Below are positions 1 through 64,000 of a stretch of DNA of 64,000 nt, in pieces (within the stretch, counting starts at the first letter, position 1; each line of letters starts with the position of its first letter). Under the pieces are notes generated by a model that was not told the origin of the DNA, searched no databases, and saw nothing but the letters and a program-made list of their open reading frames with translations. This stretch comes from a virus, in the IMG/VR virus record IMGVR_UViG_3300028377_000009, positions 1 through 64,000 of that record. The stretch is one strand, 5' to 3'. Both the position numbers and the translations under genes were made by a program.

Positions 1-11
1 AGCACCCACTA

Positions 12-521
12 ATGGATAAGTCTTTGATCCACGAGGTGATTGCGGGGTACCTGTTAAAGTACCGTCCCGTGCGCGTTTCGTTTTCGAGGCTTAAACAGGC
101 CAAGAAGATTACTGAAATCATCCAAGGGTTGGATGGTGACATTGAACGGCGCGCTAACGACGTTAGCCTTCTTCAAAGCGATCACAACCAGATAACGAAC
201 ACCCTTACGTACAAGGCGACCAGCGGGAACAAGACCTACACGGTTAAGATTCGGGCGGTCCCTCCAGAGGACGAGGATCAGCGACACTATTGGGAAGCGG
301 ACGTGAAGCTGTCTTGTTCATGTCCACATTGGCGATACGGGGGTAGTGAATACCACGCATACAAGGGTGACTACCTTTATTCGCCGAAGAACCCACGGGG
401 CACCTTGGACACCCCGCAGATCCGAGATCCTGAAAACAACAACTTTGTATGTAAGCACATGTACAAGGCGCTGTTAGAGTCGAAGCGGATTTATTTCGAT
501 CGCAAGCCACAGGTGATATAG
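12..521 (+). CDS. SWIM-type zinc-finger protein, probable virion protein
   Basis: A 169-residue protein. The C-terminal half has CxC at residues 102-104 followed by CxH at 147-149, the metal-ligand pattern of SWIM zinc fingers. Between them lies an NPRGT...PxIRDP stretch. The N-terminal half is mixed alpha/beta and not recognised. The start codon overlaps an upstream stop (TAATG at 10-14), so the gene is translationally coupled to a gene lying outside the window, and its own stop shares a base with the next start. Position at the head of a structural cluster suggests a head or neck component or a DNA/protein-binding accessory. The metal site is seen; the role is inference. Confidence 0.8.
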   Translation: MDKSLIHEVIAGYLLKYRPVRVSFSRLKQAKKITEIIQGLDGDIERRANDVSLLQSDHNQITNTLTYKATSGNKTYTVKIRAVPPEDEDQRHYWEADVKLSCSCPHWRYGGSEYHAYKGDYLYSPKNPRGTLDTPQIRDPENNNFVCKHMYKALLESKRIYFDRKPQVI

Positions 522-949
522 TGGACAAGAAAGGAGGCATAAGCCCCTTTGCCAACAAGGTTTACGAGTTGGCAAGGAACATCCGCTTGACGGCGGAGCA
601 TCTGGATTCGGTCCAGCACGTGGTGGCCTCCTTGCTCAGTCGTACAGAGGACTTGCCTTTCCTTTTGCAAGAGTTGGATTGTACCGAAGAGGAACTTTTC
701 GATGCTGCCATGCGCTTTTATAAATTCAAGGCGGAGGCGGAGGCGATTGCACAACAAGCGATCGAATGTAAGAATAGGGCAGAAGCGCTTGCTAAAGAGA
801 TTTTAGGTGATCGCTATTTCGGGCCGTTTCTGGGCCGGGATGTGGTGAACCCACACAAAGGGGTCTTTTCCCCGGAGATGCTCTTGACCGCAGGCAAAGT
901 TACCGCACGATATATTCAGAAGTTACGGCAAAAGAAGGGAGTCAAATGA
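521..949 (+). CDS. Hypothetical structural-cluster protein, helical
   Basis: A 142-residue protein starting at a GTG that overlaps the preceding stop. It is predicted mostly helical and rich in Ala, Glu and Lys, with an amphipathic stretch around residues 60-95 that may form a coiled coil. The C-terminal tail is basic (RQKKGVK). No family is recognised. Coupled translation with both neighbours (4-base overlap downstream) suggests it works with the SWIM protein and the zinc-ribbon protein in head or neck assembly. Confidence 0.75.
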   Translation: MDKKGGISPFANKVYELARNIRLTAEHLDSVQHVVASLLSRTEDLPFLLQELDCTEEELFDAAMRFYKFKAEAEAIAQQAIECKNRAEALAKEILGDRYFGPFLGRDVVNPHKGVFSPEMLLTAGKVTARYIQKLRQKKGVK

Positions 950-1347
950 GAAAGTACGATTTCAAGTGCAACGAATGTGATCACGTCCAGACAGTGAAAC
1001 TTTCGGTCGACGATTTTGACGACACGAAAGAGGCGGGCATTGATTGCACCGAATGTGACGGAACAGCCGATTTCGTATTCGATGCGGAAGGCATGATGTT
1101 CAGTTTCAAAGGCGATGCGTGGGCCGATAAGAACTACGCGGAGAAGAAGTACCGCAAGCGACGGTCGAAGTATATGGCCCGGCGTCAAGAGAAAAACCAT
1201 ATCCGCCCAACCCTCAAGCCCAACTACAAAGGCGAAGAAGCCCAGAGTTGGGAAGAGGCTCAAGATGCGGCAAGGGCCGATGGCAAGAGCACCTTGTCTT
1301 ATGAGCCGTTGATCCATCGTGAACGGGCAAAACAGCGAGGTAACTGA
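946..1347 (+). CDS. FmdB-like zinc-ribbon protein
   Basis: A 133-residue protein. Cys8/Cys11 and Cys34/Cys37 form two CxxC knuckles in an N-terminal ribbon that begins YDFKCNEC, as in FmdB-type regulators. The remaining 90 residues are highly charged (KKYRKRRSKY) and probably disordered or nucleic-acid binding. The start ATG overlaps the upstream stop by four bases and has an AAGGGAG Shine-Dalgarno. A second FmdB-type gene lies at 17609-18046 in the same structural cluster. Such ribbons are common in large phages; no activity is assigned. Confidence 0.8.
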   Translation: MRKYDFKCNECDHVQTVKLSVDDFDDTKEAGIDCTECDGTADFVFDAEGMMFSFKGDAWADKNYAEKKYRKRRSKYMARRQEKNHIRPTLKPNYKGEEAQSWEEAQDAARADGKSTLSYEPLIHRERAKQRGN

Positions 1348-1349
1348 TC

Positions 1350-2303
1350 ATGTATATCCATCGGCGAGAAGACCACCTCGTAGACGCTCTGATCGAAGAC
1401 CATTTTTGGTTGAAGCTCACAGTCAACGACGGCACAACTGGCACGGGCACCTACACCGTTTCTATCTTTGATGGCCTTTTCGGCTCCGAGGATACGACTG
1501 CAGGTGCGGACGATTCGGCAACGATTGTCGCTGATTTCAAAGCGCAGATCAATGCTTCGTCACAAGCAGTAACAGCTTTCGACGGTCCCACAGCAAGCGA
1601 GCTATACATCCGGTTCGATAAGTTTGGCCAGACGCCGGTGGATACTTACAATCAGATTTACAATTACGCAGCGTCGACTACAGACGACGGTGGCACCATT
1701 ACATTGGTTCCCGTTAGACCTGAATCCTATGCGGTCAAGAACGCCGCCAATTGGGACGGGGCATTTGCTGCAATGGAAACAGTTTCTTTTGTGAGCGGGG
1801 CGCGGTCGGACAAATACCAGTCGTCAAACGCTATGATGGCGAATCAGGTTTACGCCAACCAGCTACAGAACCGAACCCGGTTCCTTTTTGATCCGGCAGA
1901 CTATTCGTTGGACGATAAAGACGTTTTGTTTTTCCAGACGTCGCCGGTGTTTGGCGGTGTGGAAGTACATACGAAACCGATCGAAATAGTCATGTCCACG
2001 CAACAGTATAGGGATCAAAGGACTCCGTTGCTTCTTACGGGGACGGCCCCCGCAGGTGCTTCGCAAGATGATGCTTTGACCTTTGAGTTGCCGCGCAAAG
2101 CTATTGACTTTTCAATCCGAAATGTGTCGGCTGGTGATAACGTGTTTGTTTCCTTTGGCACTGGATCTTCGGAGATCTCGGTCGGATCGAACGAAAAGTT
2201 TAGTGATAACCGACCGGGTTTCGGGCGCTTTAGCGTTCGGGGCGATGGGATTGATGTTGATGTTGAAATTTACTTGGTACTTTCTCACAGCCCCAGCTTG
2301 TAA
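1350..2303 (+). CDS. Beta-rich structural protein, probable virion surface or neck component
   Basis: A 317-residue protein, beta-rich and Thr/Ser/Gly/Asp-rich, with few charged clusters. Residues 20-110 contain TYTVSIFDG and a DFKAQINASSQAV helix like the repeat units in the sheath gene of this window. The C-terminal 80 residues (SIRNVSAGDNVFVSFG ... DVDVEIYLVLS) look like a compact beta-sandwich. It starts two bases after the zinc-ribbon gene, so it belongs to the same transcription unit. No catalytic motif is visible. Confidence 0.8.
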   Translation: MYIHRREDHLVDALIEDHFWLKLTVNDGTTGTGTYTVSIFDGLFGSEDTTAGADDSATIVADFKAQINASSQAVTAFDGPTASELYIRFDKFGQTPVDTYNQIYNYAASTTDDGGTITLVPVRPESYAVKNAANWDGAFAAMETVSFVSGARSDKYQSSNAMMANQVYANQLQNRTRFLFDPADYSLDDKDVLFFQTSPVFGGVEVHTKPIEIVMSTQQYRDQRTPLLLTGTAPAGASQDDALTFELPRKAIDFSIRNVSAGDNVFVSFGTGSSEISVGSNEKFSDNRPGFGRFSVRGDGIDVDVEIYLVLSHSPSL

Positions 2304-2368
2304 ACGGGGCGTCGATAAAGTTTTGATATAGTAGGTCAAAGGATCTACTTAACGCTTCGGAGGCTTCC

Positions 2369-2974
2369 ATGCTCATTCGACTTGTACATACCCAGAGCAC
2401 CGATGGTGCGCTTCTGGTGACAGATATTGATTCCGGGCTTCCCAATGAGGAGTTCGGCTTTTACCGCAAGCAGCCTGTTTACGTGCCGTATCACCGCACG
2501 TATTTCGGCAGCGACAATCTAGTCAAGGTTGACCAGACCAAGGCTGGCTTTGTTGATCTCGTCCCTAGCGATAAGGCTCGTCTATCTGCGGATAGCGGCG
2601 TTATCAAAGGTCTGTCGGATAACGGTTTTCTTACGGTCACTGAGATTCCGACCGGTGCTCTTGCAGCTCCGACGATTTCTGCAGTCACGATGGACGATGC
2701 GACGGGTGGGGATGATAGTATTGGTACTGTGGATGATGGATCGCTCACCATCGACGGTACTAATTTCACGTCTTACGCTCCCGATGTAACTTCCATTTCA
2801 GTGACGGATGGGGCTACTTCGGTTGAGCTTACCGATGCTGATACTGGAGTATCTGTTTCGGATACGCAGATCACCATCACGGGTAACGCTCATGGCTTTG
2901 CTGCGACGGTTACGGAAGTAACGGTTACGGCTAACAGTCAGGATGTGACCAGCACTGTAACGGCAACTGTCTAA
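2369..2974 (+). CDS. Structural protein with C-terminal Ig-like (IPT/TIG-type) domain
   Basis: A 201-residue protein with a GGAGG Shine-Dalgarno seven bases before ATG. Residues 1-100 form an unrecognised domain containing SADSGVIKGLSDNGFLTV, which resembles the C-terminus of the protein at 3358-3777 (SFDGGVLKGLVDKGWIKV). From about residue 95, APTISAVTMDD...LTIDGTNF...VSVSDTQITI has the typical layout of an IPT/TIG Ig-like fold. This suggests a decoration or tail/neck protein that exposes an Ig-like domain. Family assignment is by eye. Confidence 0.8.
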   Translation: MLIRLVHTQSTDGALLVTDIDSGLPNEEFGFYRKQPVYVPYHRTYFGSDNLVKVDQTKAGFVDLVPSDKARLSADSGVIKGLSDNGFLTVTEIPTGALAAPTISAVTMDDATGGDDSIGTVDDGSLTIDGTNFTSYAPDVTSISVTDGATSVELTDADTGVSVSDTQITITGNAHGFAATVTEVTVTANSQDVTSTVTATV

Positions 2975-2981
2975 TCATTAA

Positions 2982-3356
2982 ATGGATGAGACACAGGCTA
3001 AACAGATCCGGGAAGCACTTTCCCGGCATAGGGCGGACTTTCGAGGCGTCCTATGGCAGCCGCGTCGTCTAGCACAGACGAACACGGTAGCCTTGATCAT
3101 GGAAGTCGTAAAAGGTCTTGTTTCAGAAGTTAAAGGTTTACCCCTCGATGACCTTCCCACGTCGAGTAAATTGCGGCGCTATCAGCACGATGTGACGATT
3201 GCGTATGAGAAGGTCAAGAGGGATCGTTTGTATAATCAGGCCGAGTTCTTTGCGCAGGTTGGAGTAGTGTTCAATCTGGCGAGCAAGGTTTTTGAGGAGT
3301 TGGCACGGCTAGAACGCATGGGTTATTTCGACCCCAACATTGCACAGGAGAATTGA
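2982..3356 (+). CDS. Hypothetical helical protein of the structural cluster
   Basis: A 124-residue, helix-rich protein with Arg/Lys-rich stretches (REALSRHRADF, KLRRYQHDV). No family is recognised. It begins eight bases after the Ig-like protein and ends one base before the next start, so it is part of the same operon. The similar-motif proteins on either side (2369 and 3358) suggest it takes part in the same assembly. Confidence 0.75.
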   Translation: MDETQAKQIREALSRHRADFRGVLWQPRRLAQTNTVALIMEVVKGLVSEVKGLPLDDLPTSSKLRRYQHDVTIAYEKVKRDRLYNQAEFFAQVGVVFNLASKVFEELARLERMGYFDPNIAQEN

Positions 3357-3357
3357 C

Positions 3358-3777
3358 ATGGCAAGAATTAGCGTAGTGGGTACGCCCTTCGATAAGGTCC
3401 TCTTGCAGGATCTCGACAAGAAGCAATCCCTTCGAGAGCACACAATTAACCCTCCCGGACAGGAGCGTTACATTCATCCCGTGGACGTAGAGGCACTGGA
3501 CGCATTGCTTGATAGCCTTGGGGTTACCGAAGATGCGGCTGCAGTGATCGCAGGTACGGTTGATGCGGGTGACATTTCGTTGGCCAACATCGACACTGTA
3601 ACTACTGAAGGTCTTACGGCTGATGAGCAGCAGGATGTACAGGATCTGTTGTCTTATTCGTTCGTAGAGACGGGACATTTCCTTCTGTCTTTCGACGGTG
3701 GTGTCCTGAAGGGCCTCGTCGACAAGGGATGGATCAAAGTATTCACCGATGCAGGTGACGCACTTTTCACCCTGTAA
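3358..3777 (+). CDS. Hypothetical structural protein sharing a C-terminal motif with the 2369 gene
   Basis: A 139-residue protein. The ATG at 3358 is chosen because ACAGGAG lies just upstream, ten bases away. It is acidic. Its last 25 residues (LSFDGGVLKGLVDKGWIKVF) repeat the motif in the middle of the 2369-2974 protein, suggesting a shared interaction surface. There is no enzymatic motif. Confidence 0.75.
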   Translation: MARISVVGTPFDKVLLQDLDKKQSLREHTINPPGQERYIHPVDVEALDALLDSLGVTEDAAAVIAGTVDAGDISLANIDTVTTEGLTADEQQDVQDLLSYSFVETGHFLLSFDGGVLKGLVDKGWIKVFTDAGDALFTL

Positions 3778-3920
3778 GATGGGTGTAGTCTATGCGTAAT
3801 TACGATCCAACCCAACCCTTGCGGACTCGTTCCGATTATGGGGAGTGTCACGGGCCAGTGGAAGATCAACCTTCTTACTGCCCGGCACTCCCTCGGGGTG
3901 CTGAATCTGAGGACGATACC

Positions 3921-4244
3921 ATGAGCGATAAGAATTCCTTTCGGGATGACTTAATCAAACTAGGGACGGACCGCCCGGACCTTCGGGATCATATCCGACC
4001 GGTCTTGGCACAGCTTCAAAAGGAAGCAGCCATTTCCCGTAAAATGGATCGCCTCCTATCCAAGATGGATCGGGCATCACAGGAACTGGACGGTACGTTT
4101 GATGATGCTGTTCAGGGGCTTATCCGTGAGGACGACGGACCCAGCAAAGACTTAGCAGCGGAAACCCTCCGTGATCAGTTGGAACTGGTCCTGAAGGATA
4201 CCAAAGAGTCTTTGCGGTACCTGAAAAACAATTACGGGGTCTAA
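3921..4244 (+). CDS. Module A protein 1 (small, leader-like N-terminus)
   Basis: A 107-residue protein. The ATG at 3921 is preferred over an in-frame ATG at 3792 because GAGG lies about 8 bases upstream and because the protein then starts with the recurring module A: FRDDLIKLGTDRPDLRDH followed by IRPVL. The rest is a charged, helical tail (KDTKESLRYLKNN). Five other genes in the window begin with the same module (4248, 7164, 12617, 15299, 22740). The sequence between 3778 and 3920 holds no other convincing gene, only a GC-rich hairpin (GCACTCC/GGGGTGC) near 3884-3900. Confidence 0.75.
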   Translation: MSDKNSFRDDLIKLGTDRPDLRDHIRPVLAQLQKEAAISRKMDRLLSKMDRASQELDGTFDDAVQGLIREDDGPSKDLAAETLRDQLELVLKDTKESLRYLKNNYGV

Positions 4245-4247
4245 TTC

Positions 4248-4526
4248 ATGTCTGATCTAAAAGACGCACTTATTGGATTGAACGTGTACCGTGAAGAATC
4301 ACGTCCCCACCTCCGTCCTATCCTAGCTGAATTGGATAGGGAAGCGGTAACTCCGGGCCGGGTCAAGAAGTTGATCAAGACCCTTCAGGACGTGGATGCT
4401 GAAATCAGAGGCGTGGTCGGTGAGATTAACACCGAAGGCGACCTCCAAAACGCCCGGCGTCTGAAAGACGAGCTTAAAGATCACATCCGAAACCTCAAGC
4501 GACACGTTAGTGACTTGGGGGGCTAA
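4248..4526 (+). CDS. Module A protein 2
   Basis: A 92-residue protein, nearly all of it module A plus a helical tail. It opens LKDALIGLNVYREESRPH then LRPIL. It lies three bases after module A protein 1 and is clearly a diverged tandem copy: both end in a helix of similar composition (KDHIRNLKRHV against KESLRYLKNNY). The module's meaning is unknown. My inference is a virion-targeting or scaffold-interaction signal. Confidence 0.8.
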   Translation: MSDLKDALIGLNVYREESRPHLRPILAELDREAVTPGRVKKLIKTLQDVDAEIRGVVGEINTEGDLQNARRLKDELKDHIRNLKRHVSDLGG

Positions 4527-4552
4527 TCGGAACCCTAAGTTGATGAAGTTAT

Positions 4553-4789
4553 ATGAGTGTTAAAAAGGATTTTCGAACATGCGATCTGTATTTCGCCGCT
4601 TTCCTAAAGGCGGCGGGCATCGTGTTCACGGGTTCATCGAAAGTGGGTCGCAAGACCTATTTCATTTTTGAAAATGACGATGAGATGCGGGGGATGCGTG
4701 ACGGGTATTTTGCGGGAACGGCACAAGTGTCCGCCCTTCGACATGCCAATGAGATCCGCAACCTCAAGCGATTATGCCACATGCCTTGA
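4553..4789 (+). CDS. DUF5659-like small protein
   Basis: A 78-residue protein beginning FRTCDLYFAAFLKAAG and ending with an Ala/Arg-rich helix. The pattern (xTxDLYLAAFLxxxG, a short beta region, YFxGxxxVxxxxxAxxxR) matches the small DUF5659 family common in phages and prophages. Function is unknown in the family. It lies between module A genes and a connector-like gene. Confidence 0.75.
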   Translation: MSVKKDFRTCDLYFAAFLKAAGIVFTGSSKVGRKTYFIFENDDEMRGMRDGYFAGTAQVSALRHANEIRNLKRLCHMP

Positions 4790-4804
4790 TCGGAGATACA
4801 AGTT

Positions 4805-5695
4805 ATGCCCTTGGAATTGACACGCGGTTCGATTACGGAACCCGATGATCTTGATATTCAGGTAGTTGATTCCGGCAACTCCCCGATCGACCCTCATACA
4901 ATCAGTTACGCCCTTTACGATGTGACGACAGGCGTCGAAGTCCTTATAGGGCCGTCTGATCGCCTCCCTGTGCGTATCGAGTTGGGCCATTATTACGCCC
5001 ACTTCCAGATCCCAGAGAATGCCGCCTACGGTCTTTACAGGATCCGCTGGACCCTACAAGAGACGACCACCTCACCACAGTACACGGTGATGCAAGAGTT
5101 CGAGGTCGTACAGGAGTCCAAAATCCAAGCCCAGCTATGGACGCCCGTACAGGCGGACCTGATTAGACGGTTGCGTACTTTGCTCCGGGATAATAATCCC
5201 GATAAGCATTATCATTTCAGGCCGCCCACTTCCTCGGGTACGGTCAACGAATACAACAGGGTCTTCGCTTATATTTGGGAAGACAACGAATTGATCGAAT
5301 ACATGGAACAGGCCATGTTCGCGATCAACGCTTCGCCTCCCGAAACACATTTCCGGGACTTGACTCAGTTGGTCAACACTAAACGTGATTGGATCCCGTG
5401 GGTTATGACCGGTGCGACTGTTCATGCTTGCATCGCTCTAGCCCTCAACTGGATCGCCGACGAATTCGATTACAGTATCGGCGGCATTTCCTTGTCCATC
5501 GAGAAGTCTTCTAAATACGAGTCTATCAAGCAAAACGCCGAAGGCCGTTTCGATAAGATGATGGAAAACAAGAGCCGCACGGTGAAAATCATGCGTGGTT
5601 TGCGTCAGAGTCGTTACGGACTTGGTGTACGCTCCAGCTTCGGCCCTGTTACGGGTAAAGGCGTTATGACTCCCCGCAAATTCATGGGCCTCTAA
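4805..5695 (+). CDS. Neck/connector-like structural protein with N-terminal Ig-like domain
   Basis: A 296-residue protein. Residues 1-105 form a beta-sandwich-like domain (DLDIQVVDSGNSPIDP ... YRIRWTLQE ... QEFEVVQE). Residues 115-230 are helical and include LIRRLRTLLRDNNPDKHYHFRPP, FAYIWEDNELIEYMEQA and a hydrophobic helix around VHACIALALNWIA. The last 50 residues are basic. This organisation is typical of neck or head-tail connector proteins in large myophages, but I cannot name the orthologue. The stop codon overlaps the next ATG (TAATG). Confidence 0.75.
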   Translation: MPLELTRGSITEPDDLDIQVVDSGNSPIDPHTISYALYDVTTGVEVLIGPSDRLPVRIELGHYYAHFQIPENAAYGLYRIRWTLQETTTSPQYTVMQEFEVVQESKIQAQLWTPVQADLIRRLRTLLRDNNPDKHYHFRPPTSSGTVNEYNRVFAYIWEDNELIEYMEQAMFAINASPPETHFRDLTQLVNTKRDWIPWVMTGATVHACIALALNWIADEFDYSIGGISLSIEKSSKYESIKQNAEGRFDKMMENKSRTVKIMRGLRQSRYGLGVRSSFGPVTGKGVMTPRKFMGL

Positions 5696-6162
5696 TGTCA
5701 GAACGAATTGCCAACCACGTCGCACGGGTTTTCTTGGCGGAAAAGTTAAAGGACACCGGCGAAGAATCCTTTTACGGTGGCCCCATTTACCGGATGAATG
5801 TACGGGACGATGAGTTCGTGCATTTCACCTATGCAGACCGGGCGCAAGAGATACTTGATTCGGGTAAGCTCTTGGCTGATCCTCCGTACAAAAAGTTTGG
5901 ACTTGCGGGCGTACAGGCGGTATCTACCGTGTGGGGTCACTATAGCTCCGGCGTACAGGTCACGCACCTCAAAGGTGGGGACAAGGTTGCAATCGTGTTT
6001 CAAACCCCGGATGTGCCTGATATCGGATACCCGGAAGAGGTAATCTGGAAATCCGATGTACGCCTTGTCAGGCCCAAAGTCCTGCACATATTCAAAGGGG
6101 TGAAGATGTTACTTCGGACCCCAGAAAAGGTGCCGGAAGGTTCGGTCGTTCAGTACAAGTAA
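5695..6162 (+). CDS. Module B protein with ADP-ribosyltransferase-like domain
   Basis: A 155-residue protein. The N-terminus (RIANHVARVFLAEKL) is module B, shared with 6173, 8848, 11115 and 39809. Residues 35-120 contain FVHFTYADRAQEILDSGKL, a serine/tryptophan strand (AVSTVWG), then GDKVAIVF and YPEEVIW. The order 'HFT...A..I...G.L', a beta core and a late Glu resembles DarT/ART-like folds, with the Glu pair of PEEV as the possible catalytic acid. This is a pattern match only. T4 packages ADP-ribosyltransferases with its DNA, which makes the fusion to a leader-like module notable. Alternative: a non-enzymatic virion protein. Confidence 0.7.
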   Translation: MSERIANHVARVFLAEKLKDTGEESFYGGPIYRMNVRDDEFVHFTYADRAQEILDSGKLLADPPYKKFGLAGVQAVSTVWGHYSSGVQVTHLKGGDKVAIVFQTPDVPDIGYPEEVIWKSDVRLVRPKVLHIFKGVKMLLRTPEKVPEGSVVQYK

Positions 6163-6172
6163 GGAGACCCTG

Positions 6173-6616
6173 ATGTCGCATAATTCAAAACTAGCTCGAC
6201 GGGTGGCCCGCCTCTATATGGCGGCTTCATGGCCTCCAGAACGCAAAAAGACGTATTACGATTTCAAGAGGGGCATGTCGATTAAGGACGTCCTTGATCG
6301 GTGGTCTGAGGACGGACAGAAACTTTACGACCCGGACAAAATAACGTTCCGGGCCGGGGGTAAGTCAAACAGCATGTACGCCCACGGCACTATCCCTATT
6401 CGGGAACTCCTAAAGTACCGTGAGTACAAACGCCCCGTGGTTGATGAGCTTGTTGATTCCATCCAGAGCGAAGGCTTCAACACGGCCATTCAGGTGATTG
6501 TGGGTAAGGACGGCAAGGCTAAGATCGGGGAGGGAAACCACCGCGTCGTTGCCGCTGAAAAGGCAGGGCTTAAAGAGTTGCCCGTCTATTTCCACTTTTA
6601 CCAGAGTGGTGCTTGA
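6173..6616 (+). CDS. Module B protein with ParB/Srx-like domain
   Basis: A 147-residue protein with an AAGGAG Shine-Dalgarno. The N-terminus SKLARRVARLYMAA is the clearest copy of module B. Residues 70-145 look like the ParB/sulfiredoxin fold: IPIRELLKYREYKRPVVDEL, then a strand, then GEGNHRVVAAEKAGL, where the GNHR motif is the phosphate or CTP-binding loop of this superfamily, and finally LPVYFHF. Domain assignment is by motif. Proteins of this fold act as nucleases, NTPases or DNA-segregation factors; which applies is unknown. It is adjacent to the ART-like module B gene. Confidence 0.75.
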   Translation: MSHNSKLARRVARLYMAASWPPERKKTYYDFKRGMSIKDVLDRWSEDGQKLYDPDKITFRAGGKSNSMYAHGTIPIRELLKYREYKRPVVDELVDSIQSEGFNTAIQVIVGKDGKAKIGEGNHRVVAAEKAGLKELPVYFHFYQSGA

Positions 6617-6708
6617 CACGCGGTCCGACTTTCCATTGAAAATCCACTTATGTTCTGTGTTTGGTGGAGTTGAGTGTTTCATTTCCAACACTTCGCCGAG
6701 AGGGGCTT

Positions 6709-7086
6709 ATGTGGGCCAAGACTAATGCGTTGTATCAGTATCGTTCACCCTCCTATCCAGAGTTTGCTTTCTTTTACCTGCCGCTTCCCAAATATGAACA
6801 GAAGAGGTTTCGTCAGCGGTACAATCAGTTTATGAACACCTTCGAGTTCATGGATGATCTCGTTCGAAGCCGCCTGATTCTCATGGAAGAGAAATCCGAC
6901 CACCGGGTCTTTCGATATGAATGGCCCGATGAGGAGGATATGCAAGATCACCTTATTGGCCGGTTGCCGAAAGGTCTTGTGATCGAGCTAGGTGCTGTTA
7001 TCCTCGGTTGGATGCGTGCGGATAATGAAGAAGCCAATGTCTTTATGGAGCGTGTCGTGGGCGACTTGAAGGAGGCCCTCCTCTAA
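6709..7086 (+). CDS. Hypothetical protein
   Basis: A 125-residue protein. The ATG at 6709 follows GAGAGGGG. A longer TTG start at 6661 is possible but less likely. The protein is rich in aromatic residues and Met (YPEFAFFYLPLPKYEQ), with an amphipathic C-terminal helix. No family is recognised. The 92-base gap upstream contains TTGACA at 6615-6620 but no good -10 box at the right distance. Confidence 0.7.
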   Translation: MWAKTNALYQYRSPSYPEFAFFYLPLPKYEQKRFRQRYNQFMNTFEFMDDLVRSRLILMEEKSDHRVFRYEWPDEEDMQDHLIGRLPKGLVIELGAVILGWMRADNEEANVFMERVVGDLKEALL

Positions 7087-7110
7087 GTTCCATCGGTTAT
7101 TCGCTTATAT

Positions 7111-7150
7111 ACGAGGTACGGTAGACACAATGCCGTACCTCGTTTTATTT
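7111..7150 (+). terminator. Rho-independent terminator
   Basis: A perfect 11-base-pair stem (ACGAGGTACGG at 7111-7121 with CCGTACCTCGT at 7133-7143), an 11-base loop, and a T-rich tail TTTATTTCTT. It ends the transcription unit of the 6709 gene and lies just before module A protein 3. Confidence 0.85.
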
Positions 7151-7163
7151 CTTGGAGTTCCCG

Positions 7164-7472
7164 ATGGATCTCGAAAGTCGCTTGATAAAATTGGGGGCCT
7201 CCCGGAAAGACCTCCGTCCACATATCCGTCCTATCCTTGCTCTAATTAGATTGGCAAGCTCTACCCTTTATGCGGTTGTTGATCAAAAAGTGGGTGGTGG
7301 GATAATCGGTGCTTCTGACAATGTACATGCCAAAAAAGAACGTTTTTGGCGAGGCCGGTTGCCTGCGGACTGGAAAAAAGCCTACACCGCTACGACCAGA
7401 AAAATGGCCGTGACCCCGATTGGGGCAACGCCAATGATCTGGGAAGGGTGCTTGATTTGCTCGAACAAGTGA
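7164..7472 (+). CDS. Module A protein 3, probably frameshifted
   Basis: As read in one frame this is 102 residues from the ATG at 7164 (TTGGAG upstream). It starts MDLESRLIKLGASRKD then LRPHIRPILAL, a textbook module A. The zero-frame C-terminus after about residue 72 is unconvincing. From 7374 onward the -1 frame reads like a normal protein (YDQKNGRDPDWGN, then NDLGRVLDLLEQV) and stops at 7486, six bases before the next ATG. Two A6 runs (7332-7337, 7374-7379) lie in the zero frame. This is either an indel in a homopolymer, a real mutation, or a -1 programmed frameshift. Confidence 0.65.
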   Translation: MDLESRLIKLGASRKDLRPHIRPILALIRLASSTLYAVVDQKVGGGIIGASDNVHAKKERFWRGRLPADWKKAYTATTRKMAVTPIGATPMIWEGCLICSNK

Positions 7473-7491
7473 ACCGTTTCATGTGATCTTT

Positions 7492-8817
7492 ATGGCTCGC
7501 GACCGCAAAACCACAACCAAAGAGCGGCAAAACCCGACGCACCCCTTGCCGCCTCTGAACGCAAATGCGCAGTGGTCGTTTGCCACGACGCGCAATGCGG
7601 TGGATTTGTATTGGGACGACCCGGCCCTAGTGCCGAATAATAGTAGTTTCGATATCCTCGGTGTGAACGTGTATCGCTCGTTCGATTCGGAGTTTGGTCC
7701 TTATCATCGCCTGAACACGAACCCGATCGGTGCGACGTATTACCAAGATATCACTTCGACGGCTTCGGTTAACCTTGAAGATGTGTCCAGCCGTTTCGTG
7801 TCTCGCAATGATGAAGCCGGGCAATGGATTTTCAAGGTCCAGAACTACCCGATCGTCAAGATCAACGACCCGAAAACGATTGCCAACAGTCTGGAAGATG
7901 TGACCATTTTCATCGACGGGCAAGAGGTAAAGGCCGCCCGTGTGTACGGTGAGACCGGCGAAGTCGTGTTGCAGACGTCTTACCGGTATGACCCTGCAAC
8001 CAATGAACAGATGGACCCCATCTTACCACACGCGGATTCTGTGGTGTTGTGTTCCTACGAGTATAACACGAATTTGCTTGAGTCCGATCTATACAAGCGC
8101 ACCTTTTACCGGATCACGACTGTTGGTTACGACCAGTGGGATGGGGAGCTTAAAGAGACCCCATTGGATTGGGCCGAAGCCAAGCATATCCACCAGATGG
8201 AAAACCTTGATTACATCTGGCGGGAAGCGATCAGACGTAACCGCTGGATCCTTGACCAAGGTGGTGAACGGGTCAAAGCCTTTATCCACAAGTACCGGGG
8301 CGTCCAGTGTACGTGTTTCAGGCAGTTTGATGATCCTCAGCCGTACAACCAGTGTACGACATGTTTCGGCACGGGAATCAAGGGCGGTTACGAAGGCCCT
8401 TATGATATCTTGCTTGCACCTGCGGACGCCGAACGGACGATTCGCCAGAGCGATAAAGGTCGCGCCTACGAGATGGTCTACGATGCTTGGACGGGACCTC
8501 ACCCGTTGCTTTCGCAACGTGATTTTATCGTCAAGCTGAACGGCGATCGGTATTCTCTGGGTCCGGTTCGTATGCCGAACAACCGTGGGAACATTTTACA
8601 GCAGCATTTCAATGTGGCGCTTTTCGACAGTCAGGATATCCGAAGTAAGGTGCCCATTCTAGGAACTGATTCATTGGCTTTCCCGGAAACCCGTACTGCG
8701 GATTGGGATGATGATCCCGATGAATTACGCTACCCTCAGATCACAGATAAAGAGGGTGCCCCGGACGGGATTGAAGAACGTGGTCGTACCCCGGTATGGG
8801 AAAACATCAACTATTGA
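7492..8817 (+). CDS. Structural protein with beta modules and a CxC/CxxC zinc motif
   Basis: A 441-residue protein from the ATG at 7492 (an in-frame GTG at 7483 is possible). Residues 20-90 look like a fibronectin-type fold (AVDLYWDDP...ILGVNVYRS). Residues 110-200 hold a module starting FKVQNYPIV and continuing DVTIFIDGQEV and GETGEVVLQ, which also occurs twice in the sheath. Near residue 280 CTCFRQFDDP followed by CTTCFGTG is a zinc knuckle of DnaJ-like type. The C-terminal part is beta-rich. The shared module with the sheath argues for a tail or neck protein that contacts it. Confidence 0.8.
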   Translation: MARDRKTTTKERQNPTHPLPPLNANAQWSFATTRNAVDLYWDDPALVPNNSSFDILGVNVYRSFDSEFGPYHRLNTNPIGATYYQDITSTASVNLEDVSSRFVSRNDEAGQWIFKVQNYPIVKINDPKTIANSLEDVTIFIDGQEVKAARVYGETGEVVLQTSYRYDPATNEQMDPILPHADSVVLCSYEYNTNLLESDLYKRTFYRITTVGYDQWDGELKETPLDWAEAKHIHQMENLDYIWREAIRRNRWILDQGGERVKAFIHKYRGVQCTCFRQFDDPQPYNQCTTCFGTGIKGGYEGPYDILLAPADAERTIRQSDKGRAYEMVYDAWTGPHPLLSQRDFIVKLNGDRYSLGPVRMPNNRGNILQQHFNVALFDSQDIRSKVPILGTDSLAFPETRTADWDDDPDELRYPQITDKEGAPDGIEERGRTPVWENINY

Positions 8818-8847
8818 TCGTAGCTTTATGCTGCAACGGAGTAACAG

Positions 8848-9129
8848 ATGACAAATTTGAAGCTAGCAAAACTCGTAGCGTTTCGTGCCTTTGGCCGCCG
8901 CTTGTCTTACAAGGCGTCCGGTGACGTTGAAAAGATGATGGGTGAAATCCTTGGCGAAGAACTCGGCATTGACGATGCCCCTAAAGAGTTTTTCACGAAA
9001 GCCAAAGAGAATCTCAAAAAGGCCCTTGACGAAGCGGGCCTTGATCTCGACATGGATGATACGGACGTGTATCCTTACCTCCGTAGGAATGTTCTGGAAA
9101 CAGCCGATGATATGGATATGATAAAGTGA
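8848..9129 (+). CDS. Module B protein, small acidic
   Basis: A 93-residue protein. The N-terminus LKLAKLVAFRAFGRRLSYKAS is a variant of module B. The remaining 65 residues are acidic and helical (KEFFTKAKENLKKALDEAG ... DMDDTDVYPYL). This size and layout (basic hydrophobic leader plus acidic helix) fit an internal virion protein or scaffold-like peptide; that is inference. The stop overlaps the GTG start of the next gene. Confidence 0.75.
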   Translation: MTNLKLAKLVAFRAFGRRLSYKASGDVEKMMGEILGEELGIDDAPKEFFTKAKENLKKALDEAGLDLDMDDTDVYPYLRRNVLETADDMDMIK

Positions 9130-9719
9130 TCATCCAACGAGGATTGGTGGGCCGTGCCTCTTGGATTCCGGGCACTTACGCCACCGACATAATGATTGCC
9201 GCGTATTCGGCATATTTACAGGGTAGCAATATCCATACGGATCAACGAGTCATTTACGAATACGAAAATGTACTCCATGTTTCGTTTGGAAGACAGCGCG
9301 GGCACACCACTTCAATCGTCAGGTTCCTTCGGGACATACGACCTGATTTGGACCATGCCGTAATTGCGGGAAACCGTAGTATGTTGGATGAGTTTCAGCG
9401 CAATTACCCTAACGGTGGTGGGACTTATCTCACTGTGTCGTCACTTGGTTTTTTACGTGGGCGGCTAGCACCGGATGTGATTTTTTTAGATCTAGGTTTC
9501 CGTCAATTTGCGGATAGCATGGGCCAACTGTTACAGACGATTTCACCTTATACCGCACATGGCACTAAGATCATTTCGGTTATGAGCGACGGGTTGGATA
9601 CCGAAAAATGGGTACATCCCGTTGATATAGAGATCGAAGCGAACGCTGAACTACTGTCGTCACTCAAATGCGTGGACTATGACATTGCGAGATCACAACT
9701 CAAAACTTCTGGGCAGTGA
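9126..9719 (+). CDS. Degenerate P-loop ATPase-like protein
   Basis: A 197-residue protein from a GTG overlapping the preceding stop (GTGA). Around residues 54-64, SFGRQRGHTTSIVRFL resembles a Walker A loop in which the invariant Lys is replaced by His (GHTT in place of GKTT). PDVIFLDLG near residue 120 resembles Walker B. The order and spacing fit a terminase or RecA-like core, but the Lys replacement suggests lost or altered ATP hydrolysis. It could be a structural or regulatory relic of an ATPase. Confidence 0.7.
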   Translation: MIIQRGLVGRASWIPGTYATDIMIAAYSAYLQGSNIHTDQRVIYEYENVLHVSFGRQRGHTTSIVRFLRDIRPDLDHAVIAGNRSMLDEFQRNYPNGGGTYLTVSSLGFLRGRLAPDVIFLDLGFRQFADSMGQLLQTISPYTAHGTKIISVMSDGLDTEKWVHPVDIEIEANAELLSSLKCVDYDIARSQLKTSGQ

Positions 9720-9915
9720 ACGGCTCGAACGTGTTGCTGCCGAAGACGGTGTGCGGCTAAAGGTTCGGGTGAGTTCCAAAGTTAAGGGACCATTGTATCG
9801 CATTTTCATCAACCAGCAGGAGGCCCATGCGAAATGTGTGGGCACGGTTCGGGAGCGTACCGCTGCCCGTAACCGTTGGGCGTCTAAAGCCATCTTAAAG
9901 ACCTATGGCCGGTAA
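9679..9915 (+). CDS. Small basic hypothetical protein
   Basis: A 78-residue basic protein overlapping the previous gene by 41 bases and the next by 11. It contains a predicted beta-strand pair (VRLKVRVSSKV, LYRIFINQQ) and a basic C-terminal helix (TAARNRWASKAILKTYGR). There is no clear Shine-Dalgarno for the ATG at 9679, so the exact start is uncertain. No family is recognised. Confidence 0.6.
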   Translation: MTLRDHNSKLLGSERLERVAAEDGVRLKVRVSSKVKGPLYRIFINQQEAHAKCVGTVRERTAARNRWASKAILKTYGR

Positions 9916-10411
9916 ATACAGACTCAGAGGCGTATACGGTAAACCCCTCGTCAAAGGGACACCCCTCAAAGACGATGAGGACCGTTCCGATTTGCTTGAA
10001 GAGACGGGCAAGGAGGCGATCAAAGCGGTCCAGAAAGAGATCCGGCGCACGTCTTTCAAAGGGCAGCCCAAGGATCTTCTGGATTCGTTCAGTTATCGGG
10101 TCGAAGGCAAAAGTACCTTGGTACTGGAGTCCGACCACCCGGCTGCAAAGTATCTCGACAAAGGGGTCAAAGCGCACCAGATGACTTATTTGTCGAAATC
10201 GGATAAGCCGATCCCTATCCTCACGGATGAGGGCGACGTGATTTTCCGTAGTGCCACACCGAAATCCATGCAAGAGGGCAAATGGCAGCACCCCGGAATC
10301 AAGGGAAAGAATTTCATTGAGCGGGGCGTAGAAAAGGCCCGTGAAAAGGTCAAGGAACGTATTGCCCAGAGCATTAAAGATCGCATCAAGAGCCGGTTGC
10401 AAGGCAAGTAA
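9905..10411 (+). CDS. Probable tail-completion / neck protein (HK97 gp10-like)
   Basis: A 168-residue basic protein. It has an N-terminal helix (LLEETGKEAIKAVQKEI), a beta core (SYRVEGKSTLVLESDHPAAKYLDKG) and a C-terminal WQHPGIKGKNFIERGVEKAREKV. The 'HPAAKYLDKGVKAHQM ... HPGIKGKNFI' arrangement is seen in HK97 gp10-type head-tail or tail-completion proteins, where conserved G-x-x-P-x-x-F residues precede a final helix. Position upstream of the sheath supports this. Assignment is by pattern only. Confidence 0.7.
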   Translation: MAGKYRLRGVYGKPLVKGTPLKDDEDRSDLLEETGKEAIKAVQKEIRRTSFKGQPKDLLDSFSYRVEGKSTLVLESDHPAAKYLDKGVKAHQMTYLSKSDKPIPILTDEGDVIFRSATPKSMQEGKWQHPGIKGKNFIERGVEKAREKVKERIAQSIKDRIKSRLQGK

Positions 10412-10423
10412 CAGAGGTGTTGA

Positions 10424-11122
10424 GTGGAAAAGTTTCTCGTCATAGAAGGGCGCGTCCTCGGGGGACATACAATCCAAGATTTGGGGTTGGATGTGGCGTA
10501 CCAGAAGGAAGAGGTCCTCAACTACGAGCGTGCCAACTGGAGCCGTGATCTTAACCATGCCCTCCAACAGGGTTTGGTAGTCAAGAAGAAGGTAATCAGC
10601 GGGCATGACCTTAATACGGCTTCGCCTGTACCTAAAAAGTCTAAACCTCGGTCGAAGCCCGTCCAAAAACACACGACACCCGCACCTGCACCTCCGCCTT
10701 CCACTACTACCAAGAAGGTTTCCGCCACTGACGATAAAAAGTCCGACTCCAAGTCGGAAAAGATGCTTGAGCAAACCCTCGAAGAGAACGCAAAGCTGCG
10801 GGGCAATCTTGAAAAGCTCATGCAACAGCAACAGCTTATGATGGAAAAGTTTTCCGAGTACATGGAACGCCCCATCAAGATCGAAGGTGTACCCTCCACA
10901 GGCACAGCGCCCGTACCGACTTCGGATAGTGGTGTTGTGGATGACACTCCTACGTTCATCCCGTCGAAAATTCGGTCGGGAAAAGCCAAAACCTCTTCGG
11001 CGGTCGAAATTCAGTCCGAAGCCAAAGAGGGTAGTGACCAATTAAATAAAGCCGCCGAAGCACTCAAAGCGCTCCGGGGGTCTAAGAAAGGTAAGAAGAA
11101 ACAGGAGGATAGCGATGATTGA
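10424..11122 (+). CDS. Hypothetical protein with Pro/Thr linker and coiled coil
   Basis: A 232-residue protein from GTG with AGAGG six bases upstream. Residues 1-65 form a small globular region (FLVIEGRVLGGHTIQDLGL ... DLNHALQQGLV). Residues 70-110 are a Pro/Ala/Thr-rich linker. Residues 110-150 are a coiled coil (EKMLEQTLEENAKLRGNLEKL then QQQQLMMEKF). The C-terminus is Ser-rich and ends in a Lys/Asp tail. This modular layout suits a flexible virion or scaffold protein. No family is recognised. Confidence 0.75.
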   Translation: MEKFLVIEGRVLGGHTIQDLGLDVAYQKEEVLNYERANWSRDLNHALQQGLVVKKKVISGHDLNTASPVPKKSKPRSKPVQKHTTPAPAPPPSTTTKKVSATDDKKSDSKSEKMLEQTLEENAKLRGNLEKLMQQQQLMMEKFSEYMERPIKIEGVPSTGTAPVPTSDSGVVDDTPTFIPSKIRSGKAKTSSAVEIQSEAKEGSDQLNKAAEALKALRGSKKGKKKQEDSDD

Positions 11123-12548
11123 TCTATCTAAAAAGGTCGCACGACGCTACCTCCTATCTCTAGCCTCGGGACGTAATCGTACCGCATCGAATGTTATGGA
11201 ACAGGCTTTCAACCAATATGATGATTTGGTAGAAGCTATGACCGATGCACCTGACCTGATGGGGGATATTATCGAATCCCTCGTTAACATGGGTGATTTA
11301 ACGTTCCGTGATGGGTCGTTCTTTTACCGGGAACAGACCCGTTTAGCTTCGAGACGTACCGTGATTTCCGAACAAGCACATGAACAGTCGATCGCCCTGA
11401 TGCGGTTTCTATCCAAAGTCGCCAAGCGGCTAGGGGTTGGGGAACACGTATATGTAGTAGGCGGTGCTGTGCGCAATTTCATCATCGACCGGCCCATCAA
11501 AGATATCGACGTCGTGATAGATTCGGTAGCGCTTGGGGGAAAGGACTCGGCATGGTTCGCCAAGAAGTTACAGGGGGCGATTCCGGCTAAGACCAGCCTC
11601 CAGACGAATCAGTACGGCGTAGCTATCCTGTCCGTCAATGAATCGTGGGTAGTGGACGGCGCGGACCTCCAAGGCGAAGTTATCGAAATCGCCAATGCCC
11701 GCAAAGAGTCCTACGGCGGTGACGAGGGGAAAGGATACAAGCCACACATGGTAGAGCCTTCGACTATCGAAGAGGATATCAAACGGCGTGAGTTCACGTT
11801 CAATACGTTGCTGTGGCAGCTCTCAGAGCTTGCTCACGGGCCGGATAAGGCAGAGATTATTGACCTCACGGGTTGTGGCGTGGATGACCTTCAAGAAGGC
11901 GTTATGAAGTGTCCTAGCGACCCGGACAAGACATTTTCGGATGACCCCACCCGGATGTTGCGGGCGGTGAAGTTCTTGGTCAAGTACGGCTTCAAGATTG
12001 ATCCACCTGTCGCCAAGGCTATTCGTCGAAACGCTGATAAGCTCAAGAAGGCCCCGCAAAATGCCATTAGCGAGATCCTCGTCAATGACATTTTACAGAT
12101 GAGCCAGTCGAAGACCACCCTGAAAGTGCTCAAGAATCTGGGCCTGCTCGATGTGGTCAAAGAGATGCTCGAAAGCAATAAGCCTTTCCGTAAAACCCTT
12201 GTGAATTGGGCGGGTCGGGATGCGAAGGTCCTGTTCCTTTTCGACATGATGGATATCGGCCTCCCGTTGAACACACGGCTTCGTTTCCTAGACGACGCTC
12301 AGATGGCCCGGTTGCGCACGGTTGCCCTAGAGATGGAAGCACGGGAGGCGGACAAGTTCGTTGACCTCCTGAAACAGCCGGGCCGCCAGATGGATACCCA
12401 AGCGTTGATTGGTGAATTTGACCTCCAAGGCCGGGAAATCCGCAACCTCATGGAAGTGGCTCGCGACGTTTTGCTTCGGCAGCCGGGCCTGCGGAAAAGC
12501 CCTCGGAACCTTACCGAAGCAGTCAAGGTTCTGTATCGCAAGCGGTGA
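11115..12548 (+). CDS. CCA-adding enzyme / poly(A) polymerase-type nucleotidyltransferase with module B leader
   Basis: A 477-residue protein. Residues 1-25 (LSKKVARRYLLSLASG) are module B. Residues 112-136 read VYVVGGAVRNFIIDRPIKDI then DVVID, the GG...R and DxD (Asp130, Asp132) signature of class II CCA/poly(A) polymerases. R-x-x-T-F-N at the start of the second half (RREFTFNTLLW), DPTRMLRAVKFLVKYGF and the following helical RNA-binding region complete the family layout. It would add nucleotides to RNA 3' ends. None of the six tRNA genes in the window encodes CCA, so tRNA maturation is a plausible job, but the leader and the location among virion genes suggest it may be packaged. Confidence 0.85.
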   Translation: MIDLSKKVARRYLLSLASGRNRTASNVMEQAFNQYDDLVEAMTDAPDLMGDIIESLVNMGDLTFRDGSFFYREQTRLASRRTVISEQAHEQSIALMRFLSKVAKRLGVGEHVYVVGGAVRNFIIDRPIKDIDVVIDSVALGGKDSAWFAKKLQGAIPAKTSLQTNQYGVAILSVNESWVVDGADLQGEVIEIANARKESYGGDEGKGYKPHMVEPSTIEEDIKRREFTFNTLLWQLSELAHGPDKAEIIDLTGCGVDDLQEGVMKCPSDPDKTFSDDPTRMLRAVKFLVKYGFKIDPPVAKAIRRNADKLKKAPQNAISEILVNDILQMSQSKTTLKVLKNLGLLDVVKEMLESNKPFRKTLVNWAGRDAKVLFLFDMMDIGLPLNTRLRFLDDAQMARLRTVALEMEAREADKFVDLLKQPGRQMDTQALIGEFDLQGREIRNLMEVARDVLLRQPGLRKSPRNLTEAVKVLYRKR

Positions 12549-12616
12549 GAATCTACTTATATGCTCCGTTTACTGTGACGCCTATCTGTACCTAAATCAT
12601 ATACGGAGCTGCGCCG

Positions 12617-12988
12617 ATGGCAGACCTTAAAGATCAACTCATTCGCCTCGGGTCCACCAACCCGGAACTTCGCCCACATATCCGTCCGGTTTTGGCCGAA
12701 CTACAGCGAACATCCAAACTCAATCTGATGCGGGATATCGTGGATCTCCGGGCTTTTGGGAAGCTCAGATCACAGGCTCGTAAGGGTGGGGATGAACAGA
12801 CGGCGGATATGCTCAAAGACATTTTTAAGCATTTTTCCGATCGGCTTCAGTTGGACGGTGGCGAAGAGAAAGCGTTCAACAGGCTCAACAATATGCTGGG
12901 ACGCCCGCCTAGCGATGCGAACATGTTGCGCAATCAGGTAGCTAAGATTGCGGACCTTCTAGGTATCAAGACCCCGGTCAACTTTTAA
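12617..12988 (+). CDS. Module A protein 4
   Basis: A 123-residue protein beginning LKDQLIRLGSTNPELRPH then IRPVLAEL, the most typical module A copy. The rest is helical and charged (FKHFSDRLQLDGGEEKAF ... VAKIADLLGIKTPV). The 68-base gap upstream has ACTTATATGC near 12554, similar to motifs before 7111 and 17609. It ends six bases before the actin-like gene. Function unknown; see the finding on module A. Confidence 0.8.
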   Translation: MADLKDQLIRLGSTNPELRPHIRPVLAELQRTSKLNLMRDIVDLRAFGKLRSQARKGGDEQTADMLKDIFKHFSDRLQLDGGEEKAFNRLNNMLGRPPSDANMLRNQVAKIADLLGIKTPVNF

Positions 12989-12994
12989 CCAATC

Positions 12995-15268
12995 ATGGCA
13001 AAGCGCATAGACATACCACGTGACGACCTTCGATATCACCTCGAAGCCGGTTTGTCGTATGCTGATATTGCCGACAAGTATGGGTGCAGCGCATCCACGA
13101 TTAGTAAACGGGCAAAGGAGTACGGTTTGGATAAACCTTTGGAGTCAAGTGAAAATCGGAGTGACGATATGAGTGAAGATAAAAAGCCAGAGATGGGTAT
13201 CGGGTTGGACATTGGTACGATGAACCTTGTGTCCGCTCGTAAGATCGGTACGTCGGTTGAGACGAAACGTGTGCGTGATGCTTTCCTTGACCTCGATATC
13301 GACGCCAAGAAGATGCTCAAGCTGTCGGGTGTTAGTTTCATCGAATATGATGATCGCATTCTGATTTTGGGCGACCCCGCAATCGAAACAGCCAACCTGT
13401 TTAAGCGGGAAGCTCGGCGTCCCTTGTCACAGGGTCTGATTTCCTCTTCGGAAATTGATGCGCTCGAAGTCCTGTCGATTTTGATCGAACAGGTGGTAGG
13501 CAAGCCCCAAGAGGAGGGTGAAGTTTGCTACTATTCGATCCCTGCAGCCCCTCTGGATATGCCGGGTCAAGACGTCGTGTACCACGAGGCTGTGTTCGCA
13601 AAGATCCTCGACGAGCTAGGATACGACCCTATTTCGGGCAACGAGGCGATGGCGATCATTTATTCGGAATGCGCTAGCGACAATTTTAGCGGAATCGGCA
13701 TTAGCTTCGGTTCCGGGATGGTCAACTGCGCCCTTTCGTACATGACCATGCCGATCATGGAGTTTTCGTTGGCCCGATGCCTGTCTAAAGATTTCCCGAT
13801 TGATACGCCTTCTGGTATGAAACCAGTTTCGGGAATCCGACCCGGTGACTTGGTATTAGGTCAGGACGGAGCATATACCGAAGTCCTAGAAGTATTTAAC
13901 AACGGGCATCGTGAAGAACTTTATCAACTCCAACTAGAAGGTCTGCCCTTTGCACCGGTTGATGTTACAGGTGATCACAAAATTAGTGTTCGCCGTGGCG
14001 CTCAGTGGGAGTGGGTAGCAGCACAGGATGCTCGGGAGGGGGACATCGTAGGGGTACCTCGTATCCCCTACCGTGGGAACCACAGCTCGTACTATTTTTG
14101 CCGGGAAGATGGTCAAAATGTCACGGTTACGAAGTCTCGCAACTTGGGTAGATTTTTGGGGATGTTCTTAGGGGATGGCAGCACCTGTCTTTATAAGAAC
14201 GGACAGGGCAATTCTGGGGGTCGAGTTCGTTTGGCGTTTAACCGGAAGGATGCACAACTGGTCCAGAAATACCAAGATGTTATTAACGACCTCTTTGGTC
14301 GGTTTCCATCTGTGGTGTCTAGGACTGAGGTTGAAATGGATCTTATCAACCTTGAATACCATAAGATTGCAGACCATCTCAAGAGTAAATGTTATAATGG
14401 GGTGGGGGATAAGATCCTCCCGCTTCCTGTACACGAAATTCCCGATCAGATGGCAGTAGGGGTACTAGAGGGTCTATTAGATAGTGACGGGTCACGGACG
14501 GAAAAAGGTTTCGAGTTTTATAACACGTCTGAGACTCTTGTCCGCAGCATGAGTCACCTTCTGAATAGATTTGGCATCTGGCATACAATCGAGAAACGAG
14601 ATCCAAGGCAAGGTGGTGTAAACTCAAGAGGAGTTCAGATCGAGGGCCGTAAGGATTCTTACACAGTTCGTATCAGAGATGCGGTAGCGGTTTCCGTGTT
14701 GGGAGCCCTTATTTCCAAGGAGGGCAACTCTTTGCGGTACCCCTCTGGGCATTTTGCGGAAAGGAAAGTGCTTTCCGTTGAGACTATCCCCTATGACGAT
14801 GATGTGTATGATATTTCCATTGGAGAATCCCATCATGCTTTCGCGACGTGGGGTGCTGTCGTACACAACTGCGGCGACTGGATTGACCAGAACGCTTCGA
14901 AGGCTGTGGGTTCGACCGCTTCCCGCCTCTGTTCCATCAAAGAGAAAGGGATAGACCTCACGAACCCTCAAAGCCGCGAAGAGGAAGCGCTGGTTGTCTA
15001 TTACAAGTCACTGATCAAATACGCCCTCGACAATATCGGCAAGCAGTTCAAGAACACACAGAATGACACGGAACTCAAAGAAGCTATCCCCATCATCGTG
15101 TCCGGGGGAACATCGTTGGCCGGTGGATTCCTCGACTTGTTCAAGGAAGTATTCGAAAAACAGCGCAAGCGTTTTCCAATTGAGATCAGTGAAATTCGAC
15201 AAGCCGACGACCCCATGACCTCCGTGGCTCAGGGACTGTTGGTCCAATCCATGCAAGAATATGTTTAA
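12995..15268 (+). CDS. HTH-actin-like ATPase (ParM/MreB superfamily) interrupted by an intein
   Basis: A 757-residue precursor. Residues 15-48 form a helix-turn-helix (GLSYADIADKYGCSASTI). Residues 66-80 (GIGLDIGTMNLVSAR) are the phosphate-1 loop of the actin/Hsp70 ATPase fold, about 232-248 (GIGISFGSGMVNCALS) is phosphate-2, and IIVSGGTSLAGGF near residue 700 is the adenosine motif. Residues 262-625 are an intein. Splicing would give a 393-residue protein in which SLAR is joined to CGDWID. Actin-like filaments segregate or position DNA. Fusion to a DNA-binding HTH could replace a separate ParR adaptor, which is inference. Confidence 0.9.
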   Translation: MAKRIDIPRDDLRYHLEAGLSYADIADKYGCSASTISKRAKEYGLDKPLESSENRSDDMSEDKKPEMGIGLDIGTMNLVSARKIGTSVETKRVRDAFLDLDIDAKKMLKLSGVSFIEYDDRILILGDPAIETANLFKREARRPLSQGLISSSEIDALEVLSILIEQVVGKPQEEGEVCYYSIPAAPLDMPGQDVVYHEAVFAKILDELGYDPISGNEAMAIIYSECASDNFSGIGISFGSGMVNCALSYMTMPIMEFSLARCLSKDFPIDTPSGMKPVSGIRPGDLVLGQDGAYTEVLEVFNNGHREELYQLQLEGLPFAPVDVTGDHKISVRRGAQWEWVAAQDAREGDIVGVPRIPYRGNHSSYYFCREDGQNVTVTKSRNLGRFLGMFLGDGSTCLYKNGQGNSGGRVRLAFNRKDAQLVQKYQDVINDLFGRFPSVVSRTEVEMDLINLEYHKIADHLKSKCYNGVGDKILPLPVHEIPDQMAVGVLEGLLDSDGSRTEKGFEFYNTSETLVRSMSHLLNRFGIWHTIEKRDPRQGGVNSRGVQIEGRKDSYTVRIRDAVAVSVLGALISKEGNSLRYPSGHFAERKVLSVETIPYDDDVYDISIGESHHAFATWGAVVHNCGDWIDQNASKAVGSTASRLCSIKEKGIDLTNPQSREEEALVVYYKSLIKYALDNIGKQFKNTQNDTELKEAIPIIVSGGTSLAGGFLDLFKEVFEKQRKRFPIEISEIRQADDPMTSVAQGLLVQSMQEYV
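13778..14869 (+). other. Intein with LAGLIDADG homing endonuclease
   Basis: A 364-residue intein, from Cys1 (13778-13780) to the final Asn (14867-14869), followed by Cys as the +1 extein residue. Block A is CLSKDFPIDTPSGM...GDLVLG. Block B is DVTGDHKISV with the TxxH motif. Two dodecapeptide motifs, LGMFLGDGS near residue 387 and LEGLLDSDGS near 491, mark a LAGLIDADG endonuclease. Block F is VYDISIGESHHAFAT and block G is AVVHN before C. All catalytic residues needed for splicing are present. By eye, codons within the intein are more AT-rich than in the surrounding extein (TTA, AGA, ATA), consistent with later acquisition. Confidence 0.95.
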
Positions 15269-15298
15269 TTAATCCCTCTAACCGTGTGAGAGTATCTT

Positions 15299-15724
15299 AT
15301 GACCGACCTTAAAGACCAGTTGATCAAGTTGGGGAACAAGAAAAAGGGGCTTCGCACACACCTCCAACCTATCCTCAAGGCACTGGAAAGTAATACCCGT
15401 GAAGCCTACCGATCAGGGCCGTGGGGCAAGTGGTCGCAAGTCCGGGAAATGCTCGGTGCCACAGAAGCTCTCAGCAATTTGATGGGATACGTGGGGGACC
15501 GTGAAAGTCGTGAGCAGTTCGAACAAATCGCCCGTATGTGGGATCTTCCCGTAGAGGTCGAGTCTCGTGATCGGGCGGGTACTCTTTTGCGCAAATTTGA
15601 ACGCCATTTCCGGGACACCGATAAATTGGCTGACGAGTTCGCACAGGGCCTTGACAAGCGCCTCCTTGAGAAAGCGGTGGAAGATATCATCCAGATGTAC
15701 GATCTCCATGATTTCGTAGCTTAA
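15299..15724 (+). CDS. Module A protein 5
   Basis: A 141-residue protein that opens LKDQLIKLGNKKKGLRTH then LQPILKAL. The rest is helical with many charges (REQFEQIARMWDLPVEVESR). The 7-residue 'TDLKDQL' start is almost identical to the 12617 gene, showing recent duplication of the module, while the downstream parts differ. Confidence 0.8.
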   Translation: MTDLKDQLIKLGNKKKGLRTHLQPILKALESNTREAYRSGPWGKWSQVREMLGATEALSNLMGYVGDRESREQFEQIARMWDLPVEVESRDRAGTLLRKFERHFRDTDKLADEFAQGLDKRLLEKAVEDIIQMYDLHDFVA

Positions 15725-15774
15725 AGCGAATTCGTGGGGGCAGTTAATGGACACCCTAATATTGCCGATGTGCT

Positions 15775-17571
15775 ATGTATCACTATCTATCACGTGCCGT
15801 GAAAAAGCGTCTTATGGAGACGCTCAGGTTTTGCTTCGATGCAAACCCACGGCATCGGGATGTTGTCAAGCACATTCGGGAAAAGTATGAGTTTTCAGAG
15901 CGTCCCCAGAAGGGGATCGTTCTACAGAGCGCCAGCGCCAACCCCATGTCACTGGCCGCCGACAATTACATCGGCACGATGTATTCGTACATCATGTTGG
16001 CTAAAGTAGACGACCACCGGGGTACCGCCCTTGAATGGGTACGTGAGGACACTGCCGCCGTCGAAGAGTATGGTGGTAATTTCCCCTCCGAGCCGGGCGT
16101 CTATTATGTCCAGATCGAAGACATTACCCCAACGGGTGATGTACCTGAATTTCAGTTTTGGGTGGACCCCCTCCTTTCGGTTCTAGAGGAACCGATCATT
16201 GAGTTTCAAACCGGAACCGAGACGTCGGCTATCCTAGCGTATGCTCCGGTGCTGGAGGGTAGCGTCCGCCTCTATGCTTACCCCGACCATTTGCTCCACA
16301 CAGGGAAAGCCCTACGCCTTACAGCGGCCCAATCGCTGTACATCGGCGGCGGAAACACGAACATCCTTTTCGGGTTCGACGAAGGCTATGTGCCAGTGTC
16401 GGTTAAGGGATCGAATACACAGCCCTACACGATTATCAGCGGTTCCAACGACGTCTTTGCTTTCGAGATCAACGGCATGTCTGTCTCCGTAACACTGACG
16501 GCGGGCAACTTTGGGGCAGCCGATGTGGCGGATGAAATCGAAGCGGCTATCGTAGCTACGGGTTTGGACGGGACGCTCTATTCGGTAGACGTCGTTTCAA
16601 ATGCGGTTGAGATCACGGCCTCCCAGAGTTTGCGCATCGAGGATGATGCAACCAGCACAGCCAACCCAACGCTTGGTTTTACCTCCGGGTATGTAGCACC
16701 GGAAGTAACGGGCCTCATGGTTCAGCCCCATGTGCCGAAGGGTTCCACCATTCGTCTGGAAGTGGATGGTACGGCTATCGAATACGATCTGAGGGAAGGC
16801 ACACGCCCCGTTGAAGATATTGCCTTAGAGCTTGAGAACGGGTTCGCTGTGACTTCGCTTGCAGTGGGTACGGAAGACGCAGGGGATTACACTCTTGACG
16901 CTTCCACTGGCGAAATAACTTTCCTTCGTTCCTTTACGCCGGGAACACAGGTCATTGCGGACTATCGTTATCCCGTTGCTTCTCGGGGGCCTTATTATAT
17001 TGGTGGCGGGGAGGTTTCGAATAATGAAGCGATCCCCGGCGTCGTTTTGGCTTTCGGAAAAGAGCTAGAGGGCGGTGATGCGATGGCCGTCGTTGTCGAA
17101 GAGAAACGTTCGGATGTGGCGGATGTGTATGGGGGCAAGATCGATATGTCGATTGATTTCGATATCATTGCTCGTGATTCAATGACGCGGGGCGAGTTGG
17201 CTGATCTTGTAGTTATGTACCTCTGGCAATGGCGACGTGAACGGTTGGCCGAAGAGGGCCTCATCCTGAACAGTGTGTCGTTTGGTGGCGAGTCCGAAGA
17301 GCCTTATGACGATACGGGTGACGACTATTACTACCTCGCCAATATCTCACTTTCCCTTATGACCGATTGGGAGATTTACATAGCGAAGCCGCTCTTTATT
17401 AAGAGAATCACTCCAGAATCCTTTGATCAAGATGCAAGAGGGGCCGTAGCTGACGATGGGATCCTTCTTGAAAGGCCCGATAACATGGACTCACGTGGGG
17501 AAAACAACCTCAACGGGTTCGGTTTGGTATACGTGGTAGATTCCAAGGGTGATTTAGAGAAGATCCGCTAA
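15775..17571 (+). CDS. Large tail-associated structural protein with LGF repeats
   Basis: A 598-residue protein. Residues 1-50 are basic and helical. The central part has two copies of an approximately 100-residue beta unit ending in SLYIGGGNTNILFGF and SLRIEDDATSTANPTLGF, the same 'SLxIxxGTANxxLGF' unit that recurs in the sheath. Residues 440-560 (KIDMSIDFDIIARDSMTRG ... LADLVVMYLWQWRRERL ... SLSLMTDWEIYI) look like a tail-terminator-type domain. Its place just before the sheath supports a tail terminator or connector role. The Shine-Dalgarno is weak, so the start is not certain. Confidence 0.75.
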   Translation: MYHYLSRAVKKRLMETLRFCFDANPRHRDVVKHIREKYEFSERPQKGIVLQSASANPMSLAADNYIGTMYSYIMLAKVDDHRGTALEWVREDTAAVEEYGGNFPSEPGVYYVQIEDITPTGDVPEFQFWVDPLLSVLEEPIIEFQTGTETSAILAYAPVLEGSVRLYAYPDHLLHTGKALRLTAAQSLYIGGGNTNILFGFDEGYVPVSVKGSNTQPYTIISGSNDVFAFEINGMSVSVTLTAGNFGAADVADEIEAAIVATGLDGTLYSVDVVSNAVEITASQSLRIEDDATSTANPTLGFTSGYVAPEVTGLMVQPHVPKGSTIRLEVDGTAIEYDLREGTRPVEDIALELENGFAVTSLAVGTEDAGDYTLDASTGEITFLRSFTPGTQVIADYRYPVASRGPYYIGGGEVSNNEAIPGVVLAFGKELEGGDAMAVVVEEKRSDVADVYGGKIDMSIDFDIIARDSMTRGELADLVVMYLWQWRRERLAEEGLILNSVSFGGESEEPYDDTGDDYYYLANISLSLMTDWEIYIAKPLFIKRITPESFDQDARGAVADDGILLERPDNMDSRGENNLNGFGLVYVVDSKGDLEKIR

Positions 17572-17608
17572 AGTGTTTATATACCGTATCGGTTAGTAGA
17601 GGGTCCTT

Positions 17609-18046
17609 ATGGCAGTATTTGAGTATGGTTGTGATTCTTGCGGACTCCGCCAAGAAAAGCTCTTTAGAAAAGAGCCCCCCAAAACGCTTTCGTGCTCCTC
17701 TTGTGGGGCCGAGGCTGAACGGTTGATTTCTGACTTTGGTTTTGCTTTCGGAGACGGAAAAGTTCCGGGAAACACCGGGGTTGATTCGCTTGACCGAGAT
17801 CATGATAAGCGAATTGGTCGGGATGCGGAAGTTAGGTGGGAACACGTTAAGGATCGCACTAGTCGAAAAAGAAAAGTTCAACGAGAATACGGAGACGAAG
17901 GTCAAGTACCGCTTCGTCTCAACTCGGAAGGCAATTACGAACCGATGCCCAACAAGGACGTGCAACGGTTCCAGCGTCTTCATAAAGAGAATGATCGGGT
18001 AATCCGAGAGCACAAGAAACGTGAATCGGAATCGTCTGATCAGTGA
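17609..18046 (+). CDS. FmdB-like zinc-ribbon protein 2
   Basis: A 145-residue protein beginning AVFEYGCDSCGLRQE and continuing LSCSSCGAEAERLISDFGF, the FmdB zinc ribbon with two CxxC pairs. The C-terminal 90 residues are very charged (DRTSRKRKVQREYGDE, RLHKENDRVIREHKKRESE) and probably disordered. It directly precedes the sheath gene. Upstream, TTTATATACC (17577-17586) resembles other gap motifs in the cluster. Confidence 0.8.
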   Translation: MAVFEYGCDSCGLRQEKLFRKEPPKTLSCSSCGAEAERLISDFGFAFGDGKVPGNTGVDSLDRDHDKRIGRDAEVRWEHVKDRTSRKRKVQREYGDEGQVPLRLNSEGNYEPMPNKDVQRFQRLHKENDRVIREHKKRESESSDQ

Positions 18047-18118
18047 CGCCCGGTATTTTATTGATATTTGCCTTCAGTGGTTGATCGCATATCATTTAAG
18101 CGATAAGTGAGGTTCGTC

Positions 18119-21100
18119 GTGGCATTTGGACCATTCGATAGTTACGCTCCACCCGGAGTATACACAAAAACACAAACTCAGCAAGGTTCGTCAGGCCCTC
18201 CAACGGGGAACCGGATTCCGGTTCTTATTGGTGTCGGTCGGGAGACTCTATCCCAAGACGACTTTGAGCTGGTGCGTGGTTCTTCGGCATCGGTAGATCA
18301 ACGTATTGTCAATGAGGACGTGAACGACAGGTTCATCCTCGACAATGCTAACCCTGATAACCCTGTTTTGGGTGCGAAGACTGGCAGTGAAGTCAAGTTT
18401 CGTGTCCAGAATTATCCGATTGTATCGGGTAATGGGCAAGGGTTAGTGACGAGTGATACTTCCGATATCACAGTAACCGTAGATGGCGATCTCGTGTCGC
18501 CTGCTGCTGTAGACGGTGCGCGGGGTGTTATCACCTTGCAAGTGCCGCCACAGACCGGTGAAGATGTGCGTGTTACGTATTTCTTCAACCGTACCGACAC
18601 GAAGTTCACCGATGACCTTTCGGGTCAGGTGGCTGAAGAGTCCGCAATCCTCCTTTCGTCGCAAGTCGAAGACTATGAGATTCTATCCGGGGCTAACGTC
18701 CTGAATCTCAACGTGGACGGTGCAGACGCAAGTGTGACCCTCACGACAGGTGCGACTCAGAGCGCCAACAATGTGGTCAACGACATTAACGCTGCGGGCA
18801 TTGTAGGTCTTACCGCCAGTGTAGCTGCGGACAACGAAGGCAATAACCGAATTCAGTTGGAAGCCCAAGGGTCGATTGAGATCCTTTCGGGAACAGCTAA
18901 CTCGGTTCTTGGTTTTGGTGCTGGTCAAAAAACCACGCGCAACCGTACCTTTTACGTCTATCAGGCTCCGATTGTTACGGGCGATAACGGCGGGATCATC
19001 ACGACGGATCCTTCCGATGTTGTGGTCAAGGTAGACGGCAACCAAGTAGTGCCCGAAGAGGTTGATGGAACTAACGGAGCGGTCACGCTCAAGCAGGCTC
19101 CGATTGTAGGGGCCGTCGTTTCCGTTGAGTATTTCCACAACACGTGGCAAGACACTTTCGATTACCTCCCCAATACGGGAATTCGGAAAGTCCAACAGGT
19201 TGGTATCAGCCCCGGACGCACCGATTATATCGAGGGTAACGATTACGTAGTTGACGAGAACGGTCGACTTCTCTGGGGTTCGGCGGCAACGATCGAATCT
19301 GGCCTGCATACGGCAGGCACGGAGTTTTTCGACGAGACTCAGATCAGTGCATCGCTGGTTGATAACCGGATGTATTTCGAAGAGACCAGCCGATTTGTAG
19401 ATCGTTCGGTCAGCCCGGCTGTGACCTCCGACACGACTGTCCTACTAGGTAATGTACCTACGACGGGTAACGGACGGAGCACGTCTCTAGACTCGAAGCT
19501 CTTTGGCAATGTATCGAACAGCCGGGTAGGCGTGAGCACGCACCGGGCCGATCTTGTTAAAGTATACCACGGAGACAATCTATCCGAGGCGATGGCTAAT
19601 GGCCCGGTAGGGGTTGTGGACGTTGATCCTGAAACCCGTAAAGTGACGGTTGAAGATGCTATTCCGCCGAGTCACACGGTGTGGGCAACGTATTGGTACA
19701 ACCAGCTTCAGGATGATGAACTAACCTTCGAAGTCTTGAGCCAGTCGACGGCTACGACACCCGGCCAGTATAGCGTTTACAGTTCCCGCAGAGGCGAGCA
19801 GCTTTTCGGGGTTGATTTCGGTACCACCGGAGTTAACGAAACGATCCAGTGGCCTTCCGGTGTGGAAACTAACCCGGACGCATTCATTGCGGGCGCTGAT
19901 GGTGTGGACGAAACCGTGACGGTGACGTTCAAAGAGATCGGGGCCGAGCCTGCTGTATTCACGAATTACGCGGCTGACCCGTATTCGCTCTATGCGGATG
20001 CGTCTGACACCTTGTATGTGGATGTAGACGGTAACAGCCTAACGGTAGACCTTAACCAGTCTGCTTTCGGTGTGACCGTTTCTGACGGACATGACGATGG
20101 TTCGACTTACGACATCGTTGCTACCGAAAACGACGTATTTGAGTTTGAAGTAGACGGTACGGACTATAGCGTCACTCTTACAGCAGGGTTGGGCCGAACA
20201 GGTGCTGACATTGCCGAAGATATCTGGCGGTCGGTACCGACTGATGCTACTATTACTGGTACATCAACGGAGAGCTTTGCATTCACCGATGCGTCCGATG
20301 ATCTTTTCGATTTTGACATGAACGGTACCCCCGTTAATGTTGATTTTGGAACATTGACAGGTCAAACGGCTGCACAATTAGCTACGTTGATTAACACCGA
20401 GATCACCAACGCAAATCTTACGGTAGGTGATCCGGCAGTTGTTGGCAACGACGGACATGCGGTTGATGATGGTTCGGGTAAAGTCCAACTCTTGGCTTCT
20501 GAAAGCCTTACGATTGGTACAGGCACAGCCAACCCGGTCCTTGGTTTCACCAACGGTGATTCGCATGAGAACATTCTGGTAGCGAGCTACCGGGATTCGG
20601 GTGCTGATGATGAGCGTTTCCTCCTTCGATCGAAAGTGTCTCCTTCGGGACCTGCAGATGCATCCCATATCAGGGTGCAGGACGGCAACGCTAACGGGAC
20701 TCTCGGTTTCACTGACTTCCAGTATGCCGAGGGCACCGAGAAAGCTGTTAACAAAGGAGCTACGCTTCTTAGTGGTGCGATCTCGGCCTCAGACCTTGCT
20801 TCCCTTAATAGCGCTTCTACCGCAGACTTTGTTGTAGCGGTAAATGGCACTGAGCATACGGTGGATCTATCGAGCCTAGCCTCGGTAAGCGCAATCCAGA
20901 CCGCTTTGGATGCAGCCCTCACAGATGCCACGGTGGCCGTAGAAGATACGGACAAGATCCGCATCACTTCCAACTTGGACACGAACCAGAGTCGCATTGA
21001 GGTTCGTGCCGGAACAGCTAACCAGTACGTTGGATTCAGCGAAGGTGATAGTGCCTCGCAACGACGTGTTGAAGCCCACGAGATCGCTGCTGTTCTGAAC

Positions 21101-22672
21101 AGTCAAGCCTCGGATTGGTACAGCCCAACGGCTGCTACCGAGTACATTGCATCGGCCTTTGCTGATACGTTTGTAAAGCCGGGCGAAGGGACTTACCTCC
21201 GCTTGACTACATTCGCGGAAGGTTCCACAGCATCCTTCACGTTTGGTACCGGAACGGATTCGGCACTTAACGATACGGGCATTGGGATCGAAGCCGGTGA
21301 TTCGGTTGCGGGAACAGATGCACGGGATGGGTTCGATGTGGCCTCTTCGGCTACCAACGGCTCAACCGGCGAAGGTGTGGTTGGTCAAACGTATCAGGAT
21401 TCCAACACGGGACTTCGGTTCACGATTTTGGAGGCTGGTACCGGCGATTATACGGACGGACAGTCTTTCACACTGAATGTGTCGGATACTTTCACTACGG
21501 GATTCAGCAAAGTCGTCAAGGCCGTTCCGGGCACTGAAGTTCGGGTGGACAACACGACGGATATCGGAGTAGGTGATACGGCGGTAGTAACGACTTACAA
21601 CAAGTCAGGTGCCGAGCCGGGAATCGGAGATTTCTACTATATCTCTTACGAATACGAAAAGACGGATTTCTCAACCCGTCTGTTCACTCGGTTCCGGGAC
21701 ATTCAGCGCAATTACGGCAAGCTGTCCGCTGAGAACCCGCTTACTTTGGCGTCATACCTCGCTGTGTTGAACGGTGCGGTCATCGTCGGGTGCAAGCAGG
21801 TACTAAAGACCCCCGGCTTCAGTCAAGCTCCTACAGCGGCGTTCATGGACGCTTTGGAAGAGCTTAAAAAGCCGCTGGCTTCGGGCATTACCCCTGATCT
21901 TTTGGTCCCTCTTACGACGGACCCGGATGTTATGGGTGCCTATGTTAACCACTCCGAGATCCAGTCGAGCCAGCGTTTCCGTCAGGAACGCCGGTGCATC
22001 TTCGGTGTTGCTTCGGGCACTCGTCCTGAAGACGCGGCTAACATCGCGAAGAGCCTCAAGAGCGGACGGTCGATTCTCGTATACCCCGATAGCGCAATCG
22101 TCACACTGACGAACGAGCTTGGGGAAGATGAGAGTTTCATCGTCGACGGAACGTATGTAGCGGCGGCACTTGCCGGTGTTCTGGTAAGTCCGCAGTTCGA
22201 TGTTGCAACCCCGTTAACACGACGTCGCCTTGTCGGTTTCAGACGCCTTAACCGATCGCTTGATGAGATCGAAAAGAACCAGCTTGCTGTCGGTGGTGTT
22301 ACAGTCCTCGAAGATCGAGGATCGTTCCTACAGGTACGTGACGGTCTAACCACCGACGTTACCAACCGGTTCACGTCAACGCCTTCGATTGTCGCTATTA
22401 AGGATCACGTCCAGCAACAGGCACGCAAGAGCTTGGACCGTTTCATCGGTTTGAAGTTCCTCACCAGCCGGGCGCAGGATGTAGAGTTGGCCCTTTCGGG
22501 ACTACTTAACACCCTTATGGAGCAGCAGATCATTGTAGACTTCAAGGGTGTTCGTGCCGAGCCGGATCCTAACGATCCGACCGTACTTCGAGTCAGTGCT
22601 TTTTACGCACCGATCTTCCCCTTGAAGTACATCCCGATCACGTACACGATCGGAAGCGCGAACTCACTGTAA
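18119..22672 (+). CDS. Tail sheath protein, repeat-expanded
   Basis: A 1517-residue protein from the GTG at 18119 (AAGTGAGG six bases upstream). The N-terminus has the PPGVYT motif of sheath proteins. The last 330 residues (PDVMGAYVNHSEIQSSQRF, VTLTNELGEDESFIVDGTYVA, FLTSRAQDVELALSGLL) match the conserved C-terminal sheath domain that polymerises around the tail tube. Between them lie about 1000 residues of inserted beta modules: two copies of a (F/Y)xVxxxPIV...VDG...VDG module (residues about 100-190 and 280-365) and several SLxIxxGTANxxLGF units. Usual sheaths are 400-700 residues, so this one probably builds a strongly decorated tail. Confidence 0.93.
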   Translation: MAFGPFDSYAPPGVYTKTQTQQGSSGPPTGNRIPVLIGVGRETLSQDDFELVRGSSASVDQRIVNEDVNDRFILDNANPDNPVLGAKTGSEVKFRVQNYPIVSGNGQGLVTSDTSDITVTVDGDLVSPAAVDGARGVITLQVPPQTGEDVRVTYFFNRTDTKFTDDLSGQVAEESAILLSSQVEDYEILSGANVLNLNVDGADASVTLTTGATQSANNVVNDINAAGIVGLTASVAADNEGNNRIQLEAQGSIEILSGTANSVLGFGAGQKTTRNRTFYVYQAPIVTGDNGGIITTDPSDVVVKVDGNQVVPEEVDGTNGAVTLKQAPIVGAVVSVEYFHNTWQDTFDYLPNTGIRKVQQVGISPGRTDYIEGNDYVVDENGRLLWGSAATIESGLHTAGTEFFDETQISASLVDNRMYFEETSRFVDRSVSPAVTSDTTVLLGNVPTTGNGRSTSLDSKLFGNVSNSRVGVSTHRADLVKVYHGDNLSEAMANGPVGVVDVDPETRKVTVEDAIPPSHTVWATYWYNQLQDDELTFEVLSQSTATTPGQYSVYSSRRGEQLFGVDFGTTGVNETIQWPSGVETNPDAFIAGADGVDETVTVTFKEIGAEPAVFTNYAADPYSLYADASDTLYVDVDGNSLTVDLNQSAFGVTVSDGHDDGSTYDIVATENDVFEFEVDGTDYSVTLTAGLGRTGADIAEDIWRSVPTDATITGTSTESFAFTDASDDLFDFDMNGTPVNVDFGTLTGQTAAQLATLINTEITNANLTVGDPAVVGNDGHAVDDGSGKVQLLASESLTIGTGTANPVLGFTNGDSHENILVASYRDSGADDERFLLRSKVSPSGPADASHIRVQDGNANGTLGFTDFQYAEGTEKAVNKGATLLSGAISASDLASLNSASTADFVVAVNGTEHTVDLSSLASVSAIQTALDAALTDATVAVEDTDKIRITSNLDTNQSRIEVRAGTANQYVGFSEGDSASQRRVEAHEIAAVLNSQASDWYSPTAATEYIASAFADTFVKPGEGTYLRLTTFAEGSTASFTFGTGTDSALNDTGIGIEAGDSVAGTDARDGFDVASSATNGSTGEGVVGQTYQDSNTGLRFTILEAGTGDYTDGQSFTLNVSDTFTTGFSKVVKAVPGTEVRVDNTTDIGVGDTAVVTTYNKSGAEPGIGDFYYISYEYEKTDFSTRLFTRFRDIQRNYGKLSAENPLTLASYLAVLNGAVIVGCKQVLKTPGFSQAPTAAFMDALEELKKPLASGITPDLLVPLTTDPDVMGAYVNHSEIQSSQRFRQERRCIFGVASGTRPEDAANIAKSLKSGRSILVYPDSAIVTLTNELGEDESFIVDGTYVAAALAGVLVSPQFDVATPLTRRRLVGFRRLNRSLDEIEKNQLAVGGVTVLEDRGSFLQVRDGLTTDVTNRFTSTPSIVAIKDHVQQQARKSLDRFIGLKFLTSRAQDVELALSGLLNTLMEQQIIVDFKGVRAEPDPNDPTVLRVSAFYAPIFPLKYIPITYTIGSANSL

Positions 22673-22683
22673 ACGGATGCAAC

Positions 22684-22710
22684 GGGGGCCATAAGGCCCC
22701 CTCAACTTGT
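22684..22710 (+). terminator. Rho-independent terminator after the sheath gene
   Basis: A seven-base-pair perfect stem, GGGGGCC (22684-22690) and GGCCCCC (22695-22701), with an ATAA loop. The T-rich stretch (AATTTTTAG) is some 10 bases further on, so termination may be partial. Confidence 0.6.
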
Positions 22711-22739
22711 AATTTTTAGACACTAGAAGGTGCCCTGTT

Positions 22740-23549
22740 ATGACTGATCTACGCAAAGCCATCATCAAGCTCGCCTATGACAATCCTGAGATCCGAGAGG
22801 ACCTCGTGCCCCTTCTCCGGGATGCGGGCAACAAAGACACCTTCAAAATCGCAGAATTCCCCCACGAGGGTTACGCTATGAGACGCACCGAAACGCACAG
22901 ACGCCGCTTTGCCTTCGACACCTCCGACGCCGAGGACCACTTGGCCGGTTGGAACCGAGGGTACACCGAAAATTACGGCACCCGTCAGCACATCCCTGGA
23001 TTCCTCACCTGGGCTTGGGATCTGAGAAAGGAAACCCTCAAGGATCTTGATCGTAGAAATTACGGGGCCATCGCTGAGGAGTTGGCGTACAGCGCGAAAC
23101 AGGATCCCGCCTATCGGGATGAGTCCTATGCGGATCTTGAAGCTGGGTTCGTCGACTATCTCAAAAACTGGCGCACCGAACTCCTTGAGGCCCTTGATGA
23201 GAGTCTTTTCGACAGGAACGCGTCGAGCCGAAACCGGCAGGCCGACGGATCCACATTCACGTGCCCCCACTGTGAGGGTAAGGTGCTCGAGCAGACAAAA
23301 TACTGCGTGAGTTGCCAAAAGAAGGTCAAGAAATCTGCCACACGCAGGCGAGCTCGATTCGAAGAAGGTGTCCCCGCCGATCCCACGCAGAACATGACGC
23401 CCGAGGAAGCGGCGGAGTGGGAGGCGATGAACGAGAAATACAAGGACAAGCTCAAGAAAGAGCGTGAAAGCGCACTACGCGATGATCTTATTCGGCTTGC
23501 GTACAATAAGCCCGAGCTTCGTGGGGCGCTCCTTCCCATTCTAAAGTAA
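22740..23549 (+). CDS. Module A protein 6 with zinc ribbon and a second module A at the C-terminus
   Basis: A 269-residue protein. It begins LRKAIIKLAYDNPEIREDLV (module A variant). A central helical region has many aromatic and charged residues. At about residues 180-195, FTCPHCEGKVLEQTKYCVSC is a four-Cys zinc ribbon followed by a QKKVKK basic stretch. The last 25 residues (LRDDLIRLAYNKPELRGALL) are a second, complete module A copy that ends at the stop codon. The open frame after the stop continues with a second zinc ribbon (see the pseudogene at 23550), so this gene and the relic are a tandem duplication. Confidence 0.85.
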   Translation: MTDLRKAIIKLAYDNPEIREDLVPLLRDAGNKDTFKIAEFPHEGYAMRRTETHRRRFAFDTSDAEDHLAGWNRGYTENYGTRQHIPGFLTWAWDLRKETLKDLDRRNYGAIAEELAYSAKQDPAYRDESYADLEAGFVDYLKNWRTELLEALDESLFDRNASSRNRQADGSTFTCPHCEGKVLEQTKYCVSCQKKVKKSATRRRARFEEGVPADPTQNMTPEEAAEWEAMNEKYKDKLKKERESALRDDLIRLAYNKPELRGALLPILK

Positions 23550-23747
23550 GCTGCGGACACTTTCGAATGCCCGAATTGAGGCACGAAGGTTCTGGAGCAG
23601 ACCGGCTATTGCGTCAAGTGCAAGAAGAAGGTCAAAAAGGCTGGCGGCTTGGAAAACTTGCCCCCGGCACTGCGTGAGCAGGCCTAGAAAAAGCAAGAGG
23701 AAGCCAAGAAGAAAAAGGATAAGGACGACGACAAAAAGGACGACTAA
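23550..23747 (+). pseudogene. In-frame relic of a second zinc-ribbon unit, with three stops
   Basis: Continuing in the frame of the preceding gene after its TAA, the sequence encodes AADTFECPN, then TGA, then GTKVLEQTGYCVKCKKKVKK and PPALREQA, then TAG, then a Lys/Asp tail and TAA. It clearly matches the upstream ribbon FTCPHCEGKVLEQTKYC, with TGA exactly where the second Cys codon should be. The frame is intact for 65 codons, interrupted only by the three different stop codons, and the many synonymous differences show long independent evolution. Decay of the downstream half of a duplicated gene is the simplest reading. Confidence 0.7.
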
Positions 23748-23822
23748 GCCTTCCGCGTGTGATCTCAGTTGCATTACGGAAGTGTTGGACTGCCTGAATA
23801 CTGGATGTTGTGTGAATGGAAG

Positions 23823-23847
23823 CCCCCGGAGACGGGGGTTTTCTTTT
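23823..23847 (+). terminator. Rho-independent terminator
   Basis: Stem CCCCCG/CGGGGG with a GAGA tetraloop, immediately followed by TTTTCTTTT. It closes the structural cluster and separates it from the accessory genes. The 75 bases between the relic and the hairpin hold no recognisable gene. Confidence 0.88.
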
Positions 23848-23885
23848 GAGATATTTCCCATTACACTTGATCTGAGGTGGTACCA

Positions 23886-24590
23886 ATGAACATCCTGCTG
23901 TTAGGCGACATACACGGACGTTTCGACCAAGCTGACGCCCTTTACGATGTGATCCGTCAAGTTTATAAGGACCGGATTGATCTCATGATTCAGTTGGGGG
24001 ACTTCGGCTTTTTCCCTCGTCTGGACCCCAAAAATAGATGGGAACGTGAGTTCGATCACCCGTGCTGGTTTATCGACGGGAACCACGACGACCACGAAAT
24101 GCTCCGTGAACTGGAATCCGACGAACTGGTGTATGGCCAATGGGAGTATATCCCACGGGGAGCTATCCGACAGGGTATTTTATTCATCGGTGGAGCACGT
24201 TCCATCGACGCCGAGCATAGACAGCGGGGCCTTGATTGGTGGCCGGAAGAGAACATATCGTATGCCGAGCAAGAGTATATCCTCCAAGCTATTGATACGT
24301 ATCAAGAACGGGCCAAGACAGACCCGGAGGTGATCCCTATCCACACCGTCATAAGCCACGACTGTCCCGGTGGTATTGACGTTTCGGAAGCCTGCGTATA
24401 TACTGGCAATGATGTGGTGGACGGGAATCGTAAGTTCCTTCAACACGTATTAGATATGGTTCACCCCGAACGTTGGTATTTCGGCCATTATCATCGCAAG
24501 ATGAGTGGCACGTACCGAGGATGTGAATGGAGATGTGTTGATATGATCCGCCGTGGCGGACCTCACGACTTCGCTTTCCTCGAAATCTAA
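23886..24590 (+). CDS. Calcineurin-like metallophosphoesterase
   Basis: A 234-residue protein. The start is ATG 23886 with TGAGGTGG upstream. All metal-binding motifs of the family are present in order: GDIHGRF (Asp8, His10), QLGDFGFF, DGNHDDHE, a late SHDCPGG and GHYH. The enzyme would hydrolyse phosphomonoesters or diesters using two metal ions. The substrate is unknown; related phage enzymes act on RNA 2',3'-phosphates, cyclic nucleotides or phosphoproteins. It is the first gene after the structural cluster. Confidence 0.88.
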   Translation: MNILLLGDIHGRFDQADALYDVIRQVYKDRIDLMIQLGDFGFFPRLDPKNRWEREFDHPCWFIDGNHDDHEMLRELESDELVYGQWEYIPRGAIRQGILFIGGARSIDAEHRQRGLDWWPEENISYAEQEYILQAIDTYQERAKTDPEVIPIHTVISHDCPGGIDVSEACVYTGNDVVDGNRKFLQHVLDMVHPERWYFGHYHRKMSGTYRGCEWRCVDMIRRGGPHDFAFLEI

Positions 24591-24609
24591 AGTAGAGGTT
24601 GTAGGATCA

Positions 24610-25338
24610 ATGGAAGTTAATACCATCCTTTTGTTTATCGGGCTTACGTATCTGATTTACCACCTCCTTTCCTTTTCAGTGCCCGCCAAAAAACAGCTTG
24701 ATAACCAAGGCAAGATGCTCGAAGAGATGCGTGAAGCTCGGGTTTCCCAAGTCCTTGGCGACGAGAATTTGGACACGTCTGAGAAGTTTCTGATGCTTGA
24801 CGATCACGATGAAGCTATCGAGCTTTTCGAGCGCCTCTTAAACGAAGATGGTGAGGTGATCGAAGAGGACGAAGTGGTCCTAGATGATGGTGCCCCGGAC
24901 GAACCCGAGGCTAAAAAGCTCTATTACCTAAAGGACGCCCGTAAGAAGTACGTCGTGAAATGGGCGAACGCTATCATCAACAAAACCTATGAGGGGGACG
25001 TCGAGTGGGAAACAGGAAACATGGCGCATGTGTCGGCTGATCACGTTGGGATTGGCAATAAGAAGTACGTCCAAGATTACTACAAGACGCAGGTCGAATT
25101 GGACAGCGGGCATTTTTACATCAAGCTGTTCCGGGTGAAGTGGAGTTATCAAAGTGATTCGGACGTCTCTTTGCGAATTCTAGGTCCGGGCTATAAAGGT
25201 ATGTCGGTAGTCGAGATGCTTTCGTATATCGATAAGGAGCTTGCCCAAGAACTGTATCGCATGGCAAAAGATAGCGCTGAGAACAAGGTAGCAACTAAGA
25301 CGATGCTTAACGTGGTTGAAGAATTGGAAAAAGTATGA
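24610..25338 (+). CDS. Membrane-anchored hypothetical protein
   Basis: A 242-residue protein from the ATG at 24610. Residues 5-27 (TILLFIGLTYLIYHLLSF) are a single membrane segment. The next 60 residues are acidic and helical, with an Asp/Glu-rich linker (EVIEEDEVVLDD). The C-terminal 120 residues are a soluble alpha/beta domain (KYVVKWANAIINKTYEG ... DSGHFYIKLFRVKW) that would lie in the cytoplasm if the N-terminus is outside. No family is recognised. The stop overlaps the next ATG by four bases. Confidence 0.75.
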   Translation: MEVNTILLFIGLTYLIYHLLSFSVPAKKQLDNQGKMLEEMREARVSQVLGDENLDTSEKFLMLDDHDEAIELFERLLNEDGEVIEEDEVVLDDGAPDEPEAKKLYYLKDARKKYVVKWANAIINKTYEGDVEWETGNMAHVSADHVGIGNKKYVQDYYKTQVELDSGHFYIKLFRVKWSYQSDSDVSLRILGPGYKGMSVVEMLSYIDKELAQELYRMAKDSAENKVATKTMLNVVEELEKV

Positions 25339-25682
25339 TCGACTTTGAACGCACATTGGATGTGGTCACGTATAATGGGGCCACTTTGTTACGTTTCGGC
25401 TTTGACGCCAACAATCAGGCATGGGCACATTATCTGTCCGAAGAGGGTACCGAATATGACCTGATTCTTTGCGTGGCGGCCACTGAAGATCAATATCAAG
25501 ATTTGGTTAACGACCGGCTGCCCCTTCGGGATTTTCTTTTGAATCCGACGTCAGGTAAAGCGTACCGACTGGAGCATTCCCACGCCGGACATTGGGCCGT
25601 GGAAACACTCGAAGCAGATCAGATTACAGAGTCCTTTGAGTGTCTCCCGGAAGCGGGAGTTTATCTAAATCCCAAGACTTGA
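25335..25682 (+). CDS. Hypothetical protein coupled to the membrane protein
   Basis: A 115-residue protein, acidic, with a mixed alpha/beta pattern (TYNGATLLRFGFDANNQAW, YDLILCVAATEDQYQDLV). ATGA overlap with the upstream membrane-anchored gene implies coupled translation and possibly a complex. A CTCCCG-GAAG-CGGGAG hairpin with TTTAT (25644-25663) lies in its last codons and may act as a terminator. No family is recognised. Confidence 0.75.
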   Translation: MIDFERTLDVVTYNGATLLRFGFDANNQAWAHYLSEEGTEYDLILCVAATEDQYQDLVNDRLPLRDFLLNPTSGKAYRLEHSHAGHWAVETLEADQITESFECLPEAGVYLNPKT

Positions 25683-25707
25683 CATTTAGTTGATCGCCCC
25701 CTATAAT
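25679..25707 (+). promoter_or_regulatory. Sigma-70-like promoter, consensus
   Basis: TTGACA (25679-25684), a 17-base spacer, TATAAT (25702-25707). Both boxes match the bacterial housekeeping consensus exactly. It would drive the nucleotidyltransferase and GroEL genes, and starts right after the hairpin at the end of the previous gene. Confidence 0.85.
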
Positions 25708-25741
25708 CACCATTGCTAACGCTTTCGTTTGAATTACTACT

Positions 25742-26626
25742 ATGACGATCACAACCCCTTTGGCACGTCTTCGGAAGCTGGATTTCGTTTATACGGAACT
25801 CCAAAAGGCTTTCCCCGATACCGGTCCACACAATATGATGATCGCGGGCGGTGCGGTAAGGGACATCCTTACCGGTAACGACCCGAAGGACATCGACGTA
25901 TTTATCACCGGGGGTAACAAGCGTGGCGTCTTTGCCCGCCTCATGAAAGACAGTGTGGGGCAATTACTTCGCACCAAAGTCAGTCAGATCCTATCACATT
26001 TCAGCCCGACTCATCACGTATGGTCGGTTGTAGATTCCACGTCGATCACTCGTATCCAAGACAAGGATGCTGTGGTTGTGTTAGGTGAAGTGGTTGATAT
26101 CGATGAAGTAGATCGCCGTGACCGGATTGCTAACGGGCATATTGGACCAGACGACCCATTTGATACGACCCTTGATAGGGGTGGCGTTGCTTTTGGGTAT
26201 CCCGTCCAGATAATGTGCTACACGCATTGTAGGACGCTGGATGAAATCGTAGCAACATTTGACCTTGACATTTGTATGTATGGGTACAATAGAGAGCGAT
26301 TGATTACAGTGGACAGTTCGCCGCCGCTCGATGTTTTGGACAAAAAGCTCAAGGGCGAGTTGCCCGTTGAAATTTTACATACACACGACCGGATGCGGAC
26401 GTACTCCCGGCTGAAACGTTTTCATGATAAGTACGGCGTGGATACGACGGAGGCTAAAGCGAAGCTCCGAGACCTGCCGTTGTCACAGACGGAGGTCGTG
26501 TTTGAGTACGATGTGGAAAAGGCGGAGATAAAGCGGCAAAAAGTTGAACCAGCAGTTGAAGTTAGCGATCACGGTCTTAGTGATCTGTGGGCAAGCCCGC
26601 CCGATATATCGGGTTTATTTGGTTAA
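25742..26626 (+). CDS. Nucleotidyltransferase-like protein (CCA-adding head-domain type)
   Basis: A 294-residue protein. Residues 31-56 (NMMIAGGAVRDILTGNDPKD then IDVFI) show GG...R and Asp50-x-Asp52, the nucleotide-transfer site of the poly(A)/CCA polymerase family. The RNA-binding helical region of a full CCA enzyme is missing; the C-terminus is basic and charged (VEKAEIKRQKVEP). This makes it a minimal nucleotidyltransferase with unknown substrate. It is a different subtype from the 11115 enzyme. GroEL follows 14 bases downstream. Confidence 0.8.
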   Translation: MTITTPLARLRKLDFVYTELQKAFPDTGPHNMMIAGGAVRDILTGNDPKDIDVFITGGNKRGVFARLMKDSVGQLLRTKVSQILSHFSPTHHVWSVVDSTSITRIQDKDAVVVLGEVVDIDEVDRRDRIANGHIGPDDPFDTTLDRGGVAFGYPVQIMCYTHCRTLDEIVATFDLDICMYGYNRERLITVDSSPPLDVLDKKLKGELPVEILHTHDRMRTYSRLKRFHDKYGVDTTEAKAKLRDLPLSQTEVVFEYDVEKAEIKRQKVEPAVEVSDHGLSDLWASPPDISGLFG

Positions 26627-26640
26627 TTACGGAGGAATTT

Positions 26641-28284
26641 GTGGGACAGAAAAAGACGATTCTATTTGACAACAAAGCGCTCAATCGTTTGCAAGCGGGC
26701 GTAAACACGTTGGCCGATGCGGTAAAGGTAACGCTGGGGCCGCGTGGACGTAACGTTGCGTTGCAAAAGCAGTTCGGTCAGCCTAACGTCACCAAAGACG
26801 GCGTGTCCGTGGCTCGTGAAATCGAAATCGAAGACCGATTCGAGAACATGGGCGCTCAGACGATCAAAGAGGCGGCTATCCGCACGGCTGAAATGGCAGG
26901 TGACGGTACGACGACCGCAACGGTTATCGCACAGGCGCTTTTCAACGAAGCCCGCAAGATGGTGGCTTCAGGACTTTCCCCGATCCCTCTGAAGCGCGGT
27001 ATGGACCGGGCCGTAGCCGAGGGTGTGAATTACCTCCGTTACCTCGCCAAAGAGGTCGATAACGTCGAAGAAATCAAATGGGTTGCTACTATCTCTTCGA
27101 ACGGCGACGAAGCCCTCGGTGAAATGATCGCCGAAGCGATGGAAAAAGTCGGCAAGGGTGGTGTGATCTCCGTTGAAGAAGGCAAGTCCACCAACACCGT
27201 TCTGGAGTTTTCCGAGGGTATGCAACTGGACCGGGGATACCTGAACCCGGACTTCGCCCGAATGGAAGAAGATGGTGTCGTGAGCCTAGAGAACCCTCTG
27301 GTTCTGTTGGCTGACAAGCGCATTTCATCCGCCCAAGACATCATGAGTGCGATGGAGCACGCGGCATCCCAGCGACGCCCCTTGTTCGTCGTAGCACATG
27401 ATGTGGAAGGTGAAGCCCTTGCGATGCTGATTACCAACCACTTGCAGGGTAAGCTCAAGGCATGTGCCGTGAAAGCTCCACGCATTGGGGACAAGCGGTC
27501 GCAGGTACTCGAAGACCTTGCGGTCCTCACGGGTGGTCAAGTTATTTCCCCGGAAAAGGGAATCACGTTCAAGTCGGTACATCCCGGTGACTATCTGGGT
27601 GGTTGCGCCACGGCGTCCGCTGCCAAGCAACACACGACCTTCTTGGGTGGTGACGGCGAAGATGATGCTATTGCACAACGCATCAAAGTCCTTCGCGGAC
27701 AGGTCAAACTTTCCGGTAGCCCGCACGATCAGGAATTCACCCAACAGCGTATCAGCCAGCTTGGTGGTGGTATGGCTGTGATCCGGGTTGGTGCCAATTC
27801 GGAGGTTGAACTCAAGGAGTACAAGGCCCGTGTGGAAGACGCCCTCAGCGCCACGAAAGCCGCTGTGAAAGGTGGTGTGTGTCCCGGAGGAGGTTGCACA
27901 TTGATCGAAGTCTCCAACATGCTCAACATCTTGGCGGAGGACGAGGAGACGGTGTTCGTCAACGAGGAAGAGAAAGCTGGTTGGGTTCTGGTAGCCAAGG
28001 CTCTTGAAGCCCCGTTCCAGCAAATCGTGAAAAATGCGGGCCTTTCGCCGGAAGTGCTGTTGCACCAGTACCGCACGGAAGTCGAAAAGCGTGAGACGCC
28101 GGATCTTGTGTTCGATGTGAACGCCGAAGAGATTCGTCCCTGCTTTGAAGCTGGTATCGTTGACCCGGTACTGGTTGTCGAAGAGGGAATCAAGAACGCG
28201 GTGTCGGTATCGTCTCTTTTGATTACGACTTCGTGTGCTATCGGATTCGCTTCGAAGGACAATAAGCCCGACGAAGATGAATAA
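26641..28284 (+). CDS. groEL: Chaperonin GroEL (phage-encoded, full length)
   Basis: A 547-residue protein from the GTG at 26641, with a strong GGAGGA Shine-Dalgarno five bases upstream. An upstream in-frame start is rejected because it overlaps the previous gene and adds no GroEL sequence. The family core is intact: LADAVKVTLGPRGRNV, TKDGVSVAREIE, AGDGTTTATV with the ATPase Asp at residue 88, and the GGGCTL region near the C-terminus of the intermediate domain. The C-terminus is acidic (DNKPDEDE) rather than the usual Gly-Gly-Met tail. No GroES is seen in the window. It would form ring chaperonins for folding phage proteins. Confidence 0.96.
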   Translation: MGQKKTILFDNKALNRLQAGVNTLADAVKVTLGPRGRNVALQKQFGQPNVTKDGVSVAREIEIEDRFENMGAQTIKEAAIRTAEMAGDGTTTATVIAQALFNEARKMVASGLSPIPLKRGMDRAVAEGVNYLRYLAKEVDNVEEIKWVATISSNGDEALGEMIAEAMEKVGKGGVISVEEGKSTNTVLEFSEGMQLDRGYLNPDFARMEEDGVVSLENPLVLLADKRISSAQDIMSAMEHAASQRRPLFVVAHDVEGEALAMLITNHLQGKLKACAVKAPRIGDKRSQVLEDLAVLTGGQVISPEKGITFKSVHPGDYLGGCATASAAKQHTTFLGGDGEDDAIAQRIKVLRGQVKLSGSPHDQEFTQQRISQLGGGMAVIRVGANSEVELKEYKARVEDALSATKAAVKGGVCPGGGCTLIEVSNMLNILAEDEETVFVNEEEKAGWVLVAKALEAPFQQIVKNAGLSPEVLLHQYRTEVEKRETPDLVFDVNAEEIRPCFEAGIVDPVLVVEEGIKNAVSVSSLLITTSCAIGFASKDNKPDEDE

Positions 28285-28286
28285 AC

Positions 28287-28315
28287 TTGACGGGTCAGGA
28301 CGTTTAAGGTATAGG
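28287..28315 (+). promoter_or_regulatory. Sigma-70-like promoter
   Basis: TTGACG (28287-28292), exactly 17 bases, TATAGG (28310-28315). The spacer ends in GG, a feature of many promoters in this window. It is only seven bases before the HD-hydrolase ATG, so that mRNA would be nearly leaderless. Confidence 0.7.
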
Positions 28316-28322
28316 TGATACT

Positions 28323-28814
28323 ATGAGTGACTCTATACAGACAGCGCAAGACTTCGCGGCAAAAGCCCATAAAGGGCAGATGTATGGAAGTCAGCCCTAC
28401 ACGTACCATTTGGTACAGGTAGCGAATGTCCTGACCCGTTTTGGTTTCGACGACACCGACCTTCACGTGGCCGCATGGCTTCACGATGTGGTAGAGGATA
28501 CCGATACCACCGTCGAAGACGTACAAGCCCTTGTGGGCGATGTGGTAGCCGACATCGTGCAACGTGTGACCGATGAGCCGGGCGCTAACCGTAAGGAACG
28601 TAAGGCTAAGACTTACCCCAAGATTAAGGGGGATGTATCGGCCACCCTCATTAAGTTGGCCGATCGAATTGCCAACGTAGAGAATTGCATAGCCACGGGA
28701 AAGCGGGGTCTGTACGGTATGTATTGCAAAGAGCAGCCCGAATTCCGCAAAGCCCTTTTCGTAGACGCCCCTGAGACTGCCTCGTTGTGGGCGCATCTGG
28801 AAGCTATTACGTAA
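28323..28814 (+). CDS. HD-domain hydrolase, SpoT/Mesh1-like (p)ppGpp hydrolase
   Basis: A 163-residue protein. HKGQMYGSQPYTYHLVQV, VAAWLHDVVEDTDTTVEDV and TLIKLADRIANVENC follow the RelA/SpoT hydrolase fold: the first His, the HD pair in LHDVVEDT and the late Asp in LADR are the metal ligands. The synthetase, TGS and ACT domains of RelA/SpoT are absent, as in small alarmone hydrolases. Expected reaction: (p)ppGpp to GDP/GTP and pyrophosphate. It could lower the host stringent response during infection. Confidence 0.88.
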   Translation: MSDSIQTAQDFAAKAHKGQMYGSQPYTYHLVQVANVLTRFGFDDTDLHVAAWLHDVVEDTDTTVEDVQALVGDVVADIVQRVTDEPGANRKERKAKTYPKIKGDVSATLIKLADRIANVENCIATGKRGLYGMYCKEQPEFRKALFVDAPETASLWAHLEAIT

Positions 28815-28838
28815 CAGGGTTGGTAACACACGTATCAA

Positions 28839-28866
28839 GGTCGCCTTTAGGGGCGGCCTTTTCTTT
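28839..28866 (+). terminator. Rho-independent terminator
   Basis: Stem AGGTCGCC (28839-28846) with GGCGGCCT (28853-28860), a six-base loop, then TTTCTTTT. It ends the HD-hydrolase transcript. Confidence 0.88.
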
Positions 28867-29197
28867 TGACCCCCTCCTTGGGGTGTGTTATAACCGCCAA
28901 GCCTATAACATGTGGCGATGCACAGCCACGGCGGTTTGGGGAAGGGAATGCGGGACCATTTCAACGCCTGAAGGTGTTGCCCTACACACTTACAGGGAAA
29001 CGAGATGGTGAGCAGACTGAATCCAGCCGATGGGACATGAGGGCAGGGGAACAACGGGTTCAACCGCCTATATTAAAGGTTGGATCCGTAGGGGTTGTCC
29101 TATAATGCCCGTCACACTGGCGCGGATATTCTTTGAGCAGGTAAGCGTTCGAAGAGTACTTCCGCGATAGGTTATGATTTTCCAAGAGGGTAGGAAA
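28867..29197. other. 331-base region without a convincing gene
   Basis: Between the terminator and the 29198 gene. Short open frames exist but have no Shine-Dalgarno and no protein-like composition. The right end has a promoter-like TTGGAT / TATAAT pair (29080-29106). The left part contains GC-rich inverted segments (CCGCC...GGCGG near 28891-28935) that could fold, but I could not build a convincing RNA structure. It may hold a leader, an untranslated region or a small RNA. Confidence 0.5.
29080..29106 (+). promoter_or_regulatory. Possible promoter with a perfect -10 box
   Basis: TTGGAT (29080-29085), a 15-base spacer, TATAAT (29101-29106). The spacing is short and the -35 weak, but the -10 is consensus and no other promoter is seen before the 29198 gene. 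Confidence 0.5.
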
Positions 29198-29902
29198 ATG
29201 CTCCCCGTCTATTTCATACGTGATGTCCATTATGGTGGTGATGTTAGCAACGGCTATAGCGGTCAAGCATGGCTTCGCGAACACGCACCGGGCAAATACG
29301 TTTTGGATTTTTTGCCCATGAGCGGTAAACCGGCGCTGTACAATTCCGTATGCTTCACAGACCCGGATGATGCAGCCGCTGCAGTGATCTCGGCTTCAAA
29401 GCAAGACCTTTATGGCTTGGATGCAGAGCGTGAGTTGACGACTAAAAAACCACGCCCGGAGCTACAGGTCGTGAAAATACCTTGTTCTGTATACCCAATG
29501 CAGTGTGATGTGGCAGGTACGTTCCCTTCGACTTCCTCAGCGTTCATTCACGCCGACAAGGGGCCGTTTACTTACTACGCCTTGCGGGAAACCACCTTAG
29601 AGTCTTACTTTTACCGGTGTAACCTGAGAGGGGTGCTTTTGCAGCCCTTAGATAAGGCCACGCTTTTCACCACACATAAGAAAGCGGCCAACCAGCTTTC
29701 CCGGTTGCTCAAATGGAACTCCGAGGTACGGGTATCTTCGGATGAACTTGAACTTGTACGAGCAAAGGACCTCCGGTGGCGGGTCGAAAAGCGCCACGGT
29801 TTTCTGGTCGAAAAAGCCAACTCCCGCATGACCAAACTCTTCGGTCAGGGTGATTGGCGGCAAACACCTTTCATGGTAGTTCCACACCTTGAGAGTTTCT
29901 GA
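29198..29902 (+). CDS. Hypothetical protein
   Basis: A 234-residue protein. The ATG at 29198 is preferred (AAGAGGG upstream) over an ATG at 29174. Residues 1-25 (LPVYFIRDVHYGGDVSNGY) precede a mixed alpha/beta domain; the C-terminal 90 residues contain KAANQLSRLLKWNSEV and a basic strand region (LRWRVEKRHGFLVEKANSR). No family is recognised. It is a single-gene unit between a terminated HD gene and the lipoprotein promoter. Confidence 0.75.
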   Translation: MLPVYFIRDVHYGGDVSNGYSGQAWLREHAPGKYVLDFLPMSGKPALYNSVCFTDPDDAAAAVISASKQDLYGLDAERELTTKKPRPELQVVKIPCSVYPMQCDVAGTFPSTSSAFIHADKGPFTYYALRETTLESYFYRCNLRGVLLQPLDKATLFTTHKKAANQLSRLLKWNSEVRVSSDELELVRAKDLRWRVEKRHGFLVEKANSRMTKLFGQGDWRQTPFMVVPHLESF

Positions 29903-29989
29903 GGATCCCGGTTTCTTCAACAAAATTAGGTACTTACCGATAGCTGTCCTCAAATGAGGACGGCTAAGTGTGTTGAATGTCTAAAGTTT

Positions 29990-30018
29990 TTGACGAATTG
30001 CTCGTTTTAGGGTATATG
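29990..30018 (+). promoter_or_regulatory. Sigma-70-like promoter of the lipoprotein gene
   Basis: TTGACG (29990-29995), a 17-base spacer ending AGGG, TATATG (30013-30018). It lies 58 bases before the ATG of the EGF lipoprotein. A Shine-Dalgarno-like CAAGGA precedes that ATG. Confidence 0.78.
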
Positions 30019-30076
30019 TTAATGCGAGGGTGGTATGTCCTTCGCATAAATTATCCTGAGACTCAAGGAATCATAA

Positions 30077-32116
30077 ATGCGACACTACACGACATTAGCC
30101 TTACTTGTTCTGGTCTTGACGGCCTTTGGTTGTACCGAAGAGGTTCCGACCTATCCCGTAACCACGGACACCGTAACCAGCCCTGATGCTGGTACGGACA
30201 CTTACACTGAAGAAGTTCGGGTGGACAGCGACACGGGAATTGTTCCTGATACGGACAGTGGCACCGATCAGGAAACCGGTTTGGATACGGGTGAAGATGC
30301 GGGTTCGGATACCGATACCGGAGAGCAAGACATCGGTACAGATTCGGGTACGGACACGGACACCGACACAGATTCGGGTACGGACACGGACACCGACACA
30401 GATTCGGGTACGGACACGGACACCGACACAGATTCGGGTACGGAGGACACCAGTACCGATACGGGAGACGATGGTGGTGATACGGGAGACGAGGTAGAAA
30501 CGGACACCCCTGAGATTGATTGTGATCCGGGGTACGAGGTGGTCAATGGTGCGTGCGCCAATATCGATGAGTGCAACGACCCCAATGTTTGTGGTCCCAA
30601 CGCAACTTGTGCCGATACCGAAGGCGATTACGACTGTACCTGTGACGCGGGCTATGCGGATGTGGCTGGTACCTGTGAGGATGTGAACGAATGCGACGAC
30701 CCCAACGTTTGTGGAAACGGTACCGAATGCAACAACACGCTGGGCGGATATGAGTGTTTGAACGTGGATGAGTGTGTTGACGGTACGGATTCCTGCAGCG
30801 CTGGAACCGAATGTATAGACGGTGATCCTCTTAATGGGGAACAGGCTTTCACTTGCGCCAACGTGGATGAGTGCAGCAACGGGTCCGCCAATTGCCAAAC
30901 GGGAACCACCTGCCAAGATCTCGACCCTAACACAGACAACGATACTTACGCTTGCGTAGATAACAACGAGTGCGCCAACGGCACAGCGGTTTGCGATTCA
31001 AACGCAACATGCACAAACACTTACGGATCATTTTCATGTGCTTGCGATAGCGGCTTCACAGGCGACGGGTTCAGTTGCCGGGAGCTAAACGTTTGCGGCG
31101 ACGGTATCGTGGATTCGGCAGAGGTTTGTGACGAGGGTGCGAGCACGGGCGACGTATGTGTCCCCGGATATGGACAGACTTGCACTTGGTGTGATTCGTG
31201 TACCCAAGTGGTGACGGAAACCGGGGCGACTTGCGGTAACGGCAACCTCGACGTTAATGAAGGCGAAGAATGTGATGGAGGGCCGGGTTGTACGGCATCC
31301 TGTGCTGTTGCTACTGGATACACGTGCATCGGGGGTGCCCCGTGCCTGAATCCCTGTGAACAGTACGTGGGGGATTTCACAGCAAACACAAACTCAGACT
31401 TGATTACCCTTTCCGGGTATTGTTCGGTAGACGGTAATGTAACCATCACCGGAACCGCTACCCAACTGTTTGAAGTCCACACGTTGCGCGAGATTCTGGG
31501 GACTTTTCGTCTGGACCTCAACAATAGCACGGGAAATAAGGCACGTTTTGAATACGTCAATAACGAAGTGGCTTTTGCGGATTTGGAAACCGTCACGAGT
31601 AATTTTGAAATGGATAATTTCGTGGTCACGGATCTCGTCACTAACCAAGGCGATGCTGTTGATTTTGTGGGCTTTCCCTCTTTGACCACTATTGGTGGTG
31701 ACATGTTTATCCGCGATGGGGCCAAAGAGGCTAACACCACTAACCCCTTGACAATGGATGCTTTCAACGCACTCCTTACGGTTGGTGGGGATTTACAAAT
31801 CATTTTTACGGATTTTTACACGGTGTCTGGTTTTCAGTCCGTCACGTCCGTGGGTGGCGTAATGTATATTCAACAAAACCCGGATCTTGTTTCGTTGGGC
31901 GGAGCGTTTTCCAGTTCATTGACGGTGCAGGGTGCGAATGCCGCCAGTCAGTACATTATTGATATCCAAGGGAACCACCCCGATCTGGTAGATTACCAGA
32001 ATGGACAATACCAAGGAGATGGCTGTGGTGTGTGTGATAAAGCCCAAGAGAATTCGTACCAGCATTGCCCTAGCCACGATACCAACGCTCCAGTGACTTG
32101 CCGCGTAAAATCCTAG
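30077..32116 (+). CDS. Secreted, probable lipoprotein with EGF-like repeats and receptor L-like domain
   Basis: A 679-residue protein. Residues 1-19 form a signal peptide ending TAFGC, a borderline lipobox that would lipidate Cys19. Residues 20-145 are an Asp/Thr/Gly/Ser-rich linker with three perfect 10-residue repeats. From about 150 come at least five EGF-like units of the calcium-binding type (NIDECNDPNVCGPNATCADT, DVNECDDPNVC, NVDEC..., NNECANGTAVC). Near 340, CGDGIVDSAEVCDEG is the Cys-rich repeat common in Myxococcota-type surface proteins. The C-terminal 230 residues resemble a receptor L domain (leucine-rich-like beta helix: LTTIGGDMFI, SVTSVGGVMYI). Expected on the outer surface of the infected cell. 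Roles in adhesion, receptor masking or superinfection exclusion are guesses. Confidence 0.88.
   Translation: MRHYTTLALLVLVLTAFGCTEEVPTYPVTTDTVTSPDAGTDTYTEEVRVDSDTGIVPDTDSGTDQETGLDTGEDAGSDTDTGEQDIGTDSGTDTDTDTDSGTDTDTDTDSGTDTDTDTDSGTEDTSTDTGDDGGDTGDEVETDTPEIDCDPGYEVVNGACANIDECNDPNVCGPNATCADTEGDYDCTCDAGYADVAGTCEDVNECDDPNVCGNGTECNNTLGGYECLNVDECVDGTDSCSAGTECIDGDPLNGEQAFTCANVDECSNGSANCQTGTTCQDLDPNTDNDTYACVDNNECANGTAVCDSNATCTNTYGSFSCACDSGFTGDGFSCRELNVCGDGIVDSAEVCDEGASTGDVCVPGYGQTCTWCDSCTQVVTETGATCGNGNLDVNEGEECDGGPGCTASCAVATGYTCIGGAPCLNPCEQYVGDFTANTNSDLITLSGYCSVDGNVTITGTATQLFEVHTLREILGTFRLDLNNSTGNKARFEYVNNEVAFADLETVTSNFEMDNFVVTDLVTNQGDAVDFVGFPSLTTIGGDMFIRDGAKEANTTNPLTMDAFNALLTVGGDLQIIFTDFYTVSGFQSVTSVGGVMYIQQNPDLVSLGGAFSSSLTVQGANAASQYIIDIQGNHPDLVDYQNGQYQGDGCGVCDKAQENSYQHCPSHDTNAPVTCRVKS
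30341..30444 (+). repeat. Tandem 30-base repeats inside the lipoprotein gene
   Basis: Three perfect 30-base copies (30341-30370, 30371-30400, 30401-30430) and a 14-base partial fourth. Each encodes DSGTDTDTDT. The lack of any base difference between copies points to recent expansion by slippage or unequal recombination. Confidence 0.95.
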
Positions 32117-32127
32117 GCCGGGCCTAG
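32113..32127. other. Perfect inverted repeat overlapping the lipoprotein stop codon
   Basis: CTAGGCC-G-GGCCTAG, seven base pairs with a one-base centre, containing the TAG stop. There is no T-tract, so it is a weak terminator at best; it may be a protein-binding site. Confidence 0.45.
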
Positions 32128-32171
32128 CTCAACCCAAAAAGCTCTTATACGGTCTGTATAGTGGAGGCCGT

Positions 32172-33026
32172 ATGAGAGCTTTAGTTTTATCAGGAGGTGC
32201 CGCCCACGGTGCTTTTCAGGCCGGGGCGATTCAGGCCCTCTACGAAATAGGGTGGATACCCGAGATCATTTGCGGATCATCGGTGGGGGCCATCAATGCC
32301 GCTGGTCTAGCTTCGGGTAAATCACCGGAGCACCTGTGTGAACTCTGGCGCAAGGTTACGAGTCGGGATGTGTACCGGTGGCGTCCCCCTAACCAATGGC
32401 TGAAGTTCTGGAAATGGAGCCATGTCCTCGATACCACACCTCTTTCGAAACTCCTCAACAAATACGTAGATTTCGACGAACTTCAGCACTCACCGCAAAC
32501 CGTTACGTGTTTCAGTGTGGACGTCCGTACTGGACACCTTCAGGGCTACGCTAACAGGGTAACAGGGTTGCCCCCGAAGTTCCGTCGCCTTTACCGTCCA
32601 GACTTGCTTGACGTGGATGCTGTGATGTCCTCGACAGCAATCCCTTTGGTGTTTCCGTGGTCCCGTGGCGAATGGGATGGATCTCTGTTACAGTATGCTC
32701 CGTTGAAACCGGCTGTCTTGTTAGGGGCCACCGAGATCGTGGTAGTATCTCTCGAAATTCATGAGCCGGAACCCGCGTTGCCTACGGGAGTGGTACAGAC
32801 GGCTCTTCGCATCCTCGATATTAGTTCTATGTCAAGGTTACGTAGTGATCTCCGAACGCTCCTTGCGAGGAACAACCAAGACGGGTACAGGAATATAGAC
32901 GTGCGGGTGATCCGCCCTTTACGGAACCTTGGGTACTCCAAGCTGAATTTCAATTCCCCGTTGAAAGAGGCGGCCATCGCACACGGACGTAATTGCGCTC
33001 ACCAGATCATGAGTCAAGATGTTTGA
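32172..33026 (+). CDS. Patatin-like phospholipase
   Basis: A 284-residue protein with a complete patatin catalytic dyad: oxyanion loop SGGAAHGAF (residues 7-15), nucleophile motif GSSVG (Ser37), and Asp169 in WDGSL. It would act as an acyl hydrolase on membrane lipids. No signal peptide is present, so it is cytoplasmic unless delivered. The last residues (KEAAIAHGRNCAHQIM) are helical. Phage-encoded patatins are unusual; lysis aid or membrane remodelling are possible roles. A GGAGG-like start context (GTGGAGGCCGTATG) supports the start. The stop overlaps the next start. Confidence 0.9.
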   Translation: MRALVLSGGAAHGAFQAGAIQALYEIGWIPEIICGSSVGAINAAGLASGKSPEHLCELWRKVTSRDVYRWRPPNQWLKFWKWSHVLDTTPLSKLLNKYVDFDELQHSPQTVTCFSVDVRTGHLQGYANRVTGLPPKFRRLYRPDLLDVDAVMSSTAIPLVFPWSRGEWDGSLLQYAPLKPAVLLGATEIVVVSLEIHEPEPALPTGVVQTALRILDISSMSRLRSDLRTLLARNNQDGYRNIDVRVIRPLRNLGYSKLNFNSPLKEAAIAHGRNCAHQIMSQDV

Positions 33027-33333
33027 ATTCGACAACGACGGACCGCGTTATTACATACGGTTGGAACAGAAGACCGATTACCTAAACCTTCTGTACGTGC
33101 CGCACGCCGACTTTGATACCGCGCAGGCCAACCAATCACTAATGCTTCTATTTCGGCAGTATGCCGATCCCTGCGGTACGATAGCCTATTTCGATCCCCA
33201 CGAGTATTGCATCATTTCGAGCCGGGCCAAGGAATACAAGGGGTTGCGCGTTTATTTGTACGACGATCAGGCTCCTTACGACGGTTATTATTTGGACGGA
33301 CGGTTTATTGAAGCACTGGAGGAAGTTCCATGA
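33019..33333 (+). CDS. Hypothetical protein coupled to patatin
   Basis: A 104-residue acidic, Tyr-rich protein (GPRYYIRLEQKTDYLNLLYV ... RVYLYDDQAPYDGYYL). It overlaps the patatin gene by eight bases and the next gene by four. Tight coupling to patatin suggests a partner or regulator. No family is recognised. Confidence 0.75.
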   Translation: MFEFDNDGPRYYIRLEQKTDYLNLLYVPHADFDTAQANQSLMLLFRQYADPCGTIAYFDPHEYCIISSRAKEYKGLRVYLYDDQAPYDGYYLDGRFIEALEEVP

Positions 33334-33704
33334 GCGTTTTCAAATGGTCGATCAATCACAAGGCCCGTATGGCCGATGTGCAACAGTTAATCGAAACCTT
33401 CGGCTTTAAGCCGACAGGGGACAAGGACCACATGTACGCCCACAAGATTAGCGCGGGGACGTACTGGCGGGAGATGAAAGTTAGGCTACGCCCGGAAGAG
33501 GCGGTTTTCTTCTTGCTCAAAGAGGAGGAGTCGACCACTGAAACTTACTTTGACTATCTAGTGAAAGCGAGTTTCTTGATGGGGCAATTGGCCGGAAAGA
33601 TTGAGCTTTTGCCCGTCAAAGAGGAAGGGGTGGAGTTACCCGAAGCCGACTATGACGATGAGGACGACGATGACGAGGAGCTAGCGCAAGGGGAGACGTC
33701 TTGA
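33330..33704 (+). CDS. Hypothetical protein with acidic C-terminus
   Basis: A 124-residue protein in a four-base overlap with the previous gene. The first 95 residues are alpha/beta (FKWSINHKARMADVQQLIE, YWREMKVRLRPEEAVFFLL). The last 25 are almost entirely Asp/Glu (DYDDEDDDDEELAQGE), a typical charged tail that could mimic DNA or stabilise a partner. No family is recognised. Confidence 0.75.
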   Translation: MSVFKWSINHKARMADVQQLIETFGFKPTGDKDHMYAHKISAGTYWREMKVRLRPEEAVFFLLKEEESTTETYFDYLVKASFLMGQLAGKIELLPVKEEGVELPEADYDDEDDDDEELAQGETS

Positions 33705-33739
33705 TGATACGTATCGAAAGGTGTAAGGTGGGGGTTTGA

Positions 33740-33979
33740 ATGTCCGATGAATTAGACACATACCGTGAAACGGTTGCGAATATGAAGCTCGGTGTATTAA
33801 TAGCCGAGCTATTGGATTTACGGCTTGCCCCAGAGCCAGACAGTTCGAAAGAAAAGATCACGCAGGTCCAGAAGGTTAGGGAAGTTACTTTAGAGCTTAA
33901 CAGGCGAGAAGTGGTAGAAGATGACAAGTCAAGCGAACCTCGTAGAACCAAAATCCGCAGTCTCAAAAACGTCTTTTGA
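33740..33979 (+). CDS. Small hypothetical protein
   Basis: A 79-residue helical, charged protein (YRETVANMKLGVLIAELLDL ... REVTLELNRREVVEDD). It precedes the DHH gene. The 35-base gap upstream carries an ATACGTAT palindrome (33707-33714). No family is recognised. Confidence 0.65.
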   Translation: MSDELDTYRETVANMKLGVLIAELLDLRLAPEPDSSKEKITQVQKVREVTLELNRREVVEDDKSSEPRRTKIRSLKNVF

Positions 33980-33989
33980 CGAGTCTGAT

Positions 33990-35030
33990 ATGGCTTCAGT
34001 TGATACATCGGATCGCTACAGGCGGTTCGATGAATTTTTTTCGGATTGCCCCGAAGACTTGAAGGTGTGTATTGTGATGCAACACACACCGGATCCCGAT
34101 GCCATTGGTAGCGCTCTAGGTTTGGGTTGGTTGTTGGAGTGCAAATATGGACTGATGAGTGACATTTATTACGCGGGCCAGATTTCCCATGCCCAGAATC
34201 AGACGGAAGTCAACGTCCTCAATGTGCAGATGAAACAGCGAGACGACTTTGACCCCACCAAGTATTCGACCTATGTGACGGTAGATACGGTACCGCAAAA
34301 CACGGGTTTCGAAGACTTGATCGACGAATGGCATTGCGTATTTGACCACCACCAGTTTGAATTGGATCTCCCCGTTACGGATATTCGTGCGTGCGGTGCT
34401 TGTTCATCGATCATCTGGGATTACATCCGGGAATTCGAGATGGACTTTTCGACCGAAAGGGGCGCTGTCGTAGCTACCGCCCTCTTGTTCGGGATCGTAA
34501 ATGATACCCACCAATTTGGTGACGACAACGTAAGTAATCTGGATCGGGATGCGTGGGCGGCCCTCCACCCGTACATCGACACGAAAAAGTATCGTGATAT
34601 TCTGGACCACCCCTTGCCACCTTACCTGTTCAAGCTGAGGGCCTTGGCCGCCGAGAACATGGTGTCGGAAGCGTCTATTTTGATTTCCTATCTGGGGATT
34701 CTATCCGACAAGCGGCGTGACGCACTTCCGATTATTTCGGATGAGTTCTTGCGCATGGAGGGTGTGGAAACGGTTGTGGTGTTCGCTATGATTGACGGGT
34801 GCATTCAGGCGTCCGTTCGTAGCCGCAACAGTTCGGTAAACGTCCACACGTTCTGTCAGAAGGTCTTCGGACCCGATGTAGCAGGCGGCAAGCAGGGGGC
34901 CGGTGGAGCCAAAGTGCCTATCGGATTCCTTTACTCTCCCGACGACGATGATGAGCTTCGCGAAAAGCTCAGTGGGTTCGTCAAAGATACCTTGACCAAG
35001 CGTATCATCCGCCACCTTTCCGGTGCCTAA
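33990..35030 (+). CDS. DHH-family phosphoesterase (nanoRNase / pAp phosphatase / cyclic-dinucleotide type)
   Basis: A 346-residue protein from the ATG at 33990; an in-frame ATG at 33921 would add a low-complexity extension overlapping the previous gene. Motifs: MQHTPDPDAIGSALGLGW (motif I), VTVDTVP (motif II), VFDHHQFE (the DHH signature, motif III), LLFGIVNDTHQFG (motif IV), and a DHHA1-like C-terminal half with GGAKVP. Two metal ions would support hydrolysis of short oligonucleotides or of linear/cyclic dinucleotides. It may recycle RNA ends or degrade a host second messenger. Confidence 0.87.
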   Translation: MASVDTSDRYRRFDEFFSDCPEDLKVCIVMQHTPDPDAIGSALGLGWLLECKYGLMSDIYYAGQISHAQNQTEVNVLNVQMKQRDDFDPTKYSTYVTVDTVPQNTGFEDLIDEWHCVFDHHQFELDLPVTDIRACGACSSIIWDYIREFEMDFSTERGAVVATALLFGIVNDTHQFGDDNVSNLDRDAWAALHPYIDTKKYRDILDHPLPPYLFKLRALAAENMVSEASILISYLGILSDKRRDALPIISDEFLRMEGVETVVVFAMIDGCIQASVRSRNSSVNVHTFCQKVFGPDVAGGKQGAGGAKVPIGFLYSPDDDDELREKLSGFVKDTLTKRIIRHLSGA

Positions 35031-35036
35031 GCCGGT

Positions 35037-35092
35037 TTGACGTTTTCCTTTAGATGGGGTAGGGTCACTACGTATTAGAGCGTAGCGCTACG
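35037..35092 (+). promoter_or_regulatory. Promoter with downstream palindromic operator
   Basis: TTGACG (35037-35042), a 17-base spacer ending GGGG, TAGGGT (35060-35065). Sixteen bases after the -10 is a perfect 12-base palindrome CGTAGC/GCTACG (35081-35092) in the 5' leader of the next gene, at the position of an operator. Confidence 0.65.
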
Positions 35093-35115
35093 ACCCACTC
35101 CGTCTAGAGGAAACG

Positions 35116-35808
35116 ATGATTCGTAACCATTTTCTTGACCACCCTTATGCTGTAGTGGCTGCCAAGGCGCTGGGTTTAGAATTTTACAGTGCGGACCAAA
35201 TCCGGTCGGTGTCTTTTTTCGATGAAGTCGAAGAAGGTGATTGGTTTTTGCAGTACCGAAGGCCGGGTTTGAGTGTGGCGGGACACCGGTATAAGGATGA
35301 GGATCGAAACCAATTACCGCCGGTCATCCGTCATTTTGACCTTGACTACGGGGATATTGGTTTTTTGCCTCAGAGTAAGCGCTGTAGCACAGCTTTCCGG
35401 GTCCTTCACGTCAGCGAGCTTTTCAACGTCAATGAGCACCGGTCTTTTTTCGAGGCGGAGTCGCTTTATAGTAGACCTAGTGGTTGGGGTTTCAAACCGA
35501 ATCCTTCGATGGGTTACGATACCAAATGGTATGACAAAAAGGAGTATGCGGGGGGAAGCCATAAGAGGCGTAATTTCACCCTCAAGCCTGACGGCGATCA
35601 TTACGGTATCATCGGGAAGTTTAAGGACGGCCTCGACAACCATTTTTCGAGTTTCGGGTATGTGGTAAATCCTGCAGGGGGCAATGGTGAATTTCATGCT
35701 CTTTTCAGGGCGTTACAGTCCAATGAACCGTTCCGACCTTCGGTGGTGGGGGCCGTGGAAAAGTGGACTGAGGAACTTGGTATTGATCTAGGTGAGGCGT
35801 TGGAATGA
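35116..35808 (+). CDS. Hypothetical protein, tandem paralogue 1
   Basis: A 230-residue protein, basic and aromatic-rich. It aligns with the following gene along its length: the starts (MIRNHFLDHPYAVVAAKALG / MITNHLDYRYAAHMALKLL), a shared G-D-x-(L/F)-x-x-x-R-R-P-x motif near residue 45, and a common (L)RAL..(R)PF/F helix near the C-terminus. No family is recognised. The start is preceded by GAGGAAACG. Confidence 0.75.
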   Translation: MIRNHFLDHPYAVVAAKALGLEFYSADQIRSVSFFDEVEEGDWFLQYRRPGLSVAGHRYKDEDRNQLPPVIRHFDLDYGDIGFLPQSKRCSTAFRVLHVSELFNVNEHRSFFEAESLYSRPSGWGFKPNPSMGYDTKWYDKKEYAGGSHKRRNFTLKPDGDHYGIIGKFKDGLDNHFSSFGYVVNPAGGNGEFHALFRALQSNEPFRPSVVGAVEKWTEELGIDLGEALE

Positions 35809-36467
35809 TTACGAACCACCTTGATTATAGGTACGCGGCGCACATGGCTTTGAAACTCCTGAAAATCGAGTTTTGGCCTTACCATTCAAAGTTGCGCTAT
35901 TGCCGATTTGAGTCCGACCTGAAAATAGGCGACCAGCTTTTGTATATGCGGCGGCCTAATTCGAAGAACCCTTCGGAATTCACCCCGGAAGAATGTAAAC
36001 AGATAGCGCCTTTTTTCTTGATGCAAACCAAAGGTGAAATGCCCTCCCGGTTATGGCGTGCGGCCTATTACCCTTCGAACTATCGAATTTCAACGTTCGG
36101 TGTCCGAATCGGGGATGTGTATTCTTTACGTGAGCCGGGCCACCACGCAACCAGTGTTCGCAGCCGGGTAAGTTACCCGAAGAAATGGGCGTATGCAGAC
36201 CGCAAAAAGCCACATGATCGCACTGATTTTTGCGAGTCCAAGTGGATAGATGCTTGGGACAAAGAGGATACGTATTGGCGCTGTAACCGAGCACTGACAG
36301 TGAACCGTGAATGTCCGGGCGTCGTGGGAAAAGTCAATGCGGATCTGGAAGCTATCGGACAAAAGGATACGTACAATCTATTACGGGCTTTGTTGCCGCA
36401 GTTTAGTCAGCGCCCTTTCGTGCATAAGACAATCGAAAAACTAGTCAATTCGGGATTTTTGGAGTAG
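35805..36467 (+). CDS. Hypothetical protein, tandem paralogue 2
   Basis: A 220-residue protein and a diverged duplicate of the 35116 gene, which it overlaps by four bases (ATGA). Shared features include IEFWPYHSKLRYCRF against LEFYSADQIRSVSFF and YMRRPNS against YRRPGLS. The 'IGDQLLYMRRP' strand suggests a conserved core. Retention of two coupled copies implies distinct or heteromeric roles. Function is unknown. Confidence 0.75.
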   Translation: MITNHLDYRYAAHMALKLLKIEFWPYHSKLRYCRFESDLKIGDQLLYMRRPNSKNPSEFTPEECKQIAPFFLMQTKGEMPSRLWRAAYYPSNYRISTFGVRIGDVYSLREPGHHATSVRSRVSYPKKWAYADRKKPHDRTDFCESKWIDAWDKEDTYWRCNRALTVNRECPGVVGKVNADLEAIGQKDTYNLLRALLPQFSQRPFVHKTIEKLVNSGFLE

Positions 36468-36469
36468 GT

Positions 36470-37270
36470 ATGAAATTTACATTTTTAGGTACGGGTGGCG
36501 CGTTCAGCCGGTCACACGAAAATTTTCACAACAACGTCTTGATCCAAACGGATTCGGGCAAAAAACTGTTGATTGATTGCGGGGGCACGGCCCTCGAAAG
36601 TTTAGATGAACTTGGGGTTGATCCTCTTGATATCGACGGGGTGATCGTAACACATGTCCATGCAGATCACGTAGGCGGTCTTGAAGAATTAGGGTTCCGA
36701 GGCTTGTTCCTCGGTCCCAAGCAAAAGTTTGATATGTACGTACCGAACTTGCTGGTGCCCTCCAGAGCCGTCGTAGGTTACGATAGCGATGTTTACCCGG
36801 ACCTCTGGCACAATTGCCTTAAAGGCGGTATGGTACACATTCAGGACGCCGAAGGCAACGCGGTACAGGCCGATATGGACACGTATTTCAATGTCCACGT
36901 CTCCGAGTCCCCCAAGGATCCGATAAAGGTGGGAGGTATCAAGTTCATCTTTGTGAAGACGAACCACGTACCAAATAAAACCTCTTATGGCCTTGTATTG
37001 GAATCAGAGACGGGTACTACGGTGTTCTTCTCAGCGGACTCTACATCGGAACGGACAGTCGATCTTGAAGCCTTCGATATAGTGTTCCACGACTGTATGT
37101 TTATGCCGCGTTATCCGGCCACGGTCCACACCCATTTCGAAGAGATGGTGGATTTGCCTGAGTCCGTTCGCAAAAGAACGTACTTGATGCATTACGGAAA
37201 TCCTGATAACGCTCCCGAGGACTTACAGGGAATGCGTCTAGCGCGAAAGCACCAGACGTTCGAACTGTAA
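36470..37270 (+). CDS. Metallo-beta-lactamase-fold hydrolase (RNase Z-like)
   Basis: A 266-residue protein starting MKFTFLGTGGAF as RNase Z/BN-type enzymes do. THVHADHVGG (His62, His64, Asp66, His67) is the metal site, with later ligands in TNHVPNKTSYGL, FFSADS and HTHFE. The RNase Z exosite loop is not obvious, so the substrate may be RNA, a cyclic nucleotide or a phosphodiester. If it is RNase Z-like, it could process the 3' ends of the phage tRNAs. Confidence 0.85.
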   Translation: MKFTFLGTGGAFSRSHENFHNNVLIQTDSGKKLLIDCGGTALESLDELGVDPLDIDGVIVTHVHADHVGGLEELGFRGLFLGPKQKFDMYVPNLLVPSRAVVGYDSDVYPDLWHNCLKGGMVHIQDAEGNAVQADMDTYFNVHVSESPKDPIKVGGIKFIFVKTNHVPNKTSYGLVLESETGTTVFFSADSTSERTVDLEAFDIVFHDCMFMPRYPATVHTHFEEMVDLPESVRKRTYLMHYGNPDNAPEDLQGMRLARKHQTFEL

Positions 37271-37302
37271 TTTACTTTTACGCGCTCCTTACTAGGAGAT
37301 GC

Positions 37303-37425
37303 ATGATGCGCAACACGAGATATGCGGCGATGAAAACGATAACCGTTACGGGTGCAGAAAGAGTCAATGTCGGAGCCAGTCAAAAGGGGCTCATTTACAA
37401 CCGCGACAGTTACAGTAAGACGTAA
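37303..37425 (+). CDS. Small 40-residue protein
   Basis: ATG at 37303 with TAGGAG five bases upstream. It encodes a basic peptide (RNTRYAAMKTITVTGAER ... YNRDSYSKT). The good ribosome site and its fit between two genes support translation, but there is no family match and no second line of evidence. Confidence 0.5.
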   Translation: MMRNTRYAAMKTITVTGAERVNVGASQKGLIYNRDSYSKT

Positions 37426-37447
37426 CATTGATCTAAAGGGTAGGAAC

Positions 37448-37987
37448 ATGGATACCTTATTGCTAAATGCTGATTACAAGCCTAAAGCCGTCGTGAAATG
37501 GCAAAAGGCGATCGAATACAAACTGCGAGACGTGGTGTACGTCTTGGCGGAATATGACGAATGGCTGGTACGCAGCGCATCCGCAGCATTTACGGTTCCT
37601 GCCATCCTCATGCTCAAGCAGTATGTGCATCGTCATAGACGGGTGAATTTTTGCCGGACGAACCTTTACATCCGGGATAATTTCACCTGTCAGTATTGCG
37701 GCGACTGTGTAAAGAATGGCGATCTGAGGGTGCGTGATTTGACTTTCGACCACGTACTCCCCCGGTCCCGTGGTGGCTTGACGACGTGGCAAAACATTGT
37801 GGCTGCGTGCCGGACATGCAACCGGGTCAAAGGCGACTTGTTGCCCAAAGAGGCTAAGATGCCTCTGTTGCAAAAGCCTTACGAGCCGAGCAACCTCAAC
37901 AACATTGAGTTCGGCCTCATCGGGCGTGAAGTCCCCGAAATCTGGAAAGATTTCCTGACGGACGACGCTTTATCTTTGACCGCCTGA
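37448..37987 (+). CDS. HNH endonuclease
   Basis: A 179-residue protein from the ATG at 37448, with GGGTAGGA upstream. A longer in-frame start at 37352 is rejected as it overlaps the small gene upstream. The C-terminal half holds CQYCG, DLTFDHVLPRSRGG, NIVAACRTCNRVKG, the HNH motif with both zinc CxxC pairs. The N-terminal part (LLLNADYKPKAVVKW) is typical of phage HNH nucleases with a 'predicted DNA-binding' lead. It may be a homing endonuclease or take part in packaging. Confidence 0.88.
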   Translation: MDTLLLNADYKPKAVVKWQKAIEYKLRDVVYVLAEYDEWLVRSASAAFTVPAILMLKQYVHRHRRVNFCRTNLYIRDNFTCQYCGDCVKNGDLRVRDLTFDHVLPRSRGGLTTWQNIVAACRTCNRVKGDLLPKEAKMPLLQKPYEPSNLNNIEFGLIGREVPEIWKDFLTDDALSLTA

Positions 37988-38010
37988 TCCTTATACGTTC
38001 TATACCGAGA

Positions 38011-38047
38011 AAAGCCCGGCCTTCAAACGCCGGGCTTTTTGTTTTCC
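38011..38047 (+). terminator. Strong rho-independent terminator
   Basis: A ten-base-pair perfect stem AAAGCCCGGC (38011-38020) / GCCGGGCTTT (38029-38038) with an eight-base loop, then TTGTTTTCCTTTT. Confidence 0.92.
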
Positions 38048-38089
38048 TTTTGTACTCCGTGGGCACAGAACCTCAAGGAGGCTTTCCCG

Positions 38090-39127
38090 ATGCTCATGAT
38101 AGGCGAAATCACATACCTTTATTTTCTCGTCATAGACGGGAAAGTTGAGTTGCTAGAGGCCCGACCAGACCGCCTCGAAGATCCAGCTTCGGTTTATCTA
38201 AGCCGCTTGAACACCGAATACAAACTGGCTCCCAATTGGGAAGCGGTAGGCGCACAGACGGCAATCATCAACCGTGAAGATTTGGCGGAAATGCAATTGG
38301 CGATCCCTTTTGAGCCCCTGTACGATATCAAGGTGATGCTCATGGACAAGACCCGTGATCATTCGCGGGATATGTACGGGCGAACGATGTTCAACGAGTT
38401 CGAGTTGCAGGCGTGGAAACACGGTGAATCGGTAGGCGTCGTGACGTTAGGACGAGATGAAAACGCACAATGGGTAACAAAGGAGTCCCCTGTGAATCGC
38501 GCTGTAAATGCTAGATCGACGCCGCTTGGTATTCCGGGTGGCCCTTGCCATATCATCCGCAACATCGAAGAAGAGCGTCTCCCTGACAGGATCAAGGGTG
38601 AGCTGATTGAGGATATTCAGAGGGGTAAGGAGCTGTCGAATGCACAGGCAGACAAAATCTACGACCCCAAGAAGATCCCCACCAAAATTGACTTGTTCAG
38701 CCAGTTGGAACTGACGGCCCACTCTCAGTACCGGATGGATCAGCGTGGTATTACCGTACCCGAGATGCAAAAGGCTTTGGACGAGTTTAGCCGGTGGTAC
38801 GCTGCTCGAAAGCGTGACGCCCAGAACATGAAGCCCAAAGCACGCAAGATTTTTGAACAGCTAGCCTATGGCGAGCCAGTCCGTTTCGACGCTCGTAAGA
38901 TAGGTTTGACCGTTGTGTTTGTGGTGGACAATAGATCTGCCCGGCTCGTAACGACGTGGTGGACAGATGTACCTAACCCTGCCAAACCGAAGCCCGGACA
39001 GTGTGACTTTGTTGAGTATTTGGACAGAGATAGAGAATTTGAGAGGCCTAAAATTTTAGGGTCTTTGGGCGTGGAGGGTGTCCGTCACTTCCATGCTAAG
39101 GTCAGAGGGTTGCTAGGTTATGAGTGA
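38090..39127 (+). CDS. Hypothetical protein with a BrnT/RelE-like C-terminal region
   Basis: A 345-residue protein. The ATG at 38090 has a strong AAGGAGG nine bases upstream; the longer frame begins inside the terminator and is rejected. The N-terminal 130 residues are alpha/beta (ITYLYFLVIDGKVELLEARP). Residues about 220-310 read LTAHSQYRMDQRGITVPEMQ ... GLTVVFVVDNRSARLVTTWW, a pattern shared by DUF4258/BrnT-type small nuclease folds and by virion proteins of jumbo phages. It may be a nuclease-like domain in a virion or early protein; evidence is limited to the pattern. Confidence 0.75.
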   Translation: MLMIGEITYLYFLVIDGKVELLEARPDRLEDPASVYLSRLNTEYKLAPNWEAVGAQTAIINREDLAEMQLAIPFEPLYDIKVMLMDKTRDHSRDMYGRTMFNEFELQAWKHGESVGVVTLGRDENAQWVTKESPVNRAVNARSTPLGIPGGPCHIIRNIEEERLPDRIKGELIEDIQRGKELSNAQADKIYDPKKIPTKIDLFSQLELTAHSQYRMDQRGITVPEMQKALDEFSRWYAARKRDAQNMKPKARKIFEQLAYGEPVRFDARKIGLTVVFVVDNRSARLVTTWWTDVPNPAKPKPGQCDFVEYLDRDREFERPKILGSLGVEGVRHFHAKVRGLLGYE

Positions 39128-39812
39128 CCCGAAGTACAGAAATGCAGGTTGGCTGCGTGAGCAGTATATGGATAAAGGGCTCTCCACTACCAAGATTGGG
39201 TCAATATGTGGTGTAGCTGCTAGAACCATCTCCACATGGTTGAAGCGGCATGATATACCTGCCCGGCCTTCTCTCGCAGCAGCCTCTAAGTTGCCTATTG
39301 AAGAGCATCCCTTGTATAAGGGCGGGAAACACACAGACGCAGATTGGTTGCGAGAAAAATATTTAAGTGAGCGTCTTAGTATTCAGGCCATTGCAGATGA
39401 AGCCGGAAGTAGTACCACTACCGTCCACCGATGGTTAAAACGGCATAATATACCACGTAGACCTCCTTTAGGTGAGCTATCCGGGCCAGACCATCCCCAA
39501 TATATTGATGGACGTAGCCATATTTGGGATTCGGTTCGTAATATGCCGGAGTATTCTGAGTGGAGATCTTCGATATTTGAGAGGGACGACTGGACGTGCC
39601 AGAACTGTGGAGTCCGAGGTGGGGATCTTCAAGCAGATCATATCATCCCCTTGTCTCACCTGCTACGCACCTCTGGTGTGGCTTGTGTGGAAGATGCTCG
39701 TAATACACCGGAGGTTTGGGATCTAAGCAATGGTCGTACACTATGCGTGGGTTGCCATCGTTCAACTGACACTTTTGGGGCAAAAGCCCTTACCTTTGAG
39801 GAGAAAATATGA
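39120..39812 (+). CDS. HNH endonuclease with two helix-turn-helix repeats (probable homing endonuclease)
   Basis: A 230-residue protein. Two near-identical HTH segments come first: WLREQYMDKGLSTTKIG / TISTWLKRHDIPARP and WLREKYLSERLSIQAIA / TVHRWLKRHNIPRRP. The HNH domain follows: CQNCGVRGG, LQADHIIPLSH, TLCVGCHRSTD. This looks like a free-standing mobile endonuclease that binds a bipartite site. Base composition is visibly more AT-rich than its neighbours, which supports recent transfer. It overlaps both neighbours by four to eight bases. Confidence 0.88.
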   Translation: MSDPKYRNAGWLREQYMDKGLSTTKIGSICGVAARTISTWLKRHDIPARPSLAAASKLPIEEHPLYKGGKHTDADWLREKYLSERLSIQAIADEAGSSTTTVHRWLKRHNIPRRPPLGELSGPDHPQYIDGRSHIWDSVRNMPEYSEWRSSIFERDDWTCQNCGVRGGDLQADHIIPLSHLLRTSGVACVEDARNTPEVWDLSNGRTLCVGCHRSTDTFGAKALTFEEKI

Positions 39813-40339
39813 TTGATCTAGTACGTACAGCGTCACAACTTTACTCGCATGTTGAAGATCTCTACCGTAGTGCCTCTTGTGGCTGCGGTGGTGATTGCGG
39901 CGGCGACTGTGACGGCAATTGCGACGATTGCTCGTGTAAAGACAGTAGCTTTTCGGTAAGCGAAGAGCCGATGATTTTGCCTGATGATTGGGATGAGGCA
40001 CAAGAAGATGATTTCCTCTATGCCGAAGCGCCTCTTAGTGATCCGGGCAGCCGGTACGAAGATTCGGTCGAAGACGAGTATATGGACTTCACGATTTTGA
40101 CTGAAGAGCAAGAGGAAGATTTCGATGCGGGCGTCGATGCGTTAAGCAAAGGTCGTAAATACCACGACCGCAAGCCGGTCAAAAACAGGTCGGAGAATCG
40201 CGAAAGGCGACGGGATTACGAGCGCAACCCCGGAAAAAAGCGCCAAAAACAAATACGACCGTGGCCGTGGGAAATCGGTAAGCAAGCGGTGGTACGAAAA
40301 GAACAAGCACAAGCCCAAGCTGAGGAACCCTTCTCTTGA
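39809..40339 (+). CDS. Module B-like protein with a Cys-rich segment and charged body
   Basis: A 176-residue protein. The N-terminus (LVRTASQLYSHVEDLYRSAS) is a distant module B copy. Residues 24-42 carry nine cysteines in a CxC..C...C..C pattern (CGCGGDCGGDCDGNCDDCSC), probably a metal-binding knot. The middle is acidic and the last 50 residues are strongly basic (RERRRDYERNPGKKRQK). This looks like a packaged DNA-binding protein. The role is inferred only from composition. Confidence 0.7.
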   Translation: MIDLVRTASQLYSHVEDLYRSASCGCGGDCGGDCDGNCDDCSCKDSSFSVSEEPMILPDDWDEAQEDDFLYAEAPLSDPGSRYEDSVEDEYMDFTILTEEQEEDFDAGVDALSKGRKYHDRKPVKNRSENRERRRDYERNPGKKRQKQIRPWPWEIGKQAVVRKEQAQAQAEEPFS

Positions 40340-40342
40340 CGA

Positions 40343-40390
40343 TTGACGGACCCCGAGGGATAGGGTACCATACGTAACGTTGAACGTTAC
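40343..40390 (+). promoter_or_regulatory. Promoter with a 17-base inverted-repeat operator
   Basis: TTGACG (40343-40348), a 17-base spacer ending AGGG, TACCAT (40366-40371). Immediately after the -10 is the perfect inverted repeat GTAACGTT-G-AACGTTAC (40374-40390) covering the expected start of transcription, a classic repressor position. An ATACGTAT palindrome (40403-40410) overlaps the ATG of the DUF1848 gene. Confidence 0.75.
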
Positions 40391-40408
40391 CCCTACGAGA
40401 CGATACGT

Positions 40409-41287
40409 ATGGCTATCCCCCTTAAAAGCTCGCTTGAGCGGGGCCTACCAATATCACTATCCCGCTGGACTGATGTAGCTCACTGGTACATGCCGTGGCT
40501 GCAGGATATGATGACTGTCAAGGGTGTTATCCCGGCGACAGACCCGAAATCCCTTTCTCTTTCGTTCTGGAAAGCGGACCCGGACGAAATCCATTCGCTA
40601 TTTTTCTGGACCAAATACCCGCCCAAACTGACGTCGGCGATGCAGACGTGGCTTGCGCCCTATCGTGTGTTTACGGCGGTGACTATCACGGGATGGCACG
40701 AGGTCGAAACCCGCGTACCGCCCCTGAAAGAGCAACTAGAAGCCTTTGGCAACCATATCGAATTGGTTGGCCCTGAAAAGGTACGTTGGCGGTACAGCCC
40801 GATTCCTAACGACTTTGGCTATCAAAACACGGCAGGCAAGGTGCGTCGGAAAAAGTTCACCACCCTGTGCCAGTGGATGAAGTTGTACGGGATCGACGAG
40901 GTGGATATCAGCCTCCTACAGCCTAGTCCGCATTGGGATAAGGGCTACGCCCACGACGCTATCCCCGACGAAGAAGAAGCCCGCGCCGACGTGGTAAGGC
41001 GCTTGGTCGGTATGGCGAAGTTCCACGGCATTCGTGTGGGCACTTGTGCCGACGACTTGCGACTGCTGAAAACCCTCGACGCAGGACTGGCTGAGAACGC
41101 CTTTGAGACACGTTGTCTGGACAGAGGCACCCTTGACCGGGTTTTCGGGATGGACACGCCACAGATAGACGAGAACGGTTGTGGGTGCCAGCTTTCGCTT
41201 GACCCCTGCCAAGGTAAACAGTTCGGGTGCGCTTCGGGTTGCGAATATTGCTACGTACCATTTACAAAGGTACCAAAAGACGCTTGA
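40409..41287 (+). CDS. DUF1848 family protein (possible radical-SAM-like enzyme)
   Basis: A 292-residue protein. The start (LPISLSRWTDVAHWYMPWLQ), SLFFWTKYPPKL and the C-terminal CGCQLSLDPCQGKQFGCASG followed by CEYCYV match the DUF1848 family, whose C-terminal cysteines probably hold an iron-sulfur cluster related to spore photoproduct lyase. It could repair DNA or modify a nucleic acid; the reaction is not known. It is under the operator-bearing promoter above, so it may be induced on demand. Confidence 0.82.
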   Translation: MAIPLKSSLERGLPISLSRWTDVAHWYMPWLQDMMTVKGVIPATDPKSLSLSFWKADPDEIHSLFFWTKYPPKLTSAMQTWLAPYRVFTAVTITGWHEVETRVPPLKEQLEAFGNHIELVGPEKVRWRYSPIPNDFGYQNTAGKVRRKKFTTLCQWMKLYGIDEVDISLLQPSPHWDKGYAHDAIPDEEEARADVVRRLVGMAKFHGIRVGTCADDLRLLKTLDAGLAENAFETRCLDRGTLDRVFGMDTPQIDENGCGCQLSLDPCQGKQFGCASGCEYCYVPFTKVPKDA

Positions 41288-41355
41288 AATCTTAGGGGTC
41301 GGGCTATATAGTCTTACGTAACTATTGGCTCGTGATCAAATCCCTGAGGATGTAA

Positions 41356-42738
41356 ATGAGCGACAACCCGTTTGAGGATATCGGGCCGGGTGCAGCACCC
41401 CCCGATGATCTCCCGGAAGACGGCGCTGTCAAGGAAGCCGTCAAGAAAGCCCGTGATTTCTACAACAAGAAAGAGGTCAAGGATACTATTCGCAAGGCCG
41501 AGCGCCTTTTCAAAGTAGCAAAGGGAGTCAAACCAAGTAATCCGTTTTCGATTGCCCACGCTGTCGCTAAGACGGCGGAGGTTTTCTACGAGTTCGATAA
41601 GGTCACGACACCAGCGGCTCTAAAGAAGTTCAATGCTCTCAAGGAAAAGGGCCATGAGCTTACGACCGATGATGTGTCGCACCTTTTCGTGCAGTTGTTC
41701 GACCCTGAACGCATCGAAGAATTAGAGTCTTCCGATGGGGACCAGAAACGCAAAGGCCCCACCCTGTACCGTTATGTCTTTACCGTGAAGGACGAGGATG
41801 AGGTAAAATACATCCCCGTCTATTGGTATAGTGACGGTATGGAGTATACGGAGATCATTTGCTCCAAAGATTTCGACAAGGCGCATGTCAAGAAGGTGTT
41901 GGCTCGTGTGTTGTGGAAAAAACATGGCACCCAAGTAGAGATGCTGTGGGGTCAAAACCGCGAATTTTCTTTCCGTAAGAAACCCGATCACCCGTGGCGT
42001 TACGAAGGTGAGTTCGGGGTTACGCTGATTGAGCGCTGGAAAAAGGCGTTCGAATTGGATATTCGACGGTTCATCATCCTTCACGGTCCTCCCGGAACCG
42101 GCAAGAGTACTCTGGCCCGCCAGCTTGGGGTAGATATTGGGGCCAACGTGCTTTACGTCCCTATCGACACGATTATCGAGGCCAATTCGGTGAAGTATTT
42201 CGCCGACGCTTTGGAAATCGTACAGCCAGATGTTGTGATCATTGACGACATCGACCGCATGAAGTCCAACCTCGAACGGCTTTTGTCGCTGTTTGAAGAG
42301 ACGGAAAACCACGTTCCGCTGTTACTGGCGACGACCAACCACCTCGACCGACTGCCGGATGCGATTAAGCGACCGGGCCGGTTCGATGAGATTTGGGAAA
42401 TTGCCCCGCCGCCCCCGGAAGTTCGTGGCCGCGTGATTCAGTATCTTGCAGGACTTGAAGGCGTGGAGCTTACGGAAGGCCAGTTGGAAGTGATTTCCAA
42501 TATTAGCGGTGATAAGAAGCTGTCCGGTGCCCACATTCGCGAGATTATTCGTCGGGTGGTTATGGGTGATGTGGGCGATGATTGGGATAGCATTGAATTC
42601 GACCCGAGGGATCTCACCTTTTCCGACCAGTGGCGTCCTTCCCAATACCGTCCCGAGGGGTTGAGCGTCCATTCTATTGACCAACGGGATGGGAGTCCCC
42701 ATTTCGATGAGATGGACGGCGACGAGGAGGACTTTTAA
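41356..42738 (+). CDS. AAA+ ATPase
   Basis: A 460-residue protein. The N-terminal 220 residues are a family-specific domain (YRYVFTVKDEDEVKYIPVYW ... VLWKKHGTQVEMLWGQN). Walker A GPPGTGKST near residue 246, Walker B VVIIDDIDRM, sensor 1 ATTNHLDRLP and the arginine finger RPGRFDEIW mark a classic AAA domain of BCS1/Cdc48-like type. The C-terminal helices (LSGAHIREIIRRVVMG) are the lid. It may remodel a protein complex. The C-terminus is acidic. Confidence 0.9.
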   Translation: MSDNPFEDIGPGAAPPDDLPEDGAVKEAVKKARDFYNKKEVKDTIRKAERLFKVAKGVKPSNPFSIAHAVAKTAEVFYEFDKVTTPAALKKFNALKEKGHELTTDDVSHLFVQLFDPERIEELESSDGDQKRKGPTLYRYVFTVKDEDEVKYIPVYWYSDGMEYTEIICSKDFDKAHVKKVLARVLWKKHGTQVEMLWGQNREFSFRKKPDHPWRYEGEFGVTLIERWKKAFELDIRRFIILHGPPGTGKSTLARQLGVDIGANVLYVPIDTIIEANSVKYFADALEIVQPDVVIIDDIDRMKSNLERLLSLFEETENHVPLLLATTNHLDRLPDAIKRPGRFDEIWEIAPPPPEVRGRVIQYLAGLEGVELTEGQLEVISNISGDKKLSGAHIREIIRRVVMGDVGDDWDSIEFDPRDLTFSDQWRPSQYRPEGLSVHSIDQRDGSPHFDEMDGDEEDF

Positions 42739-43058
42739 TGGCGGAAAAGAAACACCAGCTAGGTTGCTATTGGTATTCGCAAGGCAAGTGTCAGTTGTAC
42801 ACGATGCCCGAAGAGATGCTGTTTTCGATTCTTACCCGTGTCCCAGCGGCGCGGGACTCCATCGTTGAATGTGGACTGAAATGCCCGGAGGTGGATGATG
42901 TGTTCATCAAGTTCGCCAGCAACCCGGACACGATGGTCAAAGACCAGACCATCGCCAATCAGGAATTGATGGATAAGATCAACCGGTACAATGATGCACA
43001 ACGGTTGGCGGAAGCTAACCCGACCACGCCAAAAGATCCTGACGCCGAGGACGAGTAA
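42738..43058 (+). CDS. Hypothetical protein in the AAA+ operon
   Basis: A 106-residue protein whose ATG overlaps the AAA+ stop (TAATG). The first half has four Cys residues (GCYWYSQGKCQLYTMP ... ECGLKCPEVDDVF). It may be a partner or adaptor of the AAA+ protein. No family is recognised. Confidence 0.75.
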   Translation: MAEKKHQLGCYWYSQGKCQLYTMPEEMLFSILTRVPAARDSIVECGLKCPEVDDVFIKFASNPDTMVKDQTIANQELMDKINRYNDAQRLAEANPTTPKDPDAEDE

Positions 43059-43444
43059 TGTCCAAGAAAAACCGACGTAGGCGTAAGCAATATGAGAACC
43101 CGATCAATACCCACGTCGCCAAGACACTAACGCAGATCGAAGATGTGGCTGAGGTGCTCAAGGACGGGCTTGCAGATCACACGGACAAGTTGGACGAGGC
43201 TCTGAACAGTATTTATGTGTTGGAGCAGGCGCTCGAAATGAATTTTTGGGTACAGCTTCGTATGGGTTATAATGGGCATTTCGATCTGGAAAGTGACGCC
43301 CGGATGGACCCGGAGATCATGGTGACGACGGCCCAAGAATATCAGCAAGAGTATTTGGCGGTATTGGCGGTGATCACATTCTTCACAGATGTTGCCAAGT
43401 CAGAAGAAGCTGAAGGCGTTGATCCCCAAGCTACAAGCGGTTGA
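43058..43444 (+). CDS. Hypothetical protein in the AAA+ operon
   Basis: A 128-residue helical protein beginning SKKNRRRRKQYENP and continuing with a heptad-like stretch (DVAEVLKDGLADHTDKLDE ALNSIYVLEQALEM). It overlaps the preceding stop by one base. It is a likely structural partner in an AAA-driven complex; function unknown. Confidence 0.75.
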   Translation: MSKKNRRRRKQYENPINTHVAKTLTQIEDVAEVLKDGLADHTDKLDEALNSIYVLEQALEMNFWVQLRMGYNGHFDLESDARMDPEIMVTTAQEYQQEYLAVLAVITFFTDVAKSEEAEGVDPQATSG

Positions 43445-43468
43445 TAATGTATTTATTTTCCACGCTCG

Positions 43469-43497
43469 CTGACACTTGTACGGTCAAACTCTGATAC
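43469..43497 (+). promoter_or_regulatory. Weak promoter candidate
   Basis: CTGACA (43469-43474), a 17-base spacer, TGATAC (43492-43497), 16 bases before the cold-shock GTG. Both boxes deviate from consensus. Confidence 0.35.
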
Positions 43498-43512
43498 CAG
43501 TGAGATGACGTA

Positions 43513-43956
43513 GTGAGCGAATTGAAGCGCGGGAAAGTTAAGTTCTTCAACTATATGAAGGGCTTCGGGTTTATTTGTGAGGGGGACGAGGATTACTTTG
43601 TCCATGTCACAGATATCCAGAATGGGGATATTCTACTTGAAGATGAAGAAGTGGAATTCAAAGCGGTGCGCGGCCACAAAGGTTGGCAGGCGATCGAAGT
43701 CACCCGTGTAGGACCACCGGACCTATCCGAAGAGGAGGGTTTAGTCAAGTTCTACAACGAAGATCGTGGTTACGGATTCGTAGAGCGTGAGGGAAAAGCG
43801 GATGTTTTTGCCCACTTTACGGATATCGTAGAGGAACAACGTGATCTCGGTTTGACCGAAGGTGACAGTGTTAGATTTATGGTGCGCCGAGGCCGGGACG
43901 GTCGAGATCGCGCCTACAAAATTCAAATCCTGAATAAAGAAGACGATGGGAGTTAA
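43513..43956 (+). CDS. Double cold-shock-domain protein
   Basis: A 147-residue protein with two CSD copies: residues 5-65 (GKVKFFNYMKGFGFICEG ... FVHVTDI) and 75-140 (GLVKFYNEDRGYGFVEREG ... FAHFTDI). Each retains the RNP1-like K-G-F-G-F-I and RNP2-like V-H-x-T motifs for single-stranded nucleic acid. Bacterial cold-shock proteins are about 70 residues with one domain, so the tandem form is a dimer in one chain. It probably chaperones mRNA or single-stranded DNA. Confidence 0.9.
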   Translation: MSELKRGKVKFFNYMKGFGFICEGDEDYFVHVTDIQNGDILLEDEEVEFKAVRGHKGWQAIEVTRVGPPDLSEEEGLVKFYNEDRGYGFVEREGKADVFAHFTDIVEEQRDLGLTEGDSVRFMVRRGRDGRDRAYKIQILNKEDDGS

Positions 43957-43961
43957 AAGGC

Positions 43962-44396
43962 ATGGCATCATACACACCTTTACTGGACGATGAGCAGGAA
44001 AGCCTCCAACGAATGATTGAAGGGCAAGACGCCTACGTAGAGGTTGTAGGTTGGGGCTACCACAACAACCCTACTATCACGGCGGGCGACAAGCGGCTTC
44101 AGGTGCGCTTTATGATGGAGTTCGTCAAGCCTGTGGACATCCAAGTGCCTGTCAATTTCTTTACGCTTCGCTTGAAGCTGAGGGACGGTAGGACGGTTTT
44201 CGAAGATACTAAGTCGACCCGTTACCACAACCAAGCACTTCCAGTTACGGCGGGACTACAGATTGATCTTGTGTGGGATATAGCCCTCGATAAGATCAGT
44301 ACGGAATTCAAGAGGATTTTTATGCCGGGAACCAAAGGCAAGACCGTTATGGAGATCGACAACGGAAAGGTCAAGCGGCCCGGCGAAGGTAGTTGA
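43962..44396 (+). CDS. Hypothetical protein
   Basis: A 144-residue alpha/beta protein (YVEVVGWGYHNNPTITAGD, VRFMMEFVKPVDIQV, FKRIFMPGTKGKTVMEID) that may be a beta-sandwich. It starts five bases after the cold-shock gene. No family is recognised. The C-terminus is basic. Confidence 0.7.
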   Translation: MASYTPLLDDEQESLQRMIEGQDAYVEVVGWGYHNNPTITAGDKRLQVRFMMEFVKPVDIQVPVNFFTLRLKLRDGRTVFEDTKSTRYHNQALPVTAGLQIDLVWDIALDKISTEFKRIFMPGTKGKTVMEIDNGKVKRPGEGS

Positions 44397-44397
44397 T

Positions 44398-44622
44398 ATG
44401 CCGAAACGCACGATGCGCAAGTATCTTCGGAAACCCAAACCGGGCAAGTCGAAGGTGCAAGTAAAGTGGGAGCGCCTTTATCGTAAGGCTCTTGAACGGG
44501 CCGAGGCGGAAAATGATCCCCGAGTGCAAGACCTTCGGCATTTCTCTAATAATCCCGAGGCAGCGCTTCGAAGACTGTCAATAGTCTCCGAAGTGGACCT
44601 CGAAAGAGAATTTCCGAGCTAA
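44398..44622 (+). CDS. Small basic hypothetical protein
   Basis: A 74-residue protein with a very basic N-terminus (PKRTMRKYLRKPKPGKSK) and a helical, charged C-terminus. It starts one base after the previous stop. Possibly nucleic-acid binding. No family. Confidence 0.7.
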   Translation: MPKRTMRKYLRKPKPGKSKVQVKWERLYRKALERAEAENDPRVQDLRHFSNNPEAALRRLSIVSEVDLEREFPS

Positions 44623-44626
44623 GGCT

Positions 44627-44875
44627 ATGCCACCCCTTGAAAGCCACGTCAAAGACACGATCATGAACGAATACCCCGGTGTCTGGGACGTGTCTTTTTG
44701 TATGGATGGTGACGTTATAGTCGTAGTGAGTGCTACCCCCCAGACTTCCCTGTGCCTTATCAGTCTTAGTCGTCTGATCGCCGCCCATTACATCCCGTCT
44801 TACTACACGATTGACGTTCGGTTCGGTTGGAAGCCATGCCGATTTCAGGTGCTTTTTGGGAGTCGAGATCAATGA
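44627..44875 (+). CDS. Small hypothetical protein
   Basis: An 82-residue protein with hydrophobic strands (DVSFCMDGDVIVVVSATP, CLISLSRLIAAHYI). The frame fits the operon and overlaps the next ATG by four bases. No family is recognised. Confidence 0.65.
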   Translation: MPPLESHVKDTIMNEYPGVWDVSFCMDGDVIVVVSATPQTSLCLISLSRLIAAHYIPSYYTIDVRFGWKPCRFQVLFGSRDQ

Positions 44876-45213
44876 GTAACGAACCTACATTTGTTTATGT
44901 GCTTTTAGCTTCGGTGGAAAGCAGGCGTATCCCTCTGGCTATATTCGATAACCGGTCACGGTGTGAAGACGCCGTAGAGACGGAGTTGGAAGAGGAACTC
45001 GAAACCTATGGTCTTCGGGTATCCGACTGTGATCATTTCACGGTTGAAGAATGGGAAACCAATAATTTCTTGTCCGGGAAAGCTGTAAAGACCTTGACCT
45101 CTTACGACCACCACGGCGAACTGGCTAAACGGCTCGTTCCCCTTGGGATGGAAGGCAAGACGGATATGGAAAAGAAAGGCAACCGTTTCAAGCGCCTTAT
45201 CGAAAAGAGGTAG
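44872..45213 (+). CDS. Hypothetical protein
   Basis: A 113-residue protein from the ATG at 44872; the longer frame at 44827 is rejected because it overlaps the previous gene further. A short alpha/beta domain (FVYVLLASVESRRIPLAIF) with conserved acidic surfaces precedes a basic helical tail (DMEKKGNRFKRLIEKR). No family is recognised. Confidence 0.7.
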   Translation: MSNEPTFVYVLLASVESRRIPLAIFDNRSRCEDAVETELEEELETYGLRVSDCDHFTVEEWETNNFLSGKAVKTLTSYDHHGELAKRLVPLGMEGKTDMEKKGNRFKRLIEKR

Positions 45214-45234
45214 GCACCTCTAGCTAAGAAACTT

Positions 45235-45263
45235 TTGACAGGGTTCCGGTGTTAGGGTATAAG
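45235..45263 (+). promoter_or_regulatory. Sigma-70-like promoter
   Basis: TTGACA (45235-45240), a 17-base spacer ending AGGG, TATAAG (45258-45263). A near-consensus match for the 45310 gene, about 40 bases before its ATG. Confidence 0.8.
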
Positions 45264-45309
45264 GTGTTGTAAGGGACGCACACTAACCTAAGATCACACG
45301 GAGTCAGAC

Positions 45310-45564
45310 ATGAGCAAGCTACTTAACATTGTGAAAGGCGCACGTCGTCAAGCCGCAGCGGAAGCTGGCGCTTACGATGGTCGCTTCGGCCACCGGGTTA
45401 TTCAGGACCCGCGCAAAGAGTATGAGCGGACCCTGTGCCGTCAAGAGGTAGAAGTTCCGGTTGATGCCGAAGAGGAAGTTGTACTGTTCGACAAGACGGA
45501 TGTAGACGGACCCTCCAGCTACACGGAGGAGGTATCGTTCAACCCGTTCGCCGATCTCGCTTGA
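45310..45564 (+). CDS. Small hypothetical protein under a strong promoter
   Basis: An 84-residue protein: a basic, helical N-terminus (LLNIVKGARRQAAAEAGA) and an acidic C-terminus. CACGGAG precedes the ATG. Its dedicated strong promoter and single-gene unit hint at early, high expression, perhaps as a host-takeover protein. No family is recognised. Confidence 0.75.
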   Translation: MSKLLNIVKGARRQAAAEAGAYDGRFGHRVIQDPRKEYERTLCRQEVEVPVDAEEEVVLFDKTDVDGPSSYTEEVSFNPFADLA

Positions 45565-45589
45565 CACCAGATCATACCGAAGATAGAGT
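45561..45589 (+). promoter_or_regulatory. Promoter candidate that runs into a terminator
   Basis: TTGACA (45561-45566), a 17-base spacer, TAGAGT (45584-45589), overlapping the end of the 45310 gene. The terminator at 45592 begins two bases after the -10, so this is either attenuation or a chance match. Confidence 0.4.
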
Positions 45590-45591
45590 AA

Positions 45592-45617
45592 GGGCCAGTT
45601 CTGACTGGTCCTTTTTC
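45592..45617 (+). terminator. Rho-independent terminator
   Basis: An eight-base-pair stem GGGCCAGT (45592-45599) / ACTGGTCC (45604-45611), TCTG loop, then TTTTTC. It terminates the 45310 transcript. Confidence 0.88.
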
Positions 45618-45630
45618 TATTGGGTCGCAC

Positions 45631-45816
45631 ATGAATAACAAGTACGTGATCAAAGTAGGGCACCCACTATTACGCCCCGGCTTGGAAATCGAGACGGAGG
45701 CCAGCGAAAAGTACGTGGTTGCTGTAGTTAACACCCTGATGGGTAAAGTAAGGGAGATCAATGACGGAAAAGACGGAGAAGAAATTGCAAATCGGACTCG
45801 ACCTTCTGAAACTTGA
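45631..45816 (+). CDS. Small hypothetical protein
   Basis: A 61-residue protein that overlaps the start of the dUTPase gene by 56 bases. It has a short predicted strand-helix arrangement (YVIKVGHPLLRPGLEIET) and a basic tail. The long overlap lowers confidence, but the frame fits the upstream spacing after the terminator. Confidence 0.5.
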   Translation: MNNKYVIKVGHPLLRPGLEIETEASEKYVVAVVNTLMGKVREINDGKDGEEIANRTRPSET

Positions 45817-46435
45817 TGGTTTCGAGGTCAAGGTTCACGGCAAGCATGGTCTGGTGCCTAAGCAGGCTGAACCCGGCTCTGCCGGATACGACCTGTACGC
45901 CCCTCCGGGTAACGATATCCACATGCCGTTCCAGAGCCGCCGTATGGTGGATACTGGCGTGGTTGTGCAGACCCCGATCAAGCTATTCATGCTCCTCGTG
46001 CCCCGAAGTAGCACCGGAACCAAGCGGGCGCGCTCTGTGCGGATTGCCAACACGGTAGGTATCATTGACCCGAGCTATCAGGGCAAAGACGATACCCTCA
46101 AGGTGTATCTGGAACGTGGTGCCCGCCGCAAAACGTATGTGGGAACCTTTGAGAGTTCACCGGGCTTGGGTACTAACATGGCACAAGCTAATCGGAAATT
46201 TGGGGTGTCTATGACTCCTGAAGATACGGAGTTGCTCAAGGTGGGTGCTCCCAACCAGCCGATTTTCGACGTGTTTACCCACCAAGAGAAGGCGGAAGAT
46301 ACGCTCGTGGTCGAAGCGGGGAGCCGGTTCGCTCAGGTGATCTTCATTCCCTATGCTCGACCCGATTTGGTGGAAGCTGCTATTGAGGAGTTTGACGAAC
46401 TCGACCGTGGCGGGTTTGGTTCTACAGGTAAGTGA
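45761..46435 (+). CDS. dut: dUTPase (trimeric type) with an insertion
   Basis: A 224-residue protein with all five dUTPase motifs in order: AGYDLYAP (I), PRSSTG (II), NTVGIIDPSYQG (III), GSRFAQVIFIP (IV) and GGFGSTG (V). Standard phage dUTPases are about 140-160 residues; here about 50 extra residues lie between motifs III and IV (GAPNQPIFDVFTHQEKAE). It would hydrolyse dUTP to dUMP and pyrophosphate, keeping uracil out of phage DNA. The insert may form an extra surface. Confidence 0.9.
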   Translation: MTEKTEKKLQIGLDLLKLDGFEVKVHGKHGLVPKQAEPGSAGYDLYAPPGNDIHMPFQSRRMVDTGVVVQTPIKLFMLLVPRSSTGTKRARSVRIANTVGIIDPSYQGKDDTLKVYLERGARRKTYVGTFESSPGLGTNMAQANRKFGVSMTPEDTELLKVGAPNQPIFDVFTHQEKAEDTLVVEAGSRFAQVIFIPYARPDLVEAAIEEFDELDRGGFGSTGK

Positions 46436-46511
46436 AGTTACTCAGGCAAGTAAGGGTGGTGGGCCTTGGTGGTAAGCTACGGTCGAGTTCGTCATTTCAC
46501 TGCGGTGATGG

Positions 46512-47570
46512 CTAGAACGATACGTATTTTTGGTACGCTGTCAAGGTCCATTTTTCCCAAAATTCCGCATCCGCTTTTTCCGGCAAGTTGCTGTCCAAAT
46601 CCTTAGACTTCTCAATGAGTTCGGGCAGGTCGTCTTGAACTTGGTCGTAATCCACCTCACCCAACTTGACTTTCCGAAGGAAATCCCGGTCTTTCAGGGG
46701 GAATTGGATACCACCGGTTTTCAGAAGCTCTTCGAGTTCGAAGATGACCCGGTAAGCGTGGCTGACCGCTTTCCAATCAACCCCATCTTTCGCCCGCCGC
46801 GCACGATTACCGTATTTGCCGACGAGTTTCTTTAGAACTTTAGCCACATCTTGAATCTTGACCCGCATATCGAATTGCTTGCCATTGATTTCTAGCAATT
46901 CAATAGGATCGTCTTGGCCGTCGAGGTCCTTTTCTACGATGAAAACCACTTCGTTTTTGGGGATTTCATCGATGATATCTTCGACGCGGTAGTACGGGTT
47001 TTGGCCCATCAAGAAGTGCATCGCATCTTCTGTGGCCTGCAGCCGGGCACCTTTCATGCCATACTTTTTGGCTTGCCCCATACAGTAACCTACGAACGGC
47101 CACACATTGGACGTAAGCAGCTTGTCCTTGTTATCCCTTAGATTGGCGTACAGGTCCGTTGAGAAGACCACACAGTCGCCCGTAGCGTGTAGTAGCTCTA
47201 CGGCATAGGTCTGCCCTTTCATCGCATCTGAAAGGAACTTGCGGATTTCGATGAATTCGATATCGAGGTCGTCGGCACCGTTCCGCCCTTTGCCGCCACT
47301 GCTGGACGTAACCGTTTCCCGGTCTTTGCCGAGTACGATGCTGTTCAACGAGGACATGAAAACAGCTTTCAGGTCCAGATCGGAAGTGGGCGTAGTTGTG
47401 CCGTGCAGGTGTGACCCGAACTTGGATAGAAACAGGACATTTTCCAACGGCCCCTTTCGGAAGTCGTGGCCTTTACTGTTCACCAAGTCCGGGTCAACAA
47501 ACCCTACGGAATACAGACCGTTGGATTGAAGCTCCGTCGTCACTTGTTTTAGTAGTTCGTCATGTTTCAT
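46512..47570 (-). CDS. Nucleotidyltransferase (RlaP/YcgL-like, DNA polymerase beta superfamily)
   Basis: A 352-residue minus-strand protein. KFGSHLHGTTTPTSDLDLKA (residues 50-69) has the GS...Asp64-x-Asp66 motif of the polymerase-beta nucleotidyltransferase fold, of the type seen in phage and RNA-repair proteins. The C-terminal part is helical (DDPIELLEINGKQFDMRVKI ... LPEKADAEFWEKWTLTA). It is downstream of the ECF sigma gene with a 15-base gap and an AAAGG ribosome site, so the two are co-transcribed. It could nucleotidylate a protein or RNA. Confidence 0.8.
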   Translation of the reverse strand: MKHDELLKQVTTELQSNGLYSVGFVDPDLVNSKGHDFRKGPLENVLFLSKFGSHLHGTTTPTSDLDLKAVFMSSLNSIVLGKDRETVTSSSGGKGRNGADDLDIEFIEIRKFLSDAMKGQTYAVELLHATGDCVVFSTDLYANLRDNKDKLLTSNVWPFVGYCMGQAKKYGMKGARLQATEDAMHFLMGQNPYYRVEDIIDEIPKNEVVFIVEKDLDGQDDPIELLEINGKQFDMRVKIQDVAKVLKKLVGKYGNRARRAKDGVDWKAVSHAYRVIFELEELLKTGGIQFPLKDRDFLRKVKLGEVDYDQVQDDLPELIEKSKDLDSNLPEKADAEFWEKWTLTAYQKYVSF

Positions 47571-47585
47571 GGTGGTACCTTTAGG

Positions 47586-48152
47586 TTATGCGGCTTCCGT
47601 GCGTTCTTCGATGGTTTCTTTCGACACGAACTCATTGATGAGATCCACGTCGTAGTTTTCCAGCAAGTACTCGCGGGAGTACTTGCGTGCCCGATACAGC
47701 CGAGACATGATGGTCCCGATAGGGATTTCAAGAAGGGCCGCCGCTTCCTTATAGCTCTTATTTTTGACATCGACCAGAACAAGCACCGAGAAAAAGCAAT
47801 CTTCCAAGTAGCTTTCGAGGTCGTCAATCAGCCGTTGAAATTCGCAGCGGCCAAGCACGTCGTCAGACACGTTGCCCAGACCCTCTTTTTCCTCTTCGAG
47901 GAATTGCTTTTCCTCTTCAAGAAATTCATAGAACCGCTTTTTACGGCGGTACCCGTTGATGAAGGTGTTACGCATAATTGTGTATAGCCATGCACGCATA
48001 TTGGTACCCGGCTCGAAATTATGCTTGTATTTCAACGCTTTGATATACGTGTCTTGCAAGAGATCGGCAGCGTCTTGTTCGTTTTTGCAAAACTTCAAAG
48101 CGTTGGCGAACAACTCTTTCGAGTATGACGTCATTTCTTTTTCGAATTCCAT
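47586..48152 (-). CDS. ECF-type sigma factor
   Basis: A 188-residue protein on the minus strand. The ATG at 48150-48152 (reverse) is chosen because GAGGTGG lies about eight bases upstream; a further in-frame ATG at 48185 overlaps the divergent Nfu gene. Sigma-2 region: DLLQDTYIKALKYKHNFEP, MRAWLYTIMRNTFINGYRRK. Sigma-4: KSYKEAAALLEIPIGTIMSR, LYRARKYSRE. This two-domain layout (no region 3) is the extracytoplasmic-function class. It would redirect host RNA polymerase to phage promoters. ECF-class sigma factors are rarely reported in phages. Confidence 0.9.
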   Translation of the reverse strand: MEFEKEMTSYSKELFANALKFCKNEQDAADLLQDTYIKALKYKHNFEPGTNMRAWLYTIMRNTFINGYRRKKRFYEFLEEEKQFLEEEKEGLGNVSDDVLGRCEFQRLIDDLESYLEDCFFSVLVLVDVKNKSYKEAAALLEIPIGTIMSRLYRARKYSREYLLENYDVDLINEFVSKETIEERTEAA

Positions 48153-48173
48153 ATCGACCACCTCTTTAGCGTT

Positions 48174-48722
48174 ATGAAAATCCAAGACTTGGCAGACACC
48201 CCGAATCCAAATGCGAAAAGGTTCGTATTAGATACGGTGGTCGTTCCTGCATTCAGTAGTGTCCACGCAACTCAAGATACCATATCGGACCATGCTTTGG
48301 CAACTACCCTGCTTGACTTAGCCGGGGTAGACGAGGTATTCCTGCAAGGGAATTGGGTTACCATAACCCACTCGCCAGATACGTCTTGGGACGTATTATC
48401 CCGGCAAATCGCTGGGGTCCTCCGCCAATATCAGCCAGAAGTTGGCGGGGACGCTACGACAGATGATTCCAAATCTCAATTACCCGAGGATGACCCGAGG
48501 GTAGCTTTGATTCGTATCGTGATCAAACAGGACGTTATGCCCTATCTCAATAGCCACGGGGGTTCGCTGGAACTCGCCGCACTGGAGGACAACACCCTCT
48601 ATGTGCGATACCAAGGTGCTTGTTCGGGTTGCCCGGCTTCAATGTCAGGGACCCTAAAGGGTGTGGAAGCCATGCTACGCCGAGAAGTTGACCCGGAGCT
48701 TACCGTCGAGGCTATTTACTAA
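48174..48722 (+). CDS. Nfu-type iron-sulfur scaffold (NifU C-terminal domain)
   Basis: A 182-residue protein. The N-terminal Nfu_N region begins KIQDLADTPNPNAKRF. The C-terminal 70 residues (VMPYLNSHGGSLELAALEDN, YQGACSGCPASMSGTLKGV) carry the CxxC motif (Cys150, Cys153) that binds a 4Fe-4S cluster. It would help assemble or carry Fe-S clusters, perhaps for the DUF1848 protein. The sigma gene begins 22 bases away on the opposite strand, so the two starts share a 21-base intergenic region. Confidence 0.9.
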   Translation: MKIQDLADTPNPNAKRFVLDTVVVPAFSSVHATQDTISDHALATTLLDLAGVDEVFLQGNWVTITHSPDTSWDVLSRQIAGVLRQYQPEVGGDATTDDSKSQLPEDDPRVALIRIVIKQDVMPYLNSHGGSLELAALEDNTLYVRYQGACSGCPASMSGTLKGVEAMLRREVDPELTVEAIY

Positions 48723-48748
48723 TTGTATGTGATTGAGTTGGCCGGATG

Positions 48749-48805
48749 CTTTCGCCCCCGGTGGCTCTTTCCCACTGGAGACTCGCCCGAAGGCTAGGGG
48801 GAAAG
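48749..48805. ncRNA. Candidate compact structured RNA (three-way junction)
   Basis: A 57-base element that folds on either strand. P1 pairs CTTTC-g-CCCC (48749-48758, one bulged G) with GGGGAAAG (48798-48805). P2 pairs GGTGG (48760-48764) with CCACT (48772-48776). P3 pairs CTCGCC with GGCTAG (48782-48795), one mismatch, CGAA loop. It lies in a 391-base region with no supported gene. The size suits a small ribozyme or regulatory RNA, but no known catalytic core (for example the hammerhead CUGAUGA/GAAA) is present. No covariation evidence. Confidence 0.35.
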
Positions 48806-49062
48806 ATTCAGCAGGGTAGCGAGGCGTTTGCCTGTACCGTTGCATCCGTTCCGTAAATGCGGCCTTCGATTTTGCCGCCAAAACTTCCAGCTTCGGTACC
48901 TGTGAGGACACACCAATCCACCAAGAGACTGACATGGCCTCTTTTCCGGCTGATTGGGGATATTAAGTGTCCAAACACGAATGTACTCGCTTGCTGGTTT
49001 AGTTTGTTAGAGTAATAGAGCGTATAGCCCGTACTCACTATTCCGCGTGTATTAAAAGATTT

Positions 49063-49091
49063 TTGACAAAGCCGTGAACATTTGGTATGGT
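49063..49091 (+). promoter_or_regulatory. Sigma-70-like promoter
   Basis: TTGACA (49063-49068), a 17-base spacer ending GG, TATGGT (49086-49091). It lies 22 bases before the ATG at 49114 and probably drives that gene and gyrB. Confidence 0.75.
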
Positions 49092-49113
49092 ATGGCTTTG
49101 AAGCACTAGACGG

Positions 49114-49881
49114 ATGACCGATCTTATGTCGACTGTAATCGAACCTGCTTACCAGAAATACCCTAAGCCCCGCTTTCGTAAAATGCCCGACTGGTTGCTT
49201 CAACAGGTCGCCGGTACGGTCAAGGCGCTTTTACATGCAGGGTGGGATGCGATGCGGAACCGAGGTGTTGATACCCGGAATGAGCGCCTTGGGCACACGG
49301 AGCCCTACTATTGCGAAGCCTTTGGGTTGATGAGGGCGATGCATGTTATGGGGTACGGGTATTTCGGGCCTTCTAATTTCAGTGGGACGGAAGAGCGTGG
49401 TGCTGGTATTCAGCCAGAGCAAAATCTAAGCTGGTGGTTTGATCAGTTGGTAGATGAGGTCCGGGAAGAAGAGGGTTTCAACGAAGGCTCTTACCGCTGT
49501 GACTATTGTCTAGAGCGGTATAGCAAAGATACCCGAAGCATGATTGATAACCGTGATCGTACATTTTTCAGGTGGCGGTTCGAAGACGAGTCGTATATCA
49601 CTTACGTCTGGTATGATGGACCTGTACTGGTTCATTACATTGACGGAGCCGGTTCCCGAATGATAGGGACAGCGCTCCCCGATGAACGTTACATGTACAT
49701 TGAAGTCACGGCACAAGAAATAGTTGATTTTGAAGCACGGGAAATTACCCTCCTTCAGTTGATCCAATCGAAAGAGTCGGTTTATATCGACGACCTAGAA
49801 GACGTGTCACTACATTTGGTGGCGGATCTGGATGCGCGGGACTTACCGGGCGAAGATTCATACTTACCGGGAAATTCATGA
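49114..49881 (+). CDS. Hypothetical protein upstream of gyrB
   Basis: A 255-residue protein. The N-terminal half is basic (KYPKPRFRKMPDWLLQQV) and has RCDYCLERY with one CxxC pair. The C-terminal part resembles small regulatory domains of the DUF6575 type (EITLLQLIQSKESVYIDDLE). It overlaps gyrB by four bases, so it is translated together with it. Its function is not known; a gyrase cofactor or regulator would fit. Confidence 0.7.
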   Translation: MTDLMSTVIEPAYQKYPKPRFRKMPDWLLQQVAGTVKALLHAGWDAMRNRGVDTRNERLGHTEPYYCEAFGLMRAMHVMGYGYFGPSNFSGTEERGAGIQPEQNLSWWFDQLVDEVREEEGFNEGSYRCDYCLERYSKDTRSMIDNRDRTFFRWRFEDESYITYVWYDGPVLVHYIDGAGSRMIGTALPDERYMYIEVTAQEIVDFEAREITLLQLIQSKESVYIDDLEDVSLHLVADLDARDLPGEDSYLPGNS

Positions 49882-51806
49882 GTAAAAAATATGATGAAAA
49901 TGCAATTCGGGTTCTTGAAAACCGCGATGCGGTACGGCAACGACCCGGTATGTATATTGGTGGTACCGGCAAAACAGGATATCATCACCTCGTGTGGGAG
50001 GTCGTAGACAATAGCGTCGACGAAGCCATGAACGGTCATGCGTCGAGCATCGAAGTGACGTTGCATGAGGACGGCAAAAAGATCACGGTCAAAGACGACG
50101 GGCGTGGTATCCCTATTGCCAAGCACCCCGATAAGGGCGTCAGTACGCTGGAGGTCGTGTTTACGGTCCTACACGCCGGGGGTAAGTTCGGCGGCGGCTC
50201 GTATGGGGCGTCAGGAGGGCTTCACGGCGTCGGAGCGTCCGTCGTTAACTTTCTGAGCGCTAGGCTAGAGACAAAGGTCTGGAGGGGCGGAGAAGTCCAC
50301 GAGCAGACTTTCACCCAAGGGACCCCGGACGGTCCAGTCAAGAAGGTCGACAAGTGCCGCAAAAACAACACGGGGACGCAGGTGACGTTTGTCCCCGACC
50401 CAGAGGTGTTTGGCAACCAGACGTTTGACCCGGATATCATCAAGGAGCGCCTTGAAATCAAGACGTTCCTCAACAAGGGGTTGCGCATTGTTTTCCGCAA
50501 CGAGGTGGATAACACCGAAGAGACGTGTCAGCACGACGGCGGTGTAGAGGAGTACCTCGAAGTGGTGGTTAAGGAGGCGAAGGTGCCGCCCATCCACCTC
50601 AAGCCTATTGTGATCGAAGACGTGGCCAAAGGCTTGAAAATAGATATTGCCCTGCAGTGGACCGAAGACACGAACGAGGATACACGGTCGTTCGTCAACA
50701 CGATTCCCACGAAAAGCGGCGGTACCCACGAAAACGGATTCAGGGCCGGGTTGATGAAAGCTGTACGGACCTATTTCGAGGTCAACAGTTCGGTGCCCAA
50801 GAGTCTTGATGTGGCCGCCGAAGATATCCGCGAGGGCTTGAAAGCGGTTGTGTCGATTTTCCTCGACGGGGACATGGAAATCGAAGGCCAGACCAAAGAG
50901 CGACTCAACAACACCGAGGTCCAGCCGCTTGTAACCAGCGTCGTGCGCAATTTCCTAGAGCAATACCTCCTGAACAACAGTTCGGTTGCCGACGCTATCA
51001 CCCAGCGCATCATACAGGCAGCCAAGGCCCGTGCGGCCAGTCGCTCTGCATCGAAACATGTCCGCCGTAAAAAGCCTATCAGTAAGAAGTTGACATTGCC
51101 CGGCAAGCTGGCAGATTGCACCTCTACGGACGCCGCTGAATGCGAACTTTTCATTGTAGAGGGCGATTCCGCTGGGGGTAACGCCAAGCAGGCCCGTGAT
51201 CGACACACACAGGCGGTCTTACCTTTGCGGGGTAAGATTCTGAACACCGAGTCGGCGACGATGAAGTCCATCCTCCGAAACAAGGAGATTGGGGACATCG
51301 TGGAGGCGCTTGGCTGTGGGATGGACGATAAGGTTGATATGTCCAAGCTGCGCTACCACAAGATCATCCTGTTGATGGACGCGGATAGCGACGGCCACCA
51401 TATCACGACGTTGATGTTGACGTTCTTTTATCGTTACATGACCGAGCTAATTACGGCTGGCCACCTGTACATCGCCCAACCGCCTCTTTACCGTATTTTG
51501 TCCGGGTCCGATGTGCATTGGGCCGGTGACGACGATGAAAGGGATGAGGTGCTAAAGAAATTGGGCAAGCGTCGGGCCAAGAACGCTGAAATTTCGCGTT
51601 TCAAGGGGCTGGGCGAGATGATGAAGGATACCTTGCGTGAAACGACGTTGGATCCAAATACCCGTAGCCTGCTTCCGGTGGAAGTGCCTACCGAATTGGA
51701 AGAAGTGACCGACGACACGATCAAGGCGCTTCTAGGTCGTAGCAGTCAGGCCCGGTACGATTTCATCGTCGATAACCTGTCTTCGGTTGACGAGCTAGAT
51801 ATCTAG
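49878..51806 (+). CDS. gyrB: Type IIA topoisomerase subunit B (GyrB/ParE)
   Basis: A 642-residue protein. GHKL ATPase motifs: VWEVVDNSVDEAMNGHA (Mg site Asn), VKDDGRGIPI, and the glycine-rich lid around ASGGLHGVGASVVNFLSA. TOPRIM: FIVEGDSAGGNAKQARDR, and LLMDADSDGHHITTL with the DxD metal pair. Near the C-terminus RFKGLGEM is the conserved strand-passage motif. The length is close to a ParE or short GyrB, without the E. coli insertion. A GyrA/ParC partner is not in the window. It would relax or supercoil replicating phage DNA. Confidence 0.95.
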   Translation: MSKKYDENAIRVLENRDAVRQRPGMYIGGTGKTGYHHLVWEVVDNSVDEAMNGHASSIEVTLHEDGKKITVKDDGRGIPIAKHPDKGVSTLEVVFTVLHAGGKFGGGSYGASGGLHGVGASVVNFLSARLETKVWRGGEVHEQTFTQGTPDGPVKKVDKCRKNNTGTQVTFVPDPEVFGNQTFDPDIIKERLEIKTFLNKGLRIVFRNEVDNTEETCQHDGGVEEYLEVVVKEAKVPPIHLKPIVIEDVAKGLKIDIALQWTEDTNEDTRSFVNTIPTKSGGTHENGFRAGLMKAVRTYFEVNSSVPKSLDVAAEDIREGLKAVVSIFLDGDMEIEGQTKERLNNTEVQPLVTSVVRNFLEQYLLNNSSVADAITQRIIQAAKARAASRSASKHVRRKKPISKKLTLPGKLADCTSTDAAECELFIVEGDSAGGNAKQARDRHTQAVLPLRGKILNTESATMKSILRNKEIGDIVEALGCGMDDKVDMSKLRYHKIILLMDADSDGHHITTLMLTFFYRYMTELITAGHLYIAQPPLYRILSGSDVHWAGDDDERDEVLKKLGKRRAKNAEISRFKGLGEMMKDTLRETTLDPNTRSLLPVEVPTELEEVTDDTIKALLGRSSQARYDFIVDNLSSVDELDI

Positions 51807-51809
51807 CGG

Positions 51810-52349
51810 TTAGCCTACGAGCATAGGGCGCAGTTGGTCCAGCATGGCTAGGAACAGTTTCCCGGTCATGTAGGCGTCGTCATAGGCGTTGTGGTGGTGG
51901 CCTTCGAAGGGGAGGTCGTAGTTTTTGAGCATTTTCATTAGACCGTTCCCCTTTCGAATGTCCCCCGCCTCGGCGATACGGTGGAAGTCGCAAAGTTTCC
52001 GAAGATCAAACATCTGGACTGTAGGGACATCGACCCCTAGCTTGACCGAATCTTTGTAGAGCTTTTGACAATCGTCACCCCATGCCGCAATACGTATGGG
52101 AGCGTCAAGCAGGTCGAGCTTAGACCAGAAGTCGGATAACGCTTTTTCAAGCGGTTTCCCGGCTTTAACGTCTTCTGGCGTTATCCCTGTGAGCTTGGAA
52201 ATGTAGCTATTTGGTAGCTCACCGGGGTTGACGGTCTCGGAAAAGAAGGGTATAATATCGAGCTTGTGAATGTCGACACTTACCGCACCCACCTGAATAA
52301 TTTTTCGGCTGGGCTGATTCATTTCAAGGTCGAGGACTATAAGTTTCAT
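51810..52349 (-). CDS. DnaQ-like 3'-5' exonuclease (DEDDh)
   Basis: A 179-residue protein on the minus strand from the ATG at 52347-52349. KLIVLDLEMNQPSRKIIQVG (first DxE), a middle Asp in WGDDCQKLY, and HHHNAYDDAYMTG (H-x-x-A-x-x-D) form the DEDDh site. It would digest DNA or RNA 3' ends, for example as a proofreading or RNA-turnover nuclease. It is convergent with gyrB (three bases between stops) and divergent from lon. Confidence 0.85.
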   Translation of the reverse strand: MKLIVLDLEMNQPSRKIIQVGAVSVDIHKLDIIPFFSETVNPGELPNSYISKLTGITPEDVKAGKPLEKALSDFWSKLDLLDAPIRIAAWGDDCQKLYKDSVKLGVDVPTVQMFDLRKLCDFHRIAEAGDIRKGNGLMKMLKNYDLPFEGHHHNAYDDAYMTGKLFLAMLDQLRPMLVG

Positions 52350-52364
52350 ACGTTCCAATCGGGC

Positions 52365-52393
52365 TTGATTTATCACGATAGCGGGTGTATTCT
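52365..52393 (+). promoter_or_regulatory. Promoter for lon
   Basis: TTGATT (52365-52370), a 17-base spacer, TATTCT (52388-52393), 50 bases before the lon ATG and just upstream of the divergent exonuclease start. Confidence 0.65.
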
Positions 52394-52443
52394 CTACGTA
52401 GCAAATATACTGGCTTACAAAGGCATCATCAGGGATACGTTTT

Positions 52444-54801
52444 ATGGCAACCAATCAGTACTCAGTCTTACCGCTCCGAAACACGGTTCTTTTCCCCCAC
52501 GCGGTTGTTCCGATTGGAGTCGGACGCCCCAAAAGCGTGGCCCTACTCGAAGAAGTTATGGGTGGGGACAAACAGATGGTCTTGCTTTCGCAACGTGACG
52601 AAGACGTTGACGAGCCGACGCAAGACGATCTTTACGAGATTGGTACCGTCTGTTCGGTCTTGAAAGTTATTTCACAGGATGGGACGTACACGGCCATCGT
52701 ACAGGGCGAGCGACGCATCCGCTTGACTGATTTGGAAGACGACCCGGACAAGGGTTATTTTTTCGGACAGTTCGAAGAGGTAGAAGAGCGCCGCACCTTT
52801 GACGATGCGGAAGGGGCTTTGGTCAAGTCGCTCAAGGATACGGCGACCGAGGTTATCGAAAATAGCCCGGACATCCCCTCCGAGTCTATCCAACTCATTC
52901 AAAACATGGAGGATCCGTCACGCTTGGCGGATTTCATCACCACCCATGCCAGCTTGGACGTCGCTGAGAAGCAAGAATTTTTGAGCGAGTTCGACATCAA
53001 CACGCGGCTGGAAGGGTGCATCCGCATCATGACGGAGCAAATCGAAATCTCGAAGGTGTCCGAAAAAATCCGGGAACGGATTCGTGAGCAATCGGACAGC
53101 CAGCAGCGAGAATATTACCTCCGTCAACAGTTGAAAGCGATCCAAGAACAGCTTGGGACTTTCAACGACGAGACCGACGAATTGGAAACCCGCATTGAAG
53201 AGGCGGGTATGCCCGAAGAAGCCTACGAGGCTGCGATGAAGCAGTTCAACCGGCTTTCGGGGATGCAACAATCGTCGTCGGAGTACAGCGTCACCCTGAA
53301 CTATATCGAAACGCTCATTGAAGTCCCGTGGGATCGCAAGAGCGAAGATAGCCTCAATCTGACGCGGGCACAGGCAGTCCTCGACGACGACCATTACGGT
53401 TTGGAAAAGGTCAAGGACCGCATCATTGAGTACCTCGCTGTTCGCGGCCTCAAGGCCGATATGAAAGGGCCTATCCTGTGCCTCCACGGACCCCCCGGCG
53501 TTGGTAAAACTTCGCTAGGTCGGTCGATCGCCCGTACCTTGGGCCGGAAGTTCCAGCGTATCAGCCTTGGTGGTGTTCACGACGAGTCCGAGATTCGCGG
53601 CCACCGTCGTACCTATGTCGGAGCGCTTCCGGGACGTATTGTCCAAGCGGTCACGAAAGCAGGCACGACGAACCCCGTGATTTTGCTTGACGAAATCGAC
53701 AAGGTGGGGCGTGATTTCCGGGGCGACCCGAGTGCGGCCCTCTTGGAGGTGTTGGATCCTGAGCAAAACCACGCATTCAGCGACCACTATCTGGAAGTAG
53801 ATCTCGACCTTTCCCAAGTGCTGTTTATCGCTACGGCCAACGGTCTGGACACGATTTCCCCGCCGCTTCGCGACCGGATGGAAATCATCGACGTGCCTTC
53901 TTACACGTTGTACGAAAAGCAGCAGATTGCCCAGCGGTTCCTTATCCCGAAGCAAATCGAAGCGCACGGCATCAGCGAAGACAATATCGAATTCCCCGAG
54001 GACACGGTTCGATACGTGGTCGACAAGTACACCCGCGAAGCCGGTGTGCGTAACCTTGAGCGTCGGTTCGCGGATCTTTGCCGTAGCGTAGCGGTCGAGG
54101 TTGCTAAATCCGATCCCGATGATAGGGCTGCCATTCATATCGAAGTGGATAACGATTTTGTCCAAGAGGCCCTTGGACCGGAGCGTTACCTTTCCGAAGT
54201 GGCCCAACGGGTTAACCGAGTGGGTGTGGCGACGGGACTGGCATGGACGCAAAGCGGTGGCGATATCCTGTTCATCGAAGCGCAAGAAATGCCCGGTAAA
54301 GGCGACCTGAAACTCACCGGCCAACTTGGCGATGTGATGAAAGAGTCGGTTCACGCTGCCCTTTCCTACATCCGAGCCAATTCCGAGAAGTTCGGTGTGG
54401 ACGCTAATTTCAACGAGAAGAAGTCCGACGTCCATATCCACGTCCCAGCGGGGGCTATCCCCAAGGATGGTCCTAGCGCCGGTATCACGATGTTCACGGC
54501 CCTTCTGAGCCGCCTCACGAACGTCAAAGTGCGCAAAGACGTTGCTATGACGGGTGAAATCACCCTGTCGGGTAATGTGCTTCCCGTGGGCGGTATCAAG
54601 GAGAAGATTATCGCGGCGCACCGTGCGGGAATCAAGACGATCGTCATGCCCGCTATTTGCAAGAAAGACCTTGTGGATGTGGACGAGCACGTGAAGGGTG
54701 ATTTGGAATTCCACTTTGTGGATGACGTCGCCGAGCTTTTGCCGCTGGTTTTCGAAAAAGACCCGGTTGAAGCGGTGAAGGCTGCACCTGCCGCTGAGTA
54801 A
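52444..54801 (+). CDS. lon: ATP-dependent protease Lon (full length)
   Basis: A 785-residue protein, the same size class as bacterial LonA. The N-terminal substrate domain begins VLPLRNTVLFPHAVVPIGV. The AAA+ module has Walker A GPPGVGKTS near residue 350, then ILLDEIDK and the ATANGLDTISPPLRDRMEI sensor region. The protease domain has Ser (about residue 677, KDGPSAGITM) and Lys (about 719, GGIKEKIIAAHRAG). All catalytic residues are present. It would degrade misfolded or regulatory proteins; phage-encoded Lon is rare. It may cleave host regulators or help processing. Confidence 0.96.
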   Translation: MATNQYSVLPLRNTVLFPHAVVPIGVGRPKSVALLEEVMGGDKQMVLLSQRDEDVDEPTQDDLYEIGTVCSVLKVISQDGTYTAIVQGERRIRLTDLEDDPDKGYFFGQFEEVEERRTFDDAEGALVKSLKDTATEVIENSPDIPSESIQLIQNMEDPSRLADFITTHASLDVAEKQEFLSEFDINTRLEGCIRIMTEQIEISKVSEKIRERIREQSDSQQREYYLRQQLKAIQEQLGTFNDETDELETRIEEAGMPEEAYEAAMKQFNRLSGMQQSSSEYSVTLNYIETLIEVPWDRKSEDSLNLTRAQAVLDDDHYGLEKVKDRIIEYLAVRGLKADMKGPILCLHGPPGVGKTSLGRSIARTLGRKFQRISLGGVHDESEIRGHRRTYVGALPGRIVQAVTKAGTTNPVILLDEIDKVGRDFRGDPSAALLEVLDPEQNHAFSDHYLEVDLDLSQVLFIATANGLDTISPPLRDRMEIIDVPSYTLYEKQQIAQRFLIPKQIEAHGISEDNIEFPEDTVRYVVDKYTREAGVRNLERRFADLCRSVAVEVAKSDPDDRAAIHIEVDNDFVQEALGPERYLSEVAQRVNRVGVATGLAWTQSGGDILFIEAQEMPGKGDLKLTGQLGDVMKESVHAALSYIRANSEKFGVDANFNEKKSDVHIHVPAGAIPKDGPSAGITMFTALLSRLTNVKVRKDVAMTGEITLSGNVLPVGGIKEKIIAAHRAGIKTIVMPAICKKDLVDVDEHVKGDLEFHFVDDVAELLPLVFEKDPVEAVKAAPAAE

Positions 54802-54818
54802 TCGGCCCTTTTCATTCT

Positions 54819-54852
54819 TTGACGCCCCTGATACTTTATGGTACAGGGGCGT
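54819..54852 (+). promoter_or_regulatory. Promoter-like boxes inside a hairpin after lon
   Basis: TTGACG (54819-54824), a 17-base spacer, TACAGG (54842-54847). The same sequence forms a nine-base-pair stem ACGCCCCTG (54822-54830) / CAGGGGCGT (54844-54852), which could terminate lon transcription. A short T-rich tail follows. Which function is real is uncertain. Confidence 0.5.
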
Positions 54853-54869
54853 TTGTGTAGGTACGATTT

Positions 54870-55169
54870 ATGGCCGAAATGCCCCCGGAAATGATGGTTC
54901 TATGCCCGTCTTGCATGGGCGAGAAAGTGGATTACGCCGAGTTGGAATCGGAAGAATGTTCCGAATGCGACGGTTTAGGTGAGTTGGAAGAGGTCCTATG
55001 CCCTACTTGCGAAGGTGAGGGGTGCCCCGCCTGTTTTGGTGAAGGCAAGCTCTACAACCTGCTTTGCCCGATGTGCGAAGGGGCCGGTATCAACGAATAC
55101 CACCCCCAATGCCGAGCATGTCGAGGCACCGGTTGGCGGCCTCATCCAGATTTTATGGAAGTAAAATAG
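54870..55169 (+). CDS. DnaJ-type zinc-finger protein (CxxCxGxG only)
   Basis: A 99-residue protein built from repeated DnaJ-like cysteine units: CPSCMGEK, CSECDGLGE, CPTCEGEG, CPACFGEG, CPMCEGAG and CRACRGTG. In DnaJ the central domain has four CxxCxGxG repeats; here there are about six and no J or substrate domain. It directly follows lon, so it may guide substrates to Lon or to GroEL. It may also bind zinc as a small stand-alone protein. Confidence 0.85.
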   Translation: MAEMPPEMMVLCPSCMGEKVDYAELESEECSECDGLGELEEVLCPTCEGEGCPACFGEGKLYNLLCPMCEGAGINEYHPQCRACRGTGWRPHPDFMEVK

Positions 55170-55180
55170 TGATACGTATG

Positions 55181-55209
55181 TTAACGTACTAGATTCATTG
55201 TGGTATTCA
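55181..55209 (+). promoter_or_regulatory. Weak promoter candidate before tRNA-Arg
   Basis: TTAACG (55181-55186), a 17-base spacer ending GG, TATTCA (55204-55209). It is only four bases before the mature tRNA end, which is tight. An ATACGTAT palindrome lies at 55172-55179. Confidence 0.35.
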
Positions 55210-55213
55210 TTGA

Positions 55214-55288
55214 GCGCCCGTGGCTCAGTCAGGACAGAGCAGGAGGTTTCTACCCTCCGGGTCGCAGGTTCGAATCCTGCCGGGCGTG
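55214..55288 (+). tRNA. tRNA-Arg (anticodon UCU)
   Basis: Acceptor GCGCCCG/CGGGCGT, D-arm GCTC/GAGC, anticodon stem GGAGG/CCTCC with loop TTTCTAC (anticodon TCT), T-arm GCAGG-TTCGAAT-CCTGC. It reads AGA/AGG codons. No CCA is encoded. A small ACCGCT/AGCGGT hairpin follows at 55291-55306. Confidence 0.95.
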
Positions 55289-55352
55289 CTACCGCTATCT
55301 AGCGGTGAGACGACGAACCCTTACGATACTTATGACTACAAGAGAGGTACAG

Positions 55353-56090
55353 ATGTCGTCACAGAAACAAGAGTCGATGTTCACGAACATTCAGCAGCGG
55401 TTCATGGAGTTCCTCAACGACGGTGCCGACGACGTGTTCGCCCCGTTGGAGGAACGTGAGCGGAGCCTCGACCGTCGCAAGGGCCATTTGGACAAGCGTG
55501 CAAACGAATTGTCCCAAAAGGAAAGCAATCTCGATCGTCGGGAAAAGAGCCTTGTGGCACGCGAAGATGCTCTTCAGCGCATGGCTGGGCAGCTCGAAAA
55601 GAAGCTCGACCAGCACGAGTCCAACGTGCGTGACTTTCAAGCCACGTACAGCGATTTCCGGTCGTCATTCCGGGACTTCGACGAACAGGTGCGCGGTCTG
55701 GTTGCGCCCGAAGATGCCGAAGGTTCACGTGTCGTGGTCCTCGACGACGCCCGTTCGGGTCAATTGTTTTCGAAAGAAAGCAAGGCCAAGTTCATCGAAG
55801 GCGACGATCTCTGTCCTCGTGAGCGTCAGGTCTACGCTTTCATCCAGAACTATTGCGATGAGAACAAGACCCACGGGGTCTGCGACCTGACCAACCGTGA
55901 GTTGCACCGGATGATGGACTATACGATCCCCGAAGGGACCATCACCAGCGTCATCTGTACCCTCAACAAAGAGGGTGTGCTTGCGAGCAACAAGGTCGTC
56001 ATTGACGGCAAAAGGCGTCGTGAGGTCGTGTTGAATTACCGGCTTCGCAACCCGGAACAGTTCATCGAAAGCGCCCGCAATTCCGCCTGA
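55353..56090 (+). CDS. Coiled-coil protein with winged-helix-like C-terminus, paralogue 1
   Basis: A 245-residue protein from the ATG at 55353 (AGAGAGG upstream; a longer frame would run through the tRNA). Residues 30-110 form a long coiled coil (SLDRRKGHLDKRANELSQKE, SLVAREDALQRMAGQLEKK). Residues 150-240 resemble a winged helix (CPRERQVYAFIQNYCDENKT, TNRELHRMMDYTI, TSVICTLNKEGVLASNKV). It shares this plan with the next gene and probably binds DNA as an oligomer. Confidence 0.8.
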   Translation: MSSQKQESMFTNIQQRFMEFLNDGADDVFAPLEERERSLDRRKGHLDKRANELSQKESNLDRREKSLVAREDALQRMAGQLEKKLDQHESNVRDFQATYSDFRSSFRDFDEQVRGLVAPEDAEGSRVVVLDDARSGQLFSKESKAKFIEGDDLCPRERQVYAFIQNYCDENKTHGVCDLTNRELHRMMDYTIPEGTITSVICTLNKEGVLASNKVVIDGKRRREVVLNYRLRNPEQFIESARNSA

Positions 56091-56102
56091 ATCGAGGACC
56101 GC

Positions 56103-56654
56103 ATGGCTTCCGACGTTCAAGACCTGAAGCGTAAATTCAAGGCTCAACTGGCGTCCGTAGTGGACGAGATGTTCGAAGCCCTTGAGACATGCGCATCCGA
56201 CCTTGAACGTCGGGAAGCCGAACTCCTTGAGCGTGAAGTTCTTGTCGAAGATTTCCAGCAAGAGCTAGAAGCCCTCAGAAGCGACTTAGAGGCGACGGAC
56301 AATCACGCACGGTATAGCACCCCCGAAACCTATGCGGTGGACGGAGACACGTTCCTAGCGGCCTCAGAATTACCGGAACGTGAGCGGCATATCCTAGCGA
56401 CCTTGCAGGTTATGTCTAAGCGTGATGAACAGGGCCGGTGGTCCGTAGTAGTATCAACCAAGGAGTTGATGCGGGCTGCCAGCACGAACTTTGACCCGGT
56501 GACGAGGGGCGCGGCCTCAGCTTGCTTGACCCGCCTCACCCACAAAGGGTTGATCGCTACTGAATCTTTGAACGGGCAGGGGTATCCCCGCCGTATCGTT
56601 TTGAAGGTTCGGTTAGAAAGCCCACAGGAATTCACGTCGTATACGCCCGGATAG
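56103..56654 (+). CDS. Coiled-coil protein with winged-helix-like C-terminus, paralogue 2
   Basis: A 183-residue protein, a shorter version of the 55353 protein: a coiled coil (LERREAELLEREVLVEDF) followed by a winged-helix-like region (PERERHILATLQVMSKRDEQ ... ASACLTRLTHKGLIA). Its stop codon (TAG, 56652-56654) lies inside the following tRNA gene, so the CDS and tRNA overlap by ten bases. Confidence 0.8.
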   Translation: MASDVQDLKRKFKAQLASVVDEMFEALETCASDLERREAELLEREVLVEDFQQELEALRSDLEATDNHARYSTPETYAVDGDTFLAASELPERERHILATLQVMSKRDEQGRWSVVVSTKELMRAASTNFDPVTRGAASACLTRLTHKGLIATESLNGQGYPRRIVLKVRLESPQEFTSYTPG

Positions 56655-56717
56655 CTCAGTTGGCAGAGCATTTCATTCGTAACGAAAAGGTCGCCGGTTC
56701 GAATCCGGCTCCGGGCT
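56645..56717 (+). tRNA. tRNA-Thr (anticodon CGU)
   Basis: Acceptor GCCCGGA/TCCGGGC, D-arm GCTC/GAGC, anticodon loop TTCGTAA (anticodon CGT), T-arm GCCGG-TTCGAAT-CCGGC. The anticodon stem has one A-C mismatch next to the loop. It reads ACG. No CCA is encoded. It overlaps the end of the upstream CDS. Confidence 0.95.
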
Positions 56718-56733
56718 TTTAGGGTAGGCAATT

Positions 56734-56880
56734 ATGTCCTCTGAGAAAGTGTGTCCCGACTGTGATCGCCCCTTTGGGAGTGTTGAGCCTCCCAAAACGC
56801 TGTATCCTTATTGGATCTCATGTGCGACTTGCAATCAGATTTACGTGAATGTGGAGCCGGGAAAGGTCGAAAATGAGTGA
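56734..56880 (+). CDS. 48-residue zinc-ribbon-like protein
   Basis: ATG at 56734 with AGGGTAGG upstream. It encodes CPDC near residue 7 and CATC near residue 30, two CxxC pairs spaced as in a small zinc ribbon, ending GKVENE. The stop overlaps the next ATG by eight bases, which supports real translation. Confidence 0.65.
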   Translation: MSSEKVCPDCDRPFGSVEPPKTLYPYWISCATCNQIYVNVEPGKVENE

Positions 56881-57076
56881 TCTCGAATTGACCGAAGAAG
56901 AACAGGCCGAAGCCGACGAACAAGTCCGTAAGATCAACGAATGGCTCCAGTCCGATAAGGGTAAGGAGTCTGTGCGTAGGGCCAGCGAAAAGTCCCGGCA
57001 GAGCCGCCTTGAAAGGGCACGCAAACGCCGTGATCGTCAGAACAAAGCTATTGCGGCCATGCGGAGCTTGACGTGA
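56873..57076 (+). CDS. Small charged hypothetical protein
   Basis: A 67-residue protein from the ATG at 56873: an acidic first half (ELTEEEQAEADEQVRKI) and a strongly basic second half (KSRQSRLERARKRRDRQNK). It could be a bridging or nucleic-acid-binding peptide. No family is recognised. Confidence 0.7.
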   Translation: MSDLELTEEEQAEADEQVRKINEWLQSDKGKESVRRASEKSRQSRLERARKRRDRQNKAIAAMRSLT

Positions 57077-57375
57077 GGTATTGCCGGATTCTGTTTACCC
57101 CGAGCCATTTCGAGGGCGTGGAATTCCCCCTTGGTGTGTTGCTTGAAAACGACGCGGGTGCTGTGATCCCTGTCCGGGCGTCGAAGTATCCCAGCAAGAA
57201 GTTTCTAGGCCCCCGGTGTTACATCTTGCTACGCGCCCTGTTGGAAGATTTTGATAAGGCCACGGCTTTATCTAGTATGTCGAATCGAAGCCCCCATGCG
57301 TGGGCCGAAGAGACAAAAGAGGTTCCCGAACACGAGGACGACCCGGTTAAATGGGTTCGTCGCTGTTTACCCTAA
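57073..57375 (+). CDS. Hypothetical protein
   Basis: A 100-residue protein from a GTG that overlaps the previous stop. It contains FTPSHFEGVEFPLGVLLEN, with conserved Tyr/Phe strands, and an acidic C-terminus. No family is recognised. Confidence 0.7.
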   Translation: MRYCRILFTPSHFEGVEFPLGVLLENDAGAVIPVRASKYPSKKFLGPRCYILLRALLEDFDKATALSSMSNRSPHAWAEETKEVPEHEDDPVKWVRRCLP

Positions 57376-57386
57376 CTAGGAACATT

Positions 57387-57584
57387 ATGATGACGAAAGA
57401 AGAAGTACAGCGGGTGCATGATCAGTTCGTAAAATACAACAATGCCCTTGACGACACGCCGGATGCAAAGCTCTTGGAAGCCTACAAGGCATGTCCCGGC
57501 TTGATGGGTTACATCCGGGGGTCGAAAGGGTTGTTTGCGGCTATTTGCAAGGCTTACGATATCGAGCCGCAATTTGCGTATTGA
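57387..57584 (+). CDS. Small hypothetical protein
   Basis: A 65-residue protein. The ATG at 57387 is preferred (CTAGGAA upstream) over an in-frame ATG at 57351 inside the previous gene. It is helical (KEEVQRVHDQFVKYNNALDD). Its stop overlaps the -35 box of the promoter that follows. Confidence 0.7.
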   Translation: MMTKEEVQRVHDQFVKYNNALDDTPDAKLLEAYKACPGLMGYIRGSKGLFAAICKAYDIEPQFAY

Positions 57585-57609
57585 CGTAGCGATACGTATC
57601 TGATAGTAT
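57581..57609 (+). promoter_or_regulatory. Promoter of the tRNA-His unit
   Basis: TTGACG (57581-57586), a 17-base spacer carrying ATACGTAT, TAGTAT (57604-57609), ending 10 bases before the tRNA-His gene. Confidence 0.65.
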
Positions 57610-57619
57610 CAAGATGTAT

Positions 57620-57696
57620 GGTGCCTGTGGCGGAATTGGTAGACGCGCCGCACTGTGACTGCGGTTTTACTGCGGGTTCAAGTCCCGTCAGGCACC
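57620..57696 (+). tRNA. tRNA-His (anticodon GUG)
   Basis: Acceptor GTGCCTG/CAGGCAC with the extra G-1 (57620) opposite C73, as required for tRNA-His. Anticodon stem CCGCA/TGCGG, loop CTGTGAC (anticodon GTG), T-arm GCGGG-TTCAAGT-CCCGT. It reads CAC/CAU. No CCA is encoded. Confidence 0.93.
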
Positions 57697-57710
57697 CTTT
57701 AGGAGACAGT

Positions 57711-58010
57711 ATGTCGTTTTTCAAGCGGATCTTGGGCTTAGGCAACGGACCAGAGCAACGTGTGGTTCCTGTCAAGCCCAAGACCATACCTATTGATCTG
57801 GACAATTTGCCTCGTGGTATTTACACCATCGGCAACCAGAATCTTTTTGTTGAGGGTACCGCTAAGTATGGGAGCGATGAGGTCGTTATTTTCCGGCCTA
57901 TCCGAACCGAAGATTGGCGAGTGATGGAAATCATCGAATTCGCAACGTCTTACCTGTACACCGAAACGGATGTGGTCATAAACCAAGTTCAGACTAACCG
58001 GGCATTTTGA
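57711..58010 (+). CDS. Hypothetical protein
   Basis: A 99-residue protein. The ATG at 57711 follows AGGAGA; the longer frame runs through tRNA-His. It has several strands (RGIYTIGNQNLFVEGTAKYG, VVIFRPIRTEDWRV). No family is recognised. Confidence 0.75.
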   Translation: MSFFKRILGLGNGPEQRVVPVKPKTIPIDLDNLPRGIYTIGNQNLFVEGTAKYGSDEVVIFRPIRTEDWRVMEIIEFATSYLYTETDVVINQVQTNRAF

Positions 58011-58265
58011 ATGTTGAAGTTCGCAGAGTACGAAAAGGTCGAAGGTCTGAAAAAGTGCAAGAAAAAGGCCCCGGCCCACGCCAAGAAGATCAACGAGCCT
58101 TTCAGTGTCGTGACGATGGAGGGCACTATGACGGGCAAGGCCGGTGATTTTTTGATGCGGGGCGTTAAGGGTGAACTTTACGTCTGTGATGCTGAGATCT
58201 TCGAAGAAACTTACGAGTTCACCGGGCCGCTGGGTTTTGTCGAGATTGACCCTAATGACTACTGA
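58011..58265 (+). CDS. PGDYG-like hypothetical protein
   Basis: An 84-residue protein. The second half (EPFSVVTMEGTMTGKAGD then FLMRGVKGELYVCDAEIF) resembles the PGDYG-type small domain found in phage and bacterial proteins that sense or bind small ligands. It starts directly after the previous gene and overlaps the next one. Confidence 0.65.
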   Translation: MLKFAEYEKVEGLKKCKKKAPAHAKKINEPFSVVTMEGTMTGKAGDFLMRGVKGELYVCDAEIFEETYEFTGPLGFVEIDPNDY

Positions 58266-58491
58266 AGCAAGTCGCTACACCTATGTGATCAAGCATGATG
58301 AGGACGAGGGCTATTTCATTGGCTTTTGTCTGGAGTTCCCTCTGTTGTCCGCAGATGGACTTACAGTCGAGCAGGCGTATGCGGCGATCGAAGAAGTTGT
58401 TTTTTGCGCGATACAAGATTCAGTAACAGACGGGGATTCTTACCCGGCACCCCTGTCGGTTGATGAGGTCCTCGCAGAGTTGCACGCATGA
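58255..58491 (+). CDS. HicB-like antitoxin-type protein
   Basis: A 78-residue protein from the ATG at 58255. YTYVIKHDEDEGYFIGFCLE, DGLTVEQAYAAIEEVVFCAI has the HicB partial-RNase-H layout (Y...DxxGyxaxxPe ... A...). No HicA toxin or added DNA-binding domain is seen, so it is an orphan copy. It may neutralise a host HicA. Confidence 0.8.
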   Translation: MTTEASRYTYVIKHDEDEGYFIGFCLEFPLLSADGLTVEQAYAAIEEVVFCAIQDSVTDGDSYPAPLSVDEVLAELHA

Positions 58492-58655
58492 TGCCCCTTT
58501 TACCTTTCAAGCAGATCGAAGCCTCCGATACTGGCTACAGTGCTCTGGAGCCAATGGCGTTTACTGTTGTAAGCATCATGGTCTTTTTCTTAGCTGTCAT
58601 GGTGTTGGTGATGCTGATCGCCCTTGTTTATGCCTTTTGGCGGGGCGATCAATGA
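58488..58655 (+). CDS. Small single-pass membrane protein
   Basis: A 55-residue protein. ATGATG at 58488 overlaps the HicB stop by four bases. Residues 24-51 (AFTVVSIMVFFLAVMVLVML) form one strong membrane helix; the C-terminus is FWRGDQ. Its stop overlaps the next ATG by four bases. It may work with the following membrane protein, for example as holin- or spanin-like partners, but no lysis enzyme lies beside it. Confidence 0.65.
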   Translation: MMPLLPFKQIEASDTGYSALEPMAFTVVSIMVFFLAVMVLVMLIALVYAFWRGDQ

Positions 58656-58864
58656 AAACCCTTATTTTTCATATCGCTCGATGCGTCGGCTTCTTGATAT
58701 TCATCATGGTGTTTGTCCTGTTGATGGCGCACCGGTATGATTACCCTTCCCTGTCGACATTTTCCTATCTGGTTGAAAACTGGTGGGTGGTTGCATGGGG
58801 TGACTTCCTCATGGTACTATCGGCGATACTTATCGGTGCCGAAGATTTACAGGAAATGCTATGA
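58652..58864 (+). CDS. Small membrane protein (two segments)
   Basis: A 70-residue protein from the ATG at 58652. Two hydrophobic segments (CVGFLIFIMVFVLLMA near 10-26 and NWWVVAWGDFLMVLSAIL near 42-60). The longer upstream frame is rejected because of the coupled membrane gene above. Possible holin or membrane-exclusion protein. Confidence 0.65.
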   Translation: MKTLIFHIARCVGFLIFIMVFVLLMAHRYDYPSLSTFSYLVENWWVVAWGDFLMVLSAILIGAEDLQEML

Positions 58865-59112
58865 CGGCTATGGACGACTTGCTTGAATTCGCTACAGAGT
58901 ACGTAGAAGAAGCGGGCGGTTCGATAGATGAGGTCGAAGTCTCCAAGGCTGTAACTTTGCAATCCCTCCTTGACCTTACAGGCTATACGTGTTTACGTAC
59001 TGAGCGCAGTAAGTTGGGGTACGAGATTTTCGAATATCAAGCGCCGGAAGGGGATGAGAAAGTCCTTTTGATGCTTGACGTCATGACTGGTAATTGGATA
59101 TCGGTCATATAG
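58861..59112 (+). CDS. Hypothetical protein
   Basis: An 83-residue acidic protein (MDDLLEFATEYVEEAGGSID) with a C-terminal beta hairpin. It overlaps the membrane gene by four bases. No family is recognised. Confidence 0.7.
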   Translation: MTAMDDLLEFATEYVEEAGGSIDEVEVSKAVTLQSLLDLTGYTCLRTERSKLGYEIFEYQAPEGDEKVLLMLDVMTGNWISVI

Positions 59113-59155
59113 TCGGGAATGAGCAACAGGTATTCTGTTGTTGTCCCCAAAGCAC

Positions 59156-59229
59156 GCCCACGTAGCTCAGTCTGGCAGAGCGGCTACCTTGTAAGTAGCT
59201 GGTCGGCGGTTCGAATCCGTCCGTGGGCT
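59156..59229 (+). tRNA. tRNA-Thr (anticodon UGU)
   Basis: Acceptor GCCCACG/CGTGGGC, D-arm GCTC/GAGC, anticodon stem GCTAC/GTAGC, loop CTTGTAA (anticodon TGT), T-arm GGCGG-TTCGAAT-CCGTC. It reads ACA. No CCA is encoded. It is the second tRNA-Thr in the window. Confidence 0.95.
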
Positions 59230-59239
59230 TGAGGTGAGT

Positions 59240-59494
59240 ATGGACGATCTGAAAAACAAGATAATGCGTGACCCCGTAGGTAGGGAAGCGCTGCGTAAAG
59301 CACCCCGAATCAAAGGGGATTTACCTATCTTGATCGTACTTACTGACGGGTCTAAGCACTGGTTTCGCCGGGCACGCTCGACGAACCAAGATTTCGACAA
59401 GTACGTGTTATTCGATGAGAACGGCGCGGAACTTGTTGATCTTTCCGCAGAGGCCCAATTGGAAGAGGAACTCGCAGCCTTGACCAAAGAATAG
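59240..59494 (+). CDS. Hypothetical protein
   Basis: An 84-residue protein from the ATG at 59240 (GAGGTGA upstream), with a basic first half and an acidic C-terminal helix (EAQLEEELAALTKE). It lies between two tRNA genes. No family is recognised. Confidence 0.7.
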   Translation: MDDLKNKIMRDPVGREALRKAPRIKGDLPILIVLTDGSKHWFRRARSTNQDFDKYVLFDENGAELVDLSAEAQLEEELAALTKE

Positions 59495-59501
59495 CTTTTA
59501 A

Positions 59502-59585
59502 GCCGAAGTGATGGAATTGGTAGACTTGCCTGATTCAAAATCAGGTGGCCTTCGGGTCGTGTGGGTTCGACTCCCACCTTCGGCA
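59502..59585 (+). tRNA. tRNA-Leu (anticodon CAA)
   Basis: Acceptor GCCGAAG/CTTCGGC, anticodon stem CCTGA/TCAGG, loop TTCAAAA (anticodon CAA), a long class II variable arm (TGGCCTTCGGGTCGT), T-arm GTGGG-TTCGACT-CCCAC. It reads UUG. No CCA is encoded. Confidence 0.94.
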
Positions 59586-59595
59586 CTTATCCCCT

Positions 59596-60102
59596 ATGAA
59601 AAAGATCCTTACATTCAACGTTTTCAGGGCACTCCGTGATCTCCCCCGAATGAAAGAGGCCGGTACGGACTATGCTCTGGTGGAGTTTGTTTCCCCACCT
59701 TCCGAACCACTGTGGGCTATCTTCGAAGAGGATAACCCGCGCCACGAGTTCTTTTGCTTTGACGACGTGACGTCCCCGTGGGCCGTCTCCACGGCTTCTT
59801 TGGCCGGGTACCAAGCGCCAACCGATGACGATATCCAAAGGCTTCTCGATGCGTCTGATACGCTCCTAGAGGCTGAGTACGTCTATTGTCATTGTGAAGC
59901 GGGTATCAGCCGGTCTACGGCTGCAGCTTACATCCTCCATTGTATTGATCTAGGTCCGGGCCTGCGCCGGGAAGTATGGTGCAGAGGTCCAAAATGGTCG
60001 CATGGATCCTTTGGATGTGGAAACAATAGACCCGTCGTACACGACGTTAAAAGATCAAAATTAAGCCCCCGTGGCCCAAATGGAATGAGGCACGGCACTT
60101 AA
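59596..60102 (+). CDS. Tyrosine/dual-specificity phosphatase-like protein, probably frameshifted
   Basis: From the ATG at 59596. Residues 97-108 (CHCEAGISRST) hold the C-x5-R motif of tyrosine phosphatases, with Cys100 and Arg106. In one frame it is 168 residues, but its last 38 bases lie inside the following tRNA. From 59963 the +1 frame reads more like protein (CAGKYGAEVQNGRMDPLDVE) and stops at 60064, one base before the tRNA starts. So a +1 indel near 59950-59965 is likely, and the original product about 155 residues. Substrate unknown. Confidence 0.65.
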   Translation: MKKILTFNVFRALRDLPRMKEAGTDYALVEFVSPPSEPLWAIFEEDNPRHEFFCFDDVTSPWAVSTASLAGYQAPTDDDIQRLLDASDTLLEAEYVYCHCEAGISRSTAAAYILHCIDLGPGLRREVWCRGPKWSHGSFGCGNNRPVVHDVKRSKLSPRGPNGMRHGT

Positions 60103-60141
60103 AATGCCGGTTAGTTGTGGGTTCGAGTCCCACCGGGGGTA
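60065..60141 (+). tRNA. tRNA-Leu (anticodon UAA) with short variable arm
   Basis: Acceptor GCCCCCG/CGGGGGT, anticodon stem CGGCA/TGCCG, loop CTTAAAA (anticodon TAA), T-arm GTGGG-TTCGAGT-CCCAC. The variable loop is only seven bases, unlike the class II form normal for leucine. The D-stem is weak (GCC/GGC). No CCA is encoded. Confidence 0.88.
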
Positions 60142-60162
60142 CTTGAATACTGGAGTTACGGC

Positions 60163-60378
60163 ATGTCTGAATATAAGCCCGCCATACATCCGAAGACTTT
60201 AATCAAAGCCGCTCGGAGAAAGTATGAAAAAGAACCCCCACAACACCCAATAGTGGTTTCGGGGTACTCTGCACTTTTACTAAAGAATTTTACTCCTAAA
60301 TTAAGGCAAGTGATCACGGAAGTTGCAAACGAAGCAAGAGATCTCACTCTTGTTTACGAGGAAGGCACTTACGAGTGA
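60163..60378 (+). CDS. Small hypothetical protein
   Basis: A 71-residue protein from the ATG at 60163; the longer frame runs into the tRNA. It is basic (HPKTLIKAARRKYEKEPPQ) with a helical C-terminus. More AT-rich than its neighbours. No family is recognised. Confidence 0.65.
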   Translation: MSEYKPAIHPKTLIKAARRKYEKEPPQHPIVVSGYSALLLKNFTPKLRQVITEVANEARDLTLVYEEGTYE

Positions 60379-60448
60379 GATCGGGCCTTTGGGGACATTT
60401 ACAATAAGCATTATCAAGCGATAATGAATCCAACAGAAAGGGACAGAA

Positions 60449-60703
60449 ATGCCGGATAACTATTCGATGGACATTGAATTTTACGATGATGAGGATACAG
60501 CCGGGTCAGATCACCCATTCGAATTTCACGAATTTTCGCACCCTGTTCCCGTACCGAATGTGTCGGAAGAAGTGGTTGTAGGGGGACGGGGCGAAGATTT
60601 TAGTATGGTTAGGGGTACTATTAAGCGTCGTAAGTTCATGTATTACAGCGTCGATAGTAAATTGCGTGTGATGCTTTACTTGACCGGGGTTGAAAATGCG
60701 TGA
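60449..60703 (+). CDS. Small hypothetical protein
   Basis: An 84-residue protein with AGAAAGGGA before the ATG. An acidic first half precedes beta strands (KFMYYSVDSKLRVMLYL). It overlaps the MazG gene by eight bases. No family is recognised. Confidence 0.7.
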   Translation: MPDNYSMDIEFYDDEDTAGSDHPFEFHEFSHPVPVPNVSEEVVVGGRGEDFSMVRGTIKRRKFMYYSVDSKLRVMLYLTGVENA

Positions 60704-61424
60704 CAACAAAACGAAAAAATCGCCCTACCACGACGTCCGAGTCACCAAAGGGGTCTACGGCGAACTGTCGAAGATTCAAGAGGAACTGGATGAGGCCGTT
60801 GACGCCGATATCCGGGGCCTCGACTTACTGGTTCTGATAGAGCTTGCGGATGTGATCGGTGCTGTCGCCGGTGTGGCCGAAGAGCAATATGGCTTCGACC
60901 TCGATCAACTGATTGCCTTCAGCGAAATGGTCCGGGGTGTTAAGTCGAAAGAGGCTGCCCAAGCCCAAGAAAATCTGGAACAGGCCAAGCAATCCCTCGA
61001 AGCCGCCAAAGCCTCACGCCGAGAACTTGAGGGGGGCTGGGAAGTTATCTGTCGGCGCATCTGGGATAACCCTTCCATTCCGATGGCCGCAAAGATCGGC
61101 AGGATGCAGGACCGTTACCTAAATCACCCGGAAGAATTGCCGCTCAAGATTCTGGAGCCGGGGGATGAACCGATGATTTGCGATGTCTTTGAAAAGCAAG
61201 GCTGGAAGTTTGATCTGGATGAGGATTTCAACCGTGGCGAGCGGGAAATGATTAACCATTTCGGCGGCCTCCGAGCATTCGCTGCTTTACTGACTGAGAA
61301 ATTCACCGAACAAGCCGAACAGTATGGCCGCAAGCCTAAAGGGCTGGCTGGTGAAATGATTGGCGAAAATGGGAAATCCAGCGGGCCAGTCTTCAACCCG
61401 AAACAGTATGGCACCGATGAGTGA
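60696..61424 (+). CDS. MazG-like NTP pyrophosphohydrolase with extended C-terminus
   Basis: A 242-residue protein from the ATG at 60696. Residues 20-75 (GVYGELSKIQEELDEAVDAD then LLVLIELADVIGAVAG) contain the E-E-x-x-E...E-x-x-D metal motif of MazG. A coiled-coil region (EAAQAQENLEQAKQSLEAAK) and a C-terminal helical domain follow. It would hydrolyse nucleoside triphosphates or (p)ppGpp. It starts an operon with the aaRS-like and TIM-barrel genes. Confidence 0.85.
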   Translation: MRDNKTKKSPYHDVRVTKGVYGELSKIQEELDEAVDADIRGLDLLVLIELADVIGAVAGVAEEQYGFDLDQLIAFSEMVRGVKSKEAAQAQENLEQAKQSLEAAKASRRELEGGWEVICRRIWDNPSIPMAAKIGRMQDRYLNHPEELPLKILEPGDEPMICDVFEKQGWKFDLDEDFNRGEREMINHFGGLRAFAALLTEKFTEQAEQYGRKPKGLAGEMIGENGKSSGPVFNPKQYGTDE

Positions 61425-62106
61425 TTACACGATCGAAGATGGGGTGGTGCATTTAGGACCCGAGCTATCGGAACTGGAGCGCCGCCTTTTTCGAATGTTC
61501 GAAGAGCGATTGATCGCCAAGGGTTTCAAGTACCTGTCGGTCCCTTCCTCTTTGAAATGGTCATCGCTTCGCAAACAAGGCACAGTCACCGTAGATCACA
61601 CCCTGAACGTGGACGAGGTGCATTGTCTGGCGGGTTCGGCGGAGCAGGGTATCTTGGAGCGATATGCGGGCCAAAACGTCGAGCCGATGCTCCTGTACGC
61701 TGAGAACGCCTGTTTCCGTACCGAAGATGAGTACGAGGGTTTGCGGTCGTGCAAAGAGTTCCGCAAACTAGAACAGTATGCCTTTGTTGATCCCGACGAA
61801 TGGGAAAGGGTATTTTTCGAATTGCTGTCCAATGCGCTTCGGTTCCTAGAAGACCTTGGGATTGAATGCCGCGCCCGTGATTGCACCAAAGACGATCCGG
61901 GTTATCACCATTACAAAGTCGACATTGAGGTCTGGACTGAGCAATACGGCTGGCTAGAAACCCACTCGTGTTCGTATTTCGCCGATGAGCAGATCAAGCG
62001 GTTTTCGATTGGTGGCGACGTGCATTCGATTTCTAACACCGGCCTTGCCTCCCCACGTGTATTGATCCCGTTTATTGAACAAGGAATAGGTCCCGATGAC
62101 TTGTAA
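61417..62106 (+). CDS. Truncated seryl-tRNA-synthetase-like protein (class II core)
   Basis: A 229-residue protein from the ATG at 61417. Its core follows SerRS: SSLKWSSLRKQGTV (motif 1 area), AGSAEQGILERYAGQNVEPM, ENACFRTEDEYEGLRS then REFRK-like KEFRKLEQYAFV (motif 2), and NTGLASPRVLIPFIEQ (motif 3). It lacks the N-terminal coiled-coil tRNA-binding arm and is about half of a normal SerRS. Such homologues can activate amino acids for a protein or small-molecule acceptor. The reaction here is unknown. Confidence 0.78.
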   Translation: MSDYTIEDGVVHLGPELSELERRLFRMFEERLIAKGFKYLSVPSSLKWSSLRKQGTVTVDHTLNVDEVHCLAGSAEQGILERYAGQNVEPMLLYAENACFRTEDEYEGLRSCKEFRKLEQYAFVDPDEWERVFFELLSNALRFLEDLGIECRARDCTKDDPGYHHYKVDIEVWTEQYGWLETHSCSYFADEQIKRFSIGGDVHSISNTGLASPRVLIPFIEQGIGPDDL

Positions 62107-62695
62107 AGTATTGCCTGTAATCCACGTTTCTGAAACGCGCCAAGTGTTGCGTAACGTGGACATTGTTCTAAAAGCCGAAGCTGACGGCGTGTTTCTTGTG
62201 AACCACGATAAGGATTGGCAGCATTTGCAACGTGTCGTAAAGGCGGTGCAGGATTTTGCCCCCGATCTGTGGCTAGGGATCAATTCGCTTGACCTACATC
62301 CCAAGCAGGCGTTCGGCTTTTTCAAAAGCGTGGACGGTATCTGGACCGACAACGGCGGTATCGACGAGCGTTCGAAAGAGCAGCCACATGCGACTATGAT
62401 CCGTGACGCCCGCGCTAACTATGATGGTCTGTATTTCGGTGGCGTTGCGTTCAAGTATCAGAGGCCCGTTTACAACGTCGTAGGGGCCGCCGAGATTGCG
62501 ACTGACTACATGGACGTCGTGACGACCGTAACGCCGATTACAGATTGGCAAGAGTCAATCAATTATCGTGTGTTCGGATTGGCCGAAGACTATATGGGGT
62601 ATGATGATCCGGGCTATGCTGAATCTGAAAGAGCAAAAGGCCCGGAACCCGAAATCGTCAAGTTTTTGGATTGGGCAGTGGAGCAATACGGATGA
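62096..62695 (+). CDS. TIM-barrel-like protein (BtpA-type)
   Basis: A 199-residue protein in an 11-base overlap with the aaRS-like gene. The start VLPVIHVSETRQVLRNVDIV, KAEADGVFLVNHDKDWQHL, WLGINSLDLHP and IWTDNGGID have the beta-alpha rhythm of BtpA or other small TIM barrels, with acidic residues at strand ends. It might be an isomerase, lyase or phosphoribosyl enzyme. The assignment is weak. Confidence 0.7.
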   Translation: MTCKVLPVIHVSETRQVLRNVDIVLKAEADGVFLVNHDKDWQHLQRVVKAVQDFAPDLWLGINSLDLHPKQAFGFFKSVDGIWTDNGGIDERSKEQPHATMIRDARANYDGLYFGGVAFKYQRPVYNVVGAAEIATDYMDVVTTVTPITDWQESINYRVFGLAEDYMGYDDPGYAESERAKGPEPEIVKFLDWAVEQYG

Positions 62696-63018
62696 TAGGC
62701 GGATTTGATGTAGTGATACCGGTGCATAGGCCGATTGAAGGGGTCAAGCCTAAGATCATTGCTGCGTTCCGTTCGATATGGCCGGAAATGGTGCTTGAAG
62801 ATCTCGAAGAGGAACCGGGTCGCTGGGAGTTGTTCATCCACAAAGACCAGTTGGCTTTGGATCGGTGGGCCGGGGGCGAAGAAGAACGCGCCGAATACGA
62901 CATTGAGGACATGGTACAGGTTATCTGGGACCGTGGTGAAATAACCCTCGTGTTCGATAGGGAAGGCAAATTCGAAAAGGAAACGACCCAAAAAGTCTGC
63001 GAAGCGCTCTTGACTTGA
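62692..63018 (+). CDS. Hypothetical protein closing the MazG operon
   Basis: A 108-residue acidic protein from the ATG at 62692, whose start overlaps the previous stop. Alpha/beta layout (GGFDVVIPVHRPIEGVKPKI, WELFIHKDQLALDRW, EITLVFDREGKFEK). No family is recognised. It is the last gene of the four-gene unit. Confidence 0.7.
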   Translation: MIGGFDVVIPVHRPIEGVKPKIIAAFRSIWPEMVLEDLEEEPGRWELFIHKDQLALDRWAGGEEERAEYDIEDMVQVIWDRGEITLVFDREGKFEKETTQKVCEALLT

Positions 63019-63038
63019 TCCCCCATACGTAGTAAATC
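63010..63038 (+). promoter_or_regulatory. Promoter candidate
   Basis: TTGACT (63010-63015), a 17-base spacer, TAAATC (63033-63038), 37 bases before the ATG of the last gene. Confidence 0.5.
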
Positions 63039-63075
63039 TGATACGCAATACTCACCCCCACTGTAGGAGACGTCA

Positions 63076-64000
63076 ATGACGACCCAAATGAATGCCCGCA
63101 ACAACCGAGATTTCATCCGTATGTATTCGCTCGACTTGGCGAATTACGTCAACGATGTGGTTTCGAGAAAGTCTTACGTCGAAGCCACTTCGCTGGCTGT
63201 TTATTTCGTAGAAATGTGTGAGGAAGTAGTCTTTTCCCACACGAAATTCCCGTTGATCGGCACCAAGCTCTACGGCTTGACGCACAACCGGGAACAGAAT
63301 TCGCTCGACATGAACTACCTCATTTTGCAAGAGGTAGCTGGTCGATCCGAAATGGATTACGAAAACATCCTTTATCACGTGGACCGCTTTCTGGCGCGCA
63401 CTGAAAAGGGCCTCCGCCATTCGATGATCCAATGCCTGCCGCCGTTCATTCAGGCTACCCGTGACGTTCTGGCAGACGCCGTAAAGAGCGGTGAAGCCCG
63501 TGGCAAGATCACAAGGGACGACCTCCCTCTGTATCTCGAAGCCCATAACCGGGCTGTAGCGAGGCACCTCGCATCCCGTGCGGACGACCCCAACGTTCCG
63601 ATCGATGAGTACCGCTCCTTGGAAGATATCCAAGAGTCCAAAGCGCACCTTGTGTTCCAGAACATGAGCGAATCGCTGAGTAAGACGCTGGCCGCTTTCG
63701 TGTATTTGGATGCCCAAGGCGAACGGTACAGTCAGTCGGATGTGGTACGGCTTACTGGTATGACAACTTCGCTGGTATCGTCGGCTACGGAGTGGCTTCT
63801 GGACCATGCTTTCATCAACCGTGATCCACGCCAGCGCTATTACTCGACAACGGTGACGTTCGACGGTCTTACCGTTGATGAGGCACGTAACCTCGTCAAT
63901 ACGGTACCGGTCGAAACTGAGCCGACTTCGAGCATCGAAAACCTTACGTGGTTGCAGGGCCTTATTTACGCCACGCTCCAAGAGTTGGCGGTCGAGGATG
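63076..64000 (+). CDS. Hypothetical helical protein with winged-helix-like region, partial at window end
   Basis: An open frame from the ATG at 63076 (TAGGAGA upstream) runs to the window edge without a stop, giving at least 308 residues. It is mostly helical (FIRMYSLDLANYVNDVVSRK, YLILQEVAGRSEMDYENILY). Residues about 215-250 (YSQSDVVRLTGMTTSLVSSA then TEWLLDHAFINRD) look like a winged helix, similar to the proteins at 55353 and 56103. A 302-codon frame on the opposite strand (63073-63981) is its shadow. Confidence 0.8.
   Translation, partial: MTTQMNARNNRDFIRMYSLDLANYVNDVVSRKSYVEATSLAVYFVEMCEEVVFSHTKFPLIGTKLYGLTHNREQNSLDMNYLILQEVAGRSEMDYENILYHVDRFLARTEKGLRHSMIQCLPPFIQATRDVLADAVKSGEARGKITRDDLPLYLEAHNRAVARHLASRADDPNVPIDEYRSLEDIQESKAHLVFQNMSESLSKTLAAFVYLDAQGERYSQSDVVRLTGMTTSLVSSATEWLLDHAFINRDPRQRYYSTTVTFDGLTVDEARNLVNTVPVETEPTSSIENLTWLQGLIYATLQELAVED

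Follow-up and report, generated by a model that had tools for sequence, protein, structure and literature searches.

We found in a phage genome a gene whose product is very likely displayed on the surface of the infected cell as a mimic of host proteins. The gene lies in the window (the whole stretch of 64,000 nucleotides analysed here, part of a 73,466-bp virus record), and comparison with related records indicates that it belongs stably to a conserved locus of very large tailed phages and evolves fast. A role in superinfection exclusion is possible, at somewhat less than even odds, and we put the full reading, surface display together with exclusion, at a probability of about 0.4. Most phage-made surface proteins that have been studied are of small size. 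In this lineage, whose records extend up to 437 kb, a large host-like lipoprotein of several domains is retained at a constant genomic position, and its rod is exchanged among relatives. Phage-borne lipoproteins are already known; what is new is the size, the fusion of modules, the swapping of the rod and the 437-kb phage lineage.

The gene and the parts of its product are the following.

30065–30069, + strand: Shine-Dalgarno-like AAGGA, 7 nt 5' of the ATG of the lipoprotein gene
30077–32116, + strand: lipoprotein gene, ATG start, 679 aa (P0001), in a slot conserved in related phages
30077–30133, + strand: predicted signal peptide (aa 1-18) and lipidated Cys19, from the lipobox scan and the invariance of the Cys in the alignment
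30134–30520, + strand: Asp/Thr-rich linker, aa 20-148, from composition
30338–30444, + strand: perfect 30-bp tandem repeat, 3.6 copies, in frame (TDTDTDSGTD unit)
30560–30679, + strand: EGF unit 1, six Cys, Ca motif, aa 162-201
30680–30760, + strand: EGF unit 2, shortened, 4 Cys, aa 202-228
30761–30859, + strand: EGF unit 3, shortened, 4 Cys, aa 229-261
30860–30958, + strand: EGF unit 4, shortened, 4 Cys, aa 262-294
30959–31078, + strand: EGF unit 5, six Cys, aa 295-334
31079–31354, + strand: Myxococcota-type Cys-rich stretch, aa 335-426, from Myxococcota matches and alignment
31355–32113, + strand: L-like/LRR-type beta-solenoid domain, aa 427-679, from a host HMM, profile comparison and an orthologue model

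The signal peptide, MRHYTTLALLVLVLTAFG, is followed by Cys19, its end reading AFGC. A PROSITE-type lipobox pattern combined with a hydrophobicity test was applied to the 138 forward reading frames of ≥80 aa that the 73-kb record contains, and this ORF was the only one to pass. Moreover, the lipobox Cys is invariant across all homologues, in which TAC, TGC or SAC stands where P0001 has FGC. By these sequence criteria, the ORF at 30077–32116 carries a bacterial export and lipidation signal. The preliminary description had proposed a signal peptide with a lipobox and had named the lack of a lipidation or export signal as a ground for refutation; the signal was looked for and is present, and the claim stands. 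The protein contains 45 Cys in total, and together with the lipobox this points to an envelope protein rather than a cytoplasmic one. The base composition and codon use of the gene are those of the phage, which argues that it is not a recent stray.

The composition of the segment behind the signal peptide confirmed the expected Asp/Thr-rich linker: of its 129 residues, 34 are Asp and 36 are Thr, which is more than half. The perfect tandem repeat within it can be read as a sign of recent length change. The EGF_CA model (PF07645) matches P0001 with E=1.8e-14 and 54.1 bits, against a curated cut-off of 27, and the strict Ca-EGF motif occurs 5 times, compared with 0 in 2000 shuffles. At least five calcium-type EGF units had been claimed, and five were found at about 30560–31078. 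Units 1 and 5 are complete, and units 2-4 are shortened, ending past the fourth Cys (without Cys5-Cys6); the same is true in the orthologues.

The Pfam and NCBIfam models recognised neither aa 335-426 nor aa 427-679 of P0001, and the Pfam scan gave no Recep_L_domain (PF01030) in the phage protein. Of the domain searches suggested beforehand, EGF_CA thus scored over its cut-off, and the receptor L domain and the Cys-rich repeat gave no Pfam match. Listing the Cys-rich repeat and the L-like domain among the modules is nevertheless supported by Myxococcota homologues, profile comparison and modelling. The Cys-rich stretch has many Myxococcota homologues at the sequence level, and DUF4215 (PF13948; cut-off 27) reached 24.2 bits in the homologue of L044 and 19.7 bits in that of L047. 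As for the head, the host relatives L011 and L035 score slightly below the cut-off for Recep_L_domain (21.5 bits for the Myxococcota homologue L035, cut-off 21.8). An HMM of eight host L domains found the four phage proteins with E=3e-19, 2e-15, 2e-13 and 8e-6 in a four-sequence database. A joint host-phage L profile searched against the PDB ranked the L domains of ErbB4, ErbB3 and EGFR first (ErbB4 E=1.7e-4); a phage-only L profile returned no ErbB/EGFR L domain there. The AlphaFold model of the orthologue from the 437-kb phage had a pLDDT of 75 and a pTM of 0.76, exceeding 90 across large parts of the C-terminal half; most of the structures that it matched are LRR and L-type solenoids, and no match reached E<=0.001. 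For the P0001 C-terminus, modelling gave a pLDDT of 46, and the structures matched by this poor model were disregarded. The L-like fold of the head is suggested by the orthologue model and by weak structure matches, and L/LRR-like solenoid is the honest name for it.

The slot occupied by the gene is defined by its neighbours.

18107–22672, + strand: long protein with a tail sheath C-terminus, 1521 aa (phrog_2839, E=1.4e-31), 58-70% identical in relatives
26587–28284, + strand: cpn60 chaperonin, upstream anchor of the slot (Pfam E=6e-70), 55-73% identity in relatives
32172–33026, + strand: patatin-like phospholipase (Pfam), adjoining the lipoprotein gene
33921–35030, + strand: DHH-family phosphoesterase, downstream anchor of the slot, 59-73% identity in relatives

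The sheath makes up the last 350 residues of the 18107–22672 product, and its long N-terminal part is also kept in relatives. Relatives were recovered by scans with the sheath and with the DHH protein, and their backbone proteins are 55-73% identical. Homologous lipoproteins occupy this slot, in the order sheath, cpn60, lipoprotein, DHH, in four phage contigs of 437, 128, 57 and 39 kb, where a lipoprotein of 716-748 aa lies between cpn60 and DHH. Two of these are of the EGF type, IMGVR_UViG_3300021978_000001 (437,490 bp) and 3300012271_000928 (127,707 bp), and the others are a near-identical pair, L043/L044 (3300028410_000013 and 3300031269_000035). The sheath gene upstream of the lipoprotein is 60% identical in the 437-kb record, where the two genes lie side by side, and 58% identical in the 128-kb record. 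In addition, the window record shares 16,270 bp at 100% identity with a 120.5-kb IMG/VR contig. That the gene is phage-encoded, as first described, is borne out by this slot near the tail-sheath gene in several related phages.

An assembly error had been named as a possible refutation, and the modules, being host-like, would agree with an assembly chimera or host contamination of the contig. We consider this explanation refuted by the conserved synteny, and its probability practically nil, because homologues share the slot in four independent contigs, with the sheath upstream in two, and the codon use is that of the phage. The wider group does not depend on the lipoprotein, since it is absent from the slot of a more distant phage (L123, cpn60 52%), which has the patatin and DHH genes there. 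The patatin-like gene was not seen in L043/L044, and in L049 the DHH gene has no adjoining lipoprotein.

The product of 12995–15268 (+) is a Volactin-type actin homologue (PF25216, E=1e-70) with a helix-turn-helix N-terminus, apparently split by an intein with a LAGLIDADG endonuclease. At 36470–37270 (+) lies a metallo-beta-lactamase (MBL) protein, conserved in relatives, that matches the anti-Pycsar family Apyc1 (E=7e-33); a GyrB-like topoisomerase subunit (49878–51806, +), a full-length Lon protease (52444–54801, +) and, on the opposite strand, an RlaP-type RNA-repair protein (46512–47570, −) are also present. Two tRNA nucleotidyltransferase-like proteins (11115–12548 and 25742–26626) and six tRNA genes (55214–60142) were found. 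Outside the window, at 65270–66253 of the record (L002:3270-4253), an SPFH/Band 7 protein whose signal-like N-terminus ends in FNTGC matches the PHROG lipoprotein family phrog_200 and is possibly a second phage lipoprotein. A 99%-identical relative (L041), compared with window positions 22672–23358, lacks ~620 bp, among them the greater part of the gene at 22740–23549.

Within the locus, identity between relatives is 20-38% for the lipoprotein, compared with 55-73% for the sheath, cpn60 and DHH proteins. In the pair formed by the window phage and L044, for instance, these three reach 70-73% and the MBL protein reaches 61%, and the lipoproteins are 20% identical (BLAST, E=1e-9), aligned only over the Cys-rich and C-terminal parts. 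A small acidic neighbour (33330–33704) diverges as well (33-42% in relatives, 42% for L044). The lipoprotein is thus among the fastest-diverging genes of the locus, and not the sole fast gene. Its least conserved part is the L-like head, with 23-35% identity, which is what a recognition surface under conflict would be expected to show. The window phage shares 43-46% identity in the EGF rod, and only 27-35% in the C-terminal domain, with the 437-kb and 128-kb phages; both of these have the run of three shortened units and the EGF/Cys-rich junction seen in the window phage. L043/L044 have no EGF rod and carry MopE-type repeats (PF11617, E=4e-22) in that position, while retaining the lipobox, the acidic linker, the Cys-rich stretch and the C-terminal domain. 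Their lipoproteins (L043:19374-21611 and L044:12533-14770) differ by two indels of a single codon each, which lie in the linker and just past it, compared with no indels in five other genes; the changes between the two are too few for a usable dN/dS.

Matches to the C-terminal half of P0001 occur in 92 of 379 Myxococcota genomes. In Omnitrophota, which as a single control phylum offers a limited comparison, 3 of 145 genomes match, solely via the Cys-rich part. L011 and L035, which give the best L-like matches, are themselves probable lipoproteins with acidic linkers. In the sampled Myxococcota genomes the modules occur on separate proteins: an L domain joined to EGF or Cys-rich repeats was found in 0 of 80 sampled module-bearing ORFs. 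Most of these ORFs came from Myxococcota and a few from Omnitrophota or from unrelated viral contigs, and many were truncated at locus ends. On this partial sample, the fusion may be an invention of the phages. The architecture, first called eukaryotic-like, is better called Myxococcota-like. It had also been said to point to the host group; the genome counts agree with this, the evidence being indirect, and the phage lineage probably infects Myxococcota or relatives.

The architecture had further been called very unusual for a phage, and no similar protein was found in 50,697 deposited phage records. P0001 had no match in PHROGs, structural families included, and no report of EGF-type phage lipoproteins was found in the open-access literature. 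A single-sequence scan of IMG/VR, which needs exact short peptides, gave nothing with P0001, and an EGF plus Cys-rich profile scan returned just the two EGF-type phages already found. A cpn60 profile scan yielded 80 chaperonins, of which one was informative, that of L123, which has no lipoprotein. MopE-only viral contigs (L052-L064) were set aside, as they have no L-like head.

By sequence, the protein is built of an acidic flexible linker, a disulfide-rich rod (EGF or MopE), a Cys-rich collar and an L/LRR-like head. We propose that during infection it would be exported, form disulfide bonds and become anchored in the outer membrane, and that its linker and rod would hold the head beyond the cell surface as in host lipoproteins. 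The head, probably copied from the host's own lipoprotein repertoire, would occupy or shield a host surface partner, leaving rival phages unable to adsorb while the long infection runs. Display and exclusion are favoured by the slot and plan common to four related contigs, of which two have EGF rods and two have MopE rods, and by the acidic linker and L-like head shared with the Myxococcota lipoproteins L011 and L035; a host-derived head that changes much faster than the backbone genes would fit a surface-conflict protein. Superinfection exclusion by phage lipoproteins is known, as for Llp of T5 (PMC9586334), and surface modification against rivals has been proposed for jumbo phages (PMC7824862). 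Counting against exclusion here, the exclusion lipoproteins known so far are of small size, and the site of action of Llp is the periplasm (PMC9586334).

Rapid divergence would agree with adhesion or immune-type conflict too, and the main rival to exclusion is that the protein is an adhesion or recognition receptor working like the Myxococcus self-recognition receptor TraA, a polymorphic contact protein of the phage that makes the infected cell stick to kin or prey and aids local spread or feeding. Anchor, Cys-rich stalk and variable head follow the design logic described for TraA (PMC6372800), variability is greatest in the head, and the rod is swapped among relatives; yet the Pfam scan of P0001 found no PA14 domain, no MYXO-CTERM was seen in the parts examined and the C-terminus has no sorting helix, and we regard this role as rather unlikely. 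The protein might instead be a host lipoprotein kept for fitness, helping the infected cell, for instance through calcium or metal binding or through attachment to nutrients or matrix in a long or carrier-state infection. The EGF_CA and MopE rods both belong to Ca- or metal-binding families, and many further cell-like genes (cpn60, Lon, GyrB) are found in these phages. Such a service gene would not be expected among the fastest-changing genes, however, nor to swap its rod while keeping its head, and we hold this to be unlikely. A receptor-binding or capsid-decorating part of the virion would agree with the tail-sheath gene ~7 kb away and with the rapid divergence common in receptor-binding proteins, but the signal peptide, lipobox and 45 Cys imply export out of the cytoplasm, the site of virion assembly, and a structural PHROG match is absent; this reading is very improbable.

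If displayed, the lipoprotein would open a direct way to study how giant phages control the surface of the cells in which they reside, would serve as a marker for phages of Myxococcota-like hosts, and would allow a long-standing question, namely why cell-like surface genes are carried by large phages, to be tested in a laboratory strain. More speculatively, and with the odds well against it, large phages may keep their own polymorphic, module-swapping receptor on infected social or predatory bacteria, fused from three host lipoprotein modules and controlling contact or re-infection.

Among known proteins, the Myxococcota L-domain lipoproteins (L011 in G369, L035 in G248) likewise have a signal peptide followed by Cys and an acidic low-complexity linker, of Asp/Ser/Thr in their case, and their L-like repeats share with those of the phages the start motif EYSGDF/QYVGDF ... 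GY.S..G; unlike the phage protein, they have no EGF or Cys-rich rod. The Myxococcota EGF-repeat proteins (L003 from Kofleriaceae and L004 from Myxococcales, the latter a probable lipoprotein like the phage protein) have tandem Ca-type EGF units, but these are complete, whereas three in a row are shortened in the phage, and the L-like head is absent. The L domains of ErbB, EGFR and the insulin receptor resemble the head in that the mixed host-phage profile matches ErbB4 and the model gives LRR/L-type solenoids; in contrast, the phage-only profile matches none of these L domains, and Pfam Recep_L gives no hit in the phage protein. TraA has been proposed to present its variable recognition domain at the cell surface by means of a stalk of Cys-rich repeats (PMC6372800); its head is of the PA14 type and its sorting is by MYXO-CTERM, where the phage protein has an L-like head and a lipobox. 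T5 Llp is small and periplasmic and jams FhuA (PMC9586334), whereas the phage protein has 679 aa and is stalked and modular, and no sequence similarity between Llp and P0001 was noted; both are envelope lipoproteins encoded by a phage, and the two may act alike.
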